From contig JAIXMN010000041.1 in the NCBI GenBank assembly GCA_025716815.1, forward strand, positions 1 to 64,000: DNA of 64,000 nt, in the 5' to 3' direction. The DNA is from Dichotomocladium elegans (Eukaryota; Mucoromycota; Mucoromycetes; Mucorales; Lichtheimiaceae). The notes under the pieces are model-generated. The model did no database searches, had not been told where the DNA came from, and saw only the letters and a program-made list of their open reading frames with translations. Below are positions 1 to 64,000 of the stretch, in pieces. The position numbers and the translations under genes are program-made. The first letter of the stretch is position 1. The number at the start of each line of letters is the position of its first letter.

Positions 1-249
1 TTTCTGGAAAACTTTTATAACTTGTCATTCATTTTTAGTAACTGAATCTACTATTTTCAGCAATTATTGACCATTTTTTTCTTATGCCAATTTACAATAT
101 TTTAGCTGCATAACTATAGCAATAAATACAGCAATCTTTATGTGAAAGTTGTCCCTACTATATTACGGTGATACAAAGCCTGTGAAACCTCAAAATCAAG
201 GTGAATGACTGCCTCATCTAATATATGTTTTTAAAGGCTCCCAAATCGT

Positions 250-400
250 TCAGTGTGTGGAAGTGGTTAGGGTGTTAGGTAGGGAATGGAAAGGTTCTGG
301 GTTCAACCCCCTGCTTTTTGCAATTTATACTTTACATGTATTTTTTAATTCCTGGGCCTCGGGTTCAGAATGGAAAGGTCCTGGGTTCAATCCCCAGCCC
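250..400 (+). repeat. tRNA-derived SINE-like fragment with two B-box motifs
   Basis: Positions 256-312 look like a tRNA-type RNA polymerase III promoter: an A-box-like stretch around 258-272 (TGGAAGTGGTTAGGG) and a B-box match GTTCAACCC at 301-309. The block GGAATGGAAAGG plus B box recurs at 369-393 with GTTCAATCC at 385-393. I see no foldable complete tRNA, so a dimeric or rearranged tRNA-derived SINE is more likely than a functional tRNA gene. T-rich tracts follow at 415-426. Confidence 0.35.
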
Positions 401-503
401 CTGCAGCTTGCACTTTTTTATTTTTCTAGAAAGTCTTGATGAAATGTACTGTATGATCTCAGATTTGATTACTAATCGAATAAAAATATTACCCAATAGG
501 AAA

Positions 504-534
504 TAATCATATGATAATCATATGATAATCACAT
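504..534. repeat. Short tandem repeat, ATCATATGATA-like
   Basis: Three imperfect direct copies of an ATCATATGATA-like unit, each nearly palindromic. AT-rich low-complexity sequence with no further feature around it. Confidence 0.6.
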
Positions 535-1290
535 GCTTATCTTGTGATAATGTGTAGAACCTAGAAAAATGTATAAAATGCCATAGTTTTCCTGCTTCAC
601 ATATATCCCCCATTCTACTTGTATGTCTACTTCTACCACACTTACTATCGAAAGCTCCCTTATCTTCAAGGATATAGCACCTATTCTTTTAGGCTGTGTT
701 CAGGCATCAAAGTAAGTTATTAGAAGCAGTAATAGTTTATTATAGCTAAAGCATCTAAACTAGATGGCTACTTGATATTGCGGCCTTATATCCTGAGAAG
801 TTCCACCCAGAGGGGTCCAAAATAGCTATAGTCTCACCTACTGGGAAAGCACCACCCTTACAGAGGTTCTCTCTATAGCACTAGACATTGACAATAGGAA
901 GTCGATATAACTATCTAACTGTTCAGCTCATATAGTAGTAGTAGGTAAGCAGTTGTAGCAGATCAGGAACTCAATGAAAGTGAGTATAGTGAGGAGGAAA
1001 TCCTTCCTGTTAGCAAAAGAGTGTGAAACAGTAAATAAAAGAGCTATACTAGAAAGGGAGAAGAAGCTGAAATCTAAAGACAAAGTGAAGTATATATGTG
1101 TCGGGGTTTAAAATATTGTTACACGATGCGCGTTATTTAGAGCTATCAGAATATATAATTTTTATGTTTGTAGCATGATTGGTGCACCATCTAGGTCAGA
1201 TTGAAAGTGTGGCGTGCTATACTCCCATTCAGCCAGCAGAACGGCCCATTGCGAACATTTGCTACCTCTTATACCAAATTCCTCTCCAGA
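535..1290. other. Intergenic, no recognisable feature
   Basis: AT-rich sequence with stop codons in all frames. I see no domain, intron-bearing gene or repeat end here. Confidence 0.5.
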
Positions 1291-1357
1291 CCTGCGAAGA
1301 AAAAAAATCGGCTGCGAACAACTAAACTCTGTGGCAGACTTCTTCTGAAAAATCCTG
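1291..1357 (-). repeat. Solo right-end remnant of a CAGGATTTTC transposon
   Basis: The stretch ends in GAAAAATCCTG followed by TA at 1358-1359. The preceding bases (GAACAACTAAA..TGTGGCA..CTTCTTCTG) match the right end of the MITE at 31,712-32,076 and are similar to the end of element A. No matching left end is visible upstream, so this is probably a leftover end of an older related element. Confidence 0.45.
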
Positions 1358-1359
1358 TA

Positions 1360-1789
1360 ACACTGTGTTATTCTTCAGCCTGAAAATGAGTTCTGTAAGA
1401 ATCCACTGGTGGATTCCTCAAAACTAGTCCATAAACGGACAGGCTGGTTTTTCCCATTGAACATGACCCCCCAAGTTTTATTCTGTCCATATATGGTTGT
1501 TTTGGTTATTTATAAAATCTGTGCCATATTCCCGACCTTCCATGATGGGATTATAGTTCAAAAAAACTATCCATTTTTTCTTTTACGATGGTATCACAAT
1601 GGAACTGAATGGAAGGTTTTTTTCAATAAAGGAGTAGACGTAGTTTCGTTTTGGATCATAGGATTATGGGATAGTATATTGTATTTTTTATTATTTTGAC
1701 TGGCAAAAGCAATAGCGACATTTTACATGGAGCATGGCATTGAAGTAAGAAGATAATGTGGAAAGGCTATTTAGGCCGCGCTCTACTAT
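1360..1789. other. Left flank of element A, no supported gene
   Basis: A 96-codon open frame lies at 1409-1699 but shows no recognisable motif, has AT-biased composition and contains homopolymer runs. I do not support it as a gene. Confidence 0.4.
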
Positions 1790-1791
1790 TA

Positions 1792-2868
1792 CAGGATTTT
1801 CAAGAAGAAGTTTGCGACAAGGATTAGTTGTTCGTTGCCGTATTTTTTAGTTCGTTATTGCTGAGAAAAGTTTGGGCATAGAAACTTTGGTTGTTGGTGA
1901 ATTGCGGCCCTGAATTTGGCCGGCAGCGGCTATTGAATTCGCAAAAAATCGTCGAGGTTTTTCGTTTTTTTCGTCTATCCAATTCGTCTCCCACAGCCCA
2001 GTTGTTCGGCAGCATTTCGAAGGTCGATGCCACATACAAAGATGTTGGATCCTGCAGTATTATTTTATCGTCAAGAGGATTCTTTTTTTTGGATTTGGTT
2101 GGCAAGGACATTCGCGCAAACAATGCAAGTTCTCGGTTTTAGTAATCCCATTTGGTTACTGCCAAGTCGCATTTGGAACGCACTTTTATTTTGTTCGCAT
2201 GGCATCTCTATATATTTCGCAATCTCTCTTGCCGCACTTAACTCGAACATTTGTGCGATTAAAAGAAAAAGCGGCGAACAGTGGGAGACTGGCAGCTGCT
2301 GAAAGGTACCAAACTCGGCATGCTGTATTCTTTTCTTGTCATCCGTCGCCATTTCTGTGCAGCAAAGCTGGCAATTGGCCATTGGCTAGTTCGCCACAAT
2401 GTAAGAATAAGATGGGTGAATGGCGTGAACGTGGAGGTAAAAAGGAGACAGTGATTGTCTGGAAAATAAAAGAAAGCCTTTAAAGCTTAAAAACAAAACG
2501 GGAGAGAATGGTACAGTAGGAGAATAAAAATGGGCGCGACGCGGTTAATTGAAATATCGATGCGCTTCCCACCCTTTTTCTGGTAGTGCGCCCTCGCATT
2601 ATACTTTTGAACATGTGCAAAACGAACCATCCTGCTCTTAATTAAACACAAGCTATTGTGAGGAAAAAGAGAAATGGCAACAACTTCTCCGAGATTCTGC
2701 TTTCTCACGAAAACCATGCTGCTACTCTATTTGCCGCTTCTTTCGACACATGTGTGCACCCTTGTCTTTTGCAAACGTAAGCCTTGACATCGACAGGACC
2801 TTGCTGGTCTTCAACAAAGTCAAGCTGCGGTTAATGTCTAGATCTAATGTAAGAATAGCATTCGCTGG
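1792..2868 (+). repeat. Element A left TIR
   Basis: Inverted copy of 4362-5439; homology stops just after GCATTCGCTGG near 2868. Confidence 0.85.
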
Positions 2869-3799
2869 TCAAGGTGCTGATTGCAATAATGTCGAGCAAA
2901 GTAACTTACTAGTTATTATAAAGAAATACTCAATGCCATACCGTGCTACTATGAACGCGTTTCCGCCTTTTTAAATGTCTCTGAATATGGCACATATCAC
3001 GAATATACGGAAAATCGCGTGATTTCGAAGCACAATGTGACATTGATCATGGAGATCCCTGAAAAGAGACGGTGAATGCTTATGCTTTAAACGTCTCTCG
3101 CATTCCGCTTAAACATATGCTTCTTTTATACCCCGTTCAACATCGAAATAGCAGCAGGAATCAATGAAATCATTCATATACTTGGTCGATTCGATCATGG
3201 ACGTATGAAAGGTAATACCCTTGATGCGTCAAGGCGCAATCTATGTCAATGAGGGAAAAAAGATTAAGGGAGAAACCCTATTCAAAAAATTAGCTAATTA
3301 ATCGTCGGCATAGGTCTTGGCAGAACTTCCTGTGTTGGCCGACAGAAGAAATGATAGTAAAAGGGTAGCCTATCCAGCTATACAGCATTTGCAATATGTG
3401 GGGTAAATGGATAAGCTGGTGAAATTTGCGGACATTGAGGATGGATAGCTTTATCTGTACATATCGCTCTACTTGGTACTTAGCTATACTGAGTAACGAA
3501 GTTAAAAGTACTGGAAAGAAGTGATATTTTTGAGAATGCGATAGTTGAAGATCAGTTTGTGCATTCTGTGATCAAAAAGGATGGTTGGGGCGCTTGTGAT
3601 TTAGTAATAAGTGCATAACGGACGCCTGTTAGAGCATGTCATCTGACAGGGTGATTAAGCAGAACTGCTAAGCCTATTCACCGTTCGTGGTGGTGTTGTG
3701 TTACAAAAGCTAGAACGAATACTTACTCATAATAAATGTGAATTTCTTTAACGCCTTTTTCCCCTCCAAAGTTTTCCTTATACTCTTGTTCACCATAAA
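2869..3799. other. Element A interior, non-coding
   Basis: No supported coding region. The stretch lies upstream of the truncated gene and probably holds its promoter region. Confidence 0.5.
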
Positions 3800-4361
3800 A
3801 TGGCTTCCTCAAAATCCAACAAAATCTCAGCACGCACTGTTGCCAAGGTCACGAAACACCATTATCGACCAGTAATCCCTTCGCAGACACGCTTGCAACT
3901 TGCGCATAGGTGTTCCCCAGTCGTTACGCGACGTTTGACCAGATCTATGGCATCACTAGATCTTCGTGGAGATGGTATGAGTAAGACTGGTCGTCCATTT
4001 CGAGAAAAGGGCAATGATCCATATCAGAAACTCTACAAATACAGCCTCATTAAAAGACAGACATAGCTGATACCCAGGCCAGTCCTATGAGTGAGGACGA
4101 TGACGATGACGATGGCGATGACGTGAACGACGATGATGAAGGCGGTGAAGAGATCGATCTCGAAGGAGGAATGTTGGATAGGATGAATGATTTGGCGTTC
4201 ACCAAATACCGCTTCCAGGTCGACGAAACGGAAAGCGATTGCAGTACTGGCAGTGAAAGTGATAGTGATGAGGCCAATACCAACTACGACGCTCGTAGAG
4301 ACAGTACTGTGATAGAAATCTCCCAATCAGCTCGACAAATGTCAACCTTGCGGTCGCTGTT
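3800..4361 (+). pseudogene. Truncated 5' part of a D-type transposase-like gene
   Basis: Exon 1 runs from ATG 3800 to 3974, followed by a GTATGAG donor. A candidate acceptor (ACATAG) ends at 4066, and exon 2 continues in frame at 4067. The second exon starts with a run of Asp/Glu (SEDDDDDDGDD), followed by a YRF..DE.ESD segment and SLLPA. The same series appears in the element D protein (29,578 downward: YRFAADESESD, SLLPAIRA). The frame then enters the right TIR near 4362, so the helix-turn-helix and catalytic regions are absent. By analogy with element D this encoded the acidic N-terminus of a transposase-related protein. The intron placement is my inference; the truncation is plain from the sequence. 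Confidence 0.6.
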
Positions 4362-5439
4362 GCCAGCGAATGCTATTCTTACATTAGATCTAGACATTAA
4401 CTGCAGCTTGACTTTGTTGAAGACCAGCAAGGTCCTGTCGATGTCAAGGCTTACGTTTGCAAAAGACAAGGGTGCACACATGTGTCGAAAGAAGCGGCAA
4501 ATAGAGTAGCAGCATGGTTTTCGTGAGAAAGCAGAATCTCGGAGAAGTTGTTGCCATTTCTCTTTTTCCTCACAATAGCTTGTGTTTAATTAAGAGCAGG
4601 ATGGTTCATTTTGCACATGTTCAAAAGTATAATGCGAGGGCGCACTACCAGAAAAAGGGTGGGAAGCGCATCGATATTTCAATTAACCGCGTCACGCCCA
4701 TTTTTATTCTCCTACTGTACCATTCTCTCCCGTTTTGTTTTTAAGCTTTAAAGGCTTTCTTTTATTTTCCAGACAATCACTGTCTCCTTTTTACCTCCAC
4801 GTTCACGCCATTCACCCATCTTATTCTTACATTGTGGCGAACTAGCCAATGGCCAATTGCCAGCTTTGCTGCACAGAAATGGCGACGGATGACAAGAAAA
4901 GAATACAGCATGCCGAGTTTGGTACCTTTCAGCAGCTGCCAGTCTCCCACTGTTCGCCGCTTTTTCTTTTAATCGCGTAAATGTTCGAGTTAAGTGCGGC
5001 AAGAGAGATTGCGAAATATATAGAGATGCCATGCGAACAAAATAAAAGTGCGTTCCAAATGCGACTTGGCAGTAACCAAATGGGATTACTAAAACCGAGA
5101 ACTTGCATTGGTTGCGCGAATGTCCTTGCCAACCAAATCCAAAAAAAAGAATCCTCTTGACGATAAAATAATACTGCAGGATCCAACATCTTTGTATGTG
5201 GCATCGACCTTCGAATTGCTGCCGAACAACTGGGCTGTGGGAGATGAATTGGATAGACGAAAAAAACGAAAAACCTCGACGATTTTTTGCGAATTCAATA
5301 GCCACTGCCGGCCAAATTCAGGGCCGCAATTCACCAACAACCAAAGTTTCTATGCCCAAACTTTTCTCAGCAATAACGAACTAAAAAATACGGCAACGAA
5401 CAACTAATCCTTGTCGCAAACTTCTTCTTGAAAATCCTG
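4362..5439 (-). repeat. Element A right TIR
   Basis: Inverted copy of the left arm with several substitutions and small differences. It ends AAAATCCTG at 5439, followed by TA. Confidence 0.85.
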
Positions 5440-5479
5440 TACCGGCCACTCACTACATCACACGTCAATCCCATACATA

Positions 5480-5504
5480 CAGTGACTAAATAAAGTGCAC
5501 AAGT
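5480..5504 (+). repeat. Tc1-like left terminal inverted repeat
   Basis: Perfect 25-bp inverse of 25,790-25,814. Confidence 0.9.
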
Positions 5505-5807
5505 GAAGCCAATTTTTTTCTTTTCTAATCTGTATAGTCAGAACAGTTGAATCCTAAGACTTGAAACTATGTGCGAATGTAGTTTAGATGATCAGCTTTC
5601 TATAGCAATTTTAAACTCCGTTGTAGCTCTTCCGTAGCTGACGATATAGTGTAGAATAAAAAGGTTTTCACTTGTGCACTTTTTCACACTTGATTTAAAA
5701 TTGGTTGGTGGCTTGGGTTGGACTGTCAAAAATTAATCTTTCACCTATGGGCATGCCCCGAAATACCAATAAAGTTCCCCCTTTTCCGATCTCACCATCG
5801 CATCTGG
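5505..5807. other. Tc1-like element 5' non-coding arm
   Basis: Leader of the Tc1-like element before the B insertion point. The motif CACTTGTGCACTTT recurs near 5670, echoing the terminus. No gene. Confidence 0.55.
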
Positions 5808-5809
5808 TA

Positions 5810-7754
5810 CAGGATTTTCGGTTGGCTACCGGCCAAAGGTAGGAAAGAAATAATAGGGTGGAGTATTTTATCGAGAAGAGCAAGAAAAGAATAATTGAAG
5901 CAATAATATTTCAAGAAGCGGAAGGGAAGAATTCCGGAAAGAACTACCTCTATGTCTATAGTATGAAAAAGGATTATGGTTGGAGAAAGGAATTGCCGGT
6001 TGAAGTATGCGTTTCGCCTTGGGAAAGCACCTTGTGTCTATAGTCCGATTTGTATTCCCTGTTTTCATTTTTGTGGTGGAAAGTTGACGAAAGGAATAGT
6101 CCAAGTGAAGATAATTTTCGCGGCACCAATGATTCAGACCAATGGGTGGCATTTTTCGTAGCACAGACGTCGTAGTCTATAGGAAAATATATTAGCGTCA
6201 ACAACGGTATTTTCGCGGGTAGGATTAAATTCGCATGCTGCTACCTTTATTCGTAGGGTGCACGATATTCATCAGAAGAGAGCCTTTATGCACGCAAACG
6301 CTTGACAGTTTTACTATAAAAGGACATATGAGGAAGACACTTCTTGAAAGAGACAAACAGCCGCATACCTTTTGTACGCTTTGAAAATAAAGAGCACAGG
6401 GCGCTTTTTTGCGAAAATTTTTTTTTGGCATCTCTTCCACTCCTATTTTTTATTTTGTTTTTTTTTCGCAATGCCTGAACACGAATCTTCCGCCTTGGAC
6501 GGTCTCCGCTCGACATTTAAAGATTGACATCTGAAAGCCCCCAAACAAACTCAGAAGTGTTCAGCTTATATCTTCTGATGCGTAGTGTGGTGAAGAATGT
6601 CGCGTAAACAGCAGCTCTCTACGATTTTCTCACTTTTCTCGCAAATCCGCGGTTGTTAATCGTCGCAGAAGTACAGCACTGTTTTATCACCCTGCTCAGA
6701 AAGATCACTAAGCAGATGTCGAGATCTGTTGTTCTGCCCTTCGGCAGCACACGCACAGGTAAAAGATTAGAACTCTCGCTTGCAATACAGACGAATGGCG
6801 GTAAGAAGTTACGACGAGATCGCGCGAAAAGAATAAAATCAAGATAGATTGAAAAAATGGACTGCTTCCTTGCATGACGAACGGGTGGTTTGCTCTGAGC
6901 AGGTCATGGCAAATATAAAGCGCTTGTTATTCTAGGGTGTTGAGGAGCAGTAAGTGCACGGATCAACAGAGGTCACATCAATATAGATGCGGTTTTTTGA
7001 ATTGTGAGGAAATCGGGTTTTGGATTTTACTCCAGAGGATCATTCTGTGATGGTCAGTAATTATTGGTATCCATCCAGCACTTACCTCGCATGTGCATCT
7101 TTCTCGGCCCCAACAAGCTAAGAGTATGACTAGGGCAGTAAGTCGAAATAGTGCTGAGCGTCGCTTTACCTTCCTGGATATGTTTTGCCGGCTATGAGCG
7201 CAAACCAGCTGCCTTTGTCCACATAGCGAGTGTGCTTATGCGGTCTTGAGGTGTCGCAGATCACGGCTAGGCATCATAGACACCTCCATAGAGAACAATA
7301 GAAAGCGAAACAGTATTCGTTTTTTGAGGATCATCTGTAACGTACTCCCCGCTAATGGAGACAACAAAAAATAAATGCGTCCCTGCTCTCCATGGAAGTC
7401 TTCGTCGTTCTCTTATCCACCAATCTTAAACCACACACTAACATTTAACCATAATAACATTAATGCCAGTCATCCCACCCCAAACACTCGTTTACATCCA
7501 CACTGCTTCGAACGGAAAAAGTCGGTTGCTACTGTTGCCTGATCAGCTGTGTGAAGCTACATTTAAGGGTCAAGATCGCGTAAAATATCGTCTGTCAAAG
7601 AGTAGACTACACTATCCAGGAGTGGTATCAGTTCAGTCCGTTTGTGCGCGCAGGACTATTAGTAAGTATGGTTTCGGGTCATGGCATCAGGCTGCCAACC
7701 AGTGAGCCCCAGGCGTCTTGCTAGAGCAAGCATAGTTAAATGCATTTCAAGTAG
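5810..7754 (+). repeat. Element B left TIR
   Basis: Matches the inverse of 13,132-15,076. The arm contains no supported gene; its open frames are mirrored in the other arm. The homology ends just after GCATTTCAAGTA. Confidence 0.9.
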
Positions 7755-7856
7755 TTAGTCCTGCTGGATAACTCGAAAGGGAAGAAAAATAAGGTTTGAA
7801 TGCACAAAGCTGCGTTTAAGATTCTAAGCTCTTTCTATCTTATTCTTATTTTTACT

Positions 7857-9389
7857 ATGACTGATACCAACGCCACAAGTGCTCGAGTTCCGGCCCGTCG
7901 GTCAGCCAGGATTTCGAAGCGAAAACATAGGGCTAGCACGGTAAACCAAGCGACTACTCTGGTTCGAGTTCCTAACTTGGTTGATGCAATAAGAGATCTT
8001 CAGTTGGGTCAGTAGATAAAGCGGCTTATAGCTTTAGATCGGGGCACCTCTATGCTTATGCCATCTACATTAACACTACAATTAGGTAATGAGGAACCAG
8101 AAGAATCGCTAGGAGGCGTCATGGTCGAATATTGCAGCGATCTGGACGAGCAGGAAGATGAGGATATGGCGGATTGTGAGGAAGTCGATGCAATGGACAC
8201 TGACGACGTACAGGACATTCCGCCGCGATCACTCATGGCTGCAATTCGTCTACGCATGCAAGAGCTTGGTAGTCCTTCACCTACGCCAAGCCGTGCCATT
8301 TCGCGACGTGACAGTGTCGCTAATTCTTCCTCCAATGACACAGAAAAGAAAGTTCGGCGGCGCTGCACAGTTTCAGAGAAGTTGCTTGTTGCCAATGCAG
8401 TTCACGACAAACGCCTTTCTCACGCTGCTGTAGCCAAGCTTTTTGGCATTGGACGATCCACTGTCGGCGACATTTTGAAACAATACGCTCGCGGAGACCT
8501 CAGCGATGACGCCGAATCGAAAAGAGTCGCAGCAAGATCGGGAGGTGAATGGAAGATCACTGATGAAGGGAGTACCTACATCATTGAATTCCTTGCCAAG
8601 TACAACTCTGCTACCCTCCGGCAGATCCAGACCGCATATCTTGACAGATTCGATGTCCAACTCGGTCTATCGACCATCTATGACCATTTGAGAAGACAAT
8701 GCAAATTGTCTCTCAAGCGAGCTGTATTTTATCCCGAGAAACGAAACGCTGATGAGACTAAAGACAAGCGACAAGCGTATGTGAAGGAATGGATCTCGAG
8801 CGGCATCCTGGAATATGAGAGAAATTGCGTATTCATCGACGAGGCATCGTATAACCTGTCGATGGGACGCAATTATGCATGGTCTTTAGTTGGCCAGCCA
8901 GCTAGGGTTATGGTCAAGAAGATGAGGTACCAGTCTCGCACGCTCCTAGCTGCCATATCGCACGAAGGACTTGTAGGTGCATCAATCAAGGAAGGTAAAG
9001 GTGGTACCAAAAGTCCCGACTTCCTTGCATTCCTTGAAGAGGTGATGGATGATCTTGACGGCAAAGAACGACGAGGGTGGTATCTTGTATGCGACAACGC
9101 GTCGATCCATAAGACAAAGATCATTCAGGAGGCAGTGGAGAAAAGGGGTTATCATATGGTGTACTTGCCGCCATACTCACCATTCCTCAATCCAATTGAG
9201 GAATTTTTCTCCAAGGTAAAAGCAGTGTTTCGACGAGTGGCAGTAGGCCTTGACCCGGAGAATGCACCGCTGCTACACGAGCGTCTGGCGCAAGCAATTG
9301 CTGAAGTCCGCCCGGAAGACTATGCTGGATGGGCTCGCCACGCAACCACGTTCTTTGAACCGTGCCTTGGACGTGAGGATATGCTGTAG
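7857..9389 (+). CDS. DDE transposase of element B (484 aa, spliced)
   Basis: Exon 1 is 7857-8007, a 78-nt GT-AG intron is 8008-8085, and exon 2 is 8086-9389; the junction restores ..LQLG|NEEPEE. Exon 1 encodes a basic segment (SARISKRKHR). Exon 2 starts acidic, then has a helix-turn-helix (AAVAKLFGIGRSTVGDILKQ) and a catalytic domain of the IS630/Tc1 type. The triad is intact: D302 in VFIDEAS, D387 in LVCDNASIHK and E422 in LNPIEEFF, giving DD34E. The start at 7857 is chosen because the same ATG and exon length (151 nt) occur in element C. It presumably binds the TIRs and cuts and inserts the element at TA. Compared with C, the GRP.KIT linker segment is altered here. The paralogue gene starts about 260 bp downstream on the same strand. 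Confidence 0.88.
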
Positions 9390-9649
9390 TTTTTCCCTTG
9401 CCTCTTATATATATATATATAAAGGTTATCTTCATACTTTGTTTACCCATTCTGCTTTGGTTTTGTAAATCGGAGTACTGTAGGGGAATAGTTACGGTTC
9501 CATACACCATCTGTTAGAACTATCAGTGTAACGTAAGCCTCAGACGACTGTATCACCGCTTTAAAAAGACAGCGATCGATGTTAGTAAAAGTTTGCTTCT
9601 CTTTAGACAGCATCATCCCTAGTACCATTTTCGAAAGCTACGAACTGCC
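9390..9649. other. Spacer between the two transposase genes of B
   Basis: Contains a short (TA)n run at 9406-9422 and presumably the terminator of the first gene and promoter of the second. No coding potential seen. Confidence 0.5.
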
Positions 9650-11037
9650 ATGTCTTCTTCCAACTCCACCCCGAATAACACCAGCAAGCATGCAGAGCCC
9701 AGTCTTGTTCGGCAGCTGTCCAGGTCTATGTCGGACATGACAATCGATGAACCTGACTTCAGCGGTATATTAGTGAAGCCCTGACATATTTGGCGTGTTT
9801 TGACTGTATATTTACAAGTAGACTTTGATATTGCTGAAAGCGACGTAGCGGACGTGTCGTCTAACCAGCAAGGTAACGAAAGGACCTTTACGAATCGGCA
9901 ATGCTGGCAACATATTGATATTATGAAGTAGAAGCAGAAGCAGAAGCGACAGCTGGACCGAGGACAACTAGTCGGAGAAAGGACAAGGGCAAGGCCCCCA
10001 GGGCTAAAGTTTATGAAAGGATGTCGTACGAGCGGCGGATGCATGCCCTTTCCGCCATGGTGGATACCTGCGCTTCGCCTTCCACCGTTGCCGCGCGTAT
10101 CGGTGTTAGTGTAAGCACTCTGAGGTCCATCCGCAAGCGGTATCATGAGGAGGGACGGATTGAGCCCCTTCGGAGAGGACGAGCAAGTGGTGCATTGCTG
10201 GGTCCTGATCAGGCAAAGATCATCATCAATGCCATGGATCAGAACTTTGCTTTGTCTATTCCCGAGGCCGAGAGCCTCCTAAAGGAAGCGCACGTCCGGA
10301 GCGGAGAGTTTGGAGATGCTCAGTATGCTAAGAGCTCTCTTGTTACCTTCCTACGCAAGAACTGCAAGCTGGCTATGCGCAGGTGCATTTCGTTCCCAGG
10401 CGAATCTGGACCTACCTCGGAACAGCCTGCTTCACTTGCGCTTGAGGACGTGCAACGCAGGATGGAGAGGGCCCACTTACTCCCGACCGCAAACTGCGTT
10501 TTCGTTGGTGAAGCAGCCTGGTACACCAACCCGAACAAGGTCTGGACCAAGAAGCAGCCCACCAAGGTGCATATGGAGAGCGATAATCTGGTGCCCAGCC
10601 AATCACTCTTCTTGGCAATTAACTCGTGCAGCATTGTGGAGATGACTGTCCGCGCCCCTGCTCTTCGGACGACCGAAGCGCACTTACTGGCTTTCACCAA
10701 GAAAGTCATTGACCATTTCGCCGATGTCCCCGGAGAAAACCCGAAACTGGTGTTCGATGCGATGCCAGAAAGCACGGCGAACAAGGTTACCGCTCTGGCA
10801 ATGGACTATGGCTTCATTGCCTTCTTCCTTCCGCCTCTTGCGACAGGCACGCTAAACCCAACCGAGGCGATTTTCGCCAAAATTCAGCAGTTATGCCCCC
10901 GGCATAAGGAGATTAATGAGAGAGATAGAGTCTCGTCTCGACTTCTGGCTACCGCGAGTAGCTTGCCAATCGAGACATTTTTAGATGCTATCTGTGAAAC
11001 TTTTGGCACCAATATTCCTAGCTCGCCTAGCCAGTAA
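9650..11037 (+). CDS. Catalytically altered transposase paralogue of element B (423 aa, spliced)
   Basis: Exons are 9650-9764, 9822-9872 and 9932-11,037; introns of 57 and 59 nt both start GT and end TAG. The N-terminus is Ser/Thr-rich (MSSSNSTPNNTSK, SMSDMTID), then acidic, then basic, then a helix-turn-helix (SPSTVAARIGVSVSTLRSIR). The C-terminal half follows the layout of the DDE transposase: VFVGEAAW, LVFDAMPES, LNPTEAIF. The first catalytic Asp is Gly (G248), while D331 and E367 remain. The protein should therefore not cut DNA in the usual way, yet it is conserved with element C, including exon lengths of 115 and 51 nt. Likely roles are DNA-binding partner, regulator or structural subunit of the active transposase; this is inference. 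Confidence 0.85.
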
Positions 11038-12330
11038 ATCTCGTCTCTTTTGCGTGTCTTCCAGATTTGATCCAACTTATCCGTCGCTTACTCTCGATTA
11101 ATTTTCCATGTCCTTGCTTTAGCTATGGGGTTCTGCTCATAGATGCACGCTATTCTTGCGTAGTTAGTGCTTGTACACGGAGAACCATTCAGGATAATCC
11201 AAACCATGGAAATGAAATCAAAGCAGGTCATCGGCATCGGCATTTATTTGAACATCTGCAGATAAACATATACAGCGCCATACCGATACAAAATAACCAA
11301 ATGATACAGTACATATCATTGATCGTTGGTCGTATCTTTGTGATAGAAACTTGTTAAATCAGCAATACATCACATGCGATTTGCATTGGTTTGCTTACCT
11401 TCGTAAGAATTGCAATATACATGTAACATCCTTATGCCTCAGATTATAAGGTCCAAAGGTATGTAACAAGGGGCACATCTTGAACCTGGGCGAGAATTTT
11501 TTGCCGAAGTGCATAATCCTATCTGATAAGCAATTTCTGCATAGCACCAAATGAGAGTTAGCAGCAGGTATATTTTACTGGGAAAGACTAATAGGGATGC
11601 ATACAGGAGGTAGAGAAACTTACAAAGGAAATGAAACATGTCGCCAAGAATGTTATAAGACCATGCGATGTGCTTATGAAGCAATGCTGGAAAGGACGGG
11701 AGCGAAATTACTGTAGAGATTTGAGATATGGAATTGCGCTTATTTTCTTGGACAAGCTACCGCGGTAGTCATCTACAAGATATAATGTAGCACTAACAAC
11801 CGCCTAGGACGCGGAAAATAGATATGAAGATGGTAGGATATATTGCGAGATAATCAGCGAGAAAATAATACCGTTCGCAAAGGATTGACCATGCAGTAGA
11901 TCTACGGAATCACAAAAGCGGAAGACCTACGCGTCAAAACAGTCGGAAAATAAATTATTATGGTAAGTGATTGCGGTCAGAATGAGCTCGATGTTAACGC
12001 CAGCAATGCTTCATCAAAAACTCTTTAATTGCAAAGCGGCGCAAATCATACAAGAAGAATGAATCGTTTATAAACAATTGCCCTTGATGGTAAAGTTTAT
12101 ATGAGATTATCCAAGGAAAGACACATTCCCAATATCCAGCTTATCCCATTACCGTTTGCTAACATTAGAGGTATGAATCGATATTGCGTTCGTCAAAGAC
12201 AAACACTCTTAGCTCTGTTATACATTCCAATATCCATAGATAAGCTCCTACGGTGAGGTCCCTAATACTTGTGAAAGTGGATATTAACTGGCAAGATGAC
12301 AAGGTGTTATTGCTTACAGACATAAGACTT
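11038..12330. other. Element B interior, no gene found
   Basis: About 1.3 kb of AT-rich sequence between the convergent second and third genes. Open frames are short and motif-free. Element C has no equivalent stretch of this length. Confidence 0.5.
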
Positions 12331-12853
12331 TCAATGTTCCTTACCCTCTACAGCTGGAATATTTACAGACGAAAGTAAGTACCATCTGTTCAGCAAATCA
12401 GATAATTTGATCGTCGAGTAAGTTTTAGGATGAGCGATTTTCCTCTTTTTCACTAAAGGCATGAAAGACAAAAGGCACCCGTAATCCTCGCAAGGTCTTT
12501 TCCACTTTCTTGAGCGTTTGAAAGTCGTTTCATCACATGTGATAGTGGAATCTTTCGATACATAATCAACAATTGAATCCATAGGAGGATCAGGAGTGTA
12601 GCATGGTTTATAAGAGGTAATTAATGAGCATTGCGAAAAAACATAATGTGAAATACTAACTTGACGAATCTTCCAGGGTCATTCGTTCAAACATAACATG
12701 CAAATGAACAGGCTGTCGTCTTTCTTGCTGCTTCAATCGGGTTTGCTGAATCTTCTTAATGGCAGCGACCAGCGAGAGCAAATCACTAGATGCAGAGGAG
12801 CGGCTCATGGATTCCGCCCTGGTTACTGCTAATTTTCGTGTTGATTTAACCAT
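12331..12853 (-). CDS. Small two-exon accessory protein of element B (137 aa)
   Basis: On the minus strand, exon 1 is 12,853-12,661, the intron is 12,660-12,552 (GTTAGT...AAAG), and exon 2 is 12,551-12,331. Exon 1 encodes a basic, Gln/Arg-rich helix (LVAAIKKIQQTRLKQQERR) followed by VHLH..FER.TLE. Exon 2 encodes FMPL.KKRKI, which resembles a nuclear localisation signal, then TYSTIKLSDLLNRW. The same protein, with an identical 193-nt first exon, occurs in element C at 19,381-19,872. I do not recognise the family. It faces the right TIR on the strand opposite the two transposase genes. A DNA-binding or transposase-accessory role is possible but not shown by the sequence. Confidence 0.7.
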
Positions 12854-13131
12854 TATACTAGAAAAGAGGTCTCAAAGAACTCGTCTTGTTGCACAACCTG
12901 TAATTTCTCCTAGTGGTGTTTCACGGGTTTTCCAATGTGGCTGCACTAAGGTTTCATGTGCTGCAATGAGTCGGAGAGAACCTATTGCGTTTCTAGTGTC
13001 ATGGTAGACGAGAGTTGGCCATCCAGCTCGTCTAATTGAGTCGGAGCGAGCGCATATCCCGGCGTATGAGGGTCTGAATTTCTGCTATATATGTATTACA
13101 TGAAGAGGATGATGCTGAATGCTTTGAGTTA

Positions 13132-15076
13132 TTACTTGAAATGCATTTAACTATGCTTGCTCTAACAAGACGCCTGGGGCTCACTGGTTGGCAGCCTGAT
13201 GCCATGACCCGAAACCATACTTACTAATAGTCCTGCGCGCACAAACGGACTGAACTGATACCACTCCTGGATAGTGTAGTCTACTCTTTGACAGACGATA
13301 TTTTACGCGATCTTGACCCTTAAATGTAGCTTCACACAGCTGATCAGGCAACAGTAGCAACCGATTTTTTCCGTTCGAAGCAGTGTGGATGTAAACGAGT
13401 GTTTGGGGTGGGATGACTGGCATTAATGTTATTATGGTTAAATGTTAGTGTGTGGTTTAAGATTGGTGGATAAGAGAACGACGAAGACTTCCATGGAGAG
13501 CAGGGACGCATTTATTTTTTGTTGTCTCCATTAGCGGGGAGTACGTTACAGATGATCCTCAAAAAACGAATACTGTTTCGCTTTCTATTGTTCTCTATGG
13601 AGGTGTCTATGATGCCTAGCCGTGATCTGCGACACCTCAAGACCGCATAAGCACACTCGCTATGTGGACAAAGGCAGCTGGTTTGCGCTCATAGCCGGCA
13701 AAACATATCCAGGAAGGTAAAGCGACGCTCAGCACTATTTCGACTTACTGCCCTAGTCATACTCTTAGCTTGTTGGGGCCGAGAAAGATGCACATGCGAG
13801 GTAAGTGCTGGATGGATACCAATAATTACTGACCATCACAGAATGATCCTCTGGAGTAAAATCCAAAACCCGATTTCCTCACAATTCAAAAAACCGCATC
13901 TATATTGATGTGACCTCTGTTGATCCGTGCACTTACTGCTCCTCAACACCCTAGAATAACAAGCGCTTTATATTTGCCATGACCTGCTCAGAGCAAACCA
14001 CCCGTTCGTCATGCAAGGAAGCAGTCCATTTTTTCAATCTATCTTGATTTTATTCTTTTCGCGCGATCTCGTCGTAACTTCTTACCGCCATTCGTCTGTA
14101 TTGCAAGCGAGAGTTCTAATCTTTTACCTGTGCGTGTGCTGCCGAAGGGCAGAACAACAGATCTCGACATCTGCTTAGTGATCTTTCTGAGCAGGGTGAT
14201 AAAACAGTGCTGTACTTCTGCGACGATTAACAACCGCGGATTTGCGAGAAAAGTGAGAAAATCGTAGAGAGCTGCTGTTTACGCGACATTCTTCACCACA
14301 CTACGCATCAGAAGATATAAGCTGAACACTTCTGAGTTTGTTTGGGGGCTTTCAGATGTCAATCTTTAAATGTCGAGCGGAGACCGTCCAAGGCGGAAGA
14401 TTCGTGTTCAGGCATTGCGAAAAAAAAACAAAATAAAAAATAGGAGTGGAAGAGATGCCAAAAAAAAATTTTCGCAAAAAAGCGCCCTGTGCTCTTTATT
14501 TTCAAAGCGTACAAAAGGTATGCGGCTGTTTGTCTCTTTCAAGAAGTGTCTTCCTCATATGTCCTTTTATAGTAAAACTGTCAAGCGTTTGCGTGCATAA
14601 AGGCTCTCTTCTGATGAATATCGTGCACCCTACGAATAAAGGTAGCAGCATGCGAATTTAATCCTACCCGCGAAAATACCGTTGTTGACGCTAATATATT
14701 TTCCTATAGACTACGACGTCTGTGCTACGAAAAATGCCACCCATTGGTCTGAATCATTGGTGCCGCGAAAATTATCTTCACTTGGACTATTCCTTTCGTC
14801 AACTTTCCACCACAAAAATGAAAACAGGGAATACAAATCGGACTATAGACACAAGGTGCTTTCCCAAGGCGAAACGCATACTTCAACCGGCAATTCCTTT
14901 CTCCAACCATAATCCTTTTTCATACTATAGACATAGAGGTAGTTCTTTCCGGAATTCTTCCCTTCCGCTTCTTGAAATATTATTGCTTCAATTATTCTTT
15001 TCTTGCTCTTCTCGAAAAAATACTCCACCCTATTATTTCTTTCCTACCTTTGGCCGGTAGCCAACCGAAAATCCTG
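13132..15076 (-). repeat. Element B right TIR
   Basis: Inverted, near-identical copy of 5810-7754; a single residue difference (S/N) is seen in one mirrored open frame. Ends AATCCTG at 15,076, then TA. Confidence 0.9.
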
Positions 15077-15146
15077 TAATTAGAGCATTCCATTCCACCA
15101 ATCCCTTGCAATTAACATTTGCCATTGACATTCAGCCACATTAGCA

Positions 15147-15446
15147 ATGAAGGCCCATTCAACTGAAACCAAGAACTCTGTTATTGCACGAATTTCTCGC
15201 GGCGAGTCCCAACGCACTATTTCTGCAGCACTTGGAATTTCTGTTGGGTCTGTTGGCAATATTGCCAAGGAATCAGGGACTAAGAGTTCAGCCAAGAATG
15301 GCCGCCCTAGGAAGATCTCTACAACTTTGGGAAGACTGATACTCAGAAAGTTTGGGACTGGAGAGTATGCTACTGCAATGGATGCGGCGAAGAAGCTTTC
15401 TGCTGGTGACGCAAAGATACACCCACAGACAATCAGGAAGCTCTTA
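15147..15446 (+). pseudogene. Tc1-like transposase, N-terminal part (codons 1-100)
   Basis: Starts with ATG at 15,147. It encodes the two helix-turn-helix motifs of a Tc1 transposase: SRGESQRTISAALGISVGSV and the second part around TAMDAAKKLS..IHPQTIRKLL, with a GRPRK linker between them. The frame is cut after TTA at the TA target (15,445-15,446), where element X is inserted. It continues exactly in frame at 24,874. Alone it could give only a DNA-binding fragment. Confidence 0.88.
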
Positions 15447-15469
15447 TGGTGCATTTCATTTATAATAGC

Positions 15470-16023
15470 CACAAAAAATCAAATTTTTTAAATGCTGATA
15501 AAAAATTATTGAGGCAGTATTTCATAATTCTAATCTGATAACATTGTTCTCCTTGCGTTATAGATTAAATCTATTGGACCAGAATTGTAGTATTGCCCTT
15601 TGTTAAAAAGTTATGGAGGTTCAAAAATCGGTATGAAGTGCTTGGAAGGGTGGGTTTTCAAGGAAATTGAAACACACTACGGAGTTTGTAACTCAATAGC
15701 GGAGATGAAATTGCCTTGCTTGGGCTCTGTATAAGTCGAGAGCAACCCGGTTATATGCTTTTCCATGACAACCGGAACATATATTACCCGTACAATGATT
15801 GTTCTACATATATCAGTTTCCTAACAGCAGTTTCCATAATATTTTAATGATACAACATGGTAAAAGCAATCTTTAAGAACCGATAGATGTATCTAAAAAT
15901 ATGGATGAAGGAATATAAACTACCTGAGGAGATATTAAGCTTATGCGGCTGACTGAAATAATATGTGGAGATCTTGTCATAGGCCTGAAAAAAATCTTCG
16001 TAGTTCCTTATCACTATCATATC
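15470..16023. other. Element X 5' non-coding region
   Basis: AT-rich leader between the left inverted repeat and the transposase start at 16,024. No gene seen. Confidence 0.5.
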
Positions 16024-18013
16024 ATGGCACCATTATCCAAACGTCAAAAGCTTTTGAAGCAGAGACAACGAAATGAAACAGGGCAATTGGCTCCTCAGCC
16101 ATTTCCTGTTGGAGAGACCGAGATGGTAGAGGATCTGATCCCAGATGTTGAAGATTGGGATGTTTTGGGGCTTTCTGGAGATGCAGTCGCTGCTGCTGCT
16201 GCCCTCCCATTGGTGTGGAATGGGAAAGCCGATAGCCACCTGCGAGGCACATATTCCAAGGACTCTCGGATAACTATCTGGCGCCATAGAAAGGAGATGG
16301 AAATCGCCGCAAGCATGTCGCAGAAGCTTTCCGCTTTTGGTTTTACCCGCCAGCAACGTCAGACGAACCAAGACGATCGATATGAGGAAGAGCTTATTGC
16401 TGGAGCTATCAATAGGCTGGAAGAGCTTATAAGACCTCGAATTTCAGCATCCAATGCTGGAGATTCCATCAGCCCTTTCCAGTTGTGTAAGCTTCAAGCA
16501 GTACACAGGTACCTTGTGTATCGTCTTGCTGGTAAGAAAGCAATTGCTGCGTCGCAGGACGCTGCCAAAGATATCTGGCATACACCCTCGTAAGATTACT
16601 GCCCCAAGGTTATCCGTCACTGGGCAAAAGAATTTCTTCAATTTGGGATTGTATCATCTCACCGCCAAGGAATACACAGCAAGAGGATTTCGGTTTTGTC
16701 TGATGAGCACCTCTCGGACAACATCTGCAAGTGGATTCGTGAACAGTTACCTGACAAGCGAAATATCATTAGTATATTGAAGTTTGTCAATGAATCAGCA
16801 ATTCCAGATGTATTTGGTGTACCTGGAAGTGTGAGTGAAACAACCCTTTGGCGATACATGAACGAATGGGGCTTCTTGTTTTGGCGTAACACCAAAGACG
16901 TCTATTATGACGGCCATGAAAGGGAAGATGTCGTTGTGTACCGTAAGGAATGGTCTCGACGCATGACGGCCTACCAGACAATGACAGAACACTTCGAAGG
17001 GGAATTGATGGACGAAGTTATACCACCAATTCTTGCACCCGGAGAAAAGATGCTGGTGATGGTAACTCATGATGAGTCGACCTTCTATGCCAATGATGGC
17101 AAGCAAGTTCTGTGGCTGGCAGCCGGCGAAACTGTAATGCGGAATAAGTGTCCTGGCATGTCGATTATGGTCAGTGAATTCCAGTGTCCATGTCATGGAA
17201 CAATGAGACATGGAGATCTTATCTCCCGACAATTCTTCGAAGCTGGCGCTGGGCGTGAGGGATACTGGACCAGTGAACATATGTTGCACCAACTGCAAAG
17301 CACCGTCATCCCGTTATTTGAACTATTGCATCCTGGTTGTAGAGCCCTGTTCTTGTTTGACCAGAGTAGCAATCACAATGCCTTTGCTGCAGATGCTCTT
17401 TTGGTTCAAAGGATGACAAAATCTGAGAAACGCATCGAAGAAGGCGAAAAGTACCGATTTCGGAATGGCTATTTCGTTGCAACAGGTCATGACGGTGCGC
17501 CAATGCATGTTCCTCAGAGCATGTACATAAAACGACATGAGAACATCAAGAAGCGTAAACATGGCCATACGATAGTCACCTCACAGAAGAAAGAAGTAGA
17601 ATACTTCAAAGGAATTGAAAGGATTCTGAAAGAGCGTGGACTTTGGTTTGATAAAGACCCTCACCGCCCCGACAAAGTATGGAGAATGGAGTGCAAAAAC
17701 GATGCGGCGGACGATGCAAAATGTTGCGCAAAACATTTGCTTGCAGCACAGCCTGATTTCACAGCGCAGCGGACGGCATTGCAGGAAGCAGTGGAGGATA
17801 GTGGCCATATATTTGAGCTTTATCCAAAATTCCATTGTGAATGCAATTGGATTGAATGCTATTGGAGCGCTGCAAAGCGTGAAGCTCGAGCACGGTGCGA
17901 CTATTCTTTCAAGAGTCTAAAAGAACATCTCCCGAGCTTCCTTGACTCAGTTTCTCCTCCAAACCAGACTCCCACAACAATCCGCCGATACTACAATAAG
18001 GCTTGGCGCTATA
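16024..18013 (+). pseudogene. DDE transposase of element X, with an in-frame stop and split by C
   Basis: The frame from ATG 16,024 (MAPLSKRQKLLK) is open to 18,013 except for a TAA at 16,591-16,593 (codon 190). After element C it resumes in frame at 24,676 and stops at 24,780-24,782, about 698 codons in all. The N-terminal third is a basic, helical, DNA-binding-like region. The C-terminal half has VMVTHDEST, ALFLFDQSSNH and CNWIECYW, which look like the D, D and E of a DDE nuclease. I recognise this as a type widespread in fungal genomes (the FD.S..H.AFA.DAL signature) but cannot name its superfamily with certainty; the TA target duplication fits an IS630/Tc1-related mechanism. The stop and the insertion make it non-functional unless the stop is a sequencing error. 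Confidence 0.82.
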
Positions 18014-19151
18014 CAGGATTTTCGGTAATTTACCGAGTAATTGAAGGAAAGAAATGTTCAAAGGTTTTTTCTTTTCGATGGACGAATGGAAAAGAATGGT
18101 TGAGTGTACATTTTATTCATGGGAGGGTATATGTATTTCGACTTCCCCTCTGTTTTATATGTTATAGAAGCAAAAAGAAGTAAGGGTGCGATTACTAAAG
18201 GTGTAGGGTTAAAGAAAGCAACTGACACTTGCAATTTGGATTTTCGCCACACAGAAGCAAATGAGTACCAGATAGCCGGTTCACTGTAAAAGTTTGTATT
18301 TTTTGGTCGTCAGATGGAAGATATCAATTAGTCCCCCGAATATTATTTTCGCAGTACCGGTTGCACAGATCCTTTGCGAGACCATTTTCATAGCATCGAA
18401 CTTGCACTGGGTACAAGAATATATTTGCACCTCTGGTGATTATTTTGGTTGGCAGGACCATGTTCATAGGATACTACTTTAATTTAATAGGGTAAAGAAT
18501 ATTCGTCAGTAAAGAGGATTTATGCACGCTATCGGTTGACAGCTTTTACTATATAAGGAGAGACAAGGAAGACGCTCCTTGGCAGAAGAAGGTCTTTGTC
18601 CGCTTTGAAAAGGGAAGGCACACGGCGGTTTTCGCAGAAAAAATTTTTCATGGTGGCCTTCCGCGTAATTTTTTTCCTTGGTCCTCTTCCGCGTAAGTAT
18701 TTTTTTTTCTTAATGCAACATCCACACAATTACACGGTCACCGCTACTGATGGTGAAGTCGCCGCCAAATATCCTGGTGCCAAGGAAAGATTGACGTTAA
18801 GACGGCATTTTGACGCGTAATATAGTCAAGACGATGAGCACCCTGCAGCTATACGTATTTCCATCGTTTGTAATCCGCGATTGGGTGACATTATTGCAGT
18901 ACCAAACCCTCTCTCTCCTCTCCCTGCTCTTAACGAGGCTTCCTTATGCAGACGTTAAGAAACTGCCTGCTGCTCTCTTACAACGCATCCAACAGACTTG
19001 GGACAGAAAGGAACGCGTACATACTGCAAAGAATGCGAATGGCAGCGTGGAAAAGATCATGCAGAAAAAAATAAAAACCGAGGTAATCTTTGGAAGGATT
19101 GAAAGCGATACGAGGATTTGAAAGAAAGGAATGGCGCATTGCGCGCCTACA
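18014..19151 (+). repeat. Element C left TIR
   Basis: Inverse of 23,536-24,673; homology ends at ..GCGCGCCTACA. No supported gene in the arm. Confidence 0.88.
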
Positions 19152-19380
19152 CGACGAACAGGCGGAATGCAGAGTATGGGTCACACATCGGACAAAACTC
19201 GGGGAACGGAGAGGTCAATCACTTTAGAATGGTGGGGAACAGAAGACTTTATAAAGTCAGCTGTATTCGATTATTCGTCATCTTCTGTTCTTTAACGGGT
19301 TGCCAGCGTTGCGGGGCTTTGGGCAGTGCGACGAATCCCCGGTGACTCTCAATAACTCCTTGCAGTTCTTTCCTCTCACA

Positions 19381-19872
19381 ATGTCGAAAACAAAGCAGAA
19401 ATCAACGGCAGTTAAGTTAAGGTCAACGAACGTTGGCTCTACGTCAGGTCACTTGGTGTCTCTCGTTACCGCCATCCGGAAAATTCAACAAAGCCGCGCA
19501 AGACAGCAGGAAAGACATCGGCGCGTCCATCTGCATGATTTATTCGAACGATTGACACTAGAAGGACCATCAAGTTAGTACGAAACAGAGCGCAATGTTC
19601 TGGTTGGTTCATTCATGTATTTATTTTTAAAAAAAGCAGCCGAATCCTCACAGAAAGGTCCCACCACCTCGTATGATGAAAGGACTTTACTGTCTCCGGG
19701 AAAGTCAAAAAGACAGGATGACGATTGCACATGTTGGCTCCCCTTCATGCCTCTAACAAAAAAGAGGAAAATCGAAAATTATGCTAGGACATACAGGACG
19801 ATCAAAATGTCTGTTTTATTGAGCGCATGGCAAGTGCTTGTATCTGTAGATATCCCTGCAGTAGCCGAATAA
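19381..19872 (+). CDS. Small two-exon accessory protein of element C (142 aa)
   Basis: Exon 1 is 19,381-19,573 (193 nt, as in element B), the intron is 19,574-19,636 (GTTAGT...AAAAG), and exon 2 is 19,637-19,872. It shares LVTAIRKIQQSRARQQER, VHLHDLFERLTLE, FMPLTKKRKI and TYRTIKMSVLLSAW with the element B protein; other parts differ. It is basic and Gln/Arg-rich with a KKRK-type possible nuclear signal. I do not know the family. Here it lies next to the left TIR and on the same strand as the transposase genes, unlike in B. Confidence 0.7.
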
Positions 19873-20206
19873 CAAGACTAGAGCTTCATCAGCGTCTTAT
19901 CCGCATGCTTTATTCACACTCGACCTACATTATTGTTTATCGCTATGAGACATGCGTTAGGCTCATGGGTCGTTCTTCATTCCGCATCAATAACAAGCCT
20001 TCATCGTTCTCACTTCTTTTCGCACTCTCGCCTCGATGCATTGATTATGCTTATAATACATTCCTTAACGATTCTTACAAATGGGGTAAATACACAAACA
20101 AATCATGAGATCCTTGAGAAGTGGTAGGGTTTAAACTCAACGCTTGCGTGTAATTCCAAGCGAGGCTGTTGCTTCTTCAACTATTCACCTAAAACCTTAC
20201 TTTACC
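19873..20206. other. Spacer upstream of the element C transposase
   Basis: About 330 bp between the accessory gene and the DDE transposase gene. Likely terminator and promoter sequence. No supported open frame. Confidence 0.45.
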
Positions 20207-21771
20207 ATGACCATTTCCAATAACAAAGGCGCTCAAATCTCAGCTCGTAGATCGGGTAGAATTGCGAAGCGAGAACATCGGGCAAGTGCAGTGAACCGAG
20301 CTGCTACTCAGATTAACGTCCCTAACTTGGCTCATGCTCTGAGTCAACTTCGGCTAGGTTTGTTATTTTTTCATGAGGATGCTCGAGACCTAGACATTTT
20401 CATCCTGATATTACAGACGTAACTATTAGAATTAGATAATGAGGAACAAGAGGAGTGGCTCGGTGGTTCTCGGTTGAATGTATCAGTGATCCTGAAGAGG
20501 AAGAAGAGGAGTCGAGAATGGCTGATGGCATTGACATGGACAGCAACAATGATAGCGAAGAAGACTCGGCCATGGATGTCGACAAAGTCGTTGATCGTCC
20601 GCCACGATCGCTGATGGCAGCAATTCGTATGCAAATGCAAGAATTTAACTGCTCATCGCCTTCCTCAAGCCGTGCGACATCAGTGCGTAGCAATGACACT
20701 GACTCTTTGCCTGCAAAAAGTAGAGAAAAAAAGACTCGAGTGCGTCGCACAATTGCTGAGAAACTGCTTGTTGTCAACGCCGTGTTTGACAAGCGCCTCT
20801 CCTACGCGGCTGTGGGCGAGCTTTTTGGAATGAGAACGTCAACTGTTTCCGACATTGTGAAGCAGTATTCCCGTGGGAAACTCAACGCTGATACTACAAG
20901 TGGAAGGGTTCCAACAAATGCAGGACGTCCCCAGAAGATCACTGACGAGGGTCATGCCTATATTGCAGAATTCGTTGCCTTGTATAACTCGGCTACCCTT
21001 CAACAAATCCAAACAGCATACCTTACAAAATTCGGGATCCAGCTTGGGATCACTACAATTTACGATCATTTGAGAAAGCAGTGTCAGATGTCGCTAAAGC
21101 GTGCTGTGATGTACCCAGAGAAACGCAATGCCGAGGAAACGAAGGAAAAGCGCGCCACATATGTCAAGGAATGGATTACATCCGGTATCCTTGACTATGA
21201 GAAAAACTGTGTATTTATCGACGAAGCGTCCTATAATCTTTCAATGGGGCGCAATTACGCATGGTCTAGAGTAGGCGAGCCTGCTCGCGTGATGGTTAAG
21301 AAGATGCGGACCAAGTCACGCACTCTTATTGCAGCGATTTCGTATGCGGGACTTTGTGGTGCATCCATCAAGGAAGGTAAAGGTGGCACCAAGAGCACTG
21401 ACTTTGTTGCTTTCCTCGAAGAGGTGATGGACGATCTTGACCGTAACGGACGGAAAGGGTGGTATCTTGTTTGCGACAATGCAGCGATACATAAGACTAA
21501 GATTGTTTGCGAGGCTGTGGAGAGTAGGGGATACCATATCGTTTACCTGCCTCCATATTCCCCATTCCTTAATCCGATTGAAGAATTCTTCTCAAAGGTG
21601 AAGGCGATATTTCGACGTGTAGCAGTTGGCCTTGATCCCGAGAATGCACCGATGCTACACGACCGCCTGACCCAAGCAATTGCAGAAGTCCGCGCAGAGG
21701 ATTATGCTGGATGGGCACGCCATGCAACTACTTTCTTCACTCCTTGCCTTGAACGTGAGGATATGCTTTAG
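20207..21771 (+). CDS. DDE transposase of element C, with an apparent 1-bp frameshift
   Basis: Exon 1 is 20,207-20,357 (151 nt, as in B), a 78-nt intron is 20,358-20,435 (same length as in B), and exon 2 starts at 20,436. It opens with the frame of DNEEQEEWLGG, but by comparison with B one base is missing near 20,470, after which the main frame (VECISDPEEEEEE...) runs to 21,771. The remaining protein is closely similar to the B transposase: helix-turn-helix AAVGELFGMRTSTVSDIVKQ, a GRP.KIT linker, and an intact DD34E triad in VFIDEAS, LVCDNAAIHK and LNPIEEFF. Nucleotide differences from B are mainly at third codon positions. The missing base could be a real mutation or a sequencing error. Confidence 0.82.
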
Positions 21772-21997
21772 TTTCGCTCTTTTTGGTCTTTTTTTTTTCT
21801 TTTTCTACTGTTATAAGAAAGTTTGCATACTGCACATCGAAGAACGGAATAGACATATCCACTAGAACAAAAGTGTGATGTTAACTTCTTGAGGACTGTA
21901 TCGCCATCTTAAAATTACAGGAGCCAAGTTCATAAAAGCTTGCTTCTTTCAGATAGCACAAACTTTACCCCGAATTCTTGAAAAGCTACCAATTGCC

Positions 21998-23413
21998 ATG
22001 TCTTCCTCGAACGCTACTGCAGTTAACACCAGCAAGCATGCCGAGCCTAGGCTCATTCGCCAGCTTTCAAGAACAATGTCCGACATGACAATCGACGACG
22101 CTGATTCCAATGGTATTTCATGTTTCTAAAGTGATTTGGATAACATACAGTATATTGAATGTGTACGAAGTAGAAGCTATCGCTCTCGGGGACAACGAAG
22201 CTGAAGAGTCGCCATCCCGTCAAAGTAAGACATCGTGCCATGAATCTAAGGTACTGACAATTTACTATTATTCATCTTAGGTGGCGAAATCATGGAAGAA
22301 GATCAGGACCCACAGGAAAGAACAAGACCTCTGGCGAGAGCAACTGACAAAAGGAAGCAGCAGGTGAAAACTTCGAGGGCTAAGACCTACGATATTATGT
22401 CGTACGAGCGTCGAGTGCATGCTCTTAATAGCATGCTGGACACCAGTGCGGGCCCTTCCACCATTGCTGCACGATTGGGCGTCAGCGTGAGCACGCTGAG
22501 ATCCCTCCGCAAGCGATACTATGAGGAAGGGAGAATTGAGAATCTCCGAAGAGGTCGTTCCGGCGGCGCAGAACTTGGCCCTGATCAGGCAAAGATAATT
22601 ATCAGGGCAATGGATCAGAATCCCGCGCTTTCTGTTTCTGAGGCCCGTAGCATCTTGGAAGCTGCGCAGGTGACGAGTGGGGAGTTCGGCAGCGGCAAGT
22701 ACGCCGAGACAACTCTTGTCTCGTTCCTTCGCAAGAACTGCAAGGTCGCGATGCAGCGGTGCCTCTCGTATCCAGGTGAAGCTAGACCCGCTCCAGAGGA
22801 ATCTGTTGCGACTGTCATTGAAAACGTACGTCAGAGGATGGAGCGGGGACATGTTTCCCCTGAAACGAATTGTGTCTTCATTGGTGAAGCTGCTTGGCGT
22901 ATCCGGCCGAGCAAGGTTTGGAACAAGGCACCGCCTAAAAAGGCACAAATGGAGAATGACGACCGTGTGCCTTCTCATTCCTTCTTCTTGGCAATGAACG
23001 CGTACAACGTCGTCGTGACAACCGTGCGCTCCCCTGCTCTCCAAACTACAGAAGAGCATATGATGGCCTTTGTCAAAAAGGTCATTGATTATTTCGACGA
23101 TGTCCCTTGCGAGAATCCGAAGCTGGTATTTGACGCAATGCCAGATACAACGGCGAATAAGATCACGGCTTTGGCAATGGAGTACGGCTTCATTGCATTC
23201 TTTCTCCCTCCTCTTCAGTCTGGGACGTTGAACCCGGCAGAGGCCGTCCTCGGCAAAGTCCAAGAGTTGTGCCCGCGGCACAAAGAAACTGGTGACAGAG
23301 ATCGCGTCTCTCAGCGGCTGGAAGCTACAGCCAGAAATCTGCCCAGTGAGACGTGCTTGAATGCTATTCGTGAGGCATTCAGCTTCATCACGGTCCCCTC
23401 TCCAAGCGAATAA
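21998..23413 (+). CDS. Catalytically altered transposase paralogue of element C (432 aa, spliced)
   Basis: Exons are 21,998-22,112 (115 nt), 22,174-22,224 (51 nt) and 22,281-23,413; introns of 61 and 56 nt. First and second exons have the same length as in B. The layout is a Ser/Thr-rich N-terminus (SMSDMTID in B, TMSDMTID here), an acidic stretch, a basic stretch, a helix-turn-helix (GPSTIAARLGVSVSTLRSLR), then VFIGEAAW, LVFDAMPDT and LNPAEAVL. Gly257 stands where the first catalytic Asp should be; D340 and E376 remain with the same spacing as in B (35 residues between). The frame is fully intact, while the active transposase upstream carries a frameshift. Role is unknown; a non-cleaving partner of the transposase is my inference. 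Confidence 0.85.
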
Positions 23414-23535
23414 ACAGCGCTTTTCCTTCTTGGATGGTTTTGGATTCTGTTTCATTACCATCACTTTTTCGTCAATGATTTCGTTTGATTCTCAGTATTC
23501 TGCTCAGTACTCGTAGATTATTTTCACCATGCTGA

Positions 23536-24673
23536 TGTAGGCGCGCAATGCGCCATTCCTTTCTTTCAAATCCTCGTATCGCTTTCAATCCTTCCAAAGA
23601 TTACCTCGGTTTTTATTTTTTTCTGCATGATCTTTTCCACGCTGCCATTCGCATTCTTTGCAGTATGTACGCGTTCCTTTCTGTCCCAAGTCTGTTGGAT
23701 GCGTTGTAAGAGAGCAGCAGGCAGTTTCTTAACGTCTGCATAAGGAAGCCTCGTTAGAGCAGGGGAGAGGAGAGAGAGGGTTTGGTACTGCAATAATGTC
23801 ACCCAATCGCGGATTACAAACGATGGAAATACGTATAGCTGCAGGGTGCTCATCGTCTTGACTATATTACGCGTCAAAATGCCGTCTTAACGTCAATCTT
23901 TCCTTGGCACCAGGATATTTGGCGGCGACTTCACCATCAGTAGCGGTGACCGTGTAATTGTGTGGATGTTGCATTAAGAAAAAAAATACTTACGCGGAAG
24001 AGGACCAAGGAAAAAAATTACGCGGAAGGCCACCATGAAAAATTTTTTTCTGCGAAAACCGCCGTGTGCCTTCCCTTTTCAAAGCGGACAAAGACCTTCT
24101 TCTGCCAAGGAGCGTCTTCCTTGTCTCTCCTTATATAGTAAAAGCTGTCAACCGATAGCGTGCATAAATCCTCTTTACTGACGAATATTCTTTACCCTAT
24201 TAAATTAAAGTAGTATCCTATGAACATGGTCCTACCAACCAAAATAATCACCAGAGGTGCAAATATATTCTTGTACCCAGTGCAAGTTCGATGCTATGAA
24301 AATGGTCTCGCAAAGGATCTGTGCAACCGGTACTGCGAAAATAATATTCGGGGGACTAATTGATATCTTCCATCTGACGACCAAAAAATACAAACTTTTA
24401 CAGTGAACCGGCTATCTGGTACTCATTTGCTTCTGTGTGGCGAAAATCCAAATTGCAAGTGTCAGTTGCTTTCTTTAACCCTACACCTTTAGTAATCGCA
24501 CCCTTACTTCTTTTTGCTTCTATAACATATAAAACAGAGGGGAAGTCGAAATACATATACCCTCCCATGAATAAAATGTACACTCAACCATTCTTTTCCA
24601 TTCGTCCATCGAAAAGAAAAAACCTTTGAACATTTCTTTCCTTCAATTACTCGGTAAATTACCGAAAATCCTG
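23536..24673 (-). repeat. Element C right TIR
   Basis: Inverted, near-identical copy of 18,014-19,151. Confidence 0.88.
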
Positions 24674-24675
24674 TA

Positions 24676-24782
24676 TTGAGGCTTATTCCAATGACATGGA
24701 TGCTAATGAGGCTGCAGAGCATGTTAGAAAGTTCTCAACTCATATCTACAAGAGCCATCGTCGTGTTGGCTTACATGACTAG
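24676..24782 (+). pseudogene. Element X transposase, C-terminal end
   Basis: The last ~35 codons of the X transposase (EAYSNDMDANEAAEHVRKF.. to TAG at 24,780-24,782), cut off by element C. With one TA the frame joins ..AWRY to this segment without a gap. The ending around KSHRRV is typical of this family's C-terminus as I recall it. Confidence 0.8.
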
Positions 24783-24873
24783 TATTAGACACATCCATAT
24801 ATATTATCTGAGTTTGAATATGAAAATTGAAACAAAATAAGGTTTGTAGCTATTATAAATGAAATGCACCATA

Positions 24874-25587
24874 AAAGATAACAATTTCAAGTCATGCATC
24901 AAACGGCCTGCACTTCCTCTCACTCCAGCACGTAAAAAGGCGCGCCTAGCATTTGCTAAGAAGTATAAGGATTGGACAGTTGAGGACTGGAAGCACGTTG
25001 TCTTTAGTGATGAGACAAAAATCAACAGGCTTGGCTCAGATGGAAAGCAATGGACATGGGTTGAATGCAGGCAGGCACTTAGAGATCATAATGTGAATCA
25101 AACATACAAACATGGAGGTGGCAGTCTGTTCCTGTGGAGCTGTATAACAGCTGAAGGACCTGGATATATTGTCAAGATTGAGGGTGGATTGGATTCTGCA
25201 CTTTATTGCCAGATTTTGGAAGGAGATATGCTCAATACATTGAACGAGTATAATATGCTGCTTAAGGACATTATCTTTCAACAAGACAATGATCCTAAAC
25301 ACAAATCAAAACTGGCTAAAAAATGGTTTGATGATCATCAAGTTACTGTTCTTGACTGGCCTGCCTATTCACCTGACCTGAATCCAATTGAAAACCTGTG
25401 GTTTTTTCTGAAAAGACAGCTGTGTGACTATGATACTGCACCAAAGGGTATGCTTGAGCTCTGGGAGCGTGTGCGGGATGTCTGGTACAAGAAGGTAACC
25501 AAGGAACTATGCCTTAAGCACATTGCATCCATGCCAGAACGAATCCAGGCTGTTCTCAAGGCTAAAGGTGGAGAGACTAAGTGGTAA
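24874..25587 (+). pseudogene. Tc1-like transposase, catalytic part
   Basis: Continues codon 101 of the frame begun at 15,147; together 337 residues, the normal length of a Tc1 transposase. The triad is present: VVFSDETK, FQQDNDPKHKSK and SPDLNPIENLW, with DD34E spacing. TPARKKARLAFAKK and WKHVVFSDE are typical of the family. The catalytic domain is intact but separated from its DNA-binding part by 9.4 kb of element X, so it is inactive in its present form. Confidence 0.9.
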
Positions 25588-25789
25588 TTGCTAGCAAAAA
25601 GGTACTTCAAAAAACTGCACAAATGACAAAATTTTTCTGACTTTGAATATCTCTAGCCCTAATTGCCATAGAAGCAGAAAAATATATATTTCTGAGAGCT
25701 TAGATGCTGAAGATTGTTTAGTATTAAACACATACATTTTCCATTGCACACTATTGAGTAATTAAAGCGTAAATCTAAAATTGAACTTT

Positions 25790-25814
25790 ACTTGTGCACT
25801 TTATTTAGTCACTG
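25790..25814 (-). repeat. Tc1-like right terminal inverted repeat
   Basis: Perfect inverse of 5480-5504, followed by TA at 25,815. Confidence 0.9.
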
Positions 25815-26019
25815 TAACCTCTCCTGCAACCTCTTCCATCCAACACTTACACAGACCCACTGACCATCCAAACCTCATGGCCATTCTCTTCCAGCATACT
25901 TCTTTTTCTTGTAGACGTCTTCACAAACCCGCATATCGTAATAAACAAACTTGTCATATTCGTTTTCCTTCTTGTCTTGCCTTCTCATGTTCATTTTTCT
26001 TCTCCTTCTTTATGCACTT

Positions 26020-26140
26020 TTTTTTTATTATCACTTCGGCTTCCAACCACCCACCCACCCACACACACACACACACTCCTTTTTTTTTTATCACTTTGGC
26101 TTCCAACCACCCCACATGCTCCTTTTTTTTTATCACTTCA
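26020..26140. repeat. Low-complexity block with tandem T-tract and CA repeats
   Basis: Two to three imperfect copies of a unit consisting of CTCC, a T run, TATCACTT and GGCTTCCAACCACCC, separated by CCCAC/(CA)n repeats at about 26,047-26,080. Confidence 0.7.
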
Positions 26141-26260
26141 ACACTTCAACTCCACTCCCCCCTCCAAACAACTATACAATCGCCTAACAAACAACAACCA
26201 AAAAACTTCCTTACAAACCCCCCCCATTCATAATTTCTTCGACAGCACTTCTTTTATTTT

Positions 26261-26620
26261 CTAAACATCCTTCATTATTCTTCTCTTCTTCTCCTCTTCT
26301 TTGCCTTTCCATCCCGCCGAATCTGCTTCTGCTCTGCTTCGCTTCGTTGATGACTTCCGCTCATGCCCACAGGTCCAACCGTAGTATTCGTCCGCATGTA
26401 CCATGACCACCTCCGGTACATCTCCTCCACTAACAATTTCGCTTTCATGCGCCATAATGATCTTCTCGTATAGCTCGATCGCCTCTCCAGTCCGGCGCCA
26501 AACTCCCGAGCTGATCCCTCGTACGACCAGTGCCACCGGATATCGCAACTTCGTTGCGCTGACGTTCAGCAACCCCAGCTTGTTCGCGTCCTCTACACTC
26601 ATACGGACCATCACCACCAT
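26261..26620 (-). CDS. Hypothetical protein, 119 aa
   Basis: Open frame from ATG 26,620 to 26,261 with GC-rich third positions, unlike the AT-rich DNA around it. The first part (VRMSVEDANKLGLLNVSATK) looks like a folded domain; the C-terminus is highly charged (KGKEEEKKRRIMKD). I do not recognise a family. The surroundings are low-complexity DNA on one side and TTCGGA-rich non-coding DNA on the other, so this could be a host gene fragment or part of another element. Confidence 0.4.
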   Translation of the reverse strand: MVVMVRMSVEDANKLGLLNVSATKLRYPVALVVRGISSGVWRRTGEAIELYEKIIMAHESEIVSGGDVPEVVMVHADEYYGWTCGHERKSSTKRSRAEADSAGWKGKEEEKKRRIMKDV

Positions 26621-26639
26621 CGTGTTTCTACCACAACCT

Positions 26640-28060
26640 CTTTAACGATCCATGCAAACACATTCATCAATCCTTTCACTTATGTGTACCAATGGAACAT
26701 TTCCATCTGGACCATTCCCTCCCTGATCACCATGACGCTCGCGGGGAAGACATAGCCGCTCTGCACTTCTTCGAATCCTGGTTCCATTTTTTTGTACTGT
26801 CTAACAAGGATCTCTGGGAGTACAGGACTTTTCACAAGAAGTTTGCATTTTGTAAAAGTTTTTCGGACACGGTGATAGTTATCCGAAAACTAGGAAGTGA
26901 AAATCGGATATGGTGTTGTTGTAATTCGGAAAGCTCGACTTGATTTTTCACGGTCGGGTTCAAGGTTTATCCAGAAACGAGAACCGAATTTTTCGGAAAT
27001 CCTCACAATGCTTTTTCGTAGTTGGAGAACTCAATTTTTCGGACAGGCGCAAAGCTTTCTTTCGAACTAGAGGATTTGATTCATTCGTTCTCTGACAGAC
27101 ATTTCATTCGGAAGCCTGCACTCTGTTATCCGCAAAACGTCCCTCGATTTATCGTAATCATCCACTGAGAGCATTCAGACGAAGTCTTTAAATAAATCGC
27201 GGGTGTATATACAATTCGAAGTTGTACAATGTTGTTCGGAAAGAAGATGGCTTTTATTCGGAAAGGAGTTAAACTCGCTATGCTTCTGTAATGCACTCGC
27301 ATGGGTATAGTTATTTTTAGTTTCTCCACTAGTGACTGAGCAGGTCGAATGGAGGTGTCGATTACAGCCGAGGGATTGGGGCTACAAGAAAAAAAGCGAC
27401 TGCCGTAAGCAGTGAAAAATTTTACTATTTTTACTGTGGGAAGTAGAACGGAAAATATGTGTTCCCTTCCCTTCATCACCGTCCTGAACGTTTCACTCCC
27501 AAATTCTGCACGAGTTCTCAGTCGACATAGTACTGCTGCAATAATGTGATAAATGCCTACGCTCGTCCCTGCAATAAATCGCTTTCATCCCGGCACATTT
27601 TACAAGCAGCTAAAGCTCTGATTTCATGGCAGCAAAGTCGTTGATTTGTGTCCTTGTAAACGCATTGGCCGGGAATGTCATATAGTACGTCAGCATGCTT
27701 GTTAACACCATTGGATCAGACAGCATTACTCCAGAGATTTATCTATGTAGTTGTAACCACAAGTTTGATTACATGGAGGCGGTATAGGTGAGTGTCTCTC
27801 ATACGATACCATAGAAAATGGTGAACATGTATCCTCCAGTGTCCCTGAAATATTGTTCCTACATCGTTATCTCTCAACATGACGGGTTGGCCCTTTTTAC
27901 ATACATGTTATGATTAAAGGTGACAGTGGGTTGGTACAAGGAATGGTGGATGGTGCTTTACCATGTCTGTGAATGCTCGATCGTCAGTATGTATACAAGT
28001 TGACAGGATATACAGCCGAGTAGAGTAATAGTATTTAATAAATGAGCAAAATGATTTTAT
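26640..28060. other. Non-coding stretch with clustered TTCGGA motifs
   Basis: No supported gene. Between 26,859 and 27,263 the motif TTCGGA(A/C) occurs at least six times and its inverse once. The remainder to 28,060 shows no recognisable feature. Confidence 0.45.
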
Positions 28061-29854
28061 TAATCTGAAGCGGATGGGAAGGCCAGGAAGATATAGTCTT
28101 GGCATTTTGATGGCGATATGGTTTCAAAGACGGCATCAAAGCGATCCTCGGCTGATTGCCTTTTTTCCAGAAGACAGCTGTCAGTTGCAGCAAAGTAGCA
28201 AGTCCCGTACCAAATACTCAGCAGGGTTCCAAGCCAACACCTGCGCTGGAAAAATGAAAGGGGTGTGCCCCTTCTCCTTGGCTTTTTGAAATACCAGCGC
28301 TGCCACCTCAGCTGGGAGAGGATCAAATCCAAGAAACAGATCCTTCCTTTTTTCGGCGTCCAAAATCGCCACAATGTCAGCAACGAATTGGATAAATTCG
28401 TCCTTGGTGACGCGTCCTTCGAGAGATTTTGACGCAGTCGTGACGATGCCAGTGTGGTCAAACGCAATTAGAAGGCACACGTGTGGCTTTTTATCGCCCA
28501 CATCGGCTGTCTGCGAAGACGATTCGGTGGAGCATGCTGGGTATGTGTGCCGCCCATTCACCAGGAATGCCACTTCCGCGACAAACACGACATTCTTGTC
28601 AGGTTCAAATTCAGCTCTGACTGACAATCGGTTGAATTGCCTTTCGTGCTCATGCGCCGCTTCGATCGACGGCTCCACATTGAAGCTTTTCATTCGCTGA
28701 AATGTGAATCTTGCATTCTTTTGTAGCCATCTTTGCAGTGCCACGCGCGAAGGGAGCCCATCGACGTCTTCCTCCATGCAATGCGATAACACATCGTCAA
28801 CAGCGCAAACTGGGTGAGTATCAACATACTCCAGAATCACTCTAACCATGGCCTTGCTGAACGGAGCCTTGGCTTTCAGGCCTCGCTTTTTAGGCGATTC
28901 TTGCTCCAACTGGTAACGAGCAACGTGGTCCGAGAACGTCGACACTGCCATATTCGCAGACTTGGCGGCTTCAGCCATGGGGACACCGCACAGGATGTAC
29001 TTCTCCATCGCCGCCTTGACTACTTCTGCGTTGTGACGCTTATACCCAGTTTTGTCACCTCGCTTGTACACCTTGTTCGTTTTTGATGCAGTCAAACTTC
29101 TGCTGGTTGAGACTTTCTTGCTACGAACTCGACTAACAGATGCAGTGAATCCACGAAGGATGTGGCCGACATTCTGTCGTGTGGTGCCCACGATCTTTGC
29201 AGTCTCAGCATGTGTCATTCCGCATAAAATTGCTAAATGGATTATGCGTTTGATCTCCTTCTCGCTTAGGTTCGGCCCATTCTTTACCTGAGTCTTTTTC
29301 TCGGCAGCGCGTACCGGGACGATTTGCATTTGTTCAATCACTTCGGAATTGAAGGTAGGCGGCATCGGCGCTCTGATGGCCGGCAGCAATGACTCCATGC
29401 CCAGCATTTCGTGAGCTGGCGCAGTTATCACTACATCCACAGCATGTCCGTCATCACTGTCGTCGTCGCCGCTGCCACCACTGCTTTCTTCCTTGCTGCT
29501 GCTACTATAGTCTGACTCAGACTCATCTGCTGCGAAACGATATTGGAGGAAACGGGATTCATCCTCGTCTTCGCTCATAGCGTCATCGTCTACTTTGATT
29601 TAGCGGGTACGTCAGGTTATGAGAGTAACAAATAACAAACCACGCTCAACATCTGTACTCTCATCCAGCTCTTCGTGGGGAGTGACTTGGCGAAGATCCA
29701 GAGAGTTCAAGGTATCAACAAGGTTGGGTGTATCAATTGAAAGGTTATTGCCCGCAGCGCGCGAATGGATAGCAAGTCGATGCATACATTTTGAAATTCT
29801 ACCCGAGGAACGAGTTGAGATGTTTCGAGTTTTGGTAAATTTGGATGTGGTCAT
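28061..29854 (-). pseudogene. Element D transposase-like protein, first catalytic Asp replaced by Ala
   Basis: On the minus strand, exon 1 is 29,854-29,659 and exon 2 starts at 29,589 (candidate intron GTACAG...AAAGTAG); the main frame stops at 28,181. Exon 1 has SSGRISKCMHR, matching the exon-1 basic segment of the B and C transposases. Exon 2 is acidic at first (SEDEDESRF), then has two helix-turn-helix stretches (THAETAKIVGTTRQNVGHIL; VPMAEAAKSANMAVSTFSDH) and a transposase-like core: VVFVAEVAF, LFLGFDPLP and WNPAEYLV. The first Asp is Ala (A403), while D488 and E523 remain. After ..EYLVRDLL the frame shifts, and the probable original C-terminus continues in another frame to about 28,063 (SAEDRFDAVFETI, compare ETFLDAICETF in B). 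Decayed by at least this frameshift. Confidence 0.68.
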
Positions 29855-29928
29855 TGAGCGATGGGTTAAGGTGGAAAGAGAGAGGAAGAATCTCTTATGA
29901 AGGGATGGGGAGAATATATAATAAACTT

Positions 29929-30657
29929 TTAAACATTTCTTTTTGACGCCAACCACTTCTGAACACTTTTCTCCACCTTCTCTATCTTTGATATCACAAT
30001 CCGGCACTCATATAGCATTGCTTTTCTCAATGCAGACTGAGAAACTGTCATATAGGTCTTTGATCGATTTGCCAGTATGGGCTCGGTGAGTGCCGACCAA
30101 CTGCATTCAGCATCGGCGGGTACCTTGCTTGCGCTGCCATCGTATTGCGGTGGCTCTTGTAATTCACCTCTTGGAATATTGGCGAGCTCGGCTGGTGCTT
30201 CACAGTTGGTTGATACGTTAATAATAGAGAAAGATAGCTATCACTTACAAACACGGTCTTCTAGTTGCAAGCATTTTACGGCATCCATGATCTCTTCCAC
30301 AGATTCTGATGAGATATCCTGTTCCAGGATTAGCACAGGTTCCACATCTGGGTCATCCAAAAGGGTGAACTCCGGGATCCGTCGGTGCATTTCATCGAGG
30401 ATTGGCGTCGGCTCTACATCCTGACTTGCTTCGGTTGTCTGGTCATCTTCATTAGATAACAGTACATTCACCTGCGCAGAGGATGCCCTTGCTTGTTTTA
30501 GGTCATTGACATCGTCCACAAGAGAAGTTAATGACCTAATAGCTGCCTCCAATTGCTCTGCAGTTGGACCAAGTTTCCTAGTTGACCGTTTTCGTATCGC
30601 CGACTTGTTTGCTGCTCCCCCCTTGCCATTTGCTTTTTTAACTTTTGCCATCGTCAC
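29929..30657 (-). CDS. Accessory two-exon protein of element D (225 aa)
   Basis: Exon 1 is 30,657-30,249, the intron has donor GTAAGT at 30,248 and acceptor ending at 30,198, and exon 2 is 30,197-29,929. It starts very basic (AKVKKANGKGG, KSAIRKRSTRKLG), has a helical middle (QLEAAIRSLTSLVDDVNDL), an acidic stretch, and a C-terminal region containing RSKTYMTVSQSALRKA. The KTY.T...S.L pattern and the place in the element resemble the small gene of B and C, but overall similarity is weak. No known domain recognised. It ends 75 bp before the transposase-like gene starts. Confidence 0.5.
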
Positions 30658-30741
30658 AGGAGATACTTGCTGTACTGCGAATTAACTGAACGAAAGGTGG
30701 AGAAGAGAGGTTCTCTGTAAGGTCGGCGCGTTAGTTCAAGA

Positions 30742-31528
30742 GGTGCAAACTTTATGTCAAACGTCCTTGCCAGCTATACTGGCCGCATCAAGCTACGACA
30801 TATTTTCACTTCAGCTTTTCACCCACGCACAAACGGAAAGGCCGAACGTATGAACGGCATTCTCAAACAAATGATACGTAAGTATGTAAATAGCCGGATT
30901 CACTGATGGGACGACTTTGTGGAACCTGCTCTTTTCGCATGCCGAGTACGCAGACATCGCACCACCGGATTCAGCCCATTCTTCCTTGTCTATGGCCAAG
31001 AACCAAAGCTTCCAGGTGATCACCTTCGACCATATATCACCATCGACAAGGAAGCCACTGAACTTACTGAAGCGGATGCATCAAAGTCTCGCGTGCAAGC
31101 CCTTCTCAAGTTACGCGATGAACGAATTTCTGCCGAGACGCGTGTCCGCGCCAGTGCTGCACAAGATAAGGCCCGATGGGATGCTGCTTTAACACCGCAA
31201 GTTTTTTCTGTGGGGGACCATGTCCTTATGCGCCACGAGAACAAGTTTGGACTGGAGTACAACTGGAAAGGTCCATTCCGCGTAATTAAGACCAACCCTA
31301 GCACTGACATCTACCAGCTTCAGGACATGAACGGCAAAATCTACAATTCTTGGGTGCACACTGACCGCCTCCGCCCCATTTTTGTATGAAACAACGCCAC
31401 ACCAACCGATCCATGGTACGACCCAACTGCCGCTCGTGCAGCCGAACGCCGCCACCTCGAAGCCACCGCTGTCGCTCGCTCCCAACTGTCTCTCTTGTTC
31501 AAGGACGAACAACATTCTGGGGAGGGGA
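30742..31528 (+). pseudogene. Ty3/gypsy integrase, C-terminal fragment (second gypsy element)
   Basis: Begins inside the integrase core (RGANFMSNVL) and includes HPRTNGKAERMNGILK with the catalytic Glu, then SPFFLVYGQEPKLPGD and the C-terminal GDHVLMRHENK, WKGPFRVI and WVHTDRLRPIF. Two in-frame TGA codons interrupt it (around 30,904 and at 31,387), the first where the other gypsy copy has Arg-Trp. The catalytic Asp pair and everything upstream are missing. It is a 3' remnant leading into its LTR. Confidence 0.82.
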
Positions 31529-31531
31529 TAT
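31519..31531 (+). other. Polypurine tract of the second gypsy element
   Basis: GGGGAGGGGATAT directly before the TGTCTTAGC start of the LTR at 31,532. Confidence 0.6.
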
Positions 31532-32207
31532 TGTCTTAGCACAGATTGCTTGACCAATCAACGGTGCTCTCTATTTTTATCGCTTTTCATAGTCCTCTTC
31601 GACAAGTGCACGAATGACAGTAGTCCTCACATCAGATGCACAGCCCACTTCTATTTCCCTTTTATCCCACTTCTCCATGATTATTATTAGATAGCAAAAC
31701 CAGTATAAATACAGGATTTTCAAGAAGAACTTTGCCACAAATTTTAGTTGTTCATATAGACCATCTAGGTTTTTCGTTTTTTTTGCTTCAAATTCGAATA
31801 CAAATTTTAGTATTTCGTTTCTCTTCTTCCTTTGAAATTAGAATGAAACATAAATGGTTGGCCTCCCAAAATTATTCTGGTGTAAAAGGAGGAGAAGGAA
31901 GACTCACATATAGCCTTGGTTGACATGTTCTTGCTGCTATTGCCTTTAAATTTGACAAAAGGGTAGCAACGAAATACTAAAATTTGTATTCGAATTTGAA
32001 GTGAAAAAAAACGAAAAACCTAGACAGTCTATATGAACAACTAAAATTTGTGGCAAATTTCTTCTTGAAAATCCTGTATCCAAGTAGTGCCATGCAATAA
32101 ACATCATCTATCCGTTACCCTTCTTCTTCTATGGTTACGCTTGGTCGTTGCTATTGGCTATGGTGTAACCGCCAAAATATACGCACGACAATGACACACG
32201 CACGACA
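31532..32207 (+). repeat. 3' LTR of the second gypsy element, split by a MITE
   Basis: Runs from TGTCTTAG (after the purine tract) to CACGACA at 32,207. It contains TATAAAT and AATAAACATCATC motifs shared with the solo LTR at 32,213. Without the 365-bp MITE and one TA it would be about 309 bp. Confidence 0.65.
31712..32076. mobile_element. 365-bp MITE with CAGGATTTTC ends
   Basis: Starts CAGGATTTTCAAGAAGAAC and ends with the inverse; TA at 31,710-31,711 and 32,077-32,078. The inverted repeats extend about 125 bp with few mismatches. Its outer bases match element A, so the A/B/C-type transposase could plausibly mobilise it. No coding capacity. Confidence 0.88.
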
Positions 32208-32212
32208 AAAGA

Positions 32213-32524
32213 TGTCGTAGCCAGATTAATCGGTCATTAGAATTTCTGGCTCAAGTCTATTTTCATAACGATCCCTGACGTAATGTCGGACTTACTACCT
32301 TTTAGCATTATGACGCCATGGATTATCACGCACGTTGTACTACATCTCTAATTACATCATCCATTCTCCATGACGTCTGTGCAGTATTATCTTAAGTATA
32401 CTTAGCATTAGAAAACAATATAAATATCCAGGCAGCGTCCAAACAATAAACATCATCTCAGAGTTATCTGTCACATTTAATTGTTCCTCCAAAAGTCTAT
32501 TCTCTGGCTACGGTGTATCCGCCA
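32213..32524 (+). repeat. Solo LTR, main part, interrupted by gypsy-1
   Basis: Starts TGTCGTAGCC at 32,213. The rest (about 16 bp ending GACGACA at 37,756) lies beyond the inserted gypsy element. A 4-bp AAGA repeat flanks it (32,209-32,212 and 37,757-37,760), as expected for a complete LTR. It has TATAAATATCC and AATAAACATCATC in common with the neighbouring gypsy LTR. Confidence 0.65.
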
Positions 32525-32846
32525 TGTCGTCTTTTATTAAAACTTGGATACCACGGAGAAGAGACGACGTCCACTGAGAGAATAACCACGAAGAGATAAC
32601 CACGGAGAGATAGAACCACACAGATACTTGTACCGTCAGATAGATGATCCTCTTTATTAAAACAACTGTCCCATTATTTATACTGTATTGATCACTACGA
32701 AAATGACTACAATGCTGTCAAGATGGCTACCGATGACTCATGTTTAGCAACCATTGTCATTCGGACTTTGTTTCCAAAAGTGCTACGCTCCCTGGTAATG
32801 ATCGTGCAGCCGGTGGTTAAATAATTGATCTGACTGTCCTACGACA
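32525..32846 (-). repeat. gypsy-1 3' LTR
   Basis: TG...CA bounded, 322 bp. A purine tract (GGAGGGGGGTAA on the minus strand) abuts it at 32,847-32,858. Confidence 0.9.
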
Positions 32847-32849
32847 TTA

Positions 32850-34302
32850 CCCCCCTCCGAGAATGTTGGTCGTCCTCGAACAACAACTGTAGAGAGTGAT
32901 CTTGAATGTCTAATCGGTTGGCAGCACGGGAAGCGACAGGATCGAACCAAGGGGAGGTGGGTGCTGTCTGAAAATGAACGGGGCGTAGACGGTCGGTATG
33001 GACCCAGGAGCTATATTCCTTGCCGTTCATGTCTTTTAGCTTGTAGGTGTCCGAGTCTAAATTACGGCTGATCACCAAGTATGGTCCCTTCCAGTTGTAC
33101 TCCAGGCTTAACTTTTGCTCGTTACGTAATAGAACATGGTCACCAATAGCGAACGTTTGCGATTTTAGGGTGGCATCCCAAATAGCTTTATCCCGCTGGG
33201 CGTTGGCGCGAAGCCGTTCCGCGGCAGAGGCGCGAGCTTCCTGTAAGCGCAACAGCGATGGTCGGCGCGCATCTACGAGTGTCTTGGGATCCGGTTCTTG
33301 TTCCTCAACTAGTAAGGGCCGCGTCATATCCCCAGGAAGGCGGGGTTCTACTCCGTACACCATATAGAACGGGCTCATGCCCGTTGTGCGATGCTTGCGC
33401 ACACAACACGCGAAGACAGACGGTTCTAAGAAATCATCCCAGCGATGGATGGCACCATTGGTATACTTCCGAAGCATAGACTTGAGAATGCCATTGGTGC
33501 GCTCAACCTTGCCATTAGTACGTGGGTGGAAAGCCGAAGTCAACTTGTGATGGATCTTGGTGCGCCCCAGATACAGGTTCAATATTTTGGACATGAAATT
33601 GGCGCCGCGATCCGTCAAGATTTCGTTGGGACAACCGAACCGCATAACGATCTCCTCGAAGATGAAATCGGCAATGGCTTGACCTGTGGCATCGGCGACG
33701 GCGCGTGCGATGGTCCAATTGGTGGTGTAGTCGACAGCGACCAAGATCCAACGGTTGCGACGCATGGTGGTTGGTAGTTCGCCAATAAAATCCAGGTGCC
33801 AACGTGAGAAAGCAGGTGGGACATCCAGGGGTCGCATGGGTGCATGTTGTGTGCCGCGGTCGGGGTTGGCAGCCAATTGGCACTGAGGGCAATTACGTAG
33901 CCATTCCTGGATGTTTTCCTTCATGTTCGGCCACCACCAACGTTTCTTAATGACATCATACAGCGTTTCCATCCCGGCGTGTCCAAAACTGGTGTGAAAG
34001 TGGTGGACAAGATCGGCACGGCGGGCGAACAGAGCAAAGCAGATTTCTTGTACCTCGGATCCGATCTTGACTTTGCGATAAATCCGGTTATCTTTGACTG
34101 TGAATTTGTCCCGATGCTTCACCAAGAGATCCCTGAATATGGCCGGCCACTGCGTCTCGGCAAAATTGTAGAATTTCGGCCAGTCGGATTCCTCATAGAC
34201 TTTATGGCGTAGAGGTAATCGGTTCCAGCGACTTCTCTTCCGGAACGCAGTGTGGTCCATCTCGACGAGACAAGAGGTCAGGTACATGGTTGTCTTTTCC
34301 AC
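32850..34302 (-). CDS. gypsy-1 integrase region
   Basis: Contains the HHCC zinc-binding segment (HHFHTSFGHAG ... NCPQCQLA), the catalytic Asp residues (WHLDFIGELP; LTDRGANFMS) and Glu (HPRTNGKVERTNG), and a C-terminal GDHVLLRNEQK / WKGPYLVI / WVHTDRLRPVHF module typical of gypsy integrases. It inserts the cDNA copy. It is the last part of the pol polyprotein and is joined to RNase H through a frame change near 34,250. Stop at 32,839-32,841, just inside the LTR. Confidence 0.88.
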
Positions 34303-34717
34303 TCTTATATTGGATCTCGGGGTCGTATAATTCCAATTCGGCTATCCAGCGGATCAGGCGAGGTGGTGGTGGTTTTGTGCGGCTTCGGAAGTATAGTAAT
34401 GGGTGATGATCGGTACGTACAACGTAAGGTCGGCCTTCGACAAAACAGCGCCACGTGCGCAACGCATGTAGGATACCCAGTAACTCCCTCTCTTGGGCAG
34501 GATAATTACGTTCGGCCGAGGACAACTTCTTGGATTCAAAGGCGAGAGGATGTAGCTGGCCATCTTCTCCCTCCTGCAGCAGCACCGCGCCCACACCGAA
34601 GTTAGACGCATCCGTCTCGATGACGTACGGTAAGTCGGGATTAGGTGGTAGCAGTATCGGGGCCTGGGACATTCGGGACTTGATAAGGTCAAAAGCCGTT
34701 GGCATTCTGGCGTCCAA
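34202..34717 (-). CDS. gypsy-1 RNase H region
   Basis: Shows the RNase H core of gypsy pol: YVIETDASNFGVGAVLLQ, PAQERELLGILHALRTWR and VRTDHHPLLYF. It is offset in frame from the reverse transcriptase upstream (change near 34,725) and from integrase downstream. The parts were presumably one polyprotein, since LTR identity argues against long decay. Confidence 0.85.
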   Translation of the reverse strand: MDARMPTAFDLIKSRMSQAPILLPPNPDLPYVIETDASNFGVGAVLLQEGEDGQLHPLAFESKKLSSAERNYPAQERELLGILHALRTWRCFVEGRPYVVRTDHHPLLYFRSRTKPPPPRLIRWIAELELYDPEIQYKSGKDNHVPDLLSRRDGPHCVPEEKSLEPITSTP

Positions 34718-34719
34718 AG

Positions 34720-35835
34720 AATCGTTCGCTTTTTTGCACCTGCACCTTTCGTCAAATCAGTTAAAGGTGCAGCAATTGTCGAGAAGTCGCGAATAAAACG
34801 CCGGTAATGCGACGCCAGGCCGACGAATTGTCGAACTTCTTGGACGTTGGTGGGCTGTGGCCAATCGTGGATTGCTTTTACCTTGCTTTTGGACGGTAAA
34901 ATCCCTGCAGCAGAGACCCGGAACCCCACGAATTCCAACTCGGTTTTGAAAAACTCGCATTTCTTCCGGTTGGCAATTAGCTTAGCATCCCGTAATCGGT
35001 TAAGAACATGGCGTACGTGTTGGTAATGTTCCTCTTTCGATTTGCTAAAGATTAGAATGTCATCGAGGTAAACCAATGCAAAAACATCCAGGCAATCGCC
35101 CAACACGGAATTCATCAGCCGTTGAAACGTGGGAGGGGCGTTTGTCAACCCAAAGGGAAGCACTTGGAACTCGTATGATCCATAACGTGTGTTGAACGCA
35201 GTCTTGGGAATATCTTCCTCTTGGATCCGTACCTGATGATAGCCGCTTTTCAAATCGATACTTGAGAAATATTTGGCGCCACCAATCCGTTCCAAGCATT
35301 CATCGATTCGCGGGAGCGGATGTGAGTTGCGTTTAGTTACTTGATTGATCGCACGATAATCTACACAGAGGCGCATCGATCCGTCTTTCTTGCGTACGAA
35401 CAATACTGGAGCTCCCCATGGTGACGTGCTAGGGCGGATCAAACGTAGATCTAAGAGCTCTTTGAGCTGCTTGCGTAATTCATCTAGCTCGAGCGGACTC
35501 ATCTTGTACGGTGCGCGGTTAATGGGCGATGCAGCGCCCGTGTCGATGACGTGGCTCACATCGCGTACAGGTGGCAATCCTGGCAGCTTATCCTGGAAAA
35601 CTTCCGGATATTCCTTGCATAGTGCATGGAGTTTGTCTTGTTGGGGTTCCTCCTCCCCTGGGTGATCGGCACGTACATAGCATAGGAACAGTTCGTCAAC
35701 TTGATCCCGTGTGACCATACGGGCAACTTGCCGGTGTGAGATCAGGTAGGCTAGTTCCGGAATAGGGCGGTCGTATTTGGGGCGAAGTGTGTACTGAATG
35801 CCGTTGCCGAAAACGTCCATGTATCCTGATCCCAA
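34720..35835 (-). CDS. gypsy-1 reverse transcriptase region
   Basis: Typical gypsy RT blocks in order: SPWGAPVLFVRKKDGSMRLC, VDYRAINQVT, FSSIDLKSGYHQVRI, FQVLPFGLTNAPPTFQ and the catalytic VYLDDILIFS, followed by the connection region (FVGLASHYRRFI). It synthesises cDNA from element RNA. All key residues are present. Confidence 0.9.
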
Positions 35836-36304
35836 TCTGGCACAGGTTTTATGTTCTTAATCCAGTCGCGGCCCAGGATGAGGTCGAACTTAGTATCGAG
35901 CACGAACGCAGAAACCTTATGATGAAAACCAGCGGCATCCAGTGATAGAGAGACAGAACGGTCGATTGAGAACTTATGGCCACCGGCGGTTTCACTTGCT
36001 GGCCCGAAACATAACGCACCGGACAGCCCAACGCCAACTGGGGTGAGACATATGACGAGGTAGCACCACTATCCAATAATACTTCAATTGGTTTCCCATT
36101 GCAGGACATGTTGTACAGGGGTAACTCGGTATTCTTTATTGCCAATAACGATTCAATATGTCTAACGTCCTCGGCAAGTGCCTCGCGATCCTCCTCGTCT
36201 CGGGTCGACAGGGAATCGTCAGTCAAATCGATCAACGGTCTCTCCGGTGGACACGATCCTTGTACAGGGGCGGTCAGACCAGCGGCGAGTCTGGGTTCGG
36301 ACAT
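35836..36304 (-). pseudogene. gypsy-1 aspartic protease region, frameshifted
   Basis: Carries the retroviral-type active site LLDSGATSSYVS. The expected second half continues in another frame (FSIDRSVSLSL, then FDLILGRDWI) near 35,850-35,990, so at least one frameshift lies after ..KPPVAIS. Confidence 0.75.
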
Positions 36305-36356
36305 CGGGCTTGGGTGATCATGTTGAGGGATGGATGTGCGCGCGAAAGGACTCCCT

Positions 36357-37402
36357 CTATTCCTGACGCGCGCTGCCTTTTAAATCGCCATGCATTAACT
36401 TATCAGCAGCACCAGACCGAGAGTAGCGCGGTGATGGACAATCACGAGCGATATGACCGCGACCATCACAGTTATAACAGCGGCGGGGTCGACTTTGCTG
36501 GTGCGATCTGGTCGTGCCTTGAAACCGGCGGTTGATCACATCTAGATCCATAGGCGTAGGACCCTCGGCATGTTGGGTGACGTTAGGCGTAGGACGTGTT
36601 GCTGGGCGGTTGATGTCTGAATAGTGACGTCCCGTAGGGTCACCATTACCGGCGGCGTACTCCTTCATGGCCTCGTATGACTCAGCTGCGTTATACGCGG
36701 CAAGAAGAGTGACTGGTTCCTTCATCAAGACGGGGAGACGAGCATCCAAGTTGAGTCCATGGATGAATGCGTCGACGGCATCCTCCTGATCCATCCCGGG
36801 TAGGTCCAGCATAATATCCCGGAATGCGACCACGTACTCACGGATGGTGCCAGAGGCGGTCGTGCCTTGCTTGAGCTGGCGGAGCTTGTTTCGGGCAACC
36901 TGAGCGTAGTTGCGCGGCTTGAACTCAAAACGAATGGCCGCACAAAAGTCTTCCCATGTCTTGGGCGTCTGGTTGGTATCGGCATCCGGGCTGAATGACA
37001 TCTCCAGATGTCGCCACCATGTTGCAGCGCCGTCCCGCAGGAGCGTCGAAGCATAGGCTACTCTTTCAGGGTCGCTGAGTTCGGCATGATCAACGTACTT
37101 ATCGACGGTGTGTAACCAAGCTTCCACCGCTGATGACGAGCGACTGCCGCGAAGAGGTCAGGTTGGACTGGTTTGACCTTCATGGCGGGGATCGAACGGC
37201 TCTTGGATTCCTCACGCAAAGCCTTGATCTCTTGTTGCTGTGCTTGCATTTGTTGCATCATCACATGCATCGCCTCGAGCATTGCCTTGGAGTCGGTTAT
37301 CATGTTTTGTTCTTCGTCTGAATCGGAAGTGTTGTTGTCCTGGAAGCGATGTTGTTGGAAGGTTGATCTTTGAAAATTCGCTTGCGATGAATCACTGGGC
37401 AT
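36357..37402 (-). pseudogene. gypsy-1 Gag, frameshifted once
   Basis: Starts at ATG 37,402, only 12 nt inside the 5' LTR. The first part has a Gln-rich helix (MHVMMQQMQAQQQEIKALRE). The frame changes near 37,120, and the capsid-like domain continues (AWLHTVDKYVDHAELSD, WEDFCAAIRFEFKP), ending with one zinc knuckle CYNCDGRGHIARDC (CX2CX4HX4C). It forms the particle and binds RNA. Confidence 0.82.
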
Positions 37403-37411
37403 CAGCTACCA
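37401..37411 (-). other. Candidate primer-binding site of gypsy-1
   Basis: TGGTAGCTGAT starts three bases inside the 5' LTR on the minus strand. TGGTAGC would pair with a tRNA ending GCTACCA. It overlaps the gag start. Confidence 0.4.
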
Positions 37412-37413
37412 AA

Positions 37414-37736
37414 TGTCGTCTTTTATCAAAACTTGGATACCACGGAGAAGAGACGACGTCCACTGAGAGAATAACCACGAAGAGATAACCACGGAGAGAT
37501 AGAACCACACAGATACTTGTACCGTCAGATAGATGATCCTCTTTATTAAAACAACTGTCCCATTATTTATACTGTATTGATCACTACGAAAATGACTACA
37601 ATGCTGTCAAGATGGCTACCGATGACTCATGTTTAGCAACCATTGTCATTCGGACTTTGTTTCCAAAAGTGCTACGCTCCCTGGTAATGATCGTGCAGCC
37701 GGTGGTTAAAATAATTGATCTGACTGTCCTACGACA
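37414..37736 (-). repeat. gypsy-1 5' LTR
   Basis: 323 bp, near-identical to 32,525-32,846. Confidence 0.9.
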
Positions 37737-37740
37737 GCCA

Positions 37741-37756
37741 AATTACGAAGACGACA
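37741..37756 (+). repeat. Remaining end of the solo LTR
   Basis: AATTACGAAGACGACA, the end of the LTR begun at 32,213; followed by AAGA. Confidence 0.55.
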
Positions 37757-37777
37757 AAGACAACACACCAAAAAATA

Positions 37778-37851
37778 TGATTCCTGCCAGACTCGAACTG
37801 GCGACCGTCTGTGTGTTAGACAGACGTGATAACCAACTACACCAAGGAATC
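37778..37851 (-). tRNA. tRNA-Val (anticodon AAC)
   Basis: Reads on the minus strand from 37,851 to 37,778. Acceptor stem GATTCCT/AGGAATC pairs fully, D-arm GTG..CAC, anticodon stem TCTGT/ACAGA with loop CTAACAC giving anticodon AAC (Val), T-stem GCCAG/CTGGC with loop TTCGAGT, discriminator A. No intron. It appears intact and is the only clear host gene in the window. The first LINE of the array begins right at its 5' end, and a solo LTR ends about 22 bp beyond its 3' end. Confidence 0.95.
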
Positions 37852-37855
37852 AATC
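37837..37855 (+). repeat. tRNA-derived junction repeat 1 of the LINE array
   Basis: CTACACCAAGGAATC is the 5' end of the tRNA-Val gene (inverse strand) and recurs at 43,221-43,235. Variants lie at 48,583-48,597, 53,970-53,984 and 54,272-54,286, always directly after the LINE 3' end. Confidence 0.8.
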
Positions 37856-38206
37856 GCTTCTCTTTCACTCGCCGTACACTTTTTTACGGCGGCTAATAGT
37901 TTACCCCTGACGTCAGCAACAATAACATCTCAAACACCACCACCAACACCTCCAAACGTGCACCCCATAGCGCAGGAATCCCCATCGCGATCACCAGAAG
38001 GAACATCCCAAGTCCAATCGGCCGCCCCTTCGACTTTGCACAACTCCCGAACATCGCGCATCCCCATCACCAGCGGAATCAGTAAACGCCGTTTGTCGAC
38101 CACCTCAGTCCGCCCTTCACATCTCCCCGAGATTAAAAAGAACCGCGTCTCGGCTACTCGATCCCCGACATTGCAGTCCCAGACCGAGTTCCAATTTACC
38201 TTTGAA

Positions 38207-39608
38207 ATGGGGGCTGCGTCAAAAGAAAAAGTAACTGCAACGGCTGTGCAAAAAGCCAAAAATTTTTCTCCCGCTGCAACTATGGTTGTAGAACACGAGG
38301 CCCTTTTCCGAAAAGTACGCCAGGAACTCGTCTGCCCCGTGTGCCGCCTCCCCAATGGGATACGGAAGAACGGCAGCAGCAAAACCACTCCCCCGCGCCC
38401 GCAGTACAAGTGTAAGTGCAACACGACCTACACGTTCCAGGCTATGGAGAAGCTGCTTGCAGCCCATGCCACGTCTGCCCCAGCCTGCACCTCGTTGGAG
38501 TCGATTCCGGCCCCGCGCCTGCCCTCCCACCTCCCAGCAACGCGATGGATACCATCGAATCCACCTTGGAGACCTCGGCCACAAACTCGGCCCCGCTCAT
38601 CTTTGAGCACCATGAAGCCCTCCCCGACTTCATGCAAAAAATCATGGAGGAGCTTAATACCACCCGCCGTCGGGTGGACCAGCTTGAATCCCTGCTTGCT
38701 GAGAACCAGCAGTTGAAGAACCAACTCGCCAATGCGGCGGCTATGATAGCTGCACTGCAGCATAAACTGGACGCTCAGGCCAATGACAATGACGACATGC
38801 TCGTCAAAAACCCCTTGGATGCACCGACTGGCACCGCGGCATCTCGGTACGCCACCGCCGCACCCACCACCGAAGCTACCTCTGCCCCTGCGCCACTCAC
38901 CTGGGCGGATCGTGTGCAAAAAGCCAAGTCCCCACACGCAACGAAGAACAAACGGATCCTGTCCCCCCGCCGCGCTGCTGCCATCTCGCGTGTATTTAGC
39001 TTTGCTTCGGGCGAGCAAGGCTTCAAATATATATATATTCCGAGCAAATTCCGCCTGCCGACCAAGGAGCTCCGTACCCGTCTGCGCAAACTCGGCTTTG
39101 ACAATGCACGGATTTTAGATGTGCATTACCCCGATCGACAGGTAGTGGCTATCCTCCTTCATAATGACTATGTGAAGGAGTTTACCACATTACTGGCCAA
39201 GCACCGGATCCCGGTGATAGAGGACTTTGATCCTCGTGATCCAAAGCACCTCCGTGACCCCAAATTCGCGGCACTCTCTGAGGAGGAGCGTCGCGAAAAG
39301 GCCGCCGAACTACACAAGCAACGGCTTCTTAAGGCCGTCGATTTCATTCGCGCGCCAGTTAAGTACGCCGTTGCCAGAGCCTTCACTGCTAACGGATGGT
39401 TTACCCATGTAGATCTTCAAGAAATCCTGTCCGCCCCCAACACAAAACGCACCACTGCCGCGACCACCGCCAATCCTTTTGTCACCGAAGCCCCGATGAA
39501 CGTTGACGTCGAGGGCACACAAAACAGCTCCACACCCATTGACGACGAACTCATGTCTGTCTCTGGCTCATCTTCATCTCGCACCACCCCAACCCCGATA
39601 GTCAATAA
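38207..39608 (+). pseudogene. LINE copy 1 ORF1, frameshifted
   Basis: Same protein as copy 3 ORF1. One C is missing in a C run near 38,511, so the frame changes after the zinc-ribbon region. A second base is missing near the 3' end (CACCACCCCAACC against CACCACCTCCAACC), shifting the C-terminus into the ORF2 start region. Otherwise almost identical to copy 3. Confidence 0.85.
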
Positions 39609-39610
39609 TT

Positions 39611-42600
39611 ATGTTAAAAAACATAACTATTACTATTTGGAATGCCAATGGCTTACAACGGCATCTTATTGAAAACATCCTAACATACACTCCTTCTACA
39701 TCCCTTCTCTTTATCACCGAAACTTGGCTCCTTTCCCCTCATTCATATCCCACACCTGGCAACAGCACCATGTCTATGGTCGCCGCCTTGAAAACGCATT
39801 CGTGGGCAGCATGGGGATTTCACTCTTAGTAAATCCCGTTTGCCCTTACCCAGTAACATTCCTCCCTTCCGATTCCCCCTATGTACTCTCCTGTCTCTTT
39901 TGTGATACTCTCATTCATTGCCTCTACCTCCCGCCATCCCTCCCAGATAACGAAGCCCTCGACGTCCTTACAAGCATCCCGCTCACATGGCCCAGCGCAT
40001 CCAATACCATCCTCTGCGGCGATTTCAATGCCCGCATCGGCGCTTTGTTGGTGACCACGTCCTCACCAGACGCGGCACCCTCTTTCTCGAATGGATTCAA
40101 GCTACTGGCCTCTACCATTGGAATGCCTCCCTTGCCTTTGGTATGCCCACATACGTCCGACTCCGGGGAACTAGCATCATCGACTGGTTCCTGAGCTCTG
40201 CACCTCTTGTCGACCCGCAACTAACAGTCAGGGACGATCTGTCCCTCGGCTCCGATCACAAGATGGTGCATCTCACATTCGCTGCGCCCGCCACCCTGCC
40301 AACCCCGCCGAATAAGCACACTAGACGCCTATGGAAATTAAGTAAGCTGGCTGACCCAGAGAAGACTGCACAGTATGTGCAGCTCTTCACTGAGCTCAAC
40401 CAGCCCCTATTTGATTCTCTAACGGCTCTAGTTAGAGAAGATCAATCGCGTCCCGATTTTGATCGACTCCATGACCAGCTGTGCGAATCGATCTATCAAG
40501 CCCTGGATAGCAGCCTTGGATCCCGGCCGCCTCCCCGCCGCACCTGCAAGTGGTTCTGGTCCCCTGCCCTCGAAGAAGCCATGGACCGCCGCGAGAAATG
40601 CTATCGCCAATGGCGTCGTGCTCGGGATGGTGTTAGTAAGCTCTCGCGATGGGTTGCCTATCAAGAAGCTGCTGCCCTTGCCCGTCGCGCCATCCAGCAG
40701 CGTCGTCGTCAGACGTGGCGTGAGTTCTGTGACCGGTTAGCTGCTGGTGATTTCAGCAAAGCTACCGCGACCATCTCCAAAATCAGACGTAACCGACGGC
40801 TCAATCCCACCTTTGTGGATCCTCGCGGTCCGCAGGTGGCTGCCGATCGGATGGCCGACCATCTTGGTCAGGTCTATGCTGGTCATCTTCTCGGTCCGCC
40901 GATTGATGAAGATCTCTTGCCCGCGGCCGTGACTCCACCATTTACAGACGATTGCCCGTTCACAATTCCTGTTGTCGAGGACGCTATCGGCCGCCTACCT
41001 CCCCGCAAAGCCCCTGGTGCCGACCATCTGCGCGCCGAGATGCTCGTCCCTCTGTCTGGCGCCCTTGTCCCCACGTTGACACTGTTCTTTGAACTTTGTT
41101 GGCGATGGGGTACAACTCCAGCTGCTTGGCGTCTGGCTCAAGCCATCCCCGTTTACAAGAAGGGACCCACAACAGACCCCGCCAACTTCCGACCAATCTG
41201 CTTGACTTCGGTGCTCCGAAAACTGCTCGAGCTTTGCCTCATGAACCCCCTTGAGGCTGCATATCCTATCTTGGATATCGCCCAGGGTGGGTTTAGACAC
41301 CACCGCAGCACGCTCGACCAAGCCCTCTGCCTGCACGAGCTATCCACCATGCACACCACCACCCACGGCACGCCTCCCGTCCTAGCCTTCCTCGACATTA
41401 AGTCCGCCTATGACACAGTCGACCGTTCTGTAGTCTGGAATGAGTTAGAACCATACGCCTCCCCTGCCCTCCTCACTCTTTTACAGCACATGTTTAATGA
41501 TGTTTCTATTGAGATTTTATTGACAGGAACTGTGTCACGGCGCTTCGAACCAGTCACAGGTGTGCTACAAGGCTCTGTTCTCTCCCCCTTTCTCTACTCC
41601 ATATACATCAATTCCCTCCCAGGATTGCTTCGTGTTGCAGAACAGGATATTCCTCCCGACGACGCATATGCCGATTTTCAGGAGCCCCCCAACTTCTTGG
41701 TGCGTGGCGAACGGATTAATTGCCTGCTCTACGCTGATGACGTGGTCCTCATTGGATCATGGTCTACCATGCCTGCTCTTCTGTCTGCATGCGAGCGACA
41801 CAGCATTCAGCTCGGGTATCGCTGGAATCCCGCCAAGTGCGCGGTGCTGTTCGACTCTGCCCACGCCCCAACCCAACGCCCATCCCTATGCTTGTATGGC
41901 ACCGACCTCCCGCGATCGCCCTCCTTCAAGTACCTTGGGATTCCCTTTTCATCTGCTGGCCAGATCGATCACCAAGCCCTCCTTCACCTCAATACCACTG
42001 CCGCCCTCACGAGCATGCGGATGCTGCACGCCATTGGCGTCAGCCCGTATGGCTTCCCTCGCCTCCTCGCCACCCGTATGTACCAGCAATTCATACGGCC
42101 AAAGATGGAATACGGCCTCGCGCTGATCAACCTCACCCGCCAAGACCTCAAAACTCTTGAGCGCGCCCAAGATCAATGCCTTCGCATGATATTTGGGGGA
42201 CACAAGACCGCCTCCACTGCCGTCTTCCGCCACCTCACCCGCCTTCCCCACATGGTCGACCGAGTTGCCATCCTCCAGGCCAAATTTGTGCACCGTGCAT
42301 ACAACTTGCCTGACGACACCCTCCTTTCCGCACTCCTCCCTTCCATCAAGCAGCCCAGACACCTTTGGCCGAAGTTGCATCGCTCTTCGGTGTGGGTGGC
42401 CCTTTCTCGTCCTAGGCATCAAGCCTCAAGAGTGGACTTGAAAGGTGCCATCCGCAGCTGTTTGCAAGCCGCCTCGCCGACCAGCTCGCTTCCTCCCGCG
42501 CCATCCTCCTAAGCGCATGCCGTCCACGCCTTGGCATTGACCCGGTCATGTACTTGCCAATGACGAATAAGGAACGCAGCCGCTGCATCCGCTGGCGTAT

Positions 42601-42979
42601 GGGCTGGCTCCCTGGCCGCCCTAAACCATGCTGGTGTAAGCATGATCACACAAGCCGCCGTCACCTCATTTTCTGCCTCAACATGCACGCTCGGTTGAGG
42701 GTCGCCAATGATGATGATCATCGCGATCCGCTCTCATTGGTCCTCAACCAGCTGCCATGCTCTGAGATCACCTCCTCCTCCCGCATCAAATACTGGCAAC
42801 GCACCTGGCCAGTGGTGTGCCAGATCCTCCTCGAGGTCGACATGGCGTGTCACCTTGATGAGGATTTCTCCGCCTCGCAAGACCCCGACCTCGGCGGATC
42901 TCTTCTCCGGTGGCTCGAGCGTCCTGTCCCTGTTCATGCAACCGAAGCAATCCTGGATAATTTCGTTCTTGATCCCTAA
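39611..42979 (+). pseudogene. LINE copy 1 ORF2, three frameshifts
   Basis: Starts MLKNITITIWNANGL. Single missing bases near 39,757, 40,043 and 42,468 break the frame; the central piece (39,987-42,512) keeps most of the endonuclease C-terminus and the complete RT with LLYADDVVLIG and the normal GVLQGSVLSP motif. The C-terminal CWCKHDHTSRRHLIFC segment is in the last frame. Confidence 0.88.
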
Positions 42980-43220
42980 CCCTCTCTTTTCTCGTTGTCA
43001 CTCCCACTCCCCCTTTAGATAGTTTCTTCTTCTCCACTTTTGTCGACCCCATTGTTCCCATTTTTATCTCTTTCTCTTTTCTTTTTTCTTCTTGCCCCCT
43101 CATTTTTCCCAGCCACTCTGGGTTTTTCATGCCGCAGCCACCTTGTCGATCTGGCGAGAGCGACCGCTTTATTGAGCACACGTTCCATACCGCCTTCTCT
43201 TTCAAAATAAACTGTTTTGT

Positions 43221-43235
43221 CTACACCAAGGAATC
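43221..43235 (+). repeat. tRNA-derived junction repeat 2
   Basis: CTACACCAAGGAATC, exact copy of the tRNA-Val 5' end, between LINE copies 1 and 2. Confidence 0.85.
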
Positions 43236-43585
43236 GCTTCTCTTTCACTCGCCGTACACTTTTTTACGGCGGCTAATAGTTTACCCCTGACGTCAGCAAC
43301 AATAACATCTCAAACACCACCACCAACACCTCCAAACGTGCACCCCATAGCGCAGGAATCCCCATCGCGATCACCAGAAGGAACATCCCAAGTCCAATCG
43401 GCCGCCCCTTCGACTTTGCACAACTCCCGAACATCGCGCATCCCCATCACCAGCGGAATCAGTAAACGCCGTTTGTCGACCACCTCAGTCCGCCCTTCAC
43501 ATCTCCCCGAGATTAAAAAGAACCGCGTCTCGGCTACTCGATCCCCGACATTGCAGTCCCAGACCGAGTTCCATTTACCTTTGAA

Positions 43586-44985
43586 ATGGGGGCTGCGTCA
43601 AAAGAAAAAGTAACTGCAACGGCTGTGCAAAAAGCCAAAAATTTTTCTCCCGCTGCAACTATGGTTGTAGAACACGAGGCCCTTTTCCGAAAAGTACGCC
43701 AGGAACTCGTCTGCCCCGTGTGCCGCCTCCCCAATGGGATACGGAAGAACGGCAGCAGCAAAACCACTCCCCCGCGCCCGCAGTACAAGTGTAAGTGCAA
43801 CACGACCTACACGTTCCAGGCTATGGAGAAGCTGCTTGCAGCCCATGCCACGTCTGCCCCAGCCTGCACCTCGTTGGAGTCGATTCCGGCCCCCGCGCCT
43901 GCCCTCCCACCTCCCAGCAACGCGATGGATACCATCGAATCCACCTTGGAGACCTCGGCCACAAACTCGGCCCCGCTCATCTTTGAGCACCATGAAGCCC
44001 TCCCCGACTTCATGCAAAAAATCATGGAGGAGCTTAATACCACCCGCCGTCGGGTGGACCAGCTTGAATCCCTGCTTGCTGAGAACCAGCAGTTGAAGAA
44101 CCAACTCGCCAATGCGGAGGCTACGATAGCTGCACTGCAGCTAAACTGGACGCTCAGGCCAATGACAATGACGACATGCTCGTCAAAAACCCCTTGGATG
44201 CACCGACTGGCACCGCGGCATCTCGGTACGCCACCGCCGCACCCACCACCGAAGCTACCTCTGCCCCTGCGCCACTCACCTGGGCGGATCGTGTGCAAAA
44301 AGCCAAGTCCCCACACCAACGAAGAACAAACGGATCCTGTCCCCCCGCCGCGCTGCTGCCATCTCGCGTGTATTTAGCTTTGCTTCGGGCGAGCAAGGCT
44401 TCAAATATATATATATTCCGAGCAAATTCCGCCTGCCGACCAAGGAGCTCCGTACCCGTCTGCGCAAACTCGGCTTCGACAATGCACGGATTTTAGATGT
44501 GCATTACCCCGATCGACAGGTAGTGGCTATCCTCCTTCATAATGACTATGTGAAGGAGTTTACCACATTACTGGCCAAGCACCGGATCCCGGTGATAGAG
44601 GACTTTGATCCTCGTGATCCAAAGCACCTCCGTGACCCCAAATTGCGGCACTCTCTGAGGAGGAGCGTCGCGAAAAGGCCGCCGAACTACACAAGCAACG
44701 GCTTCTTAAGGCCGTCGATTTCATTCGCGCGCCAGTTAAGTACGCCGTTGCCAGAGCCTTCACTGCTAACGGATGGTTTACCCATGTAGATCTTCAAGAA
44801 ATCCTGTCCGCCCCCAACACAAAACGCACCACTGCCGCAACCACCGCCAATCCTTTTGTCACCGAAGCCCCGATGAACGTTGACGTCGAGGGCACACAAA
44901 ACAGCTCCACACCCATTGACGACGAACTCATGTCTGTCTCTGGCTCATCTTCATCTCGCACCACCCCAACCCCGATAGTCAATAA
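43586..44985 (+). pseudogene. LINE copy 2 ORF1, several frameshifts
   Basis: Relative to copy 3, single bases are missing just upstream of the first ATG (near 43,573) and near 44,141, 44,315, 44,645 and the 3' end. Zinc-ribbon residues (CPVCRLPNG ... CKCNTTYTF) are intact. Confidence 0.85.
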
Positions 44986-44987
44986 TT

Positions 44988-47900
44988 ATGTTAAAAAACA
45001 TAACTATTACTATTTGGAATGCCAATGGCTTACAACGGCATCTTATTGAAAACATCCTAACATACACTCCTTCTACTCCCTTCTCTTTATCACCGAAACT
45101 TGGCTCCTTTCCCCTCACTCATACCCACATCCTGGCAACAGCACCACGTCTATGGTCGCCGCCTTGAAAACGCATTCGTAGGCAGCATGGGGATTTCACT
45201 CTTAGTAAATCCCGATTGCCCTACCAGTAACTTCCTCCCTTCCGATCCCTTATGTACTCTCCTGTCTCTTTTGTGATACTCTCATCCATTGCTCTACCTC
45301 CCGCCATCCCTCCCAGATAACGAAGCCCTCGACGTCCTTGCAACTCCCGCTCACATGGCCCACACATCCAATACCATCTCTGCGGCGATTCAATGCCCGC
45401 ATCGGACGCTTTGTTGGTGACCATGTCTCACCGACGCGGCACCCTCTTTCTCGAATGGATTCAAGCTACTGGCCTCTACCATTGGAATGCCTCCCTTGCC
45501 TTTGGTATGCCCACATATCGTCCGACTCCGGGGAACTAGCATCATTGACTGGTTCCTGAGCTCTGCACCTCTTGTCGACCCACAACTAACAGTCAGGGAC
45601 GATCTGTCCCTCGGCTCCGATCACAAGATGGTGCATCTCACATTCGCTGCGCCCGCCACCCTGCCAACCCCGCCGAATAAGCACACTAGACGCCTATGGA
45701 AATTAAGTAAGCTGGCTGACCCAGAGAAGACTGCACAGTATGTGCAGCTCTTCACTGAGCTCAACCAGCCCCTATTTGATTCTCTAACGGCTCTAGTTAG
45801 AGAAGATCAATCGCGTCCCGATTTTGATCGACTCCATGACCAGCTGTGCGAATCGATCTATCAAGCCCTGGATAGCAGCCTTGGATCCCGGCCGCCTCCC
45901 CGCCGCTCCTGCAAGTGGTTCTGGTCCCCTGCCCTCGAAGAAGCCATGGACCGCCGCGAGAAATGCTATCGCCAATGGCGTCGTGCTCGGGATGGTGTTA
46001 GTAAGCTCTCGCGATGGGTTGCCTATCAAGAAGCTGCTGCCCTTGCCCGTCGCGCCATCCAGCAGCGTCGTCGTCAGACGTGGCGTGAGTTCTGTGACCG
46101 GTTAGCTGCTGGTGATTTCAGCAAAGCTACCGCGACCATCTCCAAAATCAGACGTAACCGACGGCTCAATCCCACCTTTGTGGATCCTCGCGGTCCGCAG
46201 GTGGCTGCCGATCGGATGGCCGACCATCTTGGTCAGGTCTATGCTGGTCATCTTCTCGGTCCGCCGATTGATGAAGATCTCTTGCCCGCGGCCGTGACTC
46301 CACCATTTACAGACGATTGCCCGTTCACAATTCCTGTTGTCGAGGACGCTATCGGCCGCCTACCTCCCCGCAAAGCCCCTGGTGCCGACCATCTGCGCGC
46401 CGAGATGCTCGTCCCTCTGTCTGGCGCCCTTGTCCCCACGTTGACACTGTTCTTTGAACTTTGTTGGCGATGGGGTACAACTCCAGCTGCTTGGCGTCTG
46501 GCTCAAGCCATCCCCGTTTACAAGAAGGGACCCACAACAGACCCCGCCAACTTCCGACCAATCTGCTTGACTTCGGTGCTCCGAAACTGCTCGAGCTTTG
46601 CCTCATGAACCCCTTGAGGCTGCATATCCTATCTGGATATCGCCCAGGGTGGGTTTAGACACCACCGCAGCACGCTCGACCAAGCCCTCTGCCTGCACGA
46701 GCTATCCACCATGCACACCACCACCCACGGCACGCCTCCCGTCCTAGCCTTCCTCGACATTAAGTCCGCCTATGACACAGTCGACCGTTCTGTAGTCTGG
46801 AATGAGTTAGAACCATACGCCTCCCCTGCCCTCCTCACTCTTTTACAGCACATGTTTAATGATGTTTCTATTGAGATTTTATTGACAGGAACTGTGTCAC
46901 GGCGCTTCGAACCAGTCACAGGTGTGCTACAAGGCTCTGTTCTCTCCCCCTTTCTCTACTCCATATACATCAATTCCCTCCCAGGATTGCTTCGTGTTGC
47001 AGAACAGGATATTCCTCCCGACGACGCATATGCCGATTTTCAGGAGCCCCCCAACTTCTTGGTGCGTGGCGAACGGATTAATTGCCTGCTCTACGCTGAT
47101 GACGTGGTCCTCATTGGATCATGGTCTACCATGCCTGCTCTTCTGTCTGCATGCGAGCGACACAGCATTCAGCTCGGGTATCGCTGGAATCCCGCCAAGT
47201 GCGCGGTGCTGTTCGACTCTGCCCACGCCCCAACCCAACGCCCATCCCTATGCTTGTATGGCACCGACCTCCCGCGATCGCCCTCCTTCAAGTACCTTGG
47301 GATTCCCTTTTCATCTGCTGGCCAGATCGATCACCAAGCCCTCCTTCACCTCAATACCACTGCCGCCCTCACGAGCATGCGGATGCTGCACGCCATTGGC
47401 GTCAGCCCGTATGGCTTCCCTCGCCTCCTCGCCACCCGTATGTACCAGCAATTCATACGGCCAAAGATGGAATACGGCCTCGCGCTGATCAACCTCACCC
47501 GCCAAGACCTCAAAACTCTTGAGCGCGCCCAAGATCAATGCCTTCGCATGATATTTGGGGGACACAAGACCGCCTCCACTGCCGTCTTCCGCCACCTCAC
47601 CCGCCTTCCCCACATGGTCGACCGAGTTGCCATCCTCCAGGCCAAATTTGTGCACCGTGCATACAACTTGCCTGACGACACCCTCCTTTCCGCACTCCTC
47701 CCTTCCATCAAGCAGCCCAGACACCTTTGGCCGAAGTTGCATCGCTCTTCGGTGTGGGTGGCCCTTTCTCGTCCTAGGCATCAAGCCTCAAGAGTGGACT
47801 TGAAAGGTGCCATCCGCAGCTGTTTGCAAGACCGCCTCGCCGACCAGCTCGCTTCCTCCCGCGCCATCCTCCTAAGCGCATGCCGTCCACGCCTTGGCAT

Positions 47901-48342
47901 TGACCCGGTCATGTACTTGCCAATGACGAATAAGGAACGCAGCCGCTGCATCCGCTGGCGTATGGGCTGGCTCCCTGGCCGCCCTAAACCATGCTGGTGT
48001 AAGCATGATCACACAAGCCGCCGTCACCTCATTTTCTGCCTCAACATGCACGCTCGGTTGAGGGTCGCCAATGATGATGATCATCGCGATCCGCTCTCAT
48101 TGGTCCTCAACCAGCTGCCATGCTCTGAGATCACCTCCTCCTCCCGCATCAAATACTGGCAACGCACCTGGCCAGTGGTGTGCCAGATCCTCCTCGAGGT
48201 CGACATGGCGTGTCACCTTGATGAGGATTTCTCCGCCTCGCAAGACCCCGACCTCGGCGGATCTCTTCTCCGGTGGCTCGAGCGTCCTGTCCCTGTTCAT
48301 GCAACCGAAGCAATCCTGGATAATTTCGTTCTTGATCCCTAA
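44988..48342 (+). pseudogene. LINE copy 2 ORF2, many frameshifts
   Basis: The endonuclease part is broken repeatedly between 45,060 and 45,530. From about 45,530 to 46,584 and from about 46,650 to 48,342 long frames remain, giving the RT (FLDIKSAYDTV, GVLQGSVLSP, LLYADDV) and the C-terminal Cys/His segment. Three close single-base deletions near 46,585-46,635 separate them. Confidence 0.87.
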
Positions 48343-48582
48343 CCCTCTCTTTCTCGTTGTCACTCCCACTCCCCCTTTAGATAGTTTCTTCTTCTCCACT
48401 TTTGTCGACCCCATTGTTCCCATTTTTATCTCTTTCTCTTTTCTTTTCTCTTCTTGCCCCCTCATTTTTCCCAGCCACTCTGGGTTTTTCATGCCGCAGC
48501 CACCTTGTCGATCTGGCGAGAGCGACCGCTTTATTGAGCACACGTTCCATACCGCCTTCTCTTTCAAAATAAACTGTTTTGT

Positions 48583-48597
48583 CTACACCAACGAACC
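48583..48597 (+). repeat. tRNA-like junction repeat 3
   Basis: CTACACCAACGAACC, two substitutions from the tRNA-Val end, between LINE copies 2 and 3. Confidence 0.75.
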
Positions 48598-48950
48598 ATG
48601 CTTCTCTTTCACTCGCCGTACACTTTTTTACGGCGGCTAATAGTTTACCCCTGACGTCAGCAACAATAACATCTCAAACACCACCACCAACACCTCCAAA
48701 CGTGCACCCCATAGCGCAGGAATCCCCATCGCGATCACCAGAAGGAACATCCCAAGTCCAATCGGCCGCCCCTTCGACTTTGCACAACTCCCGAACATCG
48801 CGCATCCCCATCACCAGCGGAATCAGTAAACGCCGTTTGTCGACCACCTCAGTCCGCCCTTCACATCTCCCCGAGATTAAAAAGAACCGCGTCTCGGCTA
48901 CTCGATCCCCGACATTGCAGTCCCAGACCGAGTTCCAATTTACCTTTGAA

Positions 48951-50354
48951 ATGGGGGCTGCGTCAAAAGAAAAAGTAACTGCAACGGCTGTGCAAAAAGC
49001 CAAAAATTTTTCTCCCGCTGCAACTATGGTTGTAGAACACGAGGCCCTTTTCCGAAAAGTACGCCAGGAACTCGTCTGCCCCGTGTGCCGCCTCCCCAAT
49101 GGGATATGGAAGAACGGCAGCAGCAAAACCACTCCCCCGCGCCCGCAGTACAAGTGTAAGTGCAACACGACCTACACGTTCCAGGCTATGGAGAAGCTGC
49201 TTGCAGCCCATGCCACGTCTGCCCCAGCCTGCACCTCGTTGGAGTCGATTCCGGCCCCCGCGCCTGCCCTCCCACCTCCCAGCAACGCGATGGATACCAT
49301 CGAATCCACCTTGGAGACCTCGGCCACAAACTCGGCCCCGCTCATCTTTGAGCACCATGAAGCCCTCCCCGACTTCATGCAAAAAATCATGGAGGAGCTT
49401 AATACCACCCGCCGTCGGGTGGACCAGCTTGAATCCCTGCTTGCTGAGAACCAGCAGTTGAAGAACCAACTCGCCAATGCGGAGGCTATGATAGCTGCAC
49501 TGCAGCTTAAACTGGACGCTCAGGCCAATGACAATGACGACATGCTCGTCAAAAACCCCTTGGATGCACCGACTGGCACCGCGGCATCTTGGTACGCCAC
49601 CGCCGCACCCACCACCGAAGCTACCTCTGCCCCTGCGCCACTCACCTGGGCGGATCGTGTGCAAAAAGCCAAGTCCCCACACACAACGAAGAACAAACGG
49701 ATCCTGTCCCCCCGCCGCGCTGCTGCCATCTCGCGTGTATTTAGCTTTGCTTCGGGCGAGCAAGGCTTCAAATATATATACATTCCGAGCAAATTCCGCC
49801 TGCCGACCAAGGAGCTCCGTACCCGTCTGCGCAAACTCGGCTTCGACAATGCACGGATTTTAGATGTGCATTACCCCGATCGACAGGTAGTGGCTATCCT
49901 CCTTCATAATGACTATGTGAAGGAGTTTACCACATTACTGGCCAAGCACCGGATCCCGGTGATAGAGGACTTTGATCCTCGTGATCCAAAGCACCTCCGT
50001 GACCCCAAATTTGCGGCACTCTCTGAGGAGGAGCGTCGCGAAAAGGCCGCCGAACTACACAAGCAACGGCTTCTTAAGGCCGTCGATTTCATTCGCGCGC
50101 CAGTTAAGTACGCCGTTGCCAGAGCCTTCACTGCTAACGGATGGTTTACCCCTGTAGATCTTCAAGAAATCCTGTCCGCCCCCAACACAAAACGCACCAC
50201 TGCCGCAACCACCGCCAATCCTTTTGTCACCGAAGCCCCGATGAACGTTGACGTCGAGGGCACACAAAACAGCTCCACACCCATTGACGACGAACTCATG
50301 TCTGTCTCTGGCTCATCTTCATCTCGCACCACCTCCAACCCCGATAGTCAATAA
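48951..50354 (+). CDS. LINE copy 3 ORF1: zinc-ribbon, coiled-coil protein (467 aa from first ATG)
   Basis: From the first ATG (48,951) the protein has a Cys cluster CPVCRLPNG...PQYKCKC, a Pro/Ala-rich stretch, a coiled-coil-like segment (RRRVDQLESLLAENQQLKNQ), and a C-terminal domain (LRTRLRKLGFDNARILDVHY..RQVVAILLHNDY) that may bind nucleic acid. Such ORF1 proteins coat element RNA. The same frame stays open upstream to the element's 5' edge, and that upstream part is conserved in diverged copy 5, so translation may start before the first ATG at a non-AUG codon. The stop is 2 nt before the ORF2 ATG. Confidence 0.85.
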   Translation: MGAASKEKVTATAVQKAKNFSPAATMVVEHEALFRKVRQELVCPVCRLPNGIWKNGSSKTTPPRPQYKCKCNTTYTFQAMEKLLAAHATSAPACTSLESIPAPAPALPPPSNAMDTIESTLETSATNSAPLIFEHHEALPDFMQKIMEELNTTRRRVDQLESLLAENQQLKNQLANAEAMIAALQLKLDAQANDNDDMLVKNPLDAPTGTAASWYATAAPTTEATSAPAPLTWADRVQKAKSPHTTKNKRILSPRRAAAISRVFSFASGEQGFKYIYIPSKFRLPTKELRTRLRKLGFDNARILDVHYPDRQVVAILLHNDYVKEFTTLLAKHRIPVIEDFDPRDPKHLRDPKFAALSEEERREKAAELHKQRLLKAVDFIRAPVKYAVARAFTANGWFTPVDLQEILSAPNTKRTTAATTANPFVTEAPMNVDVEGTQNSSTPIDDELMSVSGSSSSRTTSNPDSQ

Positions 50355-50356
50355 TT

Positions 50357-53300
50357 ATGTTAAAAAACATAACTATTACTATTTGGAATGCCAATGGCTT
50401 ACAACGGCATCTTATTGAAAACATCCTAACATACACTCCTTCTACCTCCCTTCTCTTTATCACCGAAACTTGGCTCCTTTCCCCTCACTCATACCCCACA
50501 CCCTGGCAACAGCACCACGTCTATGGTCGCCGCCTTGAAAACGCATTCGTGGGCAGCATGGGGATTTCACTCTTAGTAAATCCCGTTTGCCCTTACCCAG
50601 TAACATTCCTCCCTTCCGATTCCCCCTATGTACTCTCCTGTCTCTTTTGTGATACTCTCATTCATTGCCTCTACCTCCCGCCATCCCTCCCAGATAACGA
50701 AGCCCTCGACGTCCTTACAAGCATCCCGCTCACATGGCCCAGCGCATCCAATACCATCCTCTGCGGCGATTTCAATGCCCGCATCGGACGCTTTGTTGGT
50801 GACCACGTCCTCACCAGACGCGGCACCCTCTTTCTCGAATGGATTCAAGCTACTGGCCTCTACCATTGGAATGCCTCCCTTGCCTTTGGTATGCCCACAT
50901 ACGTCCGACTCCGGGGAACTAGCATCATTGACTGGTTCCTGAACTCTGCACCTCTTGTCGACCCACAACTAACAGTCAGGGACGATCTGTCCCTCGGCTC
51001 CGATCACAAGATGGTGCATCTCACATTCGCTGCGCCCGCCACCCTGCCAACCCCGCCGAATAAGCACACTAGACGCCTATGGAAATTAAGTAAGCTGGCT
51101 GACCCAGAGAAGACTGCACAGTATGTGCAGCTCTTCACTGAGCTCAACCAGCCCCTATTTGATTCTCTAACGGCTCTAGTTAGAGAAGATCAATCGCGTC
51201 CCGATTTTGATCGACTCCATGACCAGCTGTGCGAATCGATCTATCAAGCCCTGGATAGCAGCCTTGGATCCCGGCCGCCTCCCCGCCGCTCCTGCAAGTG
51301 GTTCTGGTCCCCTGCCCTCGAAGAAGCCATGGACCGCCGCGAGAAATGCTATCGCCAATGGCGTCGTGCTCGGGATGGTGTTAGTAAGCTCTCGCGATGG
51401 GTTGCCTATCAAGAAGCTGCTGCCCTTGCCCGTCGCGCCATCCAGCAGCGTCGTCGTCAGACGTGGCGTGAGTTCTGTGACCGGTTAGCTGCTGGTGATT
51501 TCAGCAAAGCTACCGCGACCATCTCCAAAATCAGACGTAACCGATGGCTCAATCCCACCTTTGTGGATCCTCGCGGTCCGCAGGTGGCTGCCGATCGGAT
51601 GGCCGACCATCTTGGTCAGGTCTATGCTGGTCATCTTCTCGGTCCGCCGATTGATGAAGATCTCTTGCCCGCGGCCGTGACTCCACCATTTACAGACGAT
51701 TGCCCGTTCACAATTCCTGTTGTCGAGGACGCTATCGGCCGCCTACCTCCCCGCAAAGCCCCTGGTGCCGACCATCTGCGCGCCGAGATGCTCGTCCCTC
51801 TGTCTGGCGCCCTTGTCCCCACGTTGACACTGTTCTTTGAACTTTGTTGGCGATGGGGTACAACTCCAGCTGCTTGGCGTCTGGCTCAAGCCATCCCCGT
51901 TTACAAGAAGGGACCCACAACAGACCCCGCCAACTTCCGACCAATCTGCTTGACTTCGGTGCTCCGAAAACTGCTCGAGCTTTGCCTCATGAACCCCCTT
52001 GAGGCTGCATATCCTATCTTGGATATCGCCCAGGGTGGGTTTAGACACCACCGCAGCACGCTCGACCAAGCCCTCTGCCTGCACGAGCTATCCACCATGC
52101 ACACCACCACCCACGGCACGCCTCCCGTCCTAGCCTTCCTCGACATTAAGTCCGCCTATGACACAGTCGACCGTTCTGTAGTCTGGAATGAGTTAGAACC
52201 ATACGCCTCCCCTGCCCTCCTCACTCTTTTACAGCACATGTTTAATGATGTTTCTATTGAGATTTTATTGACAGGAACTGTGTCACGGCGCTTCGAACCA
52301 GTCACAGGTGTGCTACAAGACTCTGTTCTCTCCCCCTTTCTCTACTCCATATACATCAATTCCCTCCCAGGATTGCTTCGTGTTGCAGAACAGGATATTC
52401 CTCCCGACGACGCATATGCCGATTTTCAGGAGCCCCCCAACTTCTTGGTGCGTGGCGAACGGATTAATTGCCTGCTCTACGCTGATGACGTGGTCCTCAT
52501 TGGATCATGGTCTACCATGCCTGCTCTTCTGTCTGCATGCGAGCGACACAGCATTCAGCTCGGGTATCGCTGGAATCCCGCCAAGTGCGCGGTGCTGTTC
52601 GACTCTGCCCACGCCCCAACCCAACGCCCATCCCTATGCTTGTATGGCACCGACCTCCCGCGATCGCCCTCCTTCAAGTACCTTGGGATTCCCTTTTCAT
52701 CTGCTGGCCAGATCGATCACCAAGCCCTCCTTCACCTCAATACCACTGCCGCCCTCACGAGCATGCGGATGCTGCACGCCATTGGCGTCAGCCCGTATGG
52801 CTTCCCTCGCCTCCTCGCCACCCGTATGTACCAGCAATTCATACGGCCAAAGATGGAATACGGCCTAGCGCTGATCAACCTCACCCGCCAAGACCTCAAA
52901 ACTCTTGAGCGCGCCCAAGATCAATGCCTTCGCATGATATTTGGGGGACACAAGACCGCCTCCACTGCCGTCTTCCGCCACCTCACCCGCCTTCCCCACA
53001 TGGTCGACCGAGTTGCCATCCTCCAGGCCAAATTTGTGCACCGTGCATACAACTTGCCTGACGACACCCTCCTTTCCGCACTCCTCCCTTCCATCAAGCA
53101 GCCCAGACACCTTTGGCCGAAGTTGCATCGCTCTTCGGTGTGGGTGGCCCTTTCTCGTCCTAGGCATCAAGCCTCAAGAGTGGACTTGAAAGGTGCCATC
53201 CGCAGCTGTTTGCAAGACCGCCTCGCCGACCAGCTCGCTTCCTCCCGCGCCATCCTCCTAAGCGCATGCCGTCCACGCCTTGGCATTGACCCGGTCATGT

Positions 53301-53728
53301 ACTTGCCAATGACGAATAAGGAACGCAGCCGCTGCATCCGCTGGCGTATGGGCTGGCTCCCTGGCCGCCCTAAACCATGCTGGTGTAAGCATGATCACAC
53401 AAGCCGCCGTCACCTCATTTTCTGCCTCAACATGCACGCTCGGTTGAGGGTCGCCAATGATGATGATCATCGCGATCCGCTCTCATTGGTCCTCAACCAG
53501 CTGCCATGCTCTGAGATCACCTCCTCCTCTCGCATCAAATACTGGCAACGCACCTGGCCAGTGGTGTGCCAGATCCTCCTCGAGGTCGACATGGCGTGTC
53601 ACCTTGATGAGGATTTCTCCGCCTCGCAAGACCCCGACCTCGGCGGATCTCTTCTCCGGTGGCTCGAGCGTCCTGTCCCTGTTCATGCAACCGAAGCAAT
53701 CCTGGATAATTTCGTTCTTGATCCCTAA
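50357..53728 (+). CDS. LINE copy 3 ORF2: endonuclease-reverse transcriptase (1123 aa)
   Basis: The N-terminus is an AP-type endonuclease with WNANGL (about residue 10), TETW, CGDFNAR and GSDHKM (about 220). The RT spans about 470-760: FRPICLTSVL, GFRHHRSTLDQ, D596 in FLDIKSAYD and Y708ADD711. Near residue 1,007 a Cys/His segment CWCKHDHTSRRHLIFC resembles the C-terminal zinc-binding motif of many LINEs. No RNase H recognised. It nicks target DNA and primes cDNA synthesis there. Oddity: residue 655 is Asp (VLQDSVLSP), where copies 1 and 2 have the Gly of a strongly conserved RT motif, so activity is doubtful although the frame is open. Confidence 0.92.
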   Translation: MLKNITITIWNANGLQRHLIENILTYTPSTSLLFITETWLLSPHSYPTPWQQHHVYGRRLENAFVGSMGISLLVNPVCPYPVTFLPSDSPYVLSCLFCDTLIHCLYLPPSLPDNEALDVLTSIPLTWPSASNTILCGDFNARIGRFVGDHVLTRRGTLFLEWIQATGLYHWNASLAFGMPTYVRLRGTSIIDWFLNSAPLVDPQLTVRDDLSLGSDHKMVHLTFAAPATLPTPPNKHTRRLWKLSKLADPEKTAQYVQLFTELNQPLFDSLTALVREDQSRPDFDRLHDQLCESIYQALDSSLGSRPPPRRSCKWFWSPALEEAMDRREKCYRQWRRARDGVSKLSRWVAYQEAAALARRAIQQRRRQTWREFCDRLAAGDFSKATATISKIRRNRWLNPTFVDPRGPQVAADRMADHLGQVYAGHLLGPPIDEDLLPAAVTPPFTDDCPFTIPVVEDAIGRLPPRKAPGADHLRAEMLVPLSGALVPTLTLFFELCWRWGTTPAAWRLAQAIPVYKKGPTTDPANFRPICLTSVLRKLLELCLMNPLEAAYPILDIAQGGFRHHRSTLDQALCLHELSTMHTTTHGTPPVLAFLDIKSAYDTVDRSVVWNELEPYASPALLTLLQHMFNDVSIEILLTGTVSRRFEPVTGVLQDSVLSPFLYSIYINSLPGLLRVAEQDIPPDDAYADFQEPPNFLVRGERINCLLYADDVVLIGSWSTMPALLSACERHSIQLGYRWNPAKCAVLFDSAHAPTQRPSLCLYGTDLPRSPSFKYLGIPFSSAGQIDHQALLHLNTTAALTSMRMLHAIGVSPYGFPRLLATRMYQQFIRPKMEYGLALINLTRQDLKTLERAQDQCLRMIFGGHKTASTAVFRHLTRLPHMVDRVAILQAKFVHRAYNLPDDTLLSALLPSIKQPRHLWPKLHRSSVWVALSRPRHQASRVDLKGAIRSCLQDRLADQLASSRAILLSACRPRLGIDPVMYLPMTNKERSRCIRWRMGWLPGRPKPCWCKHDHTSRRHLIFCLNMHARLRVANDDDHRDPLSLVLNQLPCSEITSSSRIKYWQRTWPVVCQILLEVDMACHLDEDFSASQDPDLGGSLLRWLERPVPVHATEAILDNFVLDP

Positions 53729-53969
53729 CCCTCTCTTTTCTCATTGTCACTCCCACTCCCCCTTTAGATAGTTTCTTCTTCTCCACTTTTGTCGACCCCA
53801 TTGTTCCCATTTTTATCCCTTTCTCTTTTCTTTTTTCTTCTTGCCCCCTCATTTTTCCCAGCCACTCTGGGTTTTTCATGCCGCAGCCACCTTGTCGATC
53901 TGGCGAGAGCGACCGCTTTATTGAGCACACGTTCCATACCGCCTTCTCTTTCAAAATAAACTGTTTTGT

Positions 53970-53984
53970 CTACACCAACGAACC
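53970..53984 (+). repeat. tRNA-like junction repeat 4
   Basis: CTACACCAACGAACC after the 3' end of copy 3. Confidence 0.75.
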
Positions 53985-54271
53985 TCATGCAACCGAAGCA
54001 ATTCTGGATGGTTTCGTTCTTGATCCCTAACCCTCTCTTTTCTCGTTGTCACTCCCACTCCCCCTTTAGATAGTTTCTTCTTCTCCACTTTTGTCGACCC
54101 CATTGTTCCCATTTTTATCTCTTTCTCTTTTCTTTTCTCTTCTTGCCCCCTCATTTTTCCCAGCCAATCTGGGTTTTTCATGCCACAGCCACCTTGTCGA
54201 TCTGGCGAGAGCGACCGCTTTATTGAGCACACGTTCCATACCGCCTTCTCTTTCAAAATAAACTGTTTTGT
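53985..54271 (+). mobile_element. LINE copy 4, 5'-truncated (3' end only)
   Basis: Begins within the last codons of ORF2 (CATGCAACCGAAGCAATTCT) and contains the full 3' UTR. Typical 5' truncation of a LINE insertion. Two to three substitutions against the other copies. Confidence 0.88.
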
Positions 54272-54297
54272 CTACACGAACGAACCGCTTCTCTTTT
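54272..54297 (+). repeat. tRNA-like junction repeat 5 at the array's right end
   Basis: CTACACGAACGAACCGCTTC followed by TCTTTT. The GCTTCTCTTT part equals the bases at the start of copies 1-3, suggesting these bases belong to the target rather than the LINE. Confidence 0.65.
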
Positions 54298-54780
54298 GTC
54301 GGTTTTCTTGTTTCCTAGTTGTCTTGTCTCTTTCCGCTTTTGTAATAATATCTTTATCCAGCCCAAAGAGTACTCAAACTAGCAGTAAACAAGAGGATAT
54401 GCGCCGAGGAAGCCTTGATTTCAGGAGGAAGCGGAATATAAGAATAAGAGTAGATAGATTGACTGTTCTTTATTGTAGTAAAGGATACAGCTGATATTTA
54501 TACTAATGTCTAAAGAAGATACTAGCAAAAGCTACTGATGATTCTAGAGACATCCTTTTTCTAGAAGAGTCGACGTGACATGACTGGTGTGGTGGGGAAG
54601 TGATCGTGGAGCAAGTTCCAGAAGATGCCAGGATGCGCCATGGCATTTTAGCTTCCGAAAGGCACGTGACAAGTGGGATGTCTGGGATCACGTGCTTCGA
54701 ATTGAGAGCTTGGGTCGACCGGGATTCCTGGGCTTGAATCTTTGCCTTGATTTGGCAGTCCTGGAGCCAAAACTCCGTTC
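54298..54780. other. Spacer between the LINE array and copy 5
   Basis: No recognisable gene. An open frame runs through part of it into copy 5 ORF1, but without motifs of its own. Confidence 0.45.
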
Positions 54781-54786
54781 GTCCAC

Positions 54787-57777
54787 GACACTTTCACTCG
54801 CCGTACACTTTTTTACGGTGGCTAATAGTTTACCCCTGACGACAACAATAACAACATCTCAAACACCACCACCAACACCTCCAAACGTGCACCCCATAGT
54901 GCAGGAACCCCCACCGCGATCCCCAGAAGGAACACCCCAAGTCCAATCGGCCGCCCCATCGACTTTGCACAACTCCCAAACATCGCGCATCCCAATCTCC
55001 AGCGGAATCAGTAAACGCCGTTTATCGAACACCTCAGTCCGCCCATCACATCTCCCCGAGATTAAAAAGAACCGCATCTCGGCTACTCGATCCCCGACAT
55101 TGCACTCCCCGACCGAGTTCCAGTTTACCTTCGAAATGGGAGCCGCATCAAAAGAAAAACTGACAGCAACAGCCATCCAAAAAACAAAAAATTTTTCCCC
55201 AGCCGCAACTATGGTTGTAGAACACGAGGCCCTTTTCCGAAAAGTGTGCAAGGAACTCGTCTGCCCCACGTGCCGGCTCCCCAATGGGATTTGCAAGAAC
55301 GGCAGTAACAAGGCAACCCCCCCTCGGCCACAATACAAGTGTAAGTGTGGCACCACTTACACTTTCTCTGCCATGGAAAAGCTACTCGCTGCGCATGTAG
55401 CTGCTGAAGCTCCCAGTGCCCCACTGGAGCCCGTGCCTGCCCCTGTGCCTGTCCACACGCCTTCCAGTAACCAAATGGCCATGGACGATCCTACCATGGT
55501 ACCACCTGCTGCCGTGTCTGCCCCTCTTGTTTTCGAACACCATGAAGCCCTTCCAGACTTTATGCATAAAATCATGGAAGAGCTCAATGCCACCCGCCAC
55601 CGCGTCGACCAGCTCGAGTCGCTCCTTGCTGAAAATCAGCAATTAAAGGACAAGCTCGCTGCTGCGGAGAACACGATCGCTGCTCTGCAGCGCCAATTAG
55701 GCGTGCAGTCTCAAGATGAGGTCGGCCTACACGTTAAAGTGCCCTTAGATGCTCCTACTGGCACCGCCGCCTCAAAGTATGCCACCGCGGAACCCACGCC
55801 ACTCACATGGGCAGACCGTGTGCAGAACGGCTCGCCCTCCCCCACGAAAAAGTCCAAATGGATCCTGACCCCCCGCCGCGCTGCTGCACTCTCGCGGGTT
55901 TTTGGTTTTGTCTCTGGTGACCAAGGTTTCCGGTACGTGTACCTCCCCAGCAAGTTCCGTCTCCCGACCAAGGATCTCCGCGCACGTCTACGTCAACTTG
56001 GATGTGATAATGCACGTCTTTTGGATGTGCATTACCCTGACCGACAGGTAGTGGCTATCCTTCTCCACAATGATTATGCGGAGGAGTTTATTGCCTTGCT
56101 GGCCAAGCACCGGATCCCGGTGATAGAGGACTTTGATCCTCGTGATCCAAAGCACCTCCGTGACCCCAAATTCGCGGCACTCTCTGAGGAGGAGCGTCGC
56201 GAAAAGGCCGCCGAACTACACAAGCAACGGCTTCTTAAGGCCGTCGATTTCATTCGCGCGCCAGTTAAGTACGCCGTTGCCAGAGCCTTCACTGCTAACG
56301 GATGGTTTACCCCTGTAGATCTTCAAGAAATCCTGTCCGCCCCCAACACAAAACGCACCACTGCCGCAACCACCGCCAATCCTTTTGTCACCGAAGCCCC
56401 GATGAACGTTGACGTCGAGGGCACACAAAACAGCTCCACACCCATTGACGACGAACTCATGTCTGTCTCTGGCTCATCTTCATCTCGCACCACCTCCAAC
56501 CCCGATAGTCAATAATTATGTTAAAAAACATAACTATTACTATTTGGAATGCCAATGGCTTACAACGGCATCTTATTGAAAACATCCTAACATACACTCC
56601 TTCTACCTCCCTTCTCTTTATCACCGAAACTTGGCTCCTTTCCCCTCACTCATACCCCACACCCTGGCAACAGCACCACGTCTATGGTCGCCGCCTTGAA
56701 AACGCATTCGTGGGCAGCATGGGGATTTCACTCTTAGTAAATCCCGTTTGCCCTTACCCAGTAACATTCCTCCCTTCCGATTCCCCCTATGTACTCTCCT
56801 GTCTCTTTTGTGATACTCTCATTCATTGCCTCTACCTCCCGCCATCCCTCCCAGATAACGAAGCCCTCGACGTCCTTACAAGCATCCCGCTCACATGGCC
56901 CAGCGCATCCAATACCATCCTCTGCGGCGACTTCAATGCCCGCATTGGCCGATTTGTTGGCGACCATGTACTCACCCGACGCGGCACCCTCTTCTTAGAG
57001 TGGATCCAAGCCAACGGCCTCTACCATTGGAATGCCTCCCTCGCCTTTGGTATGCCAACCTATCTCCGACTCTGGGGATCCAGCATCATCGACTGGTTCC
57101 TGAGCTCTGCACCTCTTGTCGACCCGCATCTCGACGTCCAGGACGACTTATCGATTGGTTCCGATCACAAGATGGTGCATCTCACCTTTGCAGCACCCAC
57201 CACCGAGCCACCCCCCTCTAATCAGCACACTAGACGTCTTTGGAATTTAAGCAAGCTGGAAGACTCAAAGAAGACTGCACATTATGTGCAGCTCTTCACC
57301 GAGCTCAACCAGCCTCTGCTTGATTCTCTGACGGATCTAGTTAGAGAAGATCATCTTCGTCCCGATTTTGATCAACTCCATGACCAGCTGTGTGAGGCGA
57401 TCTACCAAGCCCTGGATAGCAGCCTCGGATCCCGCCCGCCGCCCCGCAGATCCTGCAAGTGGTTCTGGTCCCGCGCCCTCGAAGAAGCCATGGACAACCG
57501 TGAAAGATGTTATCGCCAATGGCGCCGTGCTCGGGATGGTGTTAGTAAGCTTTCGCGATGGGTTGCCTATCAAGAAGCTGCTGCCCTTGCCCGCCGCGCC
57601 CTCCAGCAGCGTCGTCGTCAGACGTGGCGTGCGTTCTGTGACCGGTTAGCTGCTGGTGATTTCAGCAAAGCTACCGCGACCATCTCCAAAATCAGACGTA
57701 ACCGACGGCTCAATCCCACCTTTGTGGATCCTCGCGGTCCGCAGGTGGCTGCCGATCGGATGGCCGACCATCTTGGC
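54787..57777 (+). mobile_element. LINE copy 5, diverged and mosaic, 3' part missing
   Basis: Starts TTTCACTCGCCGTACAC like the others but differs at many positions, except in two tracts (about 56,098-56,930 and 57,622-57,777) that are nearly identical to the array copies. It ends abruptly in ORF2 at GACCATCTTGG. No tRNA-like junction repeat. Confidence 0.88.
55136..56515 (+). CDS. LINE copy 5 ORF1 (459 aa from first ATG)
   Basis: Intact frame homologous to copy 3 ORF1: Cys cluster CPTCRLPNG...PQYKCKCGTTYTF, coiled coil RHRVDQLESLLAENQQLKDK, C-terminal RNA-binding-like domain. Mainly conservative changes up to about residue 320, then identical to copy 3. The frame is also open and conserved upstream of the ATG. 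Confidence 0.85.
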   Translation: MGAASKEKLTATAIQKTKNFSPAATMVVEHEALFRKVCKELVCPTCRLPNGICKNGSNKATPPRPQYKCKCGTTYTFSAMEKLLAAHVAAEAPSAPLEPVPAPVPVHTPSSNQMAMDDPTMVPPAAVSAPLVFEHHEALPDFMHKIMEELNATRHRVDQLESLLAENQQLKDKLAAAENTIAALQRQLGVQSQDEVGLHVKVPLDAPTGTAASKYATAEPTPLTWADRVQNGSPSPTKKSKWILTPRRAAALSRVFGFVSGDQGFRYVYLPSKFRLPTKDLRARLRQLGCDNARLLDVHYPDRQVVAILLHNDYAEEFIALLAKHRIPVIEDFDPRDPKHLRDPKFAALSEEERREKAAELHKQRLLKAVDFIRAPVKYAVARAFTANGWFTPVDLQEILSAPNTKRTTAATTANPFVTEAPMNVDVEGTQNSSTPIDDELMSVSGSSSSRTTSNPDSQ

Positions 57778-57786
57778 AAAAATTGA
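56518..57786 (+). pseudogene. LINE copy 5 ORF2, truncated before the RT
   Basis: Endonuclease domain complete (WNANGL, TETW, CGDFNAR, GSDHKM) and the linker present. The frame leaves LINE sequence after MADHLG and stops at 57,786. The reverse transcriptase is missing, so the copy cannot move by itself. Confidence 0.87.
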
Positions 57787-58655
57787 ATTTTGTGTCCGTA
57801 AAGCGTGGAGTTCGAAAAATTGGGTGTGTCCCCAAAAAAATTTCACTAACATCTGTGACCACATAGCCTGCGTTCATTTTTTTTCTGAAGTAGCAATCTG
57901 CCCCATTCTTTTACCAGCTGCTAATGCCGCGACATTGTCAACAGAGGACAGCTTTAGTAATGGCTCGCGCAGAGACTAATAAGTTTGAAATTAGTAGCGT
58001 GTCATTTCCACATCATGCGTGCATCTCTGTCCAATTCAGTAATTTCGGTCTTACGCTTTTTCTAATTACGAACCGCCTGCCATCTGTAGTGGAATGGGTG
58101 GATTCCCCTTCAAGATTCAGCATCAAGAATATTCCTGCAAGCAAATGTCTATCATCTTGACGAGTGCTTTCTCATAATCACGTTATTTCGCATAATTCAG
58201 GCCTGCAGTTTTGTACAATTGGCATTAGCTTCACCGCCTCCCGCAAAGCAAACAAAGATTGCCATGTGCACAAAGAACGAGCAATGTTCCCCGAAGATTC
58301 GGTGTCAGTAGCATCACGCTCTGTAGATGTCGGCATTGCAGTTGATCGATCTGGAATTGTTACTTATTTCTTGTAAGTCTTGCGCAGACTTTGTAAAATC
58401 AGATTGCATGTACTCCAAACTAATTAGAACAACTGAACAGTTGTAAAAGAGTAATGGAACTTCGCACATTTGTAATTGACGCAAGGATTGGAAGAAAATG
58501 TCAGGAATGTAAGGAATGTAACGGAATGCCAGATGTGCCAGGAGTGCGATCTTGGACTGCGTAATCACCGGCAAGTATGAATTGCTAGCATAAAATTGAG
58601 GAATTGGTCATAGTTGTATTTCTCTGTGGTATGCTCAAAAGAAATAAATTGGGGA
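57787..58655. other. No recognisable gene
   Basis: AT-rich; open frames are short and motif-free. Confidence 0.45.
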
Positions 58656-58661
58656 ATTACT

Positions 58662-58763
58662 ACGTACACGGAAAAAAATGACTACGTACACGGAAAATTT
58701 TTGGGCACTTTAGTATACCCATCTTGAACGTGCACGGAAAATCAGAGACAACGTACACGGAAA
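58662..58763 (+). repeat. Four copies of ACGTACACGGAAA, possible subterminal repeats
   Basis: The motif lies at 58,662, 58,684, 58,728 (one substitution, ACGTGCACGGAAA) and 58,751, all in direct orientation. Clustered short repeats near the end are a feature of CACTA-type elements; this may mark the left end of the Plavaka-like element. Confidence 0.5.
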
Positions 58764-58769
58764 GATATA

Positions 58770-59372
58770 TTGGTTATCAGACAGTGGATTGCCCACCTAG
58801 CGCACCTTGTTTGACATATATCATTTAATAGATGTACTATGTGTACAGTCATTGATAGCAACCAGTATTGATACATACTACGCTGAATCTCTATAAGGGC
58901 GGTTGGCAAGGTAATAGCCATTGTAGCACTTGTCTCCAGTATGTAGTATATAAAGTGCTTGAGAATTTTCTAGGCTGTCGTTAACAATGTCACAGTGCAA
59001 AAAATAAACATACAATGGCAATTAGTTACAGTAAGTTTGACTGTTTGAATTAGAGTTTGCAAGAGGTAAATGAGTACAGCATTTAATATACAGCACAATC
59101 CCTACAAGCATTGATTGGTATTTTTCATCTTTTTTTTTTTCGCGAAGTAGGTTTTGAAGAGTAATTGTCCTATGAAGATGATCTATGAACGCTAGAATAC
59201 CAAGGTCACACTTTGCTCTTCAGTCCAATCTCACGTATGACTCATCTTGAAATAACCCCGCACCGAGCAGCCTCTGTAAAAGTACTAAACGCCTAGGCTG
59301 TAGGAAGTTTCCTATTTTTTCTTGATTTATTACTACTATCGTAAAAAACACAAAAAGCCAGCAGCCTAATAA
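58770..59372. other. No recognisable gene
   Basis: AT-rich sequence between the short repeats and the fragment at 59,373. Nothing supported. Confidence 0.4.
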
Positions 59373-59504
59373 ATGGAGAATATCATCAACACGTCTTATC
59401 GTACTCGCGACGATCTCAAAACTGTTATCCGTGAGTACGCTATTGCAAACGGCTTTGATGTCACTGCGCCCAGGAGGAGGAATAAGGTACTTTATTCCTA
59501 GGAA
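59373..59504 (+). pseudogene. Possible MULE/FAR1-like N-terminal fragment
   Basis: An ATG-initiated stretch encodes SYRTRDDLKTVIREYAIANG followed by FDVTAPRRRNK, then a stop. This pattern (aromatic, helix, YA..NGF.V...R..K) resembles the N-terminal DNA-binding domain of Mutator-like/FAR1 proteins. No following zinc or catalytic segment found, so probably a fragment. Confidence 0.35.
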
Positions 59505-60036
59505 TATGAGTTTCAGGTTGGTGAGTGACCCACACCCCCAAGTTCCCAGGATAGGTGACACGAATAAATGGTCCATAATTAGTATGTCTGCGTTGCACAC
59601 TCCTATCTTCAAATCGTTAATGTTTGGTATCCACGTGCTACCTTGTGATGAGCACACTTGTTCTATCAAAAAAGTTGATGTATAAAAAAAGCACGGATGA
59701 AAAAATGCAGCAGTAAATGTTTCCCTAAAAGGGAACATGGATACAGTGCATTCATTGCATTTGCCAAGCAATGAATCAAAAGAAATGAGGTTCCAAAAAT
59801 AATTAGAAAGCTCGGCATTTTGCTTTCTATGGGGAGCACGATCTCACATGCTCCGTAAAAGACGGTTCGATTTGTGGATTGGATCAAACCAAGACAAGTT
59901 GCTTGGCAAATGCTTGATACAAGTCCATTGCCAAGAGTTTCAATAATGGATGCTTTTATTGACTCATTGCAAAGAATCTTTATATAAGGGCAGCAATGAA
60001 AGAAGCAAAACAATTTATCAGCTTTATTTACTTACC
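59505..60036. other. 5' flank of the Plavaka-like transposase gene
   Basis: No gene supported. A TATATAAG box lies at about 59,980, some 55 bp before the start codon, and could be the promoter. Confidence 0.4.
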
Positions 60037-63000
60037 ATGTCAGATCGCACCGATACCACTGGACAGCTAACAATGTGCGTCTGTCCACAATGCGTTCAGC
60101 AGAATCCTGCCCGCCAATATGGGATTGTCAATATCAGAACATGGCGGGAGCATTTCGAACGCTCCATTGATACCAATCCAGTCCAGGCTCTCCAGAATGG
60201 TACATTGGTTCAAAAGCCCATGCTGCATAAAACTTACTCTATATATGCGTGGATAGGCAGTGATACAATAATGGAAACAGCGGGAATGTTTCCACCTACT
60301 GTGTATGGTATGTTCTTGTCATTTGCTGGTCTCACTGGAAGCTTATTGTTGTGGTTGTTATTGTCTCGTTGCAGACGAGCTGCCTGAAGAGCATTTCGAC
60401 GGAAGCGATAGCGTAATTCCCGAGATCACGAGTGAAGACGAAATGAATCAAGCCATCGACATTGAGTTTGATGGTGTGATTGAGGACGACGAGGTTTGTG
60501 AACTTAAATAAAAATTAATGCCCTATTAATAAGGTCTCTCAATCACAAGCAGACAACAGACACACCTACATCTACCCCGTTGGACTTCCTTACACATCCT
60601 TTGCCGTTCATATTTCTCTTCCTTGTCCTGTTCCAGCTGCACCATTTATCTGAGCGGGCGGCGAACGTCCTCATCGGTTTTGTCACCATGTTGCTAGTCA
60701 GTCTCGGAGCCATTGCGCAACAGAATACTCTTCCTGACACAATCGCCGGCTGGAAAAGATGGATTGGATTCGAGAGTCTTACCGATGACCTTCGGATGTA
60801 TAGTGCATGTCCTGTATGCCATGGTATCTTTCTGCAACCCGGTCCTCAGACATGCACGAAGCAGAGCCACCAGATGAATGGGACACTGTGTGGTGCACAG
60901 CTGTGTAAATTGACGTCAAGCAACCGGCCTGTACCCATCAAGCAGTATGCATACTACCCGCTTGCTCAGAGCCTAAAAAAGCTCTTTTTACGACATGATT
61001 TCGAGACCAAGATCACACAGTGGCAACTTCGGAACACGCAGAACGGTATCTTCCATGACGTATACGACGGCATGGCGTGGCGTGGATTGAAGGACCCCAA
61101 CGATATCAACCAACCATTTGTTCGAGACGGCCGTTCCTTGATGTTGACCTTAAACGTCGATTGGTTTGCTCCTTTTGATTCTGGGTACTCTTGCGGTGCC
61201 ATATACCTTATGGTAAACAATTTGCCTCGTGCCGACCGCTATAAAACAGAGAATGTAATCCTTGTTGGTGTGATGCCTGGACCAAAAGAGCCGAGTACAT
61301 ACGAGGTGAACCACTACCTGAAACCGCTCATTGACGATCTTCTCCCACTCTTTCGCGGCATTATGATCCCAACATTCCAACAACCCAATGGCGCAATCAT
61401 TCGAGCAGCTTTGTTCAACATCGCTTGTGACATTCCTGCTGGGCGAAAGGTTGGTGGATTTACTTCGCATGCCAGCACGCGAGCATGTCATAAATGTACG
61501 CGCGAGTTCCGTGTTTTCCCTGACACTACGAAGCTTGACTATTCTGGGTACCAAGTCCTCGACCCATTAAGGACCAAGGCTGATAATGCATACGCTGCTG
61601 AGCGTTGGCGTACAGCGACATCGCCTTCAGAGCGCTATGACATCGAACGATCAACAGGAACGCGATGGTCGGAAATTCACAGGCTTGCCTATTTCGATCC
61701 AGTACAAGGCACAGTCATCGATGTTATGCACAATTGCTTCCTGGGAACTGCTGACGGATGGTGCGTGTATGGAGGACGCGCGGGCTACTGAATGACACCA
61801 TTGGAGCCCAAATGCAGAAATTGGCCGACGGTGTCGTGCTGCCACCGGGTATCCCTTCGCTGCAACGCAAAATCGATCGCAAATTTGGTTTCATGACAGC
61901 TGACGACTGGAAAGCATGGTGTCTGGTATATTCACCATTCGTTTTGAAGAATTTCCTGCCTCGAGCCGAGTTCAAGAACTGGATGGACTTTGTTTCTGCC
62001 TGCCGAATCCTCGCGAAAACGACGATCACATACGCCGATATTGACGAGGCGCATGGGTTCCTCGAGCATTTTGTGCGCGGCTGCGAGCGGATATACGGTC
62101 CTGAGATCATCACGCCTAATATGCATCTACATCTGCACTTACGCGAAGTGATCGAGGATTTTGGGCCTGTCTATGCGTTCTGGCTATTCAGCTTCGAACG
62201 ATATAACGGGTTCATGAAAGCCGCAGCAACGAACCAAAAGGACTCTTTAGAGCTTACTTTTATGAAGCGCTTTATCGAGAAGACCAGCGCAGTCGACTTC
62301 GTTCATCGTGAGGCCAGGCGCTTTTCCGGTAGGAATCTTGAGTTGCGCTTACTCTTGAAGATTGCTGGTCAATCTCGCACACTCCAGCAGCAAGCAGTCC
62401 ATCCCCATTTCGAGCCACTTACGTTTGCGGCTTTATCCACAGACCCAGCAGTCAATGTCTTTGGATCGGAACCAATCCCACCGGATACAGCTGCGTCAAT
62501 GCGTGATGGCAAAAAAGCGAACTTACTCGGCACCATTACCTACGAACTGCTGGTCCAGTTTTACCAGGCCAGCTATGGAGAGGAAGAAGTTCGCCATCTG
62601 AACAATGCAGCACGCAGGCCGGCGTCATACGTTTTGCCTGAGATTGAGAAATTTAGAACCATCGAGATCTTTGGGCAAACGTACCGATCAGCAACAGCTC
62701 GCTCAATCCGTGGTTCGCACATACAGGCATTGTTTCTTGACACAAGTAACCGTGTTGTTGCCTGGACTGGTCAAGTACAATTTTACTTTCGTCACGTCCT
62801 TGTTGTGAACCGCATTCCGACCGTCCACTACTTCGCATTTGTCCATTGGTATCGTACCCATGCTTCAACACAGCGCTTTGCCGACGAAGGTCTCGAGGAA
62901 TGGCGCAACAGCTTTATGAGTGAAGACCGCGATTGCATCTTACCCATACATAGAATCTTTTCCCAAGTTGCCATTGTTGCATATGGTCAGCAGCAAAACT

Positions 63001-63053
63001 CTGCAACTTCAAAGATCCTGGTTATTCCATTAGCACGCAGAATCACAGCGTAA
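60037..63053 (+). CDS. Plavaka-like (CACTA-superfamily) transposase, one apparent frameshift
   Basis: Exons are 60,037-60,307, 60,375-60,493 and 60,553 onward; introns of 67 nt (GTATGT...TTGCAG) and 59 nt (GTTTGT...AAGCAG). About 960 residues. It begins with a Cys pair (CVCPQC), then an acidic stretch, a hydrophobic segment (PFIFLFLVLFQLHHL), a zinc-like CPVCHGIF...CTKQ, and the transposase core: LMLTLNVDWFAPFDSGYSC, GVMPGPKEPSTYEVNHYLKP, FNIACDIPAGRKVGGFTSHA, CHKCTREF, RWSEIHRL and VIDVMHNCFLGT. These match the KDZ-related Plavaka type as I recall it. Near 61,755 one base is off, and the frame continues (VWRTRGLLNDT ... FSFERYNGFMK) to 63,053. Cut-and-paste transposition is the expected role. 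Confidence 0.82.
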
Positions 63054-63097
63054 TAAAGAAAGAGAAAAGTATGAATGGGGAATAGTCACTATTTTTT

Positions 63098-64000
63098 TTA
63101 CTTGGCCCAATCGGGCAAAACAGCCAGCACTTCTTCAGGGAGTACGGCCTGGTCGTCCTCAACTCTCTTCCTCTTAAGACTTTCCCGCGACTCCCTCTTT
63201 TTCCCTTGCTTTACCAGCAAGTCCAACTTTTCAAAGAACTCTGCTGCCTACAACATTACCGCATTCTTTCAGCGCAAACGTATAATGTCACCCAAACTAA
63301 GAATACCTTAACAGTTCTGTGCGCAGGTTTTTTGACCTCCACATTCCCATCGTCGTCAGAAATCTCTGGCGACATGCATTCACGCACAAGAAGACGCGAG
63401 CCACCGGGGAAGTCAGCCTCCAACGTGGCAGCATACTTCTCACAGGCTTCTTTGCGGCCCACGAGTTTCTGTATGTAACCTATGAGTATTTTAACTTATA
63501 AAGGGCCAACATAGTGGTTAATTACCTTCCACACTCGTTTGTTGCGTTTGCGCGTCTCGGCAACGGCTTTCTTCTGCGCTGGAGACAGCTTGAGAGCATC
63601 TTTCTGCCCAGAGAAAAAAGTGTGTATCTGGGAGCGTAGCTCCCGTGCACCAAGCACACAGCCGCCGACATGTCCAACGCAGTATGCGGCGATCGTTGCC
63701 GTCACCTCCTCATTGTGCGCACATCGAAACGAGCGATTGAAATCGTAACCTTGACCGGCAGAAAAGAGAGCATGCCGGTCATGGATGTTTCGCTAGCCAA
63801 CAGATATTAGACATGTTACAAAAGTTAAGTACATCAAATAATAAACGCACCACAACTCGTTCAACTCCAGGTTCGCGAGATACAGACGATGCAGCAGCGA
63901 CTGGTTGCTCTCTGGCCATGAGCGCAGACGACAAGTTGAGGAGCTGCTGCTCAATGGCCTGGTTCTTGGCCTTCAACCTGACCTGTTCGTCCTCCAGACG
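63098..64000 (-). CDS. Convergent partner gene of the Plavaka-like element (partial, at least 4 exons)
   Basis: On the minus strand and running off the right edge: exons 64,000-63,851, 63,792-63,526, 63,468-63,307 and 63,247-63,098, joined by short GT-AG introns of 58, 57 and 59 nt, all keeping one frame. The protein has a Leu/Gln helix (RLKAKNQAIEQQLLNLSSAL), a region NEEVTATIAAYCVGHVGGCV, a basic stretch (TRKRNKRVWK), an acidic SPEISDDDGN and a C-terminal coiled-coil-like EFFEKLDLLVKQGKKRE. I do not recognise a family. The stop lies 45 bp from the transposase stop, so the two genes converge and probably belong to one element. Confidence 0.7.

Follow-up and report, generated by a model that had tools for sequence, protein, structure and literature searches.

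A Tc1/mariner-type transposon family carries, beside its transposase, an old and constrained relative predicted to be non-catalytic

Introduction

Tc1/mariner cut-and-paste transposases are usually viewed as single-protein machines. Two elements of the fungus Dichotomocladium elegans, here called B and C, raise the question of why a transposon would carry, directly downstream of its transposase gene, a second gene for a transposase-like protein in which the first metal-binding aspartate of the catalytic site (Asp1) is replaced. An earlier reading of this DNA (the original prediction) had proposed that the second gene, which we call the partner, is maintained by selection as a non-cleaving protein. 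We report that the same pairing recurs throughout the searched parts of the genome and that the partner is, as judged from its sequence, an old, constrained and non-catalytic transposase relative travelling with the catalytic one.

Methods

The window, the whole stretch of DNA that was analysed, comprises positions 1-64000 of contig C59 in a genome of 39.4 Mb and 122 contigs. Genome-wide six-frame searches (E <= 1e-5) with a B partner, a B transposase and the open reading frame (ORF) at 28184-29599 returned at least 72, at least 109 and at least 90 matches, respectively, with both protein types mixed among them. The pairing census covered the stretches surrounding these matches, with ORFs assigned to a type by two profiles; transposase ORFs entered it when they spanned at least 430 aa and contained VFI(D/N)EAS, which places shorter or broken transposase copies with no partner detected nearby (for example C85:48105, C64:20014 and C59:97918) outside its count. 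Two candidates, C42:64525 and C31:604644, were rejected as members of the two-gene lineage, being nearer to a single-gene family on profile sorting.

The catalytic-residue alignment held 36 partner rows, which include many near copies and three fusions (see below), and 28 transposase rows, two of which belong to a more distant family with the motif VFLDESGF. It omits fragments (for example on C68, C38, C55:195782, C13:1038k, C19 and C93) and short copies on C101, C46, C73, C69, C56 and C59. Rates were calculated by the Nei-Gojobori method for nine partner pairs with dS of 0.27-0.99, three of which include a fusion copy, and the protein tree was built from 41 proteins, 11 of them partners, under an LG+C20 mixture.

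Results

Two elements of the window encode a transposase and a relative lacking Asp1

The TA ends, catalytic triad and domains of the two-gene elements place them, by sequence, in the Tc1/mariner group (IS630-Tc1-mariner, DD34E; Table 1). Both B and C begin TA-CAGGATTTTCGG and have TA on both sides, as do all four of the window elements examined at both ends, and their inverted repeats of 1.1-1.9 kb carry the tips CAGGATTTTC. Element C lies within a long ORF of another protein (16594-18012, then from 24675), whose frame appears to continue past the right end of the element; according to the translations of the flanks, the interrupted frame fits a single TA counted once.

Table 1. Features of the window
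Feature	Position	Strand	Evidence or remarks
Element B, two-gene Tc1/mariner-type transposon, ~9.27 kb including adjoining TA	5808..15078	+	arms 99.85% identical; TA beside CAGGATTTTC at both ends
B left terminal inverted repeat, 1946 bp	5808..7753	+	arm comparison
B right terminal inverted repeat	13133..15078	-	arm comparison
B DD34E transposase gene, 484 aa	7857..9389	+	exons 7857-8007, 8086-9389; DDE_3, HTH models, triad
B partner gene, Asp1 -> Gly	9650..11037	+	exons 9650-9764, 9822-9872, 9929-11037; residue alignment, splice model
Element C, two-gene transposon, ~6.66 kb including adjoining TA	18012..24675	+	arm comparison, tips
C left terminal inverted repeat, ~1.14 kb	18011..19151	+	99.6% identical to right arm
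C right terminal inverted repeat	23536..24676	-	arm comparison
C DD34E transposase gene, 492 aa	20207..21771	+	exons 20207-20357, 20444-21771; DDE_3, triad
C partner gene, Asp1 -> Gly	21998..23413	+	exons 21998-22112, 22174-22224, 22281-23413; residue alignment, splice model
Element A, short N-terminal coding remnant only; 1083-bp inverted repeats	1790..5441	+	arms; tips as in B and C
Short non-autonomous MITE-like element	31710..32078	.	arms; tips as in B and C
Deletion-derived fusion ORF of a related element	28184..29599	-	two-block match to the C77 element, 1674 bp missing between the blocks

Between the two elements, the inverted repeats match only over the outermost 44 bp and across a block of some 170 bp with a TATA-like stretch, which lies 447-617 bp inward of the tip (6254-6424 in B and 18488-18648 in C, with matching blocks in the right arms). 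Because the block is present in both arms, transcription could run inward from both ends, that from the right arm being antisense to the partner. The B repeats, at about 2 kb, seem very long for a Tc1/mariner element. The ORF list holds no frame of 120 aa or more in the roughly 2 kb between the B partner and the right repeat (11040-13130).

The transposases of B and C match the Pfam DDE_3 model (5.1e-26 and 4.3e-26), with models of the helix-turn-helix (HTH) region passing the cut-off for B and falling below it for C; the splice models given are one of five open models for B and one of three for C. Both proteins read VFIDEAS ... LVCDNA ... LNPIEE, with 34 residues between the second aspartate (Asp2) and the glutamate. 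The partner models start 260 nt (B) and 226 nt (C) after the transposase stop codon and read VF(V/I)GEAAW ... LVFDAMP ... LNP(T/A)EA, with a spacing of 35 residues. An AlphaFold model of the B partner (9919-11034; pLDDT 77.5) resembles Metnase and Mos1, and the partner is predicted to combine an RNase H-like catalytic-domain fold with a DNA-binding region of two HTH motifs.

The pairing recurs across the genome and Asp1 is replaced in every partner

In the searched stretches of this genome, a partner-type ORF was detected downstream and on the same strand for all 19 long transposase ORFs (19/19), at a distance of 473-901 nt in 18 cases and of 12.3 kb in one (C75). Within these pairs, four partners are decayed, split, frameshifted or run off the sequence stretch, and one transposase is frameshifted. 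No partner-type ORF occurs within 1.5 kb on either side of the two long transposases of the more distant VFLDESGF family.

Asp1 is replaced in all 36 partner rows, by Gly in 25, Ala in 8 and Ile in 3, such that the complete acidic triad is absent from the partner. The Asp2 column holds Asp in 30 rows, Asn in 4 and Ser in 1 (1 frameshifted), and the Glu column Glu in 27, Asp in 4 and Arg in 3 (2 frameshifted). One of the 28 transposase rows lacks the region; in the other 27, Asp1 and Asp2 are invariant (27/27 each) and Glu is present in 23, the remaining 4 being truncated or frameshifted there. Since both Asp2 and Glu are replaced in some of the partner rows, we rejected the idea that they are conserved for function; the simplest reading of the alignment is that Asp1 was lost first and that the rest of the site drifted later in several lineages.

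The pairing of a DD34E transposase with a downstream protein lacking Asp1, which the original prediction had described for B and C, is thus confirmed and reaches well beyond these two copies. Its further claim, that Asp2 and Glu are kept at a fixed spacing of 35 residues, holds for both window partners; across the family the two residues are not conserved (Asp2 in 30/36 and Glu in 27/36 rows). As for the equal lengths proposed for exons 1 and 2 (115 and 51 nt), such models exist for both partners, and the equality is possible rather than proven because it fits only 8 of 73 (B) and 3 of 75 (C) open splice combinations.

The partner evolves under purifying selection

Divergence between the B and C partners falls mostly on third codon positions, as had been claimed (27, 19 and 55% at first, second and third positions over 372 codons; 62% amino acid identity), and their dN/dS is 0.10 at a saturated dS of 2.6. 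Because of this saturation we used less diverged pairs. In the nine pairs, dN/dS of the partner was 0.14-0.38, with B64-B48 reaching 0.38, and bootstrap 95% ranges for three pairs were 0.18-0.35, 0.12-0.24 and 0.10-0.19. Comparing both genes of the same elements in three pairs, we obtained 0.25, 0.17 and 0.14 for the partner and 0.15, 0.13 and 0.13 for the transposase; the partner is somewhat less constrained than the transposase in all three.

By region, partner dN/dS was 0.156, 0.129 and 0.103 in the HTH region and 0.32, 0.092 and 0.084 in the RNase H region, which is laxer than the HTH region (0.32 against 0.16) in the pair B59-B64; the N-terminal tail is laxer still, at 0.44-0.58. Near-identical partner copies (dS < 0.12) gave higher values, 0.29-0.57, and such a rise between near-identical copies is usual after insertion. 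Three near-identical copies of B differ at 1-2 of 457 residues in the transposase and at 0-1 of 372 in the partner.

A transposon copy should be constrained mainly through the copies that spread, and the low dN/dS over deep branches therefore suggests that the partner mattered for the spread or survival of the element. The same low values could alternatively stem from selection on self-control at the level of the host.

The tree points to a single origin of the partner, which diverged in step with the transposase

In the protein tree, a branch with support 100/99 separates the 11 partners from all other proteins, which points to a single origin of the dead gene that predates the split between the two halves of the element family (B/C and D/E/F). 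Independent origins in the two halves were rejected with p-AU of 0.011 (B/C) and 0.025 (D/E/F), values for groups that were named after the tree had been seen and with long partner branches between which some mutual pull is possible. The comparison of the partner clade placed inside or outside the two-gene transposases gave a p-AU of 0.22. In a separate tree of 21 pairs, the distant half of the partners joins inside the C group, among branches of near-zero length and with supports of 24-67; we took this placement as rooting noise and used distances instead.

Across ten lineages, transposase and partner distances correlate with r = 0.974, with none of 20000 permutations as good; within the halves the correlations are 0.96 and 0.94, values that 3 of 120 orderings reach, counting the true one. 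Between the halves, partners are about 78-85% different and transposases 57-66%, the partner being mostly the faster-diverging of the two with the exception of E32-F77 (22% against 23% for the transposase). Open partner frames occur over ten lineages, at identities down to about 15%.

These results support the original prediction's reading of a maintained, non-cleaving partner. Its claim of purifying selection is borne out by ratios well below 1, and the value near 1 that had been named beforehand as grounds for rejecting it was not found in this genome. Nor are the partners here scattered decayed duplicates: they form one clade, none of the 36 rows has Asp1, and a partner-type ORF follows each of the 19 transposases.

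Related elements, spread and deletion derivatives

Genome-wide there are 509 matches to the tip pattern TACAGGATTTTCVR, compared with one for a reversed control. Among the 100 of these matches that were listed, many form opposite-orientation pairs about 305-357 bp apart, which is the pattern expected of short non-autonomous copies. MITE-like elements with these tips appear to be abundant, many of those in the listed part being about 355 bp long. The number of tips and the near-identical copies of B indicate that the family has spread, at least recently, and from the same two lines of evidence we infer that elements are probably active at present. Elsewhere in the window, at 37800-58000, several near-identical long ORFs follow one another; they are reverse-transcriptase-like and, by eye, of LINE type.

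The ORF at 28184-29599 proved to be a fusion and not a third partner: some 151 residues from the N-terminal part of a transposase, its HTH region included, run in frame into the partner, as the product of the 1674-bp internal deletion relative to the C77 element. It terminates about 40 aa early compared with other copies of 512 codons. Among the search matches, related fusions have open 512-codon frames on C55, C57 and C92 and broken ones on C94 and C72, and a copy at C56:175997 has lost about 1.4 kb within the transposase and retains an intact partner that is identical to the C72 partner. There are thus derivatives in which the partner is preserved and the catalytic domain of the transposase is gone, whereas the census contains no long transposase that lacks a partner-type ORF. 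With so few independent deletions, the retention of the partner is a hint and not a test; these derivatives also mean that the partner is not strictly tied to the transposase.

Homologues in other genomes

No homologue of the partner was found in a collection of 5.8 billion proteins, searched with a word filter that hides distant relatives; a partner profile found none among 8000 scored candidates, although the same profile scores about 150 bits on known transposases. The transposase search yielded 197 proteins among 8000 candidates. No partner-like protein occurs among the 120 listed of these 197, whose Asp1 column holds Asp in 118 and a gap in 2, with Asn or His at Asp2 in 6. The nearest named relatives of the transposase come from Mucorales fungi, and those with names comprise entries from Rhizopus, Absidia, Mucor and Circinella, of which several carry the annotation Tc1-like transposase. 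Five proteins, from the sources 'lgn' and 'ena', group next to the two-gene transposases in the tree. Scans of viral contigs gave no match to either the partner or the transposase.

Discussion

We put the probability that the partner is a required, non-catalytic architectural subunit of the productive complex at roughly one half. The first gene would encode the catalytic transposase and the downstream gene on the same strand a relative without the first metal-binding Asp, kept ever since. The partner would bind the element ends or the transposase to build the productive complex, for example by bridging the unusually long inverted repeats, or would join a heteromeric complex whose catalytic subunits occupy the cleavage sites; if it is needed in this way, copies without it would not spread. 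A simple heterodimer of catalytic and dead subunits would be expected to stall, because within the Hsmar1 dimer both strands at a given end are cut by a single subunit (available text of PMC5714172), so that the model requires a larger complex or separate DNA binding. The partner would accordingly sit outside the catalytic pair, for example on the long inverted repeats, with the 170-bp block and a partly conserved stretch ahead of the partner gene as candidate binding sites. The more specific proposal of an obligate pair of catalytic and dead paralogues, encoded by neighbouring genes that have co-evolved from a single ancient duplication as a mobile counterpart of the Pgm/PgmL system, we hold tentatively, at somewhat less than even odds.

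The main rival is a built-in repressor, which would compete for the ends or poison mixed dimers and thereby limit copy number and damage to the host. The retention of the DNA-binding region and the fold with loss of catalysis suits such a role, as do the stalling of Hsmar1 dimers with one dead subunit after they have cut one end (available text of PMC5714172), the limitation of Hsmar1 by competition for binding sites (available text of PMC3687335), and the derivatives that retain the partner and lose the transposase catalytic domain. A repressor acting in trans should, however, be easily lost from copies that spread, yet the pairing holds in 19/19 and partner dN/dS is low, and the 509 tip matches and near-identical B copies speak of spread, at least recently. 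We therefore favour the required subunit, on the expected loss of a pure repressor from spreading copies, the constraint on the fold and the co-divergence of the two genes, and regard repression as rather unlikely. It is less probable again, and in our view improbable, that the partner is a factor for transcription or for the avoidance of silencing that acts on the promoter-like blocks of the inverted repeats and sets the expression of both genes; the TATA-like stretch of the block in B and C and the constraint on the HTH region (0.10-0.16) agree with it, but in two of three pairs the constraint on the RNase H region, which a pure DNA-binding regulator could do without, equals that on the HTH region.

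That the partner is a passenger of the transposase, a duplicate that is neutral or in decay, is very improbable: some copies are indeed broken (one stop on C55; C38, C68 and others) and dN/dS reaches 0.29-0.57 between near-identical copies, yet the rate test on the nine deeper pairs (0.14-0.38) contradicts it, and frames are open over ten lineages with one origin in the tree. We give even less credence to a partner that still cleaves through some other arrangement of metal ligands. Both window copies retain Asp2 and Glu, as do 30/36 and 27/36 rows, respectively, but Asp1 has become Gly, Ala or Ile in 36/36, and several open frames have Asn, Ser, Asp or Arg in place of Asp2 or Glu.

Non-cleaving proteins derived from transposases and restraining transposition are known in the Tn5 inhibitor and the KP-type repressors of the P element, which are truncated products of the transposase gene itself or come from deleted copies, and are not an anciently diverged separate gene. 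En/Spm, Mutator and PIF/Harbinger encode an accessory protein beside the transposase, which is not known to be a dead transposase paralogue. The two-gene elements share TA ends, a DDE_3 catalytic domain and an HTH region with Tc1/mariner DD34E elements at large, from which they differ in the extra dead transposase-like gene and in inverted repeats of 1.1-1.9 kb. Ciliate Tec/TBE elements likewise have a DD34E Tc1/mariner transposase, long inverted repeats (about 700 bp) and more than one ORF, but the second ORF of Tec is a site-specific recombinase and not a dead transposase paralogue (available text of PMC7325037). The self-control of Hsmar1 is explained by the transposase alone in the available text of PMC3687335.

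A parallel in function may be offered by Paramecium, where catalytic and non-catalytic transposase relatives work together: the PgmLs, whose triad is incomplete, are essential and able to form complexes with Pgm (available text of PMC6143343). Pgm and PgmL are PiggyBac-derived, domesticated host genes, whereas the genes described here have Tc1/mariner-type domains and are two genes of a mobile element; if the required-subunit reading is true, the partner system would work like Pgm/PgmL by analogy, without being a member of it. We found no published transposon with a dead transposase paralogue in a literature of partial coverage with few subscription journals, and the available portions of PMC7325037 and PMC10799480 describe no matching element.

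Our results suggest that the element needs its non-cutting partner in order to move or to control itself. With a dead paralogue kept through ten element lineages, two questions become open to direct test: whether a non-catalytic transposase subunit can be indispensable to a eukaryotic transposon, and whether transposons encode a brake of their own. The two-gene family may also offer a route to mixed complexes of active and dead subunits such as Pgm/PgmL.
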